Assembly: GCA_023246195.1 (NCBI GenBank)
Contig: JAHFIW010000012.1
Coordinates: 1-36,407, forward strand
Direction: 5' to 3'
Length of the DNA stretch: 36,407 nt
From: a bacterium
Lineage (GTDB): Bacteria > Patescibacteriota > Patescibacteriia > SG8-24
Positions 1-36,407 of this stretch are shown piece after piece. Below the pieces are notes generated by a model. That model saw nothing but the letters and a program-made list of their open reading frames with translations, was not told the origin of the DNA and did no database searches. Positions within the stretch are counted from its first letter, which is position 1; every line of letters begins with the position of its first letter. Position numbers and translations under genes: made by a program.

Positions 1-729
1 AACTCGCCCAAGGTCAACATCTCCACGGTCGAGGATCCGGTGGAATACCGCCTGGCAGGAGTGAATCAGAGCCAGGTCAACCCAAAAATCGGCTTCACTT
101 TCGCCAGCGGCCTGCGCGCCCTGTTGCGCCAGGACCCGAACATCATTCTCGTCGGCGAAATCCGCGACGAAGAGACCGCCAGCATTGCCGTGCAGGCGGC
201 GATGACCGGTCACTTGGTCATGGGCACGCTGCATACCAACGACGCCGCCACCTCCATCCCCCGCTTGCTGGACATGAACGTACCTCCCTTCCTGATTGCC
301 TTCACGGCCAACATGATCGTGGCCCAGCGTCTCGTGCGTAAGATCTGTCCCAACTGCGTCCGTTCCTACAAGCTGCCGGAACACGGACTCGAACAGCTTC
401 GCGAGCAAATCGACATCGACGGCATCTGGAAGAAGCTGCAGCGCGAGGAAATCGTGGCGGCCAACCAAAAGATCGAGGAGACCACCTTTTGGCGAGGTTC
501 CGGCTGCGCGCAATGCGGCAACGAGGGGTATAAGGGACGCGTGGGCATCTACCAGGTCATCGAGATCACGCCCGCCCTTTCCAGGATGATCAACAAAAAG
601 GCCGATGCCGACGAGATCAAGAAGGCGGCGATAGCCGAAGGCATGATCACCATGATCGAGGACGGCTTTGCCAAGGCGGTCAAGGCGGTCACGACCATCG
701 AGGAAATCCTCCGCGTTACGCGCGACTAA
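1..729 (+). CDS. pilB: Type IV pilus assembly ATPase PilB/GspE, C-terminal part (5' end outside window)
   Basis: This is the cytoplasmic hexameric ATPase that powers pilus extension. The reading frame is open from base 1, so the N-terminal domain and Walker A loop lie upstream of the window. The visible part starts at the aspartate box (VEDPVEY), then shows the Walker B region ([12 protein letters not shown]) and the histidine box ([13 protein letters not shown]). A zinc-binding region follows, with CPNC and, further on, CAQC and a [11 protein letters not shown] segment typical of PilB/GspE. PilT-type retraction ATPases lack this tetracysteine module, so extension ATPase is the better call. 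The stop is 19 bases before the pilC start, and the same-strand genes that follow form a classic pilB-pilC-pilins-pilMNO operon. Family assignment is secure. The choice between PilB and GspE rests on the neighbouring genes. Confidence 0.96.
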
Positions 730-748
730 GCGCGACACCCGCACCGTT

Positions 749-1846
749 ATGGCCTCGATCCAAGAAAGGCTGAGCAACTACCTGCTGCATAACGCCACGG
801 TCCCGCTGACCGACAAGGTGTTCTTCACCGAAAACCTGAAGGTCATGATCCATGCGGGACTCTCGATTTCCGAGGCGCTGCACACGCTGGCGCTGCAGGC
901 TGAAAAAAAATCGTTCCGCAAAGTCATCACGATGGTCAAGACCGATGTCGAATCCGGAAAGCTGCTGTCGCTCTCGCTGGCAAAGTTCCCGAAGATCTTC
1001 ACGTCGATCTTCGTCAGCATGGTCGAGATCGGCGAAGTCTCCGGCACGCTGGAGAACGTCCTGCAGGAACTGACCATGCAGATGAAGAAGGATTATGACC
1101 TCCGCTCCAGGGTAAAAGGCGCCATGACCTATCCCGTCGTCGTCATGGTGGCGATGCTGGGGATCACCGTCGGATTGGTCACCTTCGTGCTGCCCCAGCT
1201 GCTCGGCGTCTTCGCCAGTTTCGGCGACGTCAAGCTGCCGCTGGCCACGCGCGTGCTCATGGCCATTACCAACTTCACCCAAGCTCACGGCATCGCGCTG
1301 GCCGCGGGCATCGCGGTGAGCGTCATCGTCGCAGTCGCGTTCTTCCGCACCAAAATCGGCATCAGCATCTTCGACCGCGCCACCATCAACCTGCCGATCA
1401 TCGGACCGATCGCCCGCAAGGTCAACCTGGCCCGCTTCTCGCGCACCGTCTCGGGACTGTTGCATACCGATATTCCGGTCATCCAGGCGTTCGGCGTCAC
1501 CTCGCAGGTGCTGGGCAACGTGCACTTCCGCAACGCGACTCTCGATGCCGTCGAACGCATCAAGAAGGGCGAAGGCATCGGCAAAAGCCTGTCTGCCCAT
1601 GGCAAGCTCTTCCCGCCGCTTCTGGTACAGATGGTGCTGGTGGGAGAACGCGCCGGCAACGTCGACGAACTTCTGGCTGACATCGCCGCCTTCTACGAGC
1701 AGCAGGTCGACCAAGTACTCGGCAACCTCTCCTCCATCATCGAGCCGATTCTCATCCTGATGTTGGGCGGCATGGTCGGCGGCATCGCCTTGGCCGTCAT
1801 TACGCCTATTTACGCGCTCACGCAGTCCATCTCGGACTCAGGCTAA
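749..1846 (+). CDS. pilC: Type IV pilus inner-membrane platform protein PilC
   Basis: This is the polytopic membrane platform that couples the PilB motor to pilin polymerisation. From the ATG at 749 the protein is 365 residues, slightly shorter than the usual 400 or so. It has two T2SSF-type repeats. The first begins near residue 20 with FFTENLKVMIHAGLSISEA, and the second near residue 230 with ARFSRTVSGLLHTDIPVIQA. Three hydrophobic segments follow the family pattern: near residues 130-155, 175-200 and the C-terminus. The frame is open further upstream to 668, but that would overlap the pilB coding region by about 60 bases and add an Arg-rich tail unlike the family, so 749 is preferred. No Shine-Dalgarno sequence is visible before the start (CCGTTATGG). 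Confidence 0.95.
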   Translation: MASIQERLSNYLLHNATVPLTDKVFFTENLKVMIHAGLSISEALHTLALQAEKKSFRKVITMVKTDVESGKLLSLSLAKFPKIFTSIFVSMVEIGEVSGTLENVLQELTMQMKKDYDLRSRVKGAMTYPVVVMVAMLGITVGLVTFVLPQLLGVFASFGDVKLPLATRVLMAITNFTQAHGIALAAGIAVSVIVAVAFFRTKIGISIFDRATINLPIIGPIARKVNLARFSRTVSGLLHTDIPVIQAFGVTSQVLGNVHFRNATLDAVERIKKGEGIGKSLSAHGKLFPPLLVQMVLVGERAGNVDELLADIAAFYEQQVDQVLGNLSSIIEPILILMLGGMVGGIALAVITPIYALTQSISDSG

Positions 1847-1851
1847 CGCTC

Positions 1852-2832
1852 ATGCGCAACGCTCACTCCACCCACTCACCTGCCCGTCCGCCGGCCACCG
1901 CGGGCTTCACGCTGATGGAATCCATCGTCACTGTCGCGATAGCGGCGGTAATCCTTACGGTTTTTACTTCGACCATCTCGGCCTCGTACTTGTTGCGCAA
2001 ATCCACCCATGTCATCCAAGCCGGAAACTTTTTGCGCGAAGAGATCGACTCGCTGCGCACTCTTCCCTATGCTGAGCTCTTGAATCGTACCAATGGCAAC
2101 TTTCTCGGACTGTCGCTCACGCGCGGCCCGTGGAAAGTGAAAACGGTTTCCAGTCCGCCGTCCGGAACCAACGTTTTAGCCATGGAAACGGCCCAGACGG
2201 CGCTGGTCAACGAGACCGGCCTAGCCATCCTTCCCGGGAACTACCATGCCGACCTGGACATGACCGCAAAGTTTGATGTCCTCAGCAACTCCCCCGCCGG
2301 CTGGGGCGCCGGCCTCGTCTTCGATTATCGCGATGCCGAAAACCACTACCGCTACCGATACTCTTCCGGCGGCCTGGCGCTCGACAAGGTCGTTCACGGC
2401 ACCGTCACCACGCTCTGGTCGCAGAGCGCCACCTACGCCACCGGCACCTGGTACACGCTAGAGGTGGTGACCAGCGGCAGCAGCATCGCGCTGAAAAAGA
2501 ACGGCGTCACGTTGGCGACGGTCACCGACGCCACCTTCACCACCGGCGATGCCGGCCTGCAGACGCTCTCGAGCGCGCTCATCTACGTCGATGACGTCAG
2601 CATTGCCGAAAACGGCGTCACCACCTCTTGGAATTTCGACTCCGACGCGACCGGCGCCATGCCACTGGACTGGCAACGCTTCGTGTACTTCGATTTGCCG
2701 AGCGGCACGGGAACGCTGACCATCAGCGACTACCTCGGCGCAACGGGCATCAAGAATGTCACCGCCTCGGTGACCTGGAACGAAAACGGCGTGTCCAAGT
2801 CGGTTTCGGGAAGCTCGCTGATAGCGCAATAG
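1852..2832 (+). CDS. Prepilin-type minor pilin (PilV-like) with embedded LamG/concanavalin-like domain
   Basis: This 326-residue protein starts with a basic leader ending in Gly, followed by FTLMES and a hydrophobic helix. That is a prepilin peptidase site of the form G/FTLMES, with the usual Glu at mature position 5. The C-terminus (IKNVTASVTWNENG, then a short tail) resembles the last strands of PilV-type pilins. Between roughly residues 70 and 255 lies a beta-rich segment that looks like a LamG or DUF1080-type jelly roll: GTNVLAMETAQ, then GWGAGLVFDYRDAENHYRYRY, WYTLEVVTSGSSIALKKNG and a YVDDVSI ending. Ordinary minor pilins are 150-200 residues, so this is an inserted domain that probably binds carbohydrate or another surface ligand. 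It starts 5 bases after pilC. The pilin assignment is firm, but the lectin-like fold is inferred from sequence texture. Confidence 0.85.
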   Translation: MRNAHSTHSPARPPATAGFTLMESIVTVAIAAVILTVFTSTISASYLLRKSTHVIQAGNFLREEIDSLRTLPYAELLNRTNGNFLGLSLTRGPWKVKTVSSPPSGTNVLAMETAQTALVNETGLAILPGNYHADLDMTAKFDVLSNSPAGWGAGLVFDYRDAENHYRYRYSSGGLALDKVVHGTVTTLWSQSATYATGTWYTLEVVTSGSSIALKKNGVTLATVTDATFTTGDAGLQTLSSALIYVDDVSIAENGVTTSWNFDSDATGAMPLDWQRFVYFDLPSGTGTLTISDYLGATGIKNVTASVTWNENGVSKSVSGSSLIAQ

Positions 2833-2835
2833 CCT

Positions 2836-3450
2836 ATGTCATTTACCTTTCGCGCCCATCGCCGACGCAGCAACCGTGACTTCGGTTTCTCCCTCATCGA
2901 GAGCATCACGGTCATCGGCATCATGACCATCATCCTAGTGATGATCAACCAGATCTTCACGGTGGATTACGACTATACCATCAAGGCGCTGGCCCGCATC
3001 GACAACGATAACGGCGCCATCCTGGCGATGAGACGCATCGGCGAGCTCACCCGAGGCGCCACGGCAGTGCTCTCCAGCAAGACCATCAACGGCACGCTCT
3101 ACACCACTTCACCGACGACGCTGGTACTGCAAATGCCGTCACTCGACTCCTCGGGCAACGTCATCTCCGGGTGCTCGGACTACCTGGCGATCTATCGCGA
3201 CGTCACGGTGACGACGCAAATATGGACGGACATCGACATCAACAGCGTCACGTGTGCCGGCGGCACCAGCGTCCGCGTAGACGGCAAAAAACTCCTTACC
3301 GGCAACAACGCCGCCCTGACGTTCAGCTACAACAACTGGCAACCCTATAACGCCACTCGGATTTCCGTGTTCCTGGTGAACCAGAAGACCGTCCGCACCA
3401 CCACTCTTACCACCAAGACTTGGACATCCATTTTCTTACGTAATCACTAA
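2836..3450 (+). CDS. Prepilin-type minor pilin (PilW/PulJ-like)
   Basis: This 204-residue protein has a basic N-terminal leader, the processing motif G/FSLIES and a hydrophobic stretch to about residue 42. Glu5 of the mature form is present. The globular part is Thr/Ser-rich and has two Cys residues (GCSDY and VTCAGG), which could form a disulfide. There is an RIGELTRGA segment after the long helix, as in PilW/PulJ-type minor pilins. It starts 3 bases after the upstream pilin gene and ends 4 bases before the next. It is probably a minor subunit that helps initiate or cap the pilus. The precise minor-pilin class is uncertain because these proteins diverge quickly. Confidence 0.8.
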   Translation: MSFTFRAHRRRSNRDFGFSLIESITVIGIMTIILVMINQIFTVDYDYTIKALARIDNDNGAILAMRRIGELTRGATAVLSSKTINGTLYTTSPTTLVLQMPSLDSSGNVISGCSDYLAIYRDVTVTTQIWTDIDINSVTCAGGTSVRVDGKKLLTGNNAALTFSYNNWQPYNATRISVFLVNQKTVRTTTLTTKTWTSIFLRNH

Positions 3451-3454
3451 AAAC

Positions 3455-4858
3455 ATGGGCACTATCAAACCCAAGGCCAAAACGACGAACACCCGTCAAT
3501 TGCGGAAGAAAATTGACCTGCGCACATTATTGAAAAAAGTCCCGAACGGTTTTGCCCTGATTTCCGTCACCATCCTGCTCGGCATCCTGCTGGCCTTCAG
3601 CTTCATCCTGCTCAACGCGTCGCTCAACACGCGCTTCGTGGGCAACGTCTTCCAACAGGCGCTCTCGTCCGAACAAATCGCCGAGGCCGGACTGCACAAG
3701 GCGCTGTTCTGCATCAAGGCCACCACGGGCACCAACTGCGGCGGCACCAATGGCGCCAGCTATGCGGGCGAAAGCAACGTCAGTTTCGGCGGAGGCACGT
3801 TCAGCACCTCGGTCACCGGCGTAAGCCCCACGCTGACCGTCACGTCCGTCGGAACTTCGATCACCGGCCAAACCAAAAGGGTAAAGAGCGACATTTCAGC
3901 CCTTCCTCCGACCACGTCCATGACCATGACAGCCGCCGTCCAGGCCGGAGCGAGCGGCATCAGCATGTCGAACAACGTAGTCGTGATCGGCGACGGCAGC
4001 AATGTCGTTACCGACAGCGACGTCACCTCCATCGGCGACATCGTTTGCGGCAACAACGCCCAGATTTCCGGCAACGTGTCCGTGACGCGTTCGGGAGGCA
4101 AGATAGACAGCTGCAAAGTCACCCGTAACGCATACGCCGACCTCCTCACCAACGACAAAATCACGAAGGACGCCTACTATCTCACTCCGGTATCTGGCAT
4201 TTCCGGATCGACGGTCGGCGGCACCAAATATCCCAACAGCCCCACGCCCGTGCCGATCGCCATGCCCAACCTCGACATCCCCTATTGGGAAAGCGTCGCC
4301 TCTGCGGGAACGGTCTTTACGGGCGATGTAAACCTGTCCGGTTCCAACAACGTCCTCGGCCCGGAAAAGATCATCGGCAACCTCACCCTGTCGAACGGAA
4401 CCGTCCTGACGCTGACGGGACCCCTTTACGTCACCGGCAACGTCGACATCTCGAATAATTCCACCGTCAAACTCGACCCCTCGTTCGGCGCCGCCAGCGG
4501 CGTGTTCATCGCCGACGGAACGATCAACATCAGCAACAACGGCAACATCCAAGGTTCAGGCACCGCCGGCAGCGTCATCATCGTGGTCAGCAACAGCAAC
4601 AGCATGTCCAACTCCGCTCCCGCAATCATGGCCGAGAACAACGTTACCGGCGCGGTGCTCTACGCCCCGAATGGCGAAGTCCACACGAGCAACAACGCCA
4701 ACGTTCCGGCGGTTGTCGGCCTCAAGGTGGTCATGGACAATAACACCACCGTCAACTACGGATCCCTCAACATCTTCAACGCCCCCATCAACGTCGCCGC
4801 CAGCGGCAGCGGCACCGGCTGGCACATCCAGCCCAACTCCTGGCGCGAGTTCAAATAA
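3455..4858 (+). CDS. PilX-like pilus-associated protein with Asn-rich beta-solenoid-like ectodomain
   Basis: A 467-residue protein with a long basic N-terminus, then NGFALISVTILLGILLAF, which is a pilin-type processing site and helix. Position 5 is Val rather than Glu, as in PilX/GspK-class tip subunits, which often lack Glu5. The rest resembles the large PilX-like ectodomains seen next to pilus genes. From about residue 160 onward it has short repeated strands centred on NN or SNN (for example MSNNVVVIGDG, CGNNAQISGNV, LSGSNNV, ISNNSTVKL, ISNNGNI, TSNNANV), which suggests a right-handed beta-helix with an Asn ladder. Two Cys (CIKATTGTNC) lie just after the helix. As the third consecutive pilin-like gene in the operon, it is probably part of the tip complex. 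Confidence 0.78.
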   Translation: MGTIKPKAKTTNTRQLRKKIDLRTLLKKVPNGFALISVTILLGILLAFSFILLNASLNTRFVGNVFQQALSSEQIAEAGLHKALFCIKATTGTNCGGTNGASYAGESNVSFGGGTFSTSVTGVSPTLTVTSVGTSITGQTKRVKSDISALPPTTSMTMTAAVQAGASGISMSNNVVVIGDGSNVVTDSDVTSIGDIVCGNNAQISGNVSVTRSGGKIDSCKVTRNAYADLLTNDKITKDAYYLTPVSGISGSTVGGTKYPNSPTPVPIAMPNLDIPYWESVASAGTVFTGDVNLSGSNNVLGPEKIIGNLTLSNGTVLTLTGPLYVTGNVDISNNSTVKLDPSFGAASGVFIADGTINISNNGNIQGSGTAGSVIIVVSNSNSMSNSAPAIMAENNVTGAVLYAPNGEVHTSNNANVPAVVGLKVVMDNNTTVNYGSLNIFNAPINVAASGSGTGWHIQPNSWREFK

Positions 4859-4885
4859 GACCGTGCATGCGGGCAGTTTTTGCGC

Positions 4886-4891
4886 TACAAT
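4886..4891 (+). promoter_or_regulatory. Possible -10 box ahead of pilM
   Basis: TACAAT lies in the 39-base gap between the PilX-like gene and pilM, 6 bases before the pilM ATG. A transcript starting at the usual distance would begin at or next to the start codon. No convincing -35 is present at 16-18 bases, so it is a weak candidate for an internal promoter. Confidence 0.3.
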
Positions 4892-4897
4892 GAAGCT

Positions 4898-6151
4898 ATG
4901 TCACTGCTGAACCCATTCTCAAACGCCTTCGGGCTGGATATCGGCGACCGCACGTTCAAAATCGTGCAGGTTGATCGTCGTGGAAAAAGAAAGCAGACCT
5001 ACCGCGTAACCGCCTGGAACACCATCGACGTGCCGGAAGGCGTGATGGACCGCGGCATCATCAAGGATATGGATGCGGCGGTGAAGTACCTCAAAAAGCT
5101 TTGCGGCGATGCAAACGGCAGAATTCACGGCAGCGCCGTCGTCGCCTGTCTTCCTGAAGCAAAAACGTTCATCAAGATCATCGAAGTTCCCAAGGGATCG
5201 AGCGCGGAAGTAGTGAGGGAAGCGGTGCGTCGGGAAATCGAGCAGAATATCCCGCTCCCTCCGGAAGACATCTATTCCGATTGGCAGATAATCGACGAGA
5301 AGTCTCCGTCACTGCCCTCCCCCAAGGCCTTAGCGGCGACAGACAAGAAGAGCGAAGTCAAAAAAGCCGTCGAGGAAAAGGCCGAATCCGCAAAGAACGA
5401 CGATGCGGAAAGCGCCGCTGAGGAAATGCCCTCAAACGACGACGAAAAACCGGCAGCAATGCGGCCGAACACCGTCAGGCTGCTGATGGGCGCGGCGCCG
5501 AAATCGCTGGTGGACAACTACACGGAACTTCTGGAGAAAGCCGGACTCGCTCCCATCGCGCTCGAAATCGAAGCCACCGCGATCAGCCGCGCGATCATTC
5601 CTCTCAACGAGTCCGCCGATGAGGCTGTCGGCATCCTCGACATCGGCGCCACCCGTTCCAGTCTGGTCATCTACGACTCCGGCGCGCTGCAGATGTCCAT
5701 CAGTATTCCCATCTCCGGGAACGACATCACCAAGCTGGTCAGCGAATCGCTGAGCGTAAGCCTGGTGGATGCCGAAAAGCTCAAGCGGGAATGCGGCCTC
5801 GACGCCGACCGCTGCGAAGACAAGATGTGGAACATCCTGTTGCCGCTCATCGACGACATTACCGAGAAGATTCACAACGCGCTCCGTTTCTACAAAATCG
5901 GCTTCCCTGCCGGAAAAAAGATCGAATGCCTGTACCTCTGCGGCGGCGGCGCGCTGTTCAGGGAAATCGACACCGTCCTGTCACGCAAGCTGACCATCAA
6001 GGCGCAGCGAGGCAACGTCTTCGCCAATCTCTCGCCACGCCTCCCCAAGGCCTTCCCCAAAAAGGACGAGGCCCTGATGTACGCCACGGCCATCGGCCTG
6101 GCCATCCGGGCGGCCGATGAAAACGCCGCGCATCACAACTCGCTTTCCTGA
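4898..6151 (+). CDS. pilM: Type IV pilus assembly protein PilM (actin-like ATPase fold)
   Basis: This is a cytoplasmic actin/FtsA-like protein that binds the N-terminal tail of PilN and links the motor to the membrane alignment complex. From the ATG at 4898 it has 417 residues. Nucleotide-binding segments are visible: phosphate-1 (GLDIGDRTFKIVQV, near residue 13), phosphate-2 (GILDIGATRSSLVIYDSG, near residue 245) and the adenosine region (LCGGGALFREID, near residue 348). A charged, low-complexity segment of about 60 residues (roughly 130-188, rich in Lys, Glu, Asp and Ala) interrupts the fold, which explains the excess over the usual 350. An upstream TTG at 4880 would add six residues. The ATG fits the GCTATG context shared with pilN and pilO. 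Confidence 0.93.
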   Translation: MSLLNPFSNAFGLDIGDRTFKIVQVDRRGKRKQTYRVTAWNTIDVPEGVMDRGIIKDMDAAVKYLKKLCGDANGRIHGSAVVACLPEAKTFIKIIEVPKGSSAEVVREAVRREIEQNIPLPPEDIYSDWQIIDEKSPSLPSPKALAATDKKSEVKKAVEEKAESAKNDDAESAAEEMPSNDDEKPAAMRPNTVRLLMGAAPKSLVDNYTELLEKAGLAPIALEIEATAISRAIIPLNESADEAVGILDIGATRSSLVIYDSGALQMSISIPISGNDITKLVSESLSVSLVDAEKLKRECGLDADRCEDKMWNILLPLIDDITEKIHNALRFYKIGFPAGKKIECLYLCGGGALFREIDTVLSRKLTIKAQRGNVFANLSPRLPKAFPKKDEALMYATAIGLAIRAADENAAHHNSLS

Positions 6152-6158
6152 CCGCGCT

Positions 6159-6743
6159 ATGCAGGTGACGCTGAACTTCCTCTCGCCGACAAAAAAAGCC
6201 CTGCTCAAGACGGGGTTCGCCTTCGCGTTCGCCCAGTCGATGCTGCTGGTGGTATTCGTGGCCGTCATCTTCTCGTCCGGACTGCTGCTGTCCCTTCGAA
6301 TGATGCTCGACGACATCAGTACCACCATCACTCAGCAGGCTTCGGGCAGCGATCGTGATTCCACCGCCCTCAACGAAGAGATCAAGACGGTCAACGATTA
6401 CCTGATTCGTCAGGACGGCTACCGTAAGGGCTACAACGACTGGGCATCGACGCTCACGAGCCTTACGACAATGGCGTCTGCCGGCATCCAGCTGAAGCTC
6501 ATTCATGTCGACACCGGCGGAATCGTGACCTTCAGCGGGAAGGCCCGTGATCGTCAAGACGTCCTGAACCTGGAAGCCAAGCTGAGAAATTCGAAAGTGT
6601 TCTTCAACGTCATAGCCCCGCTTTCCAACATCATGCAGCAGCATGACGTGGATTTCGAGTTCTCCATGCAAATGACGAATCCTCCGGTGCTTCCGTCGTA
6701 CGGCGACACGTCCAAGACGAAGCATCCCATAAAGAATTTCTGA
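6159..6743 (+). CDS. pilN: Type IV pilus assembly protein PilN-like
   Basis: A 194-residue bitopic membrane protein. A short cytoplasmic N-terminus (MQVTLNFLSPTKK) precedes one membrane helix at about residues 18-45 and an extracytoplasmic alpha/beta domain. The N-terminal LNFLSP resembles the INLLP segment by which PilN docks on PilM. The ectodomain segment IQLKLIHVDTGGIVTFSGKARDRQDVLNLEAKL matches the fold shared by PilN and GspL-like proteins. An alternative ATG at 6117 would overlap pilM by 35 bases and add 14 residues; 6159 is preferred because it follows the pilM stop and shares the GCTATG start context with pilM and pilO. The position between pilM and pilO supports the call. Confidence 0.85.
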   Translation: MQVTLNFLSPTKKALLKTGFAFAFAQSMLLVVFVAVIFSSGLLLSLRMMLDDISTTITQQASGSDRDSTALNEEIKTVNDYLIRQDGYRKGYNDWASTLTSLTTMASAGIQLKLIHVDTGGIVTFSGKARDRQDVLNLEAKLRNSKVFFNVIAPLSNIMQQHDVDFEFSMQMTNPPVLPSYGDTSKTKHPIKNF

Positions 6744-6747
6744 CGCT

Positions 6748-7386
6748 ATGTACATCAAGCAAAGAATGACGATCATGAGCGCCATTTTGACGACGCTCAC
6801 CCTCGGCATCGGCGGAGCCATCGGCATCCCGTCAATCCTTGCGATTCGGTCGTCCGTCACCGACATTGCCACGGCACAGGCAAAGCTCGATGAGCGCTAC
6901 GCGTTGCGCAAATACATGAGCAAGGCAGCCATCGACATCGCCGACAAGAAGAAGCGTGTCGCGCCGCTCGCCGGCGCCGCCCTGCAGGAAGGAGGAGAGC
7001 TGGCCTTCGTCACCGACATCGAAACAGCGGCGGAAACGTCCGGCGTGACCGAAAAACTGACGCTTGAAACGGCAAACCAAGTCGAGATCAGCCCGTGGGA
7101 ACGCGAGATTCCCGTGACGATCGCCGCTACCGGCGTATACCCGAACGTCATCGCCTTCATCGACGCCCTTCAGCGCATGCCCTACCTGCTCGACATGTCC
7201 ACCGTTGACCTTTCCCCCAACGTCGCCCCGACGTCGGGCACCGTATCGCTCGAACTTCACGGCGTCGTCTATTGGCTTGGAAAGAGCGCTCCTGACTTCG
7301 TTCGCGGCAAGATCGATACCGCCGCCCTTCCCCCCGCCGCATCCGGCACGGACAGTACCAAACCCGCTGCAAACAAACCTCTATGA
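6748..7386 (+). CDS. pilO: Type IV pilus assembly protein PilO-like
   Basis: A 212-residue membrane protein with one N-terminal helix (about residues 10-32), a short coiled-coil-prone region (about 35-75) and a C-terminal ferredoxin-like region. The segments GELAFVTDIETAAETSGV and IPVTIAATGVYPNVIAFIDAL, followed by PYLLDMSTVDLS, have the pattern of PilO: a helix, then strands that dimerise with PilN. It starts 4 bases after pilN, and its TGA stop overlaps the next start as ATGA. Its sequence diverges from characterised PilO proteins, so the call leans on size, topology and operon order. Confidence 0.83.
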   Translation: MYIKQRMTIMSAILTTLTLGIGGAIGIPSILAIRSSVTDIATAQAKLDERYALRKYMSKAAIDIADKKKRVAPLAGAALQEGGELAFVTDIETAAETSGVTEKLTLETANQVEISPWEREIPVTIAATGVYPNVIAFIDALQRMPYLLDMSTVDLSPNVAPTSGTVSLELHGVVYWLGKSAPDFVRGKIDTAALPPAASGTDSTKPAANKPL

Positions 7387-7733
7387 AGAAACCGACCGCA
7401 AAAAAAATGAGCGGGAAAGCGCTCGCCGTACTGATTTCGGTTCTCGTCTTTCTCGCGTCGGCTGCGCTCATCGCCTTCACGATGACATTCTTCATGAGCA
7501 CGCTGTCAAGCGTTGCCGACGCGAGAAAGACGGACACCACCAAGTCTGCCAACCTTGCGGGCATCGACGGCAAGATGCTCGATGACCTGCTGCAATTCCA
7601 GAACGAACGCACTGCCCGTACGCCATTGGACGTTTCTCACCTCAACAACCCGTACATGCCGTTGCCGATTGCGCCCACGGCACCAGCCGCGCCGGCGCCC
7701 ACACCCGTCACGCCGCCTTCCACGAAGAAATAA
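7383..7733 (+). CDS. Small bitopic membrane protein with Pro/Ala-rich tail in the pilP position
   Basis: A 116-residue protein I cannot assign to a family. It has a Lys-rich N-terminus, one membrane helix (about residues 12-38) and a short extracytoplasmic region ending in a Pro/Ala/Thr-rich tail (about residues 88-114). There is no lipobox Cys, so it is not a PilP lipoprotein by sequence. It is translationally coupled to pilO by an ATGA overlap and is the last gene of the pilus operon, exactly where pilP and pilQ would follow in diderm bacteria. The Pro-rich tail could act as a wall-spanning tether in a cell without an outer membrane; this is inference. Its stop lies 1 base from the stop of the convergent cysteine desulfurase gene. 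Confidence 0.7.
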   Translation: MKKPTAKKMSGKALAVLISVLVFLASAALIAFTMTFFMSTLSSVADARKTDTTKSANLAGIDGKMLDDLLQFQNERTARTPLDVSHLNNPYMPLPIAPTAPAAPAPTPVTPPSTKK

Positions 7734-7734
7734 G

Positions 7735-8895
7735 TCATCTTTTTCCGATTGCCTTCGCGCACTCTTCGAGTTCGGAGAAAGTCGTGAACCGTCCGAACGA
7801 CACGCGCACGCCGCCGTGCATGGCGCGCTGCCCGTCGAACATGGCCGCGAGCGTTCGCGAGCCACGACGAGACCCCGCATCGCACGCGGAACCGGCGGAT
7901 ACCGCGATGCCGGCCACATCCAACGTCAACATCAGGTGATCACCGCCGCGCGAAGGGAGCCGAACGAATACGGTAGTCGGAACCGAGCGCTCGGGGTCGC
8001 CGACGATTTCGGCCCGTGGCGCGCATGCGCGCAGCGCCTTCATGAAGGCGGCGCGCATCTCCGAAAAGCGTTGCCGTTCTGACACGCGTTCAGCAGCGAG
8101 AATCTCCGCAGCCGCGCCCAAACCGACGATGGCCGCCACGTTCTCCGTGCCGTGCCGCAATCCCGCCTCCTGCCCCCCGCCGACGATGACCGGCTCGACG
8201 GCGACGCCTACGCGGCGAATCAACGCGCCGACGCCCTTTGGTCCGCAAATCTTATGGCCGGAGAACGTGAGCAGGTCCACGCCAACCGCGAACGGCAGCA
8301 CCTCTTGCGTGGCCACGGCTTGCACGGCGTCAGCGTGGAACACGATTGGCAGGCCGCCGACTCCCCGCTTGCCGCGCTCGACCGCGACCGCACGCCCGAT
8401 CTCCGCAATGGGTTGCAGCGTGCCGATGACGTTGTTTGCCCACATTACCGAGACGATGACCGTCTCCGGCGTCAGCGCGGCAACCACGTCCTCGGCCCTG
8501 ATGACACCGTCGCGTCCCACGGGCAGCACGTCGACGATGGCGCCTTCGTCCTTGGACAGACGCTGCACGGTCTCCCATGCCGAAGCATGCTCAAATGGGC
8601 TGACGAGGATGCGCAAAGCGCCCTGCGGACACGCGCGACGAATCGCATGCCAAGCGCCCGCGACGGCCAACGCGTTGGCTTCGGTGGCTCCCGAAGTGAA
8701 GGTCACCGAGCCAGCCTCCGCGCCAAAAAGCCTCGCGACGCGGGTGCGAGAAAGATCTATTGCCTCCCGAGCCGCCCGCCCGAAGGCATGGATGGACGAG
8801 GGGTTCCCCGTCAACTGGGCAGCATTGCCCATGGCATCGGCAACTCGCCGATCAAGCGGAGCCGAGGCCGCATAGTCGAGATATATCGGTTGCAT
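7735..8895 (-). CDS. Cysteine desulfurase, NifS/IscS family (PLP-dependent)
   Basis: This enzyme removes sulfur from L-cysteine as an enzyme persulfide for Fe-S clusters or tRNA thiolation. From the ATG at 8895 it is 386 residues. Visible features are the N-terminal LDYAASAPL, the cofactor-stacking His (FEHASAWE, H103), the Asp and Gln of DAVQA (D189, Q192), the PLP Lys (SGHK, K215), the RHGTENV segment and the catalytic Cys (SAGSACDAG, C338). Two further in-frame starts exist (8907 and 8934); 8895 fits the family N-terminus best. No iscU, mnmA or other Fe-S gene is adjacent, so the sulfur acceptor is unknown. It converges on the pilus operon with a 1-base gap and is divergent from rpmA. Confidence 0.93.
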   Translation of the reverse strand: MQPIYLDYAASAPLDRRVADAMGNAAQLTGNPSSIHAFGRAAREAIDLSRTRVARLFGAEAGSVTFTSGATEANALAVAGAWHAIRRACPQGALRILVSPFEHASAWETVQRLSKDEGAIVDVLPVGRDGVIRAEDVVAALTPETVIVSVMWANNVIGTLQPIAEIGRAVAVERGKRGVGGLPIVFHADAVQAVATQEVLPFAVGVDLLTFSGHKICGPKGVGALIRRVGVAVEPVIVGGGQEAGLRHGTENVAAIVGLGAAAEILAAERVSERQRFSEMRAAFMKALRACAPRAEIVGDPERSVPTTVFVRLPSRGGDHLMLTLDVAGIAVSAGSACDAGSRRGSRTLAAMFDGQRAMHGGVRVSFGRFTTFSELEECAKAIGKR

Positions 8896-8999
8896 AACAT
8901 CGACCATCGTCGCAAAAAAGCACGCCTCGGTCAATCTGAACCTTCAACCGTTCCCAAGACAGCCCATTTAAGCTCAATCCCCTTATCCCCTGGCCCCTC

Positions 9000-9028
9000 T
9001 TGACACTTCGTGCCGCTCAGCCTATACT
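9000..9028 (+). promoter_or_regulatory. Sigma70-type promoter of rpmA
   Basis: TTGACA (9000-9005), a 17-base spacer, then TATACT (9023-9028): a perfect -35, optimal spacing and a five-of-six -10. The expected start near 9035 gives a leader of about 24 bases before the rpmA ATG at 9059. The leader contains no Shine-Dalgarno sequence. Confidence 0.87.
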
Positions 9029-9058
9029 GCCCTCATCTTAGCTTAAATACTCTCCGTT

Positions 9059-9373
9059 ATGGCTCATAAGAAAGCTGGTGGCTCTACACAACTTGGTCGC
9101 GATTCCATTGCAAAGCGCCTTGGCGTCAAGCTTTTCGAGGGCCAGACTGCGGGTCCCGGCGCCATCATCATCCGTCAGCGGGGCAGCAAGTTCCGCGCCG
9201 GTGCCAACGTGCGCCGCGGCGGCGATGACACCTTGTTCGCCACGGCGAACGGCATCGTCCACTTCATCAAGAAGAAGGTCCGCAAGTTCCACGGCAAGCT
9301 CGAAGACGCGAACTTCGTCCACGTGACCAAGGAAGGTCCCGCACCGAAGGCGGCGAAAGCGGCAAAGGCGTAA
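9059..9373 (+). CDS. rpmA: 50S ribosomal protein L27
   Basis: L27 sits near the peptidyl transferase centre of the large subunit. This 104-residue protein begins [15 protein letters not shown] after Met, the canonical N-terminus that reaches into the active site, so no Firmicutes-type cleaved extension is present. Core motifs [35 protein letters not shown] and VHFIKKK are all there. The C-terminus is extended with a Lys/Ala-rich tail. It is usually paired with rplU (L21), but here it stands alone with its own strong promoter and terminator. No Shine-Dalgarno site precedes the start (CCGTTATGG). Confidence 0.98.
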
Positions 9374-9374
9374 G

Positions 9375-9405
9375 AAAAAAAACGGCCCGTACGGGCCGTT
9401 TTTTT
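9375..9405. terminator. Bidirectional intrinsic terminator between rpmA and pyrG
   Basis: A perfect 20-base palindrome (9381-9400, arms AACGGCCCGT and ACGGGCCGTT) is flanked by an A-tract on the left and a T-tract on the right. It can end transcription of rpmA on the plus strand and of pyrG on the minus strand. Confidence 0.9.
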
Positions 9406-9424
9406 GCATGCTGATGTTCCCTGC

Positions 9425-11044
9425 CTACTTCTTCATCGCCGCCTTGATGAAGGCCCTGAACAGCGGGTGCGGGCGCAGCGGCCTCGACAGGAACTCCGGA
9501 TGGAACTGCACGCCTACGAAGAACGGATGATCCTTCAGTTCGACGATCTCCACAAGCAGACCGTCCGGCGAAGTGCCCGCGAAGATGAGTCCGGCCTCGC
9601 GCAGACGTTCGCGATAGGCATTGTTGACCTCGTAACGATGACGGTGACGCTCGCTGATTTCCGGCGCACCGTAGGCGCGGCGCGAGATAGTCCTCTCGGC
9701 CAGCACGCAAGGATACGCGCCCAAGCGCATCGATCCGCCGAATTTCTTGGCGCGGACGATAGCTGCCTGCTCCGGCATGATATGAATGACCTGATGCGGC
9801 GACAGCGGATCGACCTCGGCGGTACTTGCCTTGGCCAAACCGGCGACGTTACGCGCGAACTCGACAGTCGCCAGTTGCATGCCGTAGCACAGGCCGAAAT
9901 ACGGAATCTTCTTTTCACGACAATATTTGATGACCTTGATCTTTCCTTCCACTCCGCGGCTGCCGAAACCTCCCGGAATCAGAATGCCGTCGTACTTGGA
10001 AAGCTCACGAAGCTTCTTAGGGTCAGTCTCGTATTCCTCGGCGCTCAACCATTCCAACTGAGGAGTCCTTCCCAGGCTCCATGCCGCATGCTTAAGCGCC
10101 TCGATGACCGAAAGGTAAGAGTCGGCCAGCGTGAAATTACCGGTCGCGAAGTACTTGCCGATGATGCCGATACGCACGGGCTTGCCCGCATTCTTTATCG
10201 AACGCACGAACGTGGTCCAGTCTTTCAGGTCCTTCCTCTTGCTGCGCATGCCGAACTTCTTGAGGATGCGTCCGCCGAGGTCTTCGGCTTCGAAGTTGAG
10301 GGGGATCTCGTAAATGGAATCGACATCCGGAGCGGAAATGACGTCACCCTCGCTGATGCTGCAAAATATCGACAGCTTGCGCTTACGAGGCTCGTCGAGC
10401 GGACGCTCGGCGCGCGCCAGGATCATGTCGGGCTGGATGCCAGCGGAATTCAACGTGCGCACCGCGTACTGCGTGGGCTTGGTCTTCATCTCCCCCGTCT
10501 TGGAAGGGATCGGCAAATAGCTGACCAGGACTACCAGGACGTCCTTGGGATGTTCCAGGCGCATCATGCGCGCAGCTTCCAGGAACAGCACGTTCTGATA
10601 CTCGCCGACAGTGCCGCCAATCTCGATCAGGGTGAAGTCGGCCTTGGCGCGACGCTGGGCCGCGTTGATGCGACGAATGACTTCCTCCGGCACGTGCGGA
10701 ACCACTTCCACCGTTTTTCCGCCGTACTCGAGATTCCGTTCCTTCTCGATGACCGTACGGTACACGCGACCGGTGGTCATGTAATTGATCGAGGTGATGT
10801 CTATGTCCAAAAAGCGTTCGTAATTGCCGATATCCTGGTCGGTCTCGTCGCCATCGGCAGTCACGAAGACCTCGCCGTGCTCCACCGGATTCATCGTCCC
10901 CGCGTCCACGTTGATATACGGATCGATCTTGAGGGCGGTAACCCGGTAGCCGCGACCCTGCAAGATGCGTCCGATCGAGGCGCACGCAGCCCCCTTGCCG
11001 ACGCCCGACATGACGCCGCCCACGACGAAGATGAACTTTGGCAT
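9425..11044 (-). CDS. pyrG: CTP synthase (glutamine hydrolysing)
   Basis: Converts UTP to CTP with ATP and glutamine, the last step of de novo pyrimidine nucleotide synthesis. At 539 residues it has full length. The N-terminal amidoligase domain shows the P-loop (GGVMSGVGKG, residues 10-18), KIDPYINVDAGTM, the EHGEVFVT segment and EIGGTVGE near residue 141. The C-terminal class I glutaminase has the oxyanion segment PGGFGSRG (about 358), the nucleophile in GLCYGMQ (C386; Tyr where Leu is more usual) and the His/Glu pair in VQFHPEF near residue 515. The start is preceded by CTCGCT with no Shine-Dalgarno. It is the last gene of an S41 protease-Nudix-pyrG run, 65 bases after the Nudix gene, and ends at the terminator shared with rpmA. 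Confidence 0.98.
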   Translation of the reverse strand: MPKFIFVVGGVMSGVGKGAACASIGRILQGRGYRVTALKIDPYINVDAGTMNPVEHGEVFVTADGDETDQDIGNYERFLDIDITSINYMTTGRVYRTVIEKERNLEYGGKTVEVVPHVPEEVIRRINAAQRRAKADFTLIEIGGTVGEYQNVLFLEAARMMRLEHPKDVLVVLVSYLPIPSKTGEMKTKPTQYAVRTLNSAGIQPDMILARAERPLDEPRKRKLSIFCSISEGDVISAPDVDSIYEIPLNFEAEDLGGRILKKFGMRSKRKDLKDWTTFVRSIKNAGKPVRIGIIGKYFATGNFTLADSYLSVIEALKHAAWSLGRTPQLEWLSAEEYETDPKKLRELSKYDGILIPGGFGSRGVEGKIKVIKYCREKKIPYFGLCYGMQLATVEFARNVAGLAKASTAEVDPLSPHQVIHIMPEQAAIVRAKKFGGSMRLGAYPCVLAERTISRRAYGAPEISERHRHRYEVNNAYRERLREAGLIFAGTSPDGLLVEIVELKDHPFFVGVQFHPEFLSRPLRPHPLFRAFIKAAMKK

Positions 11045-11109
11045 AGCGAGCGGGAGGTGAGGAGACTAAAGGTTGAGAGGTTAAGAAGTGCTCGGAATGC
11101 ACGCCAACT

Positions 11110-11664
11110 TTACGTCCTTGGCAACGTCACGTTTACCGTCGGTTTTACCGGCTGTTGCGAACGGACGTTGCGCCGCCGTTCGCTGGCAAACCACTCGATG
11201 ACGCGCTGCAGCATCGGCCGCACGTCCTCGTAGCTGGAGGTTTCCATGGCCTTGCCGAGCGGCGTCCAGATGATACGACGGATCTTTTCCGTCTTTTGCG
11301 GCTTACCGTACGCCCCAGTGGGTGTCTGCATCAGGAAGTAATGCACGTACTTGTGCACTAGCACGCCCTTTGTCTCCGCGCGATACCGGTCACGAAACCA
11401 AAAGTCGATGGTTCCCAGAGGTGCCACCACGCGAAGTTTCTTCAGTCCCATTTCCTCGCGAGTCTCGCGCACCGCCGCTTCCACGATGGCCTCGCCCTTC
11501 TCCACGTGGCCCTTCGCAAAGGCCCACTTGTTGTACGGATCCATTACGAACGCCACGCGCACCCCTTTCGGAGTGCGCTTGAAGACGATGCCACCAGCGG
11601 AAATCTCCACTTTTACGTGATCCGTAGACCCTTTTTTGGGTTTCTGGTTCTCGTGACGCGGCAT
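11110..11664 (-). CDS. Nudix hydrolase
   Basis: A 184-residue Nudix-fold pyrophosphohydrolase. The Nudix box is intact (near residue 53): GHVEKGEAIVEAAV followed by RETREEMGL, matching G-x5-E-x7-REU-xEE-x-GU with all metal ligands. An N-terminal tail of about 16 residues rich in Lys and Pro precedes the domain (KVEISAGGIVFKR). A WAFAKGHVEKG segment with Lys before the box recalls diadenosine-polyphosphate and nucleotide-hydrolysing members (Ap4A/MutT type), but substrate cannot be fixed from sequence. The frame is open upstream to 11850, which would overlap the protease gene; the ATG at 11664, 4 bases after the protease stop, is preferred. Confidence 0.9.
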   Translation of the reverse strand: MPRHENQKPKKGSTDHVKVEISAGGIVFKRTPKGVRVAFVMDPYNKWAFAKGHVEKGEAIVEAAVRETREEMGLKKLRVVAPLGTIDFWFRDRYRAETKGVLVHKYVHYFLMQTPTGAYGKPQKTEKIRRIIWTPLGKAMETSSYEDVRPMLQRVIEWFASERRRNVRSQQPVKPTVNVTLPRT

Positions 11665-11668
11665 ACTG

Positions 11669-13051
11669 CTATTTTTGGAGCGAAGGTTTGGGGGCAGCAT
11701 CTTTGTTGGTGTCAGCAGCCTGGGCAGGAGGATTGACCGCCGGCGCGACGCCGGTGAGCATCTCCACGGCCTTGTTATACTGCGGATCGTTGCCCGCATC
11801 AAAATCGGCAGGGGTATATTTGACCTCCACGTCGGGCTTAATGCCGTCATGGTTGATGTTATGATCCTTCGGCGTGTACCACAGCGCCACAGTCAGCTTG
11901 AGAGCGGAACCGTCGGCGAATTCGGAGTAGTCCTGTACGGACCCCTTACCGAACGACTTCTCGCCGACAAGCTTGGCCTTGCCGTCGTCCTGCAATGCCC
12001 CGGCGACGATTTCGGAAGCCGAAGCGGAACCGCCGTTGATGAGCACTACGGTCGGCACGTCAGCCAGGCGGGACAGCCCTTCGGAAAGATACGGCTTCTT
12101 CGTGCCGTCGCCGAACTTTTCGGTCACGATGACGTCATGATTAATCCACTCGCCTGCCACTGAAACCGCAGCATCGAGGTAACCGCCCGGATTATTACGG
12201 ATGTCCAAGACCACGCCGGCGGGATCTTCGAGCAGCACGCTACGCACGGCCTCGGCGAATTTGGCCGTGGTCTTGTCGTTAAAATGGGTGATGGTGATGT
12301 GCGCCACGCGCTTGGTGCCGAACTTGTCGACCTTCCAGGTGACCGATTCCTCCACGATCTTGGCACGAGTGATTTCGATTTCCTTGGGGACCTTGAGCCC
12401 TTCACGCACGATCATCAGTTTGACCTTGGTGCCCGCGGCGCCGCGGATCAGGCTAACGGCCTCGTCGACGATCATGCCCGTGGCATCCTTGCCGTCGATG
12501 CCGACGATGCGGTCACCGGCCTTGATGCCAGCCTTGTCTGCGGGACTGTTCGGCAGTGGGGCGATGACCGTGAGGTCGTTGTTCTTCATGCCGATTTCCG
12601 CACCGATGCCCTCGAACTCGCCGCTGAGTTCCTTGTTGAACTTCTGGGCGTATTCCGGATCGAAAAACACGGTGTACGGATCGCCGACGGAAGCGACCAT
12701 TCCGGCGATGGCACCGTAAAACATCTTCACGTCCGATGTCGGATCTCCCACATGCCGAGTCTTGACGGTCTTCCAGATGTCCCAAAACGCGCTGAAATCG
12801 ACATTATGCGTTTCAAAGTCGGGAGTGGCATTTTGGTTGAGGACCTTTCCTTGCGCAACGACGGCCTGCGTCTTCGCTTCCGTCTGGCGCAAGTCACCAA
12901 TGAACACGCCTGCCATGAAGCTGACAGTGACGGCCAACGCCACGACGATGCCAAAAGCGTACTGACGCGCGACTGCGTCGGGTTTCTTTATCGGTGACGG
13001 CGTGACAGGCACTGCGGTCGGGTTGGAATTTTCGGGAGAAGTATGTTCCAT
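11669..13051 (-). CDS. S41 family C-terminal processing peptidase (CtpA/Prc type), membrane anchored
   Basis: A 460-residue serine protease predicted to act outside the cytoplasmic membrane. A Pro-rich cytoplasmic tail precedes one signal-anchor helix (about residues 31-52). A PDZ domain follows (about 147-225, with GIGAEIG and the carboxylate-binding and peptide groove region), then the S41 core. The catalytic pair is visible: Ser in GGSASASEI (S344) and Lys in SFGKGSVQ (K369), 25 residues apart as in CtpB and Prc. The strand VVLDIRNNPGGYLDAAV is typical. The C-terminus is an Ala/Pro-rich tail. It heads the operon with the Nudix gene and pyrG. Substrates are unknown; relatives trim envelope proteins or peptidoglycan hydrolases. 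Confidence 0.95.
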   Translation of the reverse strand: MEHTSPENSNPTAVPVTPSPIKKPDAVARQYAFGIVVALAVTVSFMAGVFIGDLRQTEAKTQAVVAQGKVLNQNATPDFETHNVDFSAFWDIWKTVKTRHVGDPTSDVKMFYGAIAGMVASVGDPYTVFFDPEYAQKFNKELSGEFEGIGAEIGMKNNDLTVIAPLPNSPADKAGIKAGDRIVGIDGKDATGMIVDEAVSLIRGAAGTKVKLMIVREGLKVPKEIEITRAKIVEESVTWKVDKFGTKRVAHITITHFNDKTTAKFAEAVRSVLLEDPAGVVLDIRNNPGGYLDAAVSVAGEWINHDVIVTEKFGDGTKKPYLSEGLSRLADVPTVVLINGGSASASEIVAGALQDDGKAKLVGEKSFGKGSVQDYSEFADGSALKLTVALWYTPKDHNINHDGIKPDVEVKYTPADFDAGNDPQYNKAVEMLTGVAPAVNPPAQAADTNKDAAPKPSLQK

Positions 13052-13063
13052 ATGTCAGCTTAA

Positions 13064-13092
13064 AGAGTACCAATTCGGCTTGGACAGGTCAA
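13064..13092 (-). promoter_or_regulatory. Probable promoter of the S41 protease-Nudix-pyrG operon
   Basis: Read on the minus strand: TTGACC (13087-13092), a 17-base spacer ending TGG, then TACTCT (13064-13069). The TGn before the -10 makes it an extended -10 element. The start codon at 13051 is only 12 bases away, so the leader would be about 5 bases. The sequence TGGTACTCTTTAAGC is nearly repeated before rmlA. Confidence 0.55.
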
Positions 13093-13096
13093 AGAG

Positions 13097-13128
13097 CAGA
13101 AAAACGGCCATAATGAGCCGTTTTTCTG
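13097..13128 (-). terminator. Intrinsic terminator downstream of murA
   Basis: A perfect 12-base stem (arms CAGAAAAACGGC at 13097-13108 and its complement at 13117-13128) closes an 8-base loop. Read on the minus strand, the 3' arm contains a run of five Ts. It lies 37 bases past the murA stop and just upstream of the next promoter. Confidence 0.85.
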
Positions 13129-13164
13129 TCTCTGGGGACGAATGTTTTTACCCGGAACGCTTCC

Positions 13165-14493
13165 CTATTCCACGCGTGCAATGTCGGCCCCGACTGCCGC
13201 CAGACGTCCATGGAGGTTTTCGTAACCGCGATCGACGATTTCCGCGCCGTGAATGACCGTCTCGCCGCGGGCGATGAGGCCGGCAATGACCAGGGTGGCT
13301 CCCGCACGAAGATCGAGACTGCGCATCTCGGTGCCATAAAGGGTCGTGCAGCCGCTGATGATGACGCGGTGCGGATCGCAGACGGTGGCGTTAGCGCCCA
13401 TCTTCTGCAACTCGCCGACATACCCGAACCTGCCGTCAAACAACGGGTCATGGATCATGCTGGTACCGTTGCACTGCGTCGCCATCAGGCCGAACGGCGC
13501 CTGCGCGTCGGTCGGGAATCCCGGATACGGCAACGTCTGCAATTTGAATGCGGTCAGCTGGGCGGATGCGGGCTTGAGCATGGTCAGCACGTCGCCCTTC
13601 ATCTCGTAACGCACGCCCGCACGAGCCATGACACGAAGAATCATGTCCAAGTGGCTGCGCTCGACTCCGACGATGTGCAGCGTGCCCTTGGTGAGCGCGC
13701 CGACGACGGCGAACGTGGCGGTTTCGATCTGGTCCGGAATGATGCGATGCGTCACCGAATGCAGCTTCTCCACGCCATCGACGATAAGGTCGTGCGTGCC
13801 GATTCCCCGGATGCGCGCGCCGGCAGAAACCAGGAACGTGCAGAGGTCCTGCACGTGCGGTTCCGAAGCGGCGATGCGGATGGTGCTGCGTCCCCTGGCA
13901 AGCACTGCGGCCATGATGGCATTCTCGGTGCCGGTCACGGAGAACACCGGCTCCGCGTCTCCGCCGACGAGTCCCGTGGTAGTGAGGCGGTAATTTGCGC
14001 CGACATGCTCCACGTGCGCGCCCAACGACTGCAGCACGTTGAGGTGGTCGTCGATGGGGCGATTGCCCAAATTGCATCCGCCGGGTTCCGGAATTTCCAC
14101 TTCGCGAAAACGCGCCAACAGCGGCCCCATCAGGAGAATCGAGGAGCGCATGCTTTTCACGGCCCTGGCGTCGATCGAGCCGACGTCGGCCTTGGCGGTG
14201 TCGATGGTCAGTTCATGTTCCCCCGTCCATTCGACGGTAGCGCCGAGCGAACGCAGGATATCGAGCATGCGTTCGACGTCGGAAAGGCGCGGGACGTTCT
14301 TCAGCACGCAAGGCTCTTTGATGAGCAGCGTGGCCGCGATGATGGGCGTAGCGGCGTTCTTGGCACCGCCGACTCGGATGTCCCCGTCGAGCGCATTGCC
14401 TCCGACAATGACCAATTTTGAGGCCTGCGACGGTTTTGATTCCGGCATTTTTACCGCAGTCGCAGTGCTGCTTTTGGGCGAAAATTGTGGCAT
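13165..14493 (-). CDS. murA: UDP-N-acetylglucosamine 1-carboxyvinyltransferase
   Basis: First committed step of peptidoglycan synthesis: transfer of enolpyruvate from PEP to UDP-GlcNAc in the cytoplasm. From the ATG at 14493 it has 442 residues, about 25 more than usual because of a Ser/Thr/Lys-rich N-terminal tail; an internal ATG at 14448 (MPESK) would give 427. Catalytic features are present: GGAKNAA (K45), MRSSIL, the reactive Cys in EPGGCNLGNRPID (C140, the residue alkylated by fosfomycin), and PGFPTDAQAPF near the C-terminal third. Presence of Cys rather than Asp predicts fosfomycin sensitivity of the enzyme. The frame stays open to 14754, but that extension overlaps the divergent PEGA gene and is non-homologous, so it is not used. 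Confidence 0.96.
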   Translation of the reverse strand: MPQFSPKSSTATAVKMPESKPSQASKLVIVGGNALDGDIRVGGAKNAATPIIAATLLIKEPCVLKNVPRLSDVERMLDILRSLGATVEWTGEHELTIDTAKADVGSIDARAVKSMRSSILLMGPLLARFREVEIPEPGGCNLGNRPIDDHLNVLQSLGAHVEHVGANYRLTTTGLVGGDAEPVFSVTGTENAIMAAVLARGRSTIRIAASEPHVQDLCTFLVSAGARIRGIGTHDLIVDGVEKLHSVTHRIIPDQIETATFAVVGALTKGTLHIVGVERSHLDMILRVMARAGVRYEMKGDVLTMLKPASAQLTAFKLQTLPYPGFPTDAQAPFGLMATQCNGTSMIHDPLFDGRFGYVGELQKMGANATVCDPHRVIISGCTTLYGTEMRSLDLRAGATLVIAGLIARGETVIHGAEIVDRGYENLHGRLAAVGADIARVE

Positions 14494-14562
14494 ACTGTTG
14501 GGGATACCCCTTGAAGTCTCATGGTATTCCTGTAAGGCTGGTTTGGCAATATTCGCACCCAC

Positions 14563-15915
14563 ATGGACAAACGCATCCGTTCGACCATCACCTTCACCTT
14601 CGTCGCGCTCTTCCTCGTGACCGTTCCCGCCGTCCTGCTTTGGACGGCCGGGTACAGTTTCAATTGGAAACGGCAGCGCGTGCAAAAGACGGGCATCATC
14701 CAAGTGGAGTCCGTCCCCAAGGGCGCGCGCGTGGTCATTGACGGCGTCGTTCAAAAAAAGACCACGCCCGCCGCGATCACGCGGCTGCTGCCGGAGGACT
14801 ATTCCGTGACGATCGAACAGGATGGCTACCTGTCATGGCATAAGACGCTGGAAGTGCAGAGCAGCCGGACCACTTTTGCCACCGGCGTCGTACTCTACAA
14901 AAACGCGCTTCCGCGCAATGACGTCGAAAAGCTCATCACCGCTTCCGCCTGGAGTTCCGACGGGACCGAGGCGGCCTTCGTTGCCGAAAACGGGGAATCG
15001 AAGGAGGTCAGCGCGATGGTCGCGGGCAAGGATCCGCTGTTGCTGGCGCGATTTCCAAAGGACTCCCTCAGCGCAGAAAAAGTCTCATGGTCGCCTGACG
15101 CAAAATACGTGCTGCTCGTTGCGGATTCGGCAGGAGCGACCCGCATAGTCCGCTTTTCCGCCGACGGATCGTTCCCTCCGCTTTCCGTAAGCGACCGCTT
15201 TTCCAAGGGCAAGTTGCTGGCGCACTGGACTGCGGATGGCGGAGTGGCCGTCATCAGCGCCATCGGCGCCTATGCCGTCAACGCGACGACGGGAGCGTCA
15301 TCGCCGCTGCTTCTCTCCAAGAACGTGCTGGACGTCGTCAGCAGCGGCGGCGCCACGTACGCGTTGCGCCTCATCGATGCGACCCTTCCAGGCGACGAAC
15401 AGCACGCCGTACTGCAAAAGCTGACGGCGGCGGGAGAAGCCGTTACCGTGCTCAGCCTGCCCGTATCGCAGTACCGCTTCATGCAGGGCGGCTCCGGCCA
15501 CCTGCTGATCAGCGACGAAAAGAAGGGGCAGATGATCGTGGTAGACGAAACGACCGCCGCCATCGATTCGCTCGACGCCACCGGCATGCAATGGGAACCG
15601 AAAGGCGGCAGGCTGCTGCTCTGGAACGCCTACGAGATTTCCCTCTACGACCCGCGCGACGGCTCGCGCGAACTGGTCACCAGGCTCGGCAGCGACATCA
15701 TGCAGTGCGCCTGGTCCCCCGCAGGCGACGGCATCATCTACTCCACGCCCAACGGCATTTCCTTCGTAGAGCTGGACTCGCGCGACATTCGCAACACGTA
15801 CAACTTAGTGCGCTATTCCGAAGGAGGCCCGTTCACGATCGACAGCGCCTCCAAGCTGATGCGGTTCGTCGGCGCGATCGGAAGCCAACGCGGGATTTTC
15901 GAACGAGACCTCTAA
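14563..15915 (+). CDS. Membrane-anchored protein with PEGA domain and beta-propeller-like region
   Basis: A 450-residue protein with one N-terminal signal-anchor helix (about residues 8-30) and the rest outside the membrane. A PEGA domain follows (about 45-115): IQVESVPKGARVVIDG, then TTPAAITRLLPEDYSVTIEQDGYL, the typical wall- or sugar-associated beta sandwich. From about residue 120 onward WD40/TolB-like strands appear (SAWSSDGTEAAFV, VSWSPDAKYVLLV, CAWSPAGDGIIYS), suggesting a six- or seven-bladed propeller. No catalytic motif is evident. It is transcribed divergently from murA with 69 bases between start codons. A role in envelope or peptidoglycan contact is inferred. It shares a bidirectional terminator with the HAD gene downstream. 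Confidence 0.82.
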   Translation: MDKRIRSTITFTFVALFLVTVPAVLLWTAGYSFNWKRQRVQKTGIIQVESVPKGARVVIDGVVQKKTTPAAITRLLPEDYSVTIEQDGYLSWHKTLEVQSSRTTFATGVVLYKNALPRNDVEKLITASAWSSDGTEAAFVAENGESKEVSAMVAGKDPLLLARFPKDSLSAEKVSWSPDAKYVLLVADSAGATRIVRFSADGSFPPLSVSDRFSKGKLLAHWTADGGVAVISAIGAYAVNATTGASSPLLLSKNVLDVVSSGGATYALRLIDATLPGDEQHAVLQKLTAAGEAVTVLSLPVSQYRFMQGGSGHLLISDEKKGQMIVVDETTAAIDSLDATGMQWEPKGGRLLLWNAYEISLYDPRDGSRELVTRLGSDIMQCAWSPAGDGIIYSTPNGISFVELDSRDIRNTYNLVRYSEGGPFTIDSASKLMRFVGAIGSQRGIFERDL

Positions 15916-15921
15916 AAAAAT

Positions 15922-15944
15922 ACGATCGGCGCAAAGCCGGTCGT
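15922..15944. terminator. Bidirectional intrinsic terminator
   Basis: A 9-base stem (ACGATCGGC with GCCGGTCGT, one G-T wobble) has a 5-base loop. It is flanked by TTTTCGTTT on the plus side and, read on the minus strand, by a run of seven Ts. It separates the convergent PEGA/propeller and HAD genes. Confidence 0.85.
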
Positions 15945-15950
15945 TTTCGT

Positions 15951-16709
15951 TTACTGCGGAATCTTTCCGTTGATGGCACCGATGCGCTCGAGATGCCGAA
16001 CCAGCTCGGGCAGCTCGCGAACCGACTCGATCCGATGATAGGTTCCTTCGGGCACGCGTACCGACAACGAGTGCGTCCACGTGTCTCCGGGGACGTACAC
16101 TGCGGTATACCCGAGCTCCACGGCGGGAGCGATGTCGCTGCGGAAGGAGTCGCCGACCATCATCACGCGTTCGCGACGAGACCCGGCCAGCGCCTGCATC
16201 TGCGTCCGCTTCTGCATCTGCGTGATGTGCACGCCGTCAAAATGAGACCCCAGTCCGGTCGTGACGATTTTTTCGTTCTGCAACCGGTCTTCACCGACGG
16301 TCACGAGCCGAAGTTCGTGGCCGTCCTGCCGCAGCGCCGTAAGCGCCTCGATGACGCCGTCAAACAGGACGAACGGCCCGCGGGTGAACCCCGTAGCGGC
16401 TGAGACAATGGCCAGCTCCACGTTCTCGTCCGGCTTTATCCCCGCCGAGACGGCGAAATGCCGATACGTCCGCGTCCAACTTTCGGCATATCGCGCGACG
16501 CTGTAGCCGTACTCCTTGACCATGACCACGTCCAGATCGTGCTGAAACGAAAACAGCACGTTCGGATAAGGCGTCTTCGGACCGAGCGCCCGCGTGATGC
16601 GCAAGGCGCTCTGTATTGCCGCTTCCACGTACAGGTGCCCGTTGGGAAAAAGCGTGTCGTCCAAGTCGATCATGATGAGCCAAGAAGCGTCTTTCGAGCC
16701 TGATTCCAT
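15951..16709 (-). CDS. HAD-superfamily hydrolase
   Basis: A 252-residue cytoplasmic phosphohydrolase of the haloacid dehalogenase fold. Motif I is IDLDDTLF (nucleophile and acid Asp near residues 15 and 17), motif II is LRLVTVGE, and motif IV is VMMVGDSFRSDI. A helical cap lies between motifs I and II. The motif III Lys is probably in the QMQKRTQ segment. The pattern resembles phosphoglycolate/nucleotidase-like members, but substrate cannot be read from sequence. It is one of the few genes here with a clear ribosome binding site, GGAGG 6 bases before the ATG. It appears monocistronic, with a terminator on each side. Confidence 0.88.
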   Translation of the reverse strand: MESGSKDASWLIMIDLDDTLFPNGHLYVEAAIQSALRITRALGPKTPYPNVLFSFQHDLDVVMVKEYGYSVARYAESWTRTYRHFAVSAGIKPDENVELAIVSAATGFTRGPFVLFDGVIEALTALRQDGHELRLVTVGEDRLQNEKIVTTGLGSHFDGVHITQMQKRTQMQALAGSRRERVMMVGDSFRSDIAPAVELGYTAVYVPGDTWTHSLSVRVPEGTYHRIESVRELPELVRHLERIGAINGKIPQ

Positions 16710-16715
16710 GGCATG

Positions 16716-16720
16716 CCTCC
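16716..16720 (-). promoter_or_regulatory. Shine-Dalgarno site of the HAD hydrolase gene
   Basis: GGAGG on the minus strand, 6 bases before the ATG at 16709. It is notable because nearly all other genes in the window lack such a site. It supports this start over the in-frame or overlapping alternatives. Confidence 0.75.
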
Positions 16721-16801
16721 GCCGACGTCTCCCGCAGTCAGAACTGTGGGAACCAAAAAAAGAACACGATAATCTTAGAGCCGTTGGTCACCAAAACGCA
16801 A

Positions 16802-16826
16802 GACCGCCCCCGTCAAGAGGGCGGTC
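16802..16826 (-). terminator. Probable terminator downstream of rmlA
   Basis: An 8-base perfect GC-rich stem (GACCGCCC with GGGCGGTC) closes a 9-base loop, 11 bases past the rmlA stop. Read on the minus strand it is followed by TTGCGTTTT, a weak T-tract. On the plus strand a run of six Ts follows after six bases. Confidence 0.7.
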
Positions 16827-16836
16827 GCGGCCTTTT

Positions 16837-17913
16837 TTACAATTCAACCATCGAGTTGTCGCCGACGATCAGCTTGTGGCCCATCGGCAGGGTCTCGTGC
16901 GCGGACAGCACCGAGGCGTTCTCGCCGATCATGCTGTCCACGATGCGCTTGGAGCAGTTGATGTCTACCTGATTGAACACCACCGAATGTTCGATCTCGG
17001 TATTGTAGATTTCCACGCCGTCGCCGATGGACGTGTACGGGCCTATGTAGCTGTTGCGAATCACGCAGTTCTCGCCGATGACCACGGGCCCGCGGATGAG
17101 CACGCGCTCGCCGATCTCCGTCCCCTTTCCGATCTTGACCTTGCCGTGCAGCGTGGCGCCTTCCGCCACCGTGCCCTCAACGGTCATGTCTTCGGACTTC
17201 ATCTCGGAGAGAAGCAGCTGATTGCCCTCGAGCAGGTCTTCCGGCTTGCCGGTGTCCTTCCACCAACCGGTAATTTCCTGATAACCGATGGCATAACCGT
17301 GTTCGATCAGCCACGTATGCACGTCAGAAATCTCGTACTCGCCGCGAGCCGAGGGCGCGATGGCATCCACCGCCTTGAAGACGTTGCTGTCGTAGCAATA
17401 GATGCCGGTGACGGCGTATTCGCTCTTCGGGACGCTGGGTTTCTCCTCGACGCGCACGATCTTTCCGTCGCGCAGTTCCGGCACGCCGAAGCGGCTGGGA
17501 TCCTTCACCTTGGCCAGCGCCAACAAGCCGTTGACCTTGTCATCCCTGAACTTCCGCACGAAGTTCCTGATGCTGCCCAAGATGATGTTGTCGCCCAAGT
17601 AGAACAAAAACGAGTCGTCACCGAGAAACGGCTGCGCCACTTTCAAGATGTGCGCCAAGCCCTTCGGCCCGCCAGTCTGCTCGATGTACGTGATCTTCAC
17701 GTTCCAGCGGGAACCGTCGCCGCAGGCCTTCTGGATTTCCTCTTCGCCCGGATTCAGATTGATGCCGATCTCGGTGATGCCGGCTTCGGCGATCTTCTCG
17801 ATGGCATAAAAAAGCATCGGCTTGTTGGCAAGCGGGATAAGATGCTTGTTGATGGTCCAAGTGATGGGACGGAGCCGCGTGGCGCGTCCGCCGGCCGTAA
17901 TCAGGGCTTTCAT
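16837..17913 (-). CDS. rmlA: Glucose-1-phosphate thymidylyltransferase, long form
   Basis: Makes dTDP-glucose from dTTP and glucose-1-phosphate, the entry to dTDP-L-rhamnose. The ATG at 17913 gives 358 residues, matching the long StrD/RmlA-long class rather than the 290-residue RfbA. The nucleotidyltransferase domain has the signature ALITAGGRATRLRPIT with INKHLIPLANKPM, then LFYLGDNII and a GEYEISDVH region with WWKDTGKPEDLL. From about residue 250 a left-handed beta-helix of hexapeptide repeats follows (VEGTVAEGATLHGKVKIG, IGENCVIRNSYIGPYTSIG). An upstream in-frame ATG at 17964 is rejected because the family starts at MKALITAGG. It lies apart from rmlBCD, with the Nudix-like gene between. 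Members of this class could also accept other sugar-1-phosphates. Confidence 0.93.
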   Translation of the reverse strand: MKALITAGGRATRLRPITWTINKHLIPLANKPMLFYAIEKIAEAGITEIGINLNPGEEEIQKACGDGSRWNVKITYIEQTGGPKGLAHILKVAQPFLGDDSFLFYLGDNIILGSIRNFVRKFRDDKVNGLLALAKVKDPSRFGVPELRDGKIVRVEEKPSVPKSEYAVTGIYCYDSNVFKAVDAIAPSARGEYEISDVHTWLIEHGYAIGYQEITGWWKDTGKPEDLLEGNQLLLSEMKSEDMTVEGTVAEGATLHGKVKIGKGTEIGERVLIRGPVVIGENCVIRNSYIGPYTSIGDGVEIYNTEIEHSVVFNQVDINCSKRIVDSMIGENASVLSAHETLPMGHKLIVGDNSMVEL

Positions 17914-17922
17914 AACGCTTAA

Positions 17923-17931
17923 AGAATACCA
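17923..17931 (-). promoter_or_regulatory. Extended -10 element ahead of rmlA
   Basis: On the minus strand, TGGTATTCT, followed by TTAAGCGTT and the ATG. The -10 ends 9 bases before the start codon, so the transcript would carry almost no leader. It shares TGGTAYTCTTTAAGC with the S41 protease promoter. No good -35 is found at 16-18 bases. Confidence 0.45.
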
Positions 17932-17985
17932 GACGGCGGTACCAAAAAATACCTCGACTGTCAACGGTCGGTGGATAAAGAAAAA

Positions 17986-18011
17986 GCCGCCGCACGGTGA
18001 AGTGCGGCGGC
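17986..18011 (-). terminator. Intrinsic terminator downstream of the Nudix-like gene
   Basis: A perfect 10-base stem (GCCGCCGCAC with GTGCGGCGGC) has a 6-base loop. Read on the minus strand it is followed immediately by TTTTTCTTTA. It lies 10 bases past the stop at 18022. Confidence 0.9.
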
Positions 18012-18021
18012 GAAAAGTGCC

Positions 18022-18735
18022 CTAAAACCTGAATCCGGCAACCGTCAGGCCTGCCAAAGTAAGACCGTCCTGAATGACTCCGGTATCGACCATGACGCGA
18101 ATCTGCGCCATGTCGAAGAGGGTAGTCTGCCCGACCATCTCGAGCTCTTCGGGCTGCGCCGCGCAACGTGACACCACGCGTCCCTTGACCACGTACTGTG
18201 AGTGGGCAAAAAGCGTGGTGTTGGCATTGAGCCTGCCGCAGACGCGAGCGTCAGCGATGCCGAAGCCCGACTCCTCGAGCGCTTCCGCCTTGGCAGTCGC
18301 CAGGACGAACTTCTCGAGGTCGGTCTCCTCTTCGAGCTGCGACAGGCCGCGCGGCAATTCCCATTCCCAGCGACCGAGCGTCGCCAGCAGTTCGTCCCAA
18401 CGACGTTCGGCGTCGAGCCGCCGCACGAAGTCCTTGCCGGCATCCATGAGCCGTTCGCCGGTGAAGCGGTAATTCTGGACCAACCCGATCTTCTCGCCCG
18501 CCTGGCAGGCGACGATGGCGCCGGCGTTTTCGACGAAAAGCGGCTGGTCATAGACGTCACGGAGATCCCCATCCACGACTTTTTGCACGACCACGCGCAG
18601 CATTGCCAATCCCCGTTCGTTGACGAGGCCGCCCGTCCCCGTCGATGCCGGTTTCCAGCCGACGAGTTTTTTCGAAAGATCATCTTCCTGCAGCTGCCGT
18701 ACGGCGCCAGCGGGAGCCTTCTTTGCTGATTCCAT
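18022..18735 (-). CDS. Nudix-like hydrolase with degenerate Nudix box
   Basis: A 237-residue soluble protein. The segment from about residue 126 (WELPRG) to residue 157 (AKAEALEESGFG) aligns with the strand-box-helix of ADP-ribose pyrophosphatase-like Nudix proteins, in which a PAG/PRG turn precedes REL-x-EE-x-G. Here the box Arg is replaced (AEALEESG) and the spacing between PRG and the helix is longer than standard. The two Glu of EE that bind metal are kept. The C-terminal part (VVSRCAAQPEELEMVGQTTLFDMAQIR) resembles the closing strands and helix of the fold. The ATG at 18735 is preceded by AGGAAAGGA, a plausible Shine-Dalgarno site. It has its own promoter and terminator between rmlA and rmlDCB. 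Substrate unknown; activity may be altered. Confidence 0.6.
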   Translation of the reverse strand: MESAKKAPAGAVRQLQEDDLSKKLVGWKPASTGTGGLVNERGLAMLRVVVQKVVDGDLRDVYDQPLFVENAGAIVACQAGEKIGLVQNYRFTGERLMDAGKDFVRRLDAERRWDELLATLGRWEWELPRGLSQLEEETDLEKFVLATAKAEALEESGFGIADARVCGRLNANTTLFAHSQYVVKGRVVSRCAAQPEELEMVGQTTLFDMAQIRVMVDTGVIQDGLTLAGLTVAGFRF

Positions 18736-18773
18736 GGATATTCCTTTCCTGCCCCTGCGGTCAGAAGACTTCA

Positions 18774-18801
18774 AACGTAGCAGAAATACCCGAAAAGTCA
18801 A
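18774..18801 (-). promoter_or_regulatory. Probable promoter of the Nudix-like gene
   Basis: On the minus strand: TTGACT (18796-18801), a 16-base spacer ending TGC, then TACGTT (18774-18779). The extended TGn compensates for a poor -10. The leader would be about 32 bases and carries a Shine-Dalgarno-like AGGAAAGGA. Confidence 0.5.
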
Positions 18802-18827
18802 GGCTTTTGCCGCACATGAGCAAAAAA

Positions 18828-18845
18828 GCCGCGCACGTGCGCGGC
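18828..18845 (-). terminator. Intrinsic terminator at the end of the rml operon
   Basis: A perfect 18-base palindrome (arms GCCGCGCAC and GTGCGCGGC) lies 14 bases past the rmlD stop. Read on the minus strand it is followed by six Ts. A fully paired palindrome would open a small loop in RNA. Confidence 0.85.
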
Positions 18846-18859
18846 CTTCGTTTTCCATT

Positions 18860-19729
18860 TCACCTTGACTCGGCCTGTTCTTCCGCGAAGAACGCCTTAA
18901 GTGCGTCCATGCGACTTCGCAACGGCGGAAACTTGGTATTTTTAAGCGGTGCGAACAGGGGTCGCTTTGCCGGACGAGGAAACGCCGACATCGGCACCGG
19001 CTTCCGGGGAACGGTGACGCCGGTAAGACCGAAGAATTCCTCGGCGAATCCATACCAGGTCACGCCAAGGCCTTCGTTCACCAGATGGTACGTGCCAAAC
19101 GCGTACGTGCCGCTCACCAATCGGACCGTCGCTTCCGCGAGATCCTTGGTATACGTCGGCATGCCGACCTCTTCGTCGACGATGGAAAGTTCCGGCTTAG
19201 TCTTGGCGAGCGTGCACATCACCGAGACGAAGCTCGGCTTGGCTGCGACCGACGTTCCCGGCCGTCCGTACAGCTTCGAAGTGCGAACGACGAACGACTT
19301 TCCGCCTGCGGCAATGACCGCACGCTCACCCGCCAGCTTGCTTTCGCCGTATGCCGACAGAGGATGCGGTTCATCGGATTCGACATAGCCCTCCGGCCTG
19401 GTGCCTTCAAAGACGTAGTCTGAGCTGTAATGCACGAAGGAGGCGTTTGCCGCCTTGGCAGCCTCAGCCATGACGCCAGGAGCGTCGGCGTTCAACGCGA
19501 AAGCCAACGGACGTTTGGCGGCATCTTCCGCGCCATCGACGTCGTTCCAGGCGACCGCGTTCACCACGACTCCGCAACCGGAAGCGGAAATGGCCGCGCG
19601 GACGGCTCCGGCGTCAGTGACATCGAGGGTATCGCGGTCATGGGCGATCACCTCATGACCGGCATCCGTGAAGACGCGGACCAAGTCGCAACCGAGATTG
19701 CCCTGGGATCCGAAGATAAGAACTTTCAT
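18860..19729 (-). CDS. rmlD: dTDP-4-dehydrorhamnose reductase
   Basis: Last step of dTDP-L-rhamnose synthesis, reducing dTDP-4-keto-L-rhamnose with NAD(P)H. The 289-residue protein is a short-chain dehydrogenase: Rossmann motif at the N-terminus (VLIFGSQGNLGCDL), VVNAVAWNDVDGAE, the FVHYSSDYVFEGT strand with the active-site Ser/Asp/Tyr region, and the YGESK catalytic Tyr-Lys pair. GTYHLVNEG and the C-terminal PLKNTKF segment match RmlD. It is the last gene of the eight-gene operon, 11 bases after rmlC, and is followed by a terminator. Confidence 0.93.
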   Translation of the reverse strand: MKVLIFGSQGNLGCDLVRVFTDAGHEVIAHDRDTLDVTDAGAVRAAISASGCGVVVNAVAWNDVDGAEDAAKRPLAFALNADAPGVMAEAAKAANASFVHYSSDYVFEGTRPEGYVESDEPHPLSAYGESKLAGERAVIAAGGKSFVVRTSKLYGRPGTSVAAKPSFVSVMCTLAKTKPELSIVDEEVGMPTYTKDLAEATVRLVSGTYAFGTYHLVNEGLGVTWYGFAEEFFGLTGVTVPRKPVPMSAFPRPAKRPLFAPLKNTKFPPLRSRMDALKAFFAEEQAESR

Positions 19730-19740
19730 TCGAAATGCCT

Positions 19741-20316
19741 TTAGAGGGAGGCCGCCTCGTAAACGAACGGCGAATTATCCGATGTCAGCAGCGGAAAGGT
19801 GCGGTCGCGCTCGTTGACGAGCGGTGCGCCGAGCTTCGCGACCAGGGGCCACTTGATGTTGACCGCAGGATCGTCGAAGCGCACTCCCCCTTCGGCATCC
19901 TTGGCATAGCCGCTCTTGCCGACCAGGTACATCAGCTCGCAATCCGTAAGCGAATAGAAACCGTGAGCGAACCCGCTCGGCACGGAGAGCATCAGTCTGT
20001 TTTCGGCAGACAGCTCGATGCCAAACCATTTTCCAAAAGTCGGAGACCCTCGACGGATGTCCACCGCGACATCGTACAGGCGACCGATGACGCAGCGTAC
20101 CAACTTGGTCTGGTCGCTCGGCGGAGCCTGAAAATGCAGCCCGCGCAAAACGCCCGCCTTGGAAAAGCTCTGGTTGATCTGCAGCACGCCCGGCTCGATG
20201 CCAAGCGCCTTCAGCTTCGGGGCGCTGTGCGCCTCAAAGAAGTAGCCACGCTCGTCGCTGAATACTTTCGGCTCCACCACGAGGAGGCCCGGGATGCCGG
20301 TTTCGATGATTTTCAT
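19741..20316 (-). CDS. rmlC: dTDP-4-dehydrorhamnose 3,5-epimerase
   Basis: Double epimerase acting on dTDP-4-keto-6-deoxyglucose, third enzyme of the rhamnose pathway. The 191-residue cupin has family motifs: DERGYFFEAH near residue 21, NQSFSKAGVLRGLHFQ with the catalytic His, KLVRCVIGRLYDVAVDIR, SVPSGFAHGFYSL, and the catalytic Tyr region with YEA at the end. It lies between rmlB (25 bases upstream) and rmlD (11 bases downstream). Confidence 0.95.
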   Translation of the reverse strand: MKIIETGIPGLLVVEPKVFSDERGYFFEAHSAPKLKALGIEPGVLQINQSFSKAGVLRGLHFQAPPSDQTKLVRCVIGRLYDVAVDIRRGSPTFGKWFGIELSAENRLMLSVPSGFAHGFYSLTDCELMYLVGKSGYAKDAEGGVRFDDPAVNIKWPLVAKLGAPLVNERDRTFPLLTSDNSPFVYEAASL

Positions 20317-20341
20317 GACGATTCTGTTCTTAAGGTGCCCA

Positions 20342-21367
20342 TTACACCGTCGCTCCCAAAGTCTGCCGGTAATAAGTGTCGTAGTACTTCTGATACTCCC
20401 CCGTCTTCACGCGCATCCACCACTGCGGGTTGTCGCGGTACCACTCCACCGTCTGGCGCATGCCTTCCTCGAAGGAGATCTTCGGAGCCCAGCCGGTTTC
20501 AGTTCGGAGTTTGGCGGAGTCGATGGCATAGCGACGGTCGTGGCCGGGACGGTCGGGCACGTAGGTCTTCAACGTGTGCGGTTTGCCCAACGTGGCAAGA
20601 ATGGCATCGGTGATTTCTTCGACCGACTTTTCTACGCCGGTGCCGATGTTGTAGGCCTCGCCGATCCTGCCCTTCTGCAAAATGGCGTCGACGGCGGCGC
20701 TATGATCGTCAGCATGGATCCACTCTCGGCGGTTCTGGCTGCTCCTGAAGAGCGGCAACGGCCTGTCTTCCAGGGCGTTGGTGGCGAACAGCGGAATGAG
20801 CTTTTCGGGGAACTGGCACGGACCGAGGTTGTTGCAGCAGTTGCTGATGGTCACCGGCAGCCCGAAGGTGTGGCCATAGGCGGCAACCACGTGATCAGAT
20901 GCGGCCTTGGAGGCGCTGTAGGGAGTGCGCGGCTTGCGCGGCTCAAGTTCGGTCCAAGAGCGCGGCTCGTCGAGGCCGAGGTCGCCGAAGACTTCGTCGG
21001 TGGAGATGTGGTGAAAACGGATGTTGCCGGCCTTGCGGCAGGCCTCAAGCAACGTCTGCGTGCCCATGACGTTGGTGCGGAAGAAGATGCCCGGATCGAG
21101 CACGCCGCGGTCGTTGTGCGACTCGGCGGCAAAGTGCACCACCGTGTCCACGCCCCTGAGCGACGCAGTCACGGCATTCGCGTCGCAAATGTCACCCTTG
21201 ATGAAGGAGTAACGCGGATTGCGCGCGACATCGATCAGGTTGTCCAAGTTACCCGCATACGTGAGCGCGTCAAAATTCACGACCTGGACGTCGTCGTGTT
21301 CCCTGAGCATGTAGCGGATGAAGGCCGAGCCGATGAACCCGGCGCCTCCGGTGACGAGGATCTTCAT
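20342..21367 (-). CDS. rmlB: dTDP-glucose 4,6-dehydratase
   Basis: Converts dTDP-glucose to dTDP-4-keto-6-deoxyglucose with bound NAD+. The ATG at 21367 gives 341 residues, standard for RmlB. Visible are the Rossmann motif TGGAGFIGSAF, FAAESHNDRG, the catalytic triad region STDEVFGDL (Thr123, Asp124, Glu125), YSASKAASDH with Y150 and K154, and the substrate loop with NCCNNLGPCQFPEKLIP. The usual SHVDRS is SHNDRG here. An upstream frame to 21451 overlaps the HIT gene and is not used. It is 8 bases after the HIT gene and begins the rmlBCD block. Confidence 0.95.
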   Translation of the reverse strand: MKILVTGGAGFIGSAFIRYMLREHDDVQVVNFDALTYAGNLDNLIDVARNPRYSFIKGDICDANAVTASLRGVDTVVHFAAESHNDRGVLDPGIFFRTNVMGTQTLLEACRKAGNIRFHHISTDEVFGDLGLDEPRSWTELEPRKPRTPYSASKAASDHVVAAYGHTFGLPVTISNCCNNLGPCQFPEKLIPLFATNALEDRPLPLFRSSQNRREWIHADDHSAAVDAILQKGRIGEAYNIGTGVEKSVEEITDAILATLGKPHTLKTYVPDRPGHDRRYAIDSAKLRTETGWAPKISFEEGMRQTVEWYRDNPQWWMRVKTGEYQKYYDTYYRQTLGATV

Positions 21368-21375
21368 AGGTGAAG

Positions 21376-21789
21376 TCAGTTCTTGAGCAGCTCGGCCATG
21401 TCGGCGGCCGTCTTTTGCATTTCGGATTCGGACACCGCGCGCTTGCCCCAATGCAGCAGTCCGTCATCGGGAAATCTGGGCATCATGTGGACGTGCGTGT
21501 GCATGACGACCTGACCCGCAACGGCCCCGCAGTTGATGCCGACGTTGTAGCCTTCGGCACCCGTAGCGGCCATCGCGGCGCGCGCCACCTTGCGGACGGC
21601 GGCCATCGCGGCAGCCATGGCTTCGTCGGTGGTTTCATCGCAGCTGTCAAAATGCTGCTTGGGAATTACCAGGGTATGACCGACGTTCACCGGCGCGATG
21701 TCCAAAAAAGCGAAGACCTTGTCGTCCTCATAGACCTTATGCGACGGGATTGCGCCACTGGCGATTTTGCAGAAAAGGCAGTCGTGCAT
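21376..21789 (-). CDS. HIT family protein (Hint/HinT-like)
   Basis: A 137-residue nucleotide-binding protein of the histidine triad superfamily. CLFCK at the N-terminus gives a possible zinc Cys pair, PVNVGHTLVIPKQHF is the conserved strand-helix, and the HIT motif is HTHVHMMPRF with the catalytic His near residue 98. Relatives hydrolyse adenosine 5'-phosphoramidates or dinucleoside polyphosphates. Its place in an envelope operon has no obvious functional reason, and such genes are often co-transcribed for convenience. It starts 12 bases after the upstream membrane protein. Confidence 0.93.
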   Translation of the reverse strand: MHDCLFCKIASGAIPSHKVYEDDKVFAFLDIAPVNVGHTLVIPKQHFDSCDETTDEAMAAAMAAVRKVARAAMAATGAEGYNVGINCGAVAGQVVMHTHVHMMPRFPDDGLLHWGKRAVSESEMQKTAADMAELLKN

Positions 21790-21801
21790 ATGGCGATGCG
21801 G

Positions 21802-22197
21802 TTACAGACCGTCAGGAATTGGCTTTGTTGAGGCAAAAAGCAGCACTCCGACGGTAATCCCAATGGCCGCCGTAAGCCAGCCCCGCACCTCGGGAATGGA
21901 GCTAAAGTAATACCAAGAGGCCCAAAATGCAAACCCCGTGACCGCGACGGCGGCCAAAAAGTACCCCGCCCGACCCAGCGGCGAACGTTTGGTCGGCTCA
22001 TCGGAAAGGAGTGCGGCCGCGAGGCTCGCCGCCGCGACCAGGGCGATCACCTGCGGGGCAACGGCGCTCGCGGCGATGCCCGGCTTAAAAAACTCCAATA
22101 TGCCGACGACCAGCGCGAACAACGCCACGCACGAAAGCACGACCGTTCCGGCGTCGGCGATCATTGCCGTCAAGGTTTTACCAACGGCGATTTTCAT
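21802..22197 (-). CDS. Four-helix integral membrane protein, family unknown
   Basis: A 131-residue protein I do not recognise. Four hydrophobic segments are visible (about residues 17-37, 44-63, 76-95 and 105-124), separated by short loops, one of which carries SDEPTKRSPLGR. The short size and the acidic or Pro-containing ends suggest a small channel-like, holin-like or accessory membrane subunit; no catalytic motif is present. It sits between the large beta-rich anchored protein (20 bases upstream) and the HIT gene. Confidence 0.7.
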   Translation of the reverse strand: MKIAVGKTLTAMIADAGTVVLSCVALFALVVGILEFFKPGIAASAVAPQVIALVAAASLAAALLSDEPTKRSPLGRAGYFLAAVAVTGFAFWASWYYFSSIPEVRGWLTAAIGITVGVLLFASTKPIPDGL

Positions 22198-22208
22198 AAG
22201 GCTTTTTC

Positions 22209-22217
22209 ACTTTACCA
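22209..22217 (-). promoter_or_regulatory. Possible internal extended -10 ahead of the four-helix membrane protein
   Basis: On the minus strand TGGTAAAGT fills most of the 20-base gap before the start at 22197. The -10 ends 11 bases from the ATG. No convincing -35 is seen. If used, it would transcribe the HIT and rml genes separately from the upstream part of the operon. Confidence 0.3.
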
Positions 22218-23768
22218 CTATTCCGGCGCCTCACCATACGTCCGTCCGTCAGTCATGATCTCCGCCGATCGCATGGGTTCTGGCCTGAACGCGTCGAATA
22301 TTCCGGGGACCGCGGTCGTCAGCGTCAACGGAGCGCGCTGCAACGATACTGCCAACGACGCAAGCAGCAACGAGTAACGCGTTTCCTCAATGCCCGGAGC
22401 CTCGATTACCAGCCGGTAGGCGCCCTCTTCCGTCTTGGCGAGTTTGCGCAGGTCAAAGGTGGCTTTGCCGGTGATGAGTCCGCCGTCAACGCTCGGCGGT
22501 TCGTATGACGACAGCACGTAATCAATGCCGAGCGCGTCCAGATCGGCAGAAGCGGTGTACCACTGCATCGAGTATGGCAGCGGGTCAAAATAGTCGTTTG
22601 GCGAGAGCGCGAACAGGCCGACGGTCTGCAGCAGCACGTCACGTTTGGGGGTCGTGATGGCGGTGAGGCCTCCTCCGCCGTGAAGCGCCTGGTCATAACG
22701 GACGTTCGGCTGGTCAATCTTGAGCGGGCTGCCGCCGACGGTCATCGTCTGCACCGCCTCCGCGTGCGGAGTACGCGCGGCGAGACGTCCGCCGTCGGTG
22801 TAGACGGTGAGCGGGTCGACCTTGTCGCTGAAACCCACGGAGTCACCGACGTACAGATCGTCCTCGAACACCAACTTTTGCTGCTTGGTGGCGATCTTGC
22901 GGATGAAGACGTCGGCACTGGCAGTGAACTCGATCTTGTAAAAACCTTCCCGCGGCGCGTTGACGGTGACGGGAATCTCGCGAAGCTTCGATGAGTGCTG
23001 GTCGTCGCCGGTATTGCCGTCATCGGGAAGGATCGTGCGTGCAATCGGCTCCTTGGCGTCGCCTTCGTATACCGACACGGTCACCGGGTCCGCGCCGAGC
23101 GTGCGGTTCATGTCCTGCACGGTCAAAGTGAACGCCAACGGCTCGTCCTTCACGTAGGTGAGCATGCGCACATGACCGCGCAGCGACACGTTGATTTCGC
23201 GGCTGACGTCGGAGGACGCGTAGCCGTCAAGACGGTACGGGACGCCGGCATCGGCGCGATACGTGGCCAGCACGGAACGCGGCGGCGGATCGCGAAAGAA
23301 CTCATCGACCGACGCGTAGCGGTCGTGACGTTCGTACAGCGTGAGCGAGCCGCTGGTGACGCGCTTCCACGGCAGCGAATCGATGACGCGATTCTCGACG
23401 GGCTGCATCTGAAACTGGCCGTCGATGGACGAGGCCAGCGCGCCGATCTCCACCATCGGGTGTCCGACGTTCTGATACGACAGCGTTACCGTGGCCGTGT
23501 CGAATCCCGGCGGCGGCGTGAGGTCCACGAACAGCGGGCTGCCGAGAAGCGGGGTGCGAGGAGTGCCGTCGGACGCGACGGTCGCTTGTCCCAGGCGCTC
23601 GGTAGGCTTCGCCTCCGACAAATACGGCACCGGATTCACGAAGTCATCGGTGAGCGTCAGGCGTCCGCTGGGAATGAATGCGCGCGAAAACAAGAACGCC
23701 AGCGCAACCGCCAGTCCGAAGACGGCGACGACGCGCGTGGCGAATTTGCCGATGCGTGGAGCTTGCAT
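22218..23768 (-). CDS. Large membrane-anchored beta-rich extracytoplasmic protein, family unknown
   Basis: A 516-residue protein with a short basic N-terminus, one signal-anchor helix (about residues 11-29) and a long soluble remainder. The remainder is rich in strands, with little helix and no Cys. Segments such as FVDLTPPPGFDTATVTLSYQ, VPYRLDGYASSDV, FTLTVQDMNRTL and GFYKIEFTASADVFIRKI suggest several immunoglobulin- or jelly-roll-like modules, possibly carbohydrate related. I see no catalytic motif. It begins 2 bases after the GT-C-like gene stop, which argues for translational coupling and a shared process such as assembly or display of an envelope glycan. Function is unknown. Confidence 0.72.
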   Translation of the reverse strand: MQAPRIGKFATRVVAVFGLAVALAFLFSRAFIPSGRLTLTDDFVNPVPYLSEAKPTERLGQATVASDGTPRTPLLGSPLFVDLTPPPGFDTATVTLSYQNVGHPMVEIGALASSIDGQFQMQPVENRVIDSLPWKRVTSGSLTLYERHDRYASVDEFFRDPPPRSVLATYRADAGVPYRLDGYASSDVSREINVSLRGHVRMLTYVKDEPLAFTLTVQDMNRTLGADPVTVSVYEGDAKEPIARTILPDDGNTGDDQHSSKLREIPVTVNAPREGFYKIEFTASADVFIRKIATKQQKLVFEDDLYVGDSVGFSDKVDPLTVYTDGGRLAARTPHAEAVQTMTVGGSPLKIDQPNVRYDQALHGGGGLTAITTPKRDVLLQTVGLFALSPNDYFDPLPYSMQWYTASADLDALGIDYVLSSYEPPSVDGGLITGKATFDLRKLAKTEEGAYRLVIEAPGIEETRYSLLLASLAVSLQRAPLTLTTAVPGIFDAFRPEPMRSAEIMTDGRTYGEAPE

Positions 23769-23770
23769 GA

Positions 23771-25444
23771 TTATTTTGGCGTGAGGTCGGTTCGCCTGAA
23801 CTCGTAAAGGGTCTGTTCGCCGTAGGCCTTCACCGCCACCGGCACGAGCATCTGCGGGGCCAACTTCACGTCGCGCAAATAGGCAAAGTCCTTGTCGGGC
23901 AACGTCAGTCCCAGGTAAAACAGGCCGTCCGCGTGCAACGCCAGCCTGTGCAGCGAGCCGTAGGTGACCTCGGAACGGAGCGGCACGATGACGTGACGCT
24001 CGGGGAACAGGTACTTGTCATCGAAGTCCGTCACGATAATCGCCTTTTGCGGAGTGATGCTGATGACGTCTTCGGCGATGTTGACGTTGGTCTTGATGGA
24101 GTCGCGCACGGACAGCAATCCTTCGCCATGCGAGAAGAATACCATGTATCCCGACGCCGTACCGATCAGCACGACAGCAGCCGCCATGGCCGCGTTACGC
24201 CACTTTTCTGCCAACCTCCCGCCGAAGGTGACGAGCAGCCATGCGACGGGAACGGTCGAGAATACCGCCACGGGAAGCCAGTACCGCAGATACGACGAGC
24301 CGATGGTCACGGCGTTCGGGTCCGGATTGTCCTGCACGACATAACTGCCGTAGAAGAACAGCAGCCAGACAGTCACGGCGGCGGTCGCAAGCGCGAAGGT
24401 CTTCACGTCAGCACGGTCGGTTTCGGATCGCTTTTTGCGCGCGATGACGTACGCCGCGATTCCCCCGACGGCCAGCAGCGACCACCACCAGAAAAAGGCG
24501 ATGCCGTAGGTCCACGCATTGCCGAGCGCGACGCGCGGAGCGAAGCCCAGCGGGAAAAGATACGGACGAAGCGGACCGAGCAGCGCGTTCCCCTGACCGT
24601 GCGTGGCCGTGCCCGCAGAGATCACCGAAACGCCCGCGCCGTAGCCGGTGGCCAGCGGGCTGCCGTAGACCGAACTGTTCAGCGCGAGGAACGGCGCAAA
24701 ACCGACGAGGGCAATCGACGCGAAGACGATCAGCCTCCCCCATGGCGTGCGGCGCGGAAACGCGAGCGCGGCGACGGCGATGCCGATGATCAGCCAGTAT
24801 GCCTCGGACGTGCGCGTTGCCAGCGCCATGGCCATCAGGATGCCGGCGATGGCGGCATCCGCAGCGCGCAGGATCCGATGCCCTTCACTGCCGCTCTTCT
24901 CGACCATCGCCTTGAACGGGGCGGCAAAAAAGAAATATGCGGAAAAAATCACCAAGCTGCAGAACAGCACGTTCGGCTGCATCGTGCGCGAAGCTTCGTA
25001 CCACCAAGCCGGCTGCACCAGCAGCAGCGCGCCGGCCACCAATCCCATGCGCCTGCCAAATTTGACGGTCATCAGCGCACCCCAGGCGAGCGCCGCCAGT
25101 ACGCCGAAAATCGGGGTAAGAAAAGGGATTGCCGCCGTACCGATCACTTGGCCGATGCCGCCGAAAAACACGGGCAGCCCCAAAAATCCTCCGGGCACCA
25201 GGAAGGCATCGACGACGCGGACGCTGCGCGGATGCAGCAGCCCGCCCGTGGGAATGCTCATGTCGTCGAACGCCCACAGCCGCGAGGAATCGGCGTACAG
25301 CTTGCTGAAGAAGAAGTTGGAAGCCTCGTCGGGCGAACTGTATTTTGCCGGCACGGTCGCCGGCAGGAACGAGTAGACGGCGATGAAGCTCATACACAGC
25401 AGCAACGCGCCGACAGGGATCAGGAAACGGGAAAGTGTTTTCAT
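23771..25444 (-). CDS. Polytopic membrane protein, probable GT-C-fold glycosyltransferase
   Basis: A 557-residue protein with about ten to twelve membrane helices and a C-terminal soluble part of about 110 residues. After the first helix there is an acidic motif in the first external loop (SSPDEASNFFF), the position where GT-C enzymes carry the catalytic Asp/Glu. A conserved-looking WWYEASRTMQPNVLF segment and later TRTSEAYWL follow, as in PMT/ArnT-like and related proteins that use polyprenyl-phosphate sugars. It follows the CDP-alcohol phosphatidyltransferase by 7 bases. Exact donor and acceptor cannot be deduced. Confidence 0.65.
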   Translation of the reverse strand: MKTLSRFLIPVGALLLCMSFIAVYSFLPATVPAKYSSPDEASNFFFSKLYADSSRLWAFDDMSIPTGGLLHPRSVRVVDAFLVPGGFLGLPVFFGGIGQVIGTAAIPFLTPIFGVLAALAWGALMTVKFGRRMGLVAGALLLVQPAWWYEASRTMQPNVLFCSLVIFSAYFFFAAPFKAMVEKSGSEGHRILRAADAAIAGILMAMALATRTSEAYWLIIGIAVAALAFPRRTPWGRLIVFASIALVGFAPFLALNSSVYGSPLATGYGAGVSVISAGTATHGQGNALLGPLRPYLFPLGFAPRVALGNAWTYGIAFFWWWSLLAVGGIAAYVIARKKRSETDRADVKTFALATAAVTVWLLFFYGSYVVQDNPDPNAVTIGSSYLRYWLPVAVFSTVPVAWLLVTFGGRLAEKWRNAAMAAAVVLIGTASGYMVFFSHGEGLLSVRDSIKTNVNIAEDVISITPQKAIIVTDFDDKYLFPERHVIVPLRSEVTYGSLHRLALHADGLFYLGLTLPDKDFAYLRDVKLAPQMLVPVAVKAYGEQTLYEFRRTDLTPK

Positions 25445-25451
25445 GGCAACG

Positions 25452-26039
25452 TCAGAACATTCGTGAAAAAATGCTGATGATGGCGAAGATCAACGCGAGC
25501 GAAAGCGTTCCCGTGGAAAGATTGACGAACAAGTCGACCTTCGACCACAGGGCGATGAGCAGCAGCATGACACCGACGACTTCAGACACCATCTTGATCT
25601 TGCCCCAGACGTTGGCAGGTTCGATCTTGCCCTGCAGCCGTCGGTACCAGCCTGCGGCGATCATAAAGGCCTCGACGCCCAAGAGCGCCATGCCGAGTTC
25701 GAAATTGACATGATTGAGCACGACGACGAACAGCACCGAACCGATGAGCAGCTTATCGACCACCGGGTCGTAGACGATGCCCCACTCCGTGATCTGCCCG
25801 CGAGTGCGCGCCAGAGCTCCGTCAAACCAATCGGTCAGCGAGACTGCCAGGAACAACGACACGCCGATGCCGTAGCGCTCGATTGCCAGATAATACAAGA
25901 CCGCGGGAATCAGCAAAAGACGAAGGACCGTGAGGTGGTTCGGATGCACCCACTTTGGAAAAAGCGGCGCAAGTACCGCCCGGAACAGGCGGTCGGTCGG
26001 ATGCAGGACGATATTGGCGTTCCAACGGTCTCCATTCAT
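25452..26039 (-). CDS. CDP-alcohol phosphatidyltransferase family protein (PgsA-like)
   Basis: An integral membrane enzyme that transfers a phosphatidyl or similar group from a CDP-lipid to an alcohol. The 195-residue protein contains the full signature D-x2-D-G-x2-A-R-x8-G-x3-D-x3-D, seen as DWFDGALARTRGQITEWG and then IVYDPVVDK. Six hydrophobic segments surround it. An HPNHLTVLRLLLIP segment near the N-terminus is also typical. The size fits PgsA (phosphatidylglycerophosphate synthase) and phosphatidylinositol-phosphate synthase alike; the alcohol is not decidable. It is the first gene of the minus-strand operon, and the ATG at 26039 is separated by 24 bases from the divergent start. Confidence 0.92.
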   Translation of the reverse strand: MNGDRWNANIVLHPTDRLFRAVLAPLFPKWVHPNHLTVLRLLLIPAVLYYLAIERYGIGVSLFLAVSLTDWFDGALARTRGQITEWGIVYDPVVDKLLIGSVLFVVVLNHVNFELGMALLGVEAFMIAAGWYRRLQGKIEPANVWGKIKMVSEVVGVMLLLIALWSKVDLFVNLSTGTLSLALIFAIISIFSRMF

Positions 26040-26046
26040 ACGTTTG

Positions 26047-26055
26047 TGCTACACT
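26047..26055 (+). promoter_or_regulatory. Extended -10 promoter element of the 729-residue GT-C-like gene
   Basis: TGC followed by TACACT lies in the 24-base divergent gap. The -10 ends 8 bases before the ATG at 26064, so the transcript would start within a few bases of the codon. No -35 is evident, as is common with extended -10 promoters. Confidence 0.45.
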
Positions 26056-26063
26056 TACCGACG

Positions 26064-28253
26064 ATGTCAACGCGTCTACACCTACAGCATACCGCCTTTT
26101 CCCTCGTAATCACAGCGGCAGCCGTGAGTTCGCTGCTTCTGCCGTGGAGTTTTGGCGTGCGCGCCGCGATAGCGTTGGTGTTCTTCTTGGGCACCGGTTT
26201 CATTGCCGGCAAAGGCCTGTTTGCCGACGAGCCGCAGTTCTGGAGGACCTTTTTGGGCACGCTTTCCGTCTTGGCGCTGACGATGGCCGTGGGCAGCGCC
26301 GTGTACTACCTGCACAGGCTGGACACCGCCTCCGTGGCACTGGTGCTGCTGGTGGACGCCTTCGTTGCCGGCCTCTGCTGCGCCCGGACCGCGCAACGGC
26401 GGAAAAAAATCTTTAATGCCACGCCGTCAGTTACCCCGTCGGACACTGCCCCTGCCCCGACCAAAAAAGTCTGGCTGATCGTCCGCGCCGTGACGGGAAC
26501 GCTGCTGGCAGGGATCGCCATCGCCCTCATCGCATACGGCTTCTTCATGCTCGCGGGCGCGGCTACCGGCACTTCCATCCGTTCTCCCTGGGACGTGGTG
26601 CCGAGGATGTTCTTCATCACCTTCTTCTTCGCGGCGGCAGCGACGTTGGCCGCTTCTGCCGGCGGACTTGCGCCGAAGACGTCGCTGCTGGCGGCCGCCG
26701 GACTGGCACTGCTCGCCGCCAGCGTCGCCACGACGGTCTACTCGGTGGGATTCGGCTTTGACCCGTTCATCCATCGGGCTACGGAGGCCACCATTTTCCG
26801 CGACGGGTTCATTTCGCCCAAGCCGCCGTACTACCTCGGCCAATACGCGCTCGTCACCATCATCGCCAAGCTGCTCGGCGGCAGCGTGAACGCCATCGAC
26901 GCATGGCTCGTTCCCGCGGCCTTCAGCCTGCTGATTCCCTGCGCCTACTGGGGACTGCGCAAGGCCTTCTCTTTTCCGCCGTCCGCCTCGGCCGCCGCAG
27001 CGCTCTCAATTTTGCTGCTGCCGCTGGATTCGTTCGCCGTCACCACGCCGCAAGGCGTCGCCAACGTCGTCTTCCTGATGACCGCCTTCCTGGCGCTGCC
27101 TGCCGTCACCAAAGGCGCGTTCCCCCGCTCCGTGCTGTTCCTGTTCGCCGCCGCGGCCGCCTCGATTCATCCCATTGCCGGCATTCCGTTGCTGATTTTT
27201 GCCGCGCTGGTGGCGCTGCTGTCTTCGTACGAACGGCGAAGGACCTTGCATAAGGTCGCCTTGGCTGTAGCCGTGATGATCGTGGCTTTGGTCGGCGCAG
27301 TCGCGCTCCCCGCCACCTTCATGCTCAACTCCCTGCACTCCGGCGCGGGCGTCACCCTGGATGCCGACACGTTGCGTTCGCCGACCGCCCTGATCGAAAC
27401 GCTGCAAGCGGCCCCGGTCATCACGCGACAGTTCTCGGCAATTTACGACTTCGTCTATTCATGGAAGGCCTGGCGTGACACCGTCATCGTCCTGCTGGCG
27501 CTGCTCGGCGTCTTCGTGGCGCGCAAAAAGACCAAGACGGGCTTCGTCTACCTGGTGAGCGGCCTAGTGCTGGCTTCCAACTACGTCCTGCTCAAATCGG
27601 TAGTGCAATTCCCCTTCCTGATCGCCTACGAACGCTCCAACTATGCCGATCGCCTCTGGGAACTGACGCTGTTCGTCCTCGCCCCGATGGCCGTGACCGC
27701 CGTCGCCGCGATATTCTCACGCGCGGGCAAGCACGTGCCTTCCGTACGGGTGGTCATCGCGCTGCTGCTTGCCGCGTTGCTCACCAGCTCGGCCTACCTC
27801 GCCTATCCGCGCCGAGACAAATACGAAAACAGCCGAGGATGGTCCACCGACAGTTCCGACATCAGTGCCGTGCGCAGCATCGAAAAGGACGCCGCCGGCA
27901 CGCCCTACGTGGTACTGGCCAATCAGTCCGTGTCGGCTGCCGCGGTCAGGGAGTTCGGATTCCCGAAGTACTTCGCCTCGAAGGATGCGGCGCACCCGTC
28001 GCCGATCTTCTACTATCCGATTCCCACCGGCGACCCGCTCTATCAGATATTCCTCGACACTAACGCGGCGCTGGGCCGACGTGAAGCGGTGCGAAAAGCG
28101 ATGGACTTGGCTGGAGTACACACGGCCTACTACGTGGTCTCTTACTACTGGTGGCACGCGCAGGAAATCATTTTGACGGCAAAAAGAAACGCCGACGCTT
28201 CGTGGAGCGTCAGCGACGAGGATTACGTGTTCAAGTACGTGAGGACGAAGTGA
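26064..28253 (+). CDS. Large polytopic membrane protein, probable GT-C-fold glycosyltransferase
   Basis: A 729-residue protein with about thirteen or more membrane helices and an extracytoplasmic C-terminal domain of about 170 residues (from the YPRRDKYENSRGW region, residues near 580). In the first large external loop there is GFDPFIHRATEATIFRDG (near residue 230), followed by PPYYLGQYALV. A DPxxH motif of this type recalls the first acidic motif of STT3/AglB-like oligosaccharyltransferases and other GT-C enzymes. The frame is open upstream to 25710, but that would overlap the divergent gene, so the ATG at 26064 is used. It is divergent from the eight-gene operon and convergent with the GT4 gene. 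Donor and acceptor are unknown. Confidence 0.65.
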   Translation: MSTRLHLQHTAFSLVITAAAVSSLLLPWSFGVRAAIALVFFLGTGFIAGKGLFADEPQFWRTFLGTLSVLALTMAVGSAVYYLHRLDTASVALVLLVDAFVAGLCCARTAQRRKKIFNATPSVTPSDTAPAPTKKVWLIVRAVTGTLLAGIAIALIAYGFFMLAGAATGTSIRSPWDVVPRMFFITFFFAAAATLAASAGGLAPKTSLLAAAGLALLAASVATTVYSVGFGFDPFIHRATEATIFRDGFISPKPPYYLGQYALVTIIAKLLGGSVNAIDAWLVPAAFSLLIPCAYWGLRKAFSFPPSASAAAALSILLLPLDSFAVTTPQGVANVVFLMTAFLALPAVTKGAFPRSVLFLFAAAAASIHPIAGIPLLIFAALVALLSSYERRRTLHKVALAVAVMIVALVGAVALPATFMLNSLHSGAGVTLDADTLRSPTALIETLQAAPVITRQFSAIYDFVYSWKAWRDTVIVLLALLGVFVARKKTKTGFVYLVSGLVLASNYVLLKSVVQFPFLIAYERSNYADRLWELTLFVLAPMAVTAVAAIFSRAGKHVPSVRVVIALLLAALLTSSAYLAYPRRDKYENSRGWSTDSSDISAVRSIEKDAAGTPYVVLANQSVSAAAVREFGFPKYFASKDAAHPSPIFYYPIPTGDPLYQIFLDTNAALGRREAVRKAMDLAGVHTAYYVVSYYWWHAQEIILTAKRNADASWSVSDEDYVFKYVRTK

Positions 28254-28262
28254 GACTTGCGG

Positions 28263-28309
28263 TAGCGCGTATCGGACGGGGCCGTCAGGGGCTCACCCCA
28301 CGCGCGCTA
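28263..28309. terminator. Possible three-way-junction hairpin between convergent genes
   Basis: Outer arms TAGCGCG (28263-28269) and CGCGCTA (28303-28309) enclose two small hairpins, GACG-GGGC-CGTC and GGGG-CTCA-CCCC. It lies between the stops of the convergent genes but has no T-tract in either direction, so a terminator role is uncertain. Confidence 0.25.
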
Positions 28310-29545
28310 TGCGGCCGCGTAGATGTCGTTGAGCGCTTTTAGGTGCGCGTGCATCGTATGCGCGGATGCCCAGTCGCGTGCAGCGCGCGAAAGGGCTGAC
28401 CAGTCTTTGCTGAACGCCGCTCGCCTGAGCGCTTCGGCACAGGCTTCGACGTTGCCGGCCTCAAACAAAAATCCGGTTTCGCCTTCGTGAACCAGTTCGG
28501 GGATGCCTCCGGAAATTGCCGCGACGACGGGCGTTCCTCGGCTGAAGGATTCCAGGATGACGGTGGGCTGATTCTCGATGACCGTGGACGGCACCGCCAA
28601 AAATGATGCGCGGTCGTATGCGGCAGTGAGCGCCGCTCCGACGAGTTTGCCCGAGAATGACACGCCGTGGATGTCGGCGCACCTTTCTCGCAGCGAGCGT
28701 TCCTCGACGCCGGTACCGACGAACTCAAGCGTGGCGCCGTGCGTCGCGTTCAGGTTGGCTTTTTCCCAAGCTTCAGCGAGAACGTAGACGCCTTTGTGCT
28801 TTTCGATTTGGCCGACGAACAAAAAGCGCGGTGACGTACCTGCGGCTCTCGGCTTGTCGCTCGGCGTCGGTGCGGGATTGGTAATGACGACCTTGCGAGA
28901 GCTGCGGAAAAAACCATGACGGTCATGAAGCGAGCGCAGGAATGCCGAGGGAAAGATGACCGTGTCAGGCGAACCCATCAGCGTGCGCATGATGCGGACG
29001 TAGACGGACTGCGCCGCCTTGGCCGACGAAAAATCTCCGCGCCGGATTCCTCCGGTAATGTGCGGCAACAGCCCGGAAGGATGCAGCAACTGCACGTCAT
29101 GCACCGTGTGCACGTGACGCAACAGACGAGCGGCGCCCGTCTGCACGCGCCGACGCGCCGAGCGGCGGATGGCCGACGGTATCATGAACCCGAGCCCCAT
29201 CAGGTTGTGCGTATGCACCGCATCGGGCCGTTCCGTTTCAAGAATCCCCGCAAAAATACGGGCGCTGGCCCCGTTAAAGATGTCGATAAGATGCCAAAGC
29301 AGCCGCGTAAAAACGCGATGCGCATGATCGTCAGAATAGAAATAAAGATTGGGCGGAACATAGCGAACGACGCGAGGATGTGCACCGGTTCCTCGCCCGT
29401 CGACCCCGTCGGCCTTACGGGTTCCGTGCACCACTACGACGTCATGCCCCGAAGCAGCCAAGGCGAGAGCCTCCGCTTCCACGATACGCTCTGCCCCGCC
29501 TCGCGCATTCTTCCCGTACAAATTGGAAACGAAAAGGATCTTCAT
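28307..29545 (-). CDS. Glycosyltransferase family 4 (GT-B fold)
   Basis: A 412-residue cytoplasmic or membrane-associated sugar transferase. The N-terminal Rossmann half starts KILFVSNLYGKNARGGAERI, the Gly-rich acceptor loop of GT4. The C-terminal half has RFLFVGQIEKHKGVYVLAEAW and the donor-site motif with the E-x7-E pattern, seen in IENQPTVILESFSRGTPVV followed by GGIPELVHEGETGFLF. It is the last gene of the glycan operon and overlaps the upstream GT4 gene by 4 bases (ATGA), which suggests coupled translation and successive action. Donor sugar is unknown; dTDP-rhamnose, UDP- or GDP-sugars are all possible. Confidence 0.92.
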   Translation of the reverse strand: MKILFVSNLYGKNARGGAERIVEAEALALAASGHDVVVVHGTRKADGVDGRGTGAHPRVVRYVPPNLYFYSDDHAHRVFTRLLWHLIDIFNGASARIFAGILETERPDAVHTHNLMGLGFMIPSAIRRSARRRVQTGAARLLRHVHTVHDVQLLHPSGLLPHITGGIRRGDFSSAKAAQSVYVRIMRTLMGSPDTVIFPSAFLRSLHDRHGFFRSSRKVVITNPAPTPSDKPRAAGTSPRFLFVGQIEKHKGVYVLAEAWEKANLNATHGATLEFVGTGVEERSLRERCADIHGVSFSGKLVGAALTAAYDRASFLAVPSTVIENQPTVILESFSRGTPVVAAISGGIPELVHEGETGFLFEAGNVEACAEALRRAAFSKDWSALSRAARDWASAHTMHAHLKALNDIYAAA

Positions 29546-30699
29546 GCCAGTGCGTGGTCAGTCAAAATCTTGCGCCACCGTTCAGGGCGCCGTGCCAACG
29601 AGTATTCCGCCGCGGCCATGGCACAGCCCGCCGCACCAAGCGTCTTACGCAGCTCCTCGCTGGCGAGAATGCCGGAAAGCGCGGCAACGAGCATCGGAAC
29701 GGAACCGGCCGTCGTCAGCCTGCCGGTGATTCCCTCTCGCACCACCGTGCGCACGCCGGGCAGATCGCTGGCAACCACGGGGATGCCGCAGGCGGCGGCT
29801 TCCAAAGCGGCGATGCCAAACGCCTCGGAACGATCAGCGGAAGGGAACGCGAAGACGTCACCCAGGCGATGATGATCGGGAAGCTCCGAGTCGGAAACGT
29901 TGCCGGCGAAGGTGACGCGATCCCTCACGCCCAACGACCGCGCCCGTTCCTCGAAGGAAGCGCGAAGATTGCCGTCGCCGACGATGACCGCGTGCACTCC
30001 GGCCAAGGCCGGATCGGCCAAGGCCGAAAGCAGCGACGGTACGCCCTTAAAGTAGTGCGGCGTATCGAGCCCGCCGACGAAGGTGATTACTTTGGTGCCG
30101 GGCGCGATGCCGTACTGACGCAGCAGGGCTTCGGACTTCGGTGCCGGCCTGAAGCGCGACACGTCGACCGAAGGCGGCAGCTCGCAAAAACGCGCGGGCC
30201 GTTCCTTCATGAGCGGACCGACCGCGCCGTGCAGGCAGTAGTCCTTGGTGGTGGCGATGACCGCGTCAGCCGAACGGATGATGCGGGGCATCATCAGGCG
30301 CGCATGCGCGGCGATGAACGGCTTGAGCGCCCCCGAACCTTCCACGTCCATGTGATAGACGATCGCGAATTTCCCCTTCGCTCCCGACTTCTTTGAGAGC
30401 CACAGCGGTTCCGCGCCGCCAAAAAACGGATACTGCAAAATCGTCAGGTCATAGTCGCGTAACAGCCCGCCGACCGACGGAACGAACGCGCCATGACCGA
30501 TCCGCATCCACGGCTTCAGTCGATGCACGACGTAAGGAAGCGGCGCGCCTTCCGGCGCAGCGCCATCCCCCGTCAGCGCGAACACGTGCACCTCAAAGCC
30601 GAGCGCGGCCAACGCGGCCGCGTCCTGTGCCGCAACGGTGCCCATGCCGCCGCGATACGGCGGAAACGCGGGAGTGACGATGGCGATGCGCTTGCCCAT
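29542..30699 (-). CDS. Glycosyltransferase family 4 (GT-B fold)
   Basis: A 385-residue enzyme from the ATG at 30699. The acceptor half starts RIAIVTPAFPPYRGGMGTVA. The central linker has a SVDVSRFRP segment, after which KVITFVGGLDTPHYFKGVPSL begins the donor half. The donor-site motif is visible as SEAFGIAALEAAACGIPVV and then DLPGVRTVVREGITG. This pattern resembles PimB- or mannosyltransferase-like GT4 enzymes, but the sugar cannot be fixed. The frame stays open to 30810, overlapping the GT2 gene, and that extension is not used. It starts 2 bases after the GT2 stop and overlaps the next GT4 by 4 bases. Confidence 0.93.
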   Translation of the reverse strand: MGKRIAIVTPAFPPYRGGMGTVAAQDAAALAALGFEVHVFALTGDGAAPEGAPLPYVVHRLKPWMRIGHGAFVPSVGGLLRDYDLTILQYPFFGGAEPLWLSKKSGAKGKFAIVYHMDVEGSGALKPFIAAHARLMMPRIIRSADAVIATTKDYCLHGAVGPLMKERPARFCELPPSVDVSRFRPAPKSEALLRQYGIAPGTKVITFVGGLDTPHYFKGVPSLLSALADPALAGVHAVIVGDGNLRASFEERARSLGVRDRVTFAGNVSDSELPDHHRLGDVFAFPSADRSEAFGIAALEAAACGIPVVASDLPGVRTVVREGITGRLTTAGSVPMLVAALSGILASEELRKTLGAAGCAMAAAEYSLARRPERWRKILTDHALA

Positions 30700-30701
30700 G
30701 T

Positions 30702-31769
30702 TCAGACGATGAGATTCCTGATGACCGACCATGTGAGCGTCATCAGCGGATTGGCGACGTACCGCGTAAAAGGTCCGGCGACCTCCTGATAGCTGATAGT
30801 CGAGCGCCACAGACTCACGATCTTGCGGTCCCCGACCGTACGCAATCTGGCAACCTCGCGTCGCTCACGGGCCAACAGGCGCCATGTCGAGGCGTGGAAG
30901 AAGTACGCATACGAGCGCAGCTTCTCCTTCCACCATCCCGAGCGGACCGCCGAGAGCAGCAACCCCGCCTCCGAAACCAGCAGGAACGGCGCCAGCACCG
31001 CCAGCGACCGCACGCGCAAATTCTTCAGGAACACGAAGTAGCGATTGCGCTCCATGAAATAGTACTTGGAGATGCTGCGCGAGAACTCATACTTGTGGTA
31101 CACGACCGACTCCGGGGCAAGCACGTTCCTATGACCGGCAAGCCTGATGCGCCATCCCAGATCCAGGTCCTCGTGATACATGAACAGCTCTTCATCGAGC
31201 AGTCCGATCTTCTTCAGCAGCGCGCAACGAAACAGCACGCCGGCACCGGAGCCATAGGCGATTTCGCGAGTCTTCCCGACCAGCTCCCTGCGCACGTCTT
31301 CTGCCTTACGGCGATAGTCCGAACAATATCCGAAACCGAGAAAATGAACCGCGTTGCCCGTGCTGTTCACCGACGCCTTGTCCGGAGAGAGCAGCAGCAG
31401 CGACTGCACGGAACCGATTCGCGCGTCGTGCTTCGCTGCCGCTACCGCCTCGATCAAAAAGTTCGGCGTTATTTCCGTATCATGATTCAAAAGATAGACG
31501 AACTCCGCCCCGCGTTCCATTGCCATGCGAATGCCGAGATTGTTGCCGCCCGCAAACCCGAGATTCTTCGGCGACAGGTGCAGTTCGGCAAACGGGTACG
31601 CCTGCATCATCTGCACCGTCGCGTCGGTGGAGGCGTTTTCGATCACGATGATGTCGACGTCGAGTCCGGTCCGATCAAGTCGCGAAAGGCTCTCGAAGCA
31701 ATCCGGAATGAATCGCGCCGAGTTATAAGTGACGATGATAATGGCGACTTTTGTGAGCTGCTCGGACAT
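30702..31769 (-). CDS. Glycosyltransferase family 2, rhamnosyltransferase-like (WbbL/RfbF type)
   Basis: A 355-residue GT-A enzyme from the ATG at 31769. Motifs run IIIVTYNSARFIPDCFESL (nucleotide-binding strand), ENASTDAT, GFAGGNNLGIRMAM and then LLNHDTEI, which carries the DxD-like acidic residue at the metal site. Further on are YGSGAGVLFR and LLDEELFMYHEDLDLGWR, where the ED region holds the catalytic base. This combination is typical of dTDP-L-rhamnose-dependent WbbL-like transferases. Because the window also encodes a complete rmlABCD pathway, dTDP-rhamnose is a plausible donor. A C-terminal region of about 100 residues contains one or two hydrophobic or amphipathic helices that could anchor it to the membrane. 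Confidence 0.9.
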   Translation of the reverse strand: MSEQLTKVAIIIVTYNSARFIPDCFESLSRLDRTGLDVDIIVIENASTDATVQMMQAYPFAELHLSPKNLGFAGGNNLGIRMAMERGAEFVYLLNHDTEITPNFLIEAVAAAKHDARIGSVQSLLLLSPDKASVNSTGNAVHFLGFGYCSDYRRKAEDVRRELVGKTREIAYGSGAGVLFRCALLKKIGLLDEELFMYHEDLDLGWRIRLAGHRNVLAPESVVYHKYEFSRSISKYYFMERNRYFVFLKNLRVRSLAVLAPFLLVSEAGLLLSAVRSGWWKEKLRSYAYFFHASTWRLLARERREVARLRTVGDRKIVSLWRSTISYQEVAGPFTRYVANPLMTLTWSVIRNLIV

Positions 31770-31823
31770 AAGCGGTGTGTATCGGGAAGGAACGGAGTCG
31801 TAACGACACGCTCCGAGCACGTC

Positions 31824-32174
31824 CTACTTCTTCTCCTGCGCGCGTCCTTCCGTCCGCTGGGCGATGCTCACCGTGCGGACCAACGAGGAAATGTCGCGCT
31901 CCATCTTTTCGAGCCGCAGAAAAAGCCGAAACACTAACGCGAACAGCGCGATGACGGAAAGGTAGATGACCGCATCGACGCCGCGGCCCACGCCGAGCAT
32001 GCCGGCGAACAGCGTCGCGACCTCGGGACGGAGCACGAGGACGGCGGCGCCGATCCACAAGGAGCTCCACAAAAAGGCGTCGCGCCTCGGCACCGTGCCC
32101 TGGCTCGCGCGCTTCCAGGTGAGCGCGAGAGCGACCGCGAAGATGGCAACGAGGATGACCTGAATCAGCATCAC
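31824..32174 (-). CDS. DUF2304-like small membrane protein
   Basis: A 116-residue protein with three hydrophobic segments (about residues 3-20, 36-52 and 64-85) and a charged C-terminal helix, ERDISSLVRTVSIAQ, that looks coiled-coil prone. The layout, size and the RLEKMERDISSLVR tail match the DUF2304 family, which is commonly found next to polyprenyl-phosphate glycosyltransferases. That pairing is repeated here: it follows the GT2 gene by 9 bases. Two consecutive Met codons (32174 and 32171) make the start ambiguous by one residue. Function is not established; an accessory role for the adjacent GT2 is inferred. Confidence 0.7.
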   Translation of the reverse strand: MMLIQVILVAIFAVALALTWKRASQGTVPRRDAFLWSSLWIGAAVLVLRPEVATLFAGMLGVGRGVDAVIYLSVIALFALVFRLFLRLEKMERDISSLVRTVSIAQRTEGRAQEKK

Positions 32175-32183
32175 GGTAAGCGG

Positions 32184-32864
32184 TTAACGTTGAAACGCCC
32201 CGAGCAGCAGCTGCCAGACGATCTTGAAGGCGTCGGAGGCTTTCTGCCCTTTTGCCAGGGTCTCTGCGGTGTAGCGCACCTGCACGGGGACTTCGACGCA
32301 GCGCAGTTCCGAGGCGTAGGCATTACGGAGAATCTCCGAGCAGTGCGCCATGCGATCCTGCGCAAAATCGATCTCTTCGGCAGCGGCCGCGGTCATGGCA
32401 CGCATGCCGCTCTGCGGATCGGTGACGGTGCGCGGAATGCCCAGCACGACGCCGGAAAACTGACGCGCCGCGGCAAGAAGCAGGCGGCGGGAGAACGGCA
32501 TGCCCACGCTGGTCACGCCGAGGAAGCGCGAACCGAAAACGACGTCAGCCCGGCCTTCGAGGATCGGCGTCGTCAATGTCGGGATCGCCTCGGGATCGTG
32601 CTGGCCGTCGGCATCGAAGTGCACGACGACGTCGGCACCCTCGGCGACGGCAAGGACCGTGCCGGTCTTGAGCGCCGCGCCCTGTCCGCGGTTAAGCACA
32701 TGCACCACCACGTCGGCGCCGGCCGCGCGCGCCTCCTCAGCTGACCCGTCCGAAGAGCCGTCATCTACCACGACGACGCGATGTACGCGCGGAAGCAGGT
32801 CGCGGACCACCGCGCCTATTCTTCCGCGTTCGTTGTAGTTGGGGATGACGGCAAAAATCTTCAT
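32184..32864 (-). CDS. Glycosyltransferase family 2, polyprenyl-phosphate sugar transferase (DPM1-like)
   Basis: A 226-residue GT-A enzyme from the ATG at 32864. It has FAVIPNYNERGRIG, VVVVDDGSSDGS, NRGQGAALKTG and the metal-binding HFDADGQHDPEAI, the hallmarks of dolichyl-phosphate mannose or polyprenyl-phosphate glucose synthases. DPQSGMRAM is a further DPM1-like segment. It lacks C-terminal membrane helices, so the following DUF2304 protein may supply the anchor. It would charge a lipid carrier with sugar for GT-C enzymes such as those encoded at 23771-25444 and 26064-28253. A weak Shine-Dalgarno (TAAGG) precedes the start. It is 7 bases after the upstream SDR gene. Confidence 0.92.
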   Translation of the reverse strand: MKIFAVIPNYNERGRIGAVVRDLLPRVHRVVVVDDGSSDGSAEEARAAGADVVVHVLNRGQGAALKTGTVLAVAEGADVVVHFDADGQHDPEAIPTLTTPILEGRADVVFGSRFLGVTSVGMPFSRRLLLAAARQFSGVVLGIPRTVTDPQSGMRAMTAAAAEEIDFAQDRMAHCSEILRNAYASELRCVEVPVQVRYTAETLAKGQKASDAFKIVWQLLLGAFQR

Positions 32865-32871
32865 ACGAGCC

Positions 32872-33897
32872 TTACTTCCCCAACGACGGGCGCAACAGGC
32901 CGCGATGGGCGATGGTGTATTCGATGGAGTGCTTGAGGCCGGCCTCGAGCGAGACGAGCGGCAGCCACCCAAGCTGGTCCTTTGCGCGGGTAAGGTCGGG
33001 CAAACCGAGCTGCGACATGAACAGCAGAGGCGCCTCGAAGCCGATCTTTGACGAAGATCCGGTCAGTTCGGCGATCTTCTTGGCCACGTCGGCGATGCGG
33101 ATGTCGTAGTCGCTGCCGATGTTCACCGGACCGGGATCCTTCGGCATGCGCATCAGCCTGACGATGGCATCGACCACGTCGGAGACGTAGATGAGCGACG
33201 TGCGGAAGCTCTCGTCACCGTAAATGACGAGATCCTTGCCGTCGAGCGCGTTGATCATGAAGTCGGGAAGCATCTGACCGTCGTTGAGCAGCATGCGCGG
33301 ACCGTACGTGCGGAAGATGCGCCCGATGCGCACGTCGATGCCGTGAACCTGACTGTAGGTGTACGCCATGGTTTCCGCCCAGCGTTTTCCTTCGTCGTAG
33401 CAGCTGCGCGGCGTAAGATGGTCAAAGGTGCCGTACTCCTCTTCCTTGAAAAGATGGCCGTCCGCAGGACGCGTTCCGTAGATGACGCTCGATGACGCGA
33501 AGAAGAACTTAGCCTTGTTGGCCACGGCGAGCTCGAGCACGTTACGCATGCCGACGGAGTTGGACAACAGCGTCTGGTAGCGGAGCTCGTCGAAATTCTT
33601 TGCCGAGGTGGGACAGGCAAGATGATACACTTCCTGAAAGCCCTGGAACTTCAGCTGGAAGCGCTCGAGTTCGGGATACTTGTCAAAGTCGATCGGTTCG
33701 TTGATGTCGGCCCTGATGAACTCGAAGTCCTGGTTCTTGAGCAGGTGATCGATGTTGTTTTCCTGCGACGTGACGAAATTATCGATGCAGACGACGCGAC
33801 AGTCGTTGAGCAGCTTTTCGCAGAGGAACGAGCCGATGAAGCCCGCGCCGCCGGTCACCAGGACGTTCGGTTTTTCGAAAATCGGTTTTTGAGGCAT
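32872..33897 (-). CDS. Extended SDR sugar-nucleotide epimerase/dehydratase (UXS-like), paralog 1
   Basis: A 341-residue NAD(P)-dependent enzyme of the extended short-chain dehydrogenase family, closest in texture to UDP-glucuronate decarboxylase. Motifs are NVLVTGGAGFIGSFLCE, VYHLACP, ASSSVIYG, SCYDEGKRWAE with the catalytic Tyr and Lys, and RIGRIFRTYGPRM. Where decarboxylases have a catalytic Glu (STSEVYG), this protein has Val, as in epimerases, so the reaction is uncertain. The ATG at 33897 follows a good promoter. It starts a run that continues through GT2, DUF2304, GT2 and two GT4 genes. It is a tandem paralog of the next gene upstream, with roughly 60% identity by eye. Confidence 0.85.
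   Translation of the reverse strand: MPQKPIFEKPNVLVTGGAGFIGSFLCEKLLNDCRVVCIDNFVTSQENNIDHLLKNQDFEFIRADINEPIDFDKYPELERFQLKFQGFQEVYHLACPTSAKNFDELRYQTLLSNSVGMRNVLELAVANKAKFFFASSSVIYGTRPADGHLFKEEEYGTFDHLTPRSCYDEGKRWAETMAYTYSQVHGIDVRIGRIFRTYGPRMLLNDGQMLPDFMINALDGKDLVIYGDESFRTSLIYVSDVVDAIVRLMRMPKDPGPVNIGSDYDIRIADVAKKIAELTGSSSKIGFEAPLLFMSQLGLPDLTRAKDQLGWLPLVSLEAGLKHSIEYTIAHRGLLRPSLGK
33083..33141. repeat. 59-base tract identical to 34172-34230 (copy in paralog 1)
   Basis: This tract is identical base for base to the one at 34172-34230 in the neighbouring paralog, including all synonymous positions. It encodes KDPGPVNIGSDYDIRIADVA in both. It ends abruptly where the amino acid sequences diverge. Confidence 0.9.
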
Positions 33898-33909
33898 AGG
33901 TACCGCTTT

Positions 33910-33938
33910 AGTATAGGGAAGACGCCGAATTAACGCAA
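33910..33938 (-). promoter_or_regulatory. Promoter of the SDR-GT2-DUF2304-GT2-GT4-GT4 operon
   Basis: On the minus strand: TTGCGT (33933-33938), a 17-base spacer, then TATACT (33910-33915). The -10 is the same hexamer as in the rpmA promoter. It lies 12 bases from the ATG at 33897, so the leader is about 5 bases. The -35 overlaps the arm of the upstream terminator. Confidence 0.6.
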
Positions 33939-33964
33939 AAATGCCCCAATAATGGGGCATTTTT
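33937..33964 (-). terminator. Intrinsic terminator downstream of SDR paralog 2
   Basis: A perfect 11-base stem (AAAAATGCCCC with GGGGCATTTTT) closes a 6-base AATAAT loop, 5 bases past the stop at 33970. The A/T ends supply a T-tract on either strand. It separates the two paralogous SDR genes. Confidence 0.9.
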
Positions 33965-33969
33965 GGCTA

Positions 33970-34986
33970 TTACAGGTCTTTGATCAAACCGCGGTTGGCC
34001 ACGGTGTACTCGATGGTCCGCTTGAGCCCCTGCTCGAAGGTGACCACCGGCATCCAGCCGAGCTCCTCACGGACCTTGGTGAGATTCGGAAGGCCGTGCT
34101 GCGCCATGTAGTACGGCGGCTGGTCGTTGAGGATGTGAGAGGACGAACCGGTCAAGTCGACGATGCGCTTCGCCACGTCGGCGATGCGGATGTCGTAGTC
34201 GCTGCCGATGTTCACCGGACCGGGATCCTTGACGGTCTGCATCATCAGCATCACGGCATCGACGCAGTCAGTGACGTACAGGAACGAACTGCGCAGGTCG
34301 GGGCTGAAGATGACGATGTCCTTGTCGTCGATGGAATTCTGGATGAAGTCCGGGATGAGGTGGCCGTCATCGAGCGGCATGCGCGGACCGTACGTGCGGA
34401 AGATGCGACCGATGCGCACGTCGATGCCGTAGACTTGGCGGTACGTGTCGACCATCGTCTCGGCCCACTGCTTGCCCTGGTCGTAGCAGCTGTTCGGTTC
34501 GAGGTGACCGAAGGTGCCGTACTCCCCTTCCTTGAGCAGGTGGCCGTCGGCAGGGCGCGGTCCGTACACCACGGCGCTCGACGCCAAGAAGAATTTCGAC
34601 TTCCACTTTACGGCGACCTCCAGGACGTTGTGCAGGCCGACGGAATTGGTGAGCAGCGTCTGCAGCTGAAACTGGTCGAAGCGGCGGCCGGTGCGCGGGC
34701 AGGCCAAGTGATAGATTTCCTGGATGCCCTGCAGCTTCAGGTTGAACAGCTGCAGCTCGGGATACGTTTCCAGGTCGAATGGCTCGTTGACGTCGTGGCG
34801 GATGAACTCAAAATCGGAGTTCTTGAGAAGGTGGACGATGTTCTCCGGATGAGAGGTGGAGAAGTTGTCCATGCAGATCACGCGGCAATCCTCCTTGAGG
34901 AGACGCTCGCACAGGAACGCGCCGATGAAGCCGGCACCGCCGGTCACCAGGACGTTGCGTTTTCCGAATATCGACATGTTGCTCAT
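33970..34986 (-). CDS. Extended SDR sugar-nucleotide epimerase/dehydratase (UXS-like), paralog 2
   Basis: A 338-residue protein from the ATG at 34986; a second ATG at 34977 would give 335. It has NVLVTGGAGFIGAFLCE, IYHLACP, ASSAVVYG, SCYDQGKQWAE (catalytic Tyr and Lys) and RIGRIFRTYGPRM. As in paralog 1, Val replaces the Glu found in UDP-glucuronate decarboxylases, so an epimerase-like or other reaction is possible. The two genes are tandem, in the same orientation, about 60% identical by eye, and contain nearly identical nucleotide tracts. A terminator follows, so it belongs to a different transcript from paralog 1, probably with its own -10 at 35016-35021. Confidence 0.85.
   Translation of the reverse strand: MSNMSIFGKRNVLVTGGAGFIGAFLCERLLKEDCRVICMDNFSTSHPENIVHLLKNSDFEFIRHDVNEPFDLETYPELQLFNLKLQGIQEIYHLACPRTGRRFDQFQLQTLLTNSVGLHNVLEVAVKWKSKFFLASSAVVYGPRPADGHLLKEGEYGTFGHLEPNSCYDQGKQWAETMVDTYRQVYGIDVRIGRIFRTYGPRMPLDDGHLIPDFIQNSIDDKDIVIFSPDLRSSFLYVTDCVDAVMLMMQTVKDPGPVNIGSDYDIRIADVAKRIVDLTGSSSHILNDQPPYYMAQHGLPNLTKVREELGWMPVVTFEQGLKRTIEYTVANRGLIKDL
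34172..34230. repeat. 59-base tract identical to 33083-33141 (copy in paralog 2)
   Basis: Second copy of the identical tract. A further near-identical pair (54 bases with one mismatch) is at 34377-34430 and 33291-33344. Confidence 0.9.
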
Positions 34987-35015
34987 AAGGGGGAATCCGT
35001 AGTGGGAATGCGGAA

Positions 35016-35021
35016 AGTATA
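35016..35021 (-). promoter_or_regulatory. Possible -10 box ahead of SDR paralog 2
   Basis: TATACT on the minus strand, in the 60-base gap after the GtrA gene. It ends 29 bases from the ATG at 34986. No clear -35 is found at 16-18 bases. The gap size and the hexamer, shared with two stronger promoters here, support it. Confidence 0.4.
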
Positions 35022-35046
35022 CCTCGATTGGTCGGTAATCTGCCAC

Positions 35047-35472
35047 CTATGACCGGAATGTCCATGTCTTCTGCAGCGTGAAGTTCCAGATCATGACCAC
35101 TGCGGTGGCCAGCAACTTAGCCAAAATGTCGTGCATTCCGGCAGCGATCAGCATCTGCAGGATGGCGGCGTTCCAAGCCAGGCCTCCGACGGCGACGGCA
35201 AAGAACTTGGGGGCGCGCCTATGCCAGCCGGCGGCATCATGACCGAACGTCCAAAAATTGTTGAGCAGGAAGCTGGATGCGGCGGCCAGGCAGAACGAGG
35301 CGGTGGCGGCGGCGACGAGATGCGCGTGCCACCACGGCAAGCCGCGTGTCAGCGCGAGGTACGCGAGGAAATCGAGCGCGGTATTCGAGGCGCCGACCAC
35401 GGCGAAACGCAAAAACTGCCCGGTGACGACGCTTCGAAGGTGGTCGTGGTACTTGCGGAGGGAGACGAACAT
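35047..35472 (-). CDS. GtrA-like membrane protein
   Basis: A 141-residue protein with four hydrophobic segments (about residues 20-40, 47-72, 88-107 and 113-135). Family motifs are visible: LRFAVVGASNTALDFLAYL in the first helix, FLLNNFWTFG between helices 2 and 3, and WNFTLQKTWTF at the C-terminus. GtrA proteins are thought to help move or use polyprenyl-phosphate-linked sugars across the membrane, which suits the adjacent glycan genes. It starts 10 bases after the FG-GAP gene stop. Confidence 0.9.
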   Translation of the reverse strand: MFVSLRKYHDHLRSVVTGQFLRFAVVGASNTALDFLAYLALTRGLPWWHAHLVAAATASFCLAAASSFLLNNFWTFGHDAAGWHRRAPKFFAVAVGGLAWNAAILQMLIAAGMHDILAKLLATAVVMIWNFTLQKTWTFRS

Positions 35473-35482
35473 GCGTGCGGCG

Positions 35483-36407
35483 CTAGTGAGTGACGACGAC
35501 GCTCACGCCTCCGCGGAACGACGGCTCGTACGCGTAAAAACGCAGAAGGGTGTCGCGCACTCCGGAAAGGGAAACGACCGGCGACGCCTTGAAGGCGCTC
35601 CCCAGCAGCAACCCGCGCAAAGCCGCGTGCTGCCCGCCGGTCACGGGCAAAAGCTTCCCCTCAGAATCGAATTCGCCGATGCGTTTTCCGTCCGCGGCGT
35701 AAGCCGCCATCGCCGCCCGTGTTCCGGCGAACTGGACGACGAGGTCGCTCCCGCCGTCGGCATCCGCAAAAGTGATGCCGGAAATCCTGGAGGGCATGAC
35801 GATGCTGGTCAGCAGGTCGCCCCTGCCGCCGTAGATCCGCACCACGGAACCGCCAGGCTGCCAGGTGACAATCTCGTTCTTGCCGTCACCCTTGAGGTCG
35901 GCGACGGCGACGTTGACGCCGTTCCGCGACGACTGGTCGAAAGCGAAGAATCCGCCGACGGGAAGTCCGGTGGAGGTGAACACGCGCACCTGCGGACCGC
36001 CGCCGGGACCGGCACCGGTGACAATCTCGTCCTTGCCGTCACCGTTCACGTCGCCGGCAGCCACGTTCACGCCGCCATGAAAAGCCTCATCGTACGCCAT
36101 GAACGAGCTCAGCGGCCGGCTGTTGATGTCGAACGTGCGCACTTGCGGAGTGCCGCCGGCCAATTCGCCCGCAACGATGGTCTGGCCGGCAATGCCGCCA
36201 AAGTTGGCCATCGCCAACGAAACGCCGCCCTTAAAGGGGTCGGAGAAGGCAGGAAACGAGCGGATGAACGTGCCGTCCTCGGTGAACAAGTGCACGTCTG
36301 GCGCACGCCCGGCTCCCGGTGCCGTCACGATGATGCGCTGATTGCCGCCTGCGGGGAGCAACGATGCCGTGGGTACCGGCGATGCGTCCTGCCGATGAAG
36401 CAGTTCC
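35483..36407 (-). CDS. FG-GAP/VCBS-type repeat surface protein, C-terminal part (5' end outside window)
   Basis: The frame is open to the window edge on the minus strand, so the start lies beyond 36407. About 308 residues are visible. They contain repeats of about 45-50 residues in the pattern GGVNVAAGDVNGDGKDEIVTG, then AGPGGGPQVRVFTSTG and a FFAFD or FMAYD end. The DVNGDGKDE-type loops resemble calcium-binding FG-GAP loops of integrin-like propellers. Such repeats are common in large secreted or cell-surface proteins of Patescibacteria and Planctomycetes. The TTG at 36361 could be read as a start, but the upstream codons continue the protein without a stop, so truncation is the better reading. 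Later repeats are degenerate, and the C-terminal 90 residues lack the Asp-rich loops. Confidence 0.85.
   Translation of the reverse strand, partial: ELLHRQDASPVPTASLLPAGGNQRIIVTAPGAGRAPDVHLFTEDGTFIRSFPAFSDPFKGGVSLAMANFGGIAGQTIVAGELAGGTPQVRTFDINSRPLSSFMAYDEAFHGGVNVAAGDVNGDGKDEIVTGAGPGGGPQVRVFTSTGLPVGGFFAFDQSSRNGVNVAVADLKGDGKNEIVTWQPGGSVVRIYGGRGDLLTSIVMPSRISGITFADADGGSDLVVQFAGTRAAMAAYAADGKRIGEFDSEGKLLPVTGGQHAALRGLLLGSAFKASPVVSLSGVRDTLLRFYAYEPSFRGGVSVVVTH

Follow-up and report, generated by a model that had tools for sequence, protein, structure and literature searches.

Sequence comparisons and a predicted structure point to a circularly permuted CBM66-type domain inserted into a minor pilin of Patescibacteria

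Background

Modular pilins, including ones that carry PF13385 lectin domains, have been catalogued by Raynaud et al. (PMC8179133). In the modular minor pilin PilC of S. sanguinis, Ig-like and lectin modules lie C-terminal to the pilin module, and the ConA-type lectin module binds glycans (PMC9934059). Another layout, in which the module lies inside the pilin, has been described for GspK and ComZ (PMC8179133); in ComZ of Thermus thermophilus, a DNA-binding beta-solenoid is inserted between the last two strands of the pilin fold (PMC6561018). Among Patescibacteria, Saccharibacteria TM7x has two pilus systems and minor pilins with jelly-roll or beta-propeller domains; these domains are C-terminal in PilX1 and PilX2, neither of which has a predicted PilD site, and the propeller-bearing PilX2 is required for normal host binding (PMC12206443). 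Outside pilins, the CBM66 module of the Bacillus subtilis levanase SacC (4azz, 4b1l, 4b1m) is a beta-sandwich of canonical strand order that is appended to an enzyme and binds the ends of fructans, although CBM66 members vary in ligand, which may be fructan or xanthan (PMC11002231).

Here we describe a pilin that resembles each of these systems in part. It shares with PilC a class III signal peptide, a ConA-type beta-sandwich and a likely position as tip subunit, but its module lies within the pilin, as a single permuted sandwich in the alpha-beta loop. As in ComZ, the extra domain is inserted into the pilin fold and not added at an end; here, however, it is a lectin-type sandwich that precedes the first head-sheet strand. 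Like TM7x, the organism belongs to the Patescibacteria and has two pilus systems, whereas its jelly roll sits in a PilV-position pilin with a canonical leader. With the CBM66 of SacC the insert has in common its fold and a detectable sequence homology, but in the pilin the domain appears in permuted form. As PilC shows, lectin-type modular pilins are already known; what is new, as judged from the open-access papers searched, is where the domain is inserted, that it is circularly permuted and that it is of CBM66 type.

Results and discussion

A minor pilin encoded beside the pilus assembly machinery

The gene was found in a contig of 36,407 nucleotides (the window) from the genome, about 1.17 Mb at 98% completeness, of an ultra-small, uncultured Uhrbacteria-family Patescibacterium. 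It occupies positions 1852..2832 of the forward strand, on which the pilin segments and operon genes given below also lie, and encodes 326 amino acids; on sequence and model its product is a type IV minor pilin in the PilV position. The class III leader peptide (residues 1-18; 1852..1905) has a predicted cleavage site after G18 and places E23 at Glu+5, and the prepilin motif (TAG/FTLMES, the slash marking cleavage) matches TIGR02532 at 19.2 bits, above the cut-off of 16.3. G18 and E23 are invariant in a 20-row alignment of the family, which comprises the window protein and 19 full-length relatives that are 26-58% identical over the whole chain, and this full-length alignment rules out a chance open frame. 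In the AlphaFold2 (AF2) model, a long alpha-1 helix (residues 21-68; 1912..2055, by AF2/DSSP) is predicted to pack with an antiparallel head sheet, the three strands of which lie at residues 286-325 in the C-terminal part of the protein (residues 284-326; 2701..2829). The intact prepilin leader and the PilV-like C-terminus that had been read from the sequence are thus both borne out. As it joins a pilin N-terminus to a domain that is not specific to pili, the protein is a modular pilin in the sense of Raynaud et al. (2021).

The gene lies in a type IV pilus operon. It is preceded by the C-terminal part of the assembly ATPase gene pilB (4..729) and by the platform protein gene pilC (749..1846), the latter recognised by eye from its translation and from an operon position that is the same in relatives. 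Because the end of another contig of this genome (C23) overlaps the window start by 195 bases, with three mismatches, inside pilB, this gene very probably spans the two contigs, with its remainder on C23. Downstream follow genes for a PilW-like minor pilin (2836..3450) and a large PilX-like pilin without Glu+5 (3455..4858), both assigned by position and N-terminus, and then pilM (4898..6151; PF11104, 1.9e-38), pilN (6117..6743; weak PF05137 match and position) and pilO (6748..7386; weak PF04350 match and position), the names past PilM being assigned partly by position. The family genomes that were read have the order pilB, pilC, this pilin gene, a PilW-like gene, one or two large PilX-like genes, pilM, pilN and pilO. 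A prepilin peptidase gene (pilD) is also present in the genome, as is a gene for a pilT-type ATPase, read by eye on contig C7; the pilin is therefore encoded alongside pilB, pilC, pilD and pilT.

Several other features of the genome were recorded. A second type IV pilus operon (L132, contig C17:1-7000; 2195-3739) encodes a 515-residue pilin-like protein with LVIVD propeller repeats (PF08309, 38 bits), in a layout that resembles TM7x PilX2. Another candidate modular pilin is encoded on contig C26 (L135; 928-2871), where a prepilin motif and carboxypeptidase-regulatory-like domains (PF13620) occur together in a protein of 648 residues. In the window itself, a cluster of nucleotide-sugar genes (one thymidylyltransferase-like, others resembling rmlD, rmlC and rmlB) and a pair of similar epimerase genes lying side by side were recognised by eye at 16837-21451 and 32872-35046, possibly for the synthesis of surface polysaccharide, and an open frame with FG-GAP/VCBS-like repeats lies near the contig end on the reverse strand (35483-36361, also by eye).

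A beta-sandwich between alpha-1 and the head sheet

The sequence-only reading had proposed that a LamG/DUF1080-type jelly roll of about 185 residues is built into this pilin. The AF2 model of the whole protein, computed from the 20-row alignment, has a mean pLDDT of 91.2 and a pTM of 0.83; besides the helix at 21-68 and the three C-terminal strands, it contains 14 strands between residues 95 and 260. A Foldseek search of the PDB with the whole protein returned as best matches the levanase CBM66 structures 4b1m, 4b1l and 4azz (E 6e-8, TM to target 0.69-0.80); the galactocerebrosidase lectin domain and galectins came next. The insert modelled alone (pLDDT 87.4) also matched CBM66 (E 2e-7, TM 0.76-0.79, rmsd 2.8-3.6 over about 170 columns). 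At the sequence level, the family profile reaches CBM66 sequences with an E-value of 2e-14, while phmmer with the single window protein found no match in the PDB. PF06439 matches 15 of the 20 family members (best 7e-9) and Laminin_G_3 matches ten; in the window protein, the PF06439 match (residues 180-249, E 0.001) stays below the gathering cut-off, at 19.6 against 26.8 bits. PF06439 passes its cut-off in four of 38 genomes, and three of those matches are this pilin.

Since model, fold search and profile and Pfam matches agree, we take the jelly roll to be real, and together they support its assignment as a LamG/DUF1080-class beta-sandwich homologous to CBM66. The structure prediction and fold search thus returned a ConA-like sandwich, and neither an ordinary pilin sheet alone nor a separate C-terminal domain lacking a jelly roll. 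What has to be revised is the position of the domain: it had been placed at residues 60-260, and the model puts it slightly further along, at about residues 89-283 (some 195 amino acids).

The insertion site could be located by comparison with a pilin that has no insert. In another genome of the same class (G349), a pilin of 128 residues covers positions 8-71 and 273-319 of the family profile and almost nothing between, and its downstream neighbour is homologous to the PilW-like gene of the window (29% identity, E 3e-16). Because this insert-free pilin is found at the same genomic position, the insert can be placed after alpha-1 ends and ahead of the first head-sheet strand; the boundaries of the C-terminal head segment likewise follow from the model and this comparison. 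On the same two grounds, the alpha-beta loop of the pilin ahead of the graft comprises residues 69-88 (2056..2115). The core of the sandwich follows at residues 89-255 (2116..2616; model, Foldseek and profile search).

The insert as a circular permutant of stand-alone domains

Residues 256-283 (2617..2700; WNFDSDATGAMPLDW), which complete the insert, form a strand and loop that are C-terminal here and N-terminal in stand-alone relatives. One such relative (L065) matches the insert profile in two blocks whose order is swapped: positions 167-185 of the profile come first and 5-160 second. Plasmids of Proteobacteria, Bacteroidota and Actinomycetota carry further canonical relatives. Scored against a canonical HMM built from seven stand-alone proteins, 19 of the 20 pilin inserts improve when residues 256-283 are put in front, the boundary of the moved piece having been picked by eye ahead of scoring. 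The summed score of the permuted inserts is 790.4 bits, compared with 726.3 +/- 4.8 when the piece is shuffled (maximum 745.4 in 200 shuffles), and 14 of the 20 individually exceed at least 95% of shuffles. Permuting also improves the hhalign comparison, from an E-value of 3.9e-22 to 3.8e-24, and extends it from 160 to 183 aligned columns; in the alignment, the pilin motif WNFDSDxxGxxPxxW stands against the xxFxxxxxGxxPxGW that opens the canonical domains.

It could be argued that there was no true permutation and that the likeness of the N- and C-terminal pieces to the canonical order is fortuitous. Consistent with this, permuted and native inserts score equally against CBM66 and Pfam models, and single reciprocal matches are weak (E 0.04-1.4). 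The equal scores arise because these models align, and cover, the core only, for which reason the permutation test became informative only once canonical stand-alone relatives were used. Because the 20 sequences are also related by descent, the shuffle result cannot be read as a p-value, and it supports one ancestral event, not twenty. Set against the shuffled-piece control, the gain in hhalign and the alignment itself, a chance resemblance seems to us quite improbable. These comparisons indicate that the insert differs from its stand-alone secreted relatives by a circular permutation, which has left its own first strand at its C-terminal end. A permutation at the alpha-beta loop would bring the ends of the domain together, as insertion into a loop needs.

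Among the canonical stand-alone relatives, we also observed that on three plasmids of Sphingopyxis and Cupriavidus (L096, L097, L098) the domain adjoins a ChrB-type chromate resistance gene.

Distribution of the architecture

A scan of named genomes with the single window protein found no relatives, and with an eight-row family alignment it found eight loci, seven of which are full-length pilins. In the class-level search, the full-length architecture was found in 26 of 381 sampled genomes, from 12 families as counted by hand, with one member truncated at the C-terminus; the other genomes gave mostly matches to the pilin N-terminus only. Outside the class, a phylum-level search with the insert recovered the domain mainly within much larger open frames and yielded no full-length pilin of this type. 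By these sequence searches, the inserted domain is conserved across many families of one class of Patescibacteria.

What the inserted domain may do

We favour, as the somewhat better than even reading, a modular PilV-position pilin whose permuted CBM66/LamG-like insert is displayed at the pilus tip and serves as a glycan-binding contact subunit. The pilin would be cleaved by PilD, enter the filament by way of alpha-1 and probably join the adjacent PilW- and PilX-like pilins in a tip complex; the sandwich, carried in the loop that joins alpha-1 to the head sheet, would then be displayed at the tip, where it most likely binds carbohydrate on another cell or surface, and retraction by PilT would pull the cell in. 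A role as tip adhesin or in host recognition is reasonable in view of PilC of S. sanguinis, a lectin of the same general fold (PMC9934059), and of ComZ of T. thermophilus; TM7x, too, requires its propeller-bearing PilX2 to bind its host normally (PMC12206443).

The pattern of conservation bears on what kind of contact subunit this could be. Within the family, conservation of the insert is 51%, compared with 44-55% for the pilin parts, so that it is no more variable than they are; in the one closely related pair, L007 and L008, conservation is lower in the insert (78%) than in alpha-1 (96%). With family-wide conservation on a par with that of the other pilin parts, the insert does not resemble a rapidly diversifying host-recognition domain, and we judge a fast-evolving recognition domain unlikely. 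In the alignment with canonical relatives, the stand-alone family motifs DQAGG, RANALEDNV and WTKADS were not found in the pilin inserts, and for this reason a ligand cannot be transferred to them. Together, the conservation of the insert and the loss of these motifs warn against naming it a host-recognition domain.

Both observations would also fit a sandwich that binds no glycan and is a structural or docking module, which stabilises or caps a PilV-PilW-PilX tip complex or keeps a further surface protein in place: the insert is conserved as much as the pilin parts, and the canonical pocket motifs are lost. There is a precedent for such a role in S. sanguinis, where strand complementation allows one minor pilin to stabilise a second, although the ConA-type pilin module for which assays exist, that of PilC, binds glycans (PMC9934059). 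Moreover, the pilin of the same class that occupies the same position without an insert implies that assembly does not in general need one. We therefore regard a purely structural role as the less likely explanation, with perhaps one chance in a few of being right.

The pili of Patescibacteria have been linked to DNA uptake, and this counts in favour of an insert that binds DNA and serves uptake in the manner of ComZ. ComZ too has an inserted beta-rich domain, which has been argued to be located at the tip (PMC6561018). The insert is, however, acidic (pI 4.6), and Foldseek returned CBM66 and galectin-like sandwiches and no solenoid, which makes DNA binding very improbable. PF06439 does give the best match in Pfam, but we judged a 3-keto-disaccharide hydrolase-type enzyme very unlikely, since the window protein falls under the cut-off of that model, RANALEDNV and WTKADS, conserved in stand-alone relatives, are gone, and the nearest solved structure is a non-catalytic binding module.

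Conclusions

Its inserted domain, which we favour as a glycan-binding contact module, makes this pilin a good candidate for the pilus component that meets other cells or surfaces. More tentatively, and with the odds against it, a lineage of Patescibacteria may have turned a secreted CBM66-like domain, permuted so that its ends meet in the pilin loop, into a pilus contact subunit by which an epibiont recognises a glycan on the surface of its host cell. In the open-access papers searched, we found no earlier account of a pilin that acquired a domain through circular permutation at the alpha-beta loop, which would represent a route for such grafting. Pili are leading suspects in the question of how epibiotic bacteria of ultra-small size locate their hosts and stay attached to them, and the insert, as a defined and confidently modelled domain, could be expressed for glycan arrays without culturing the organism.
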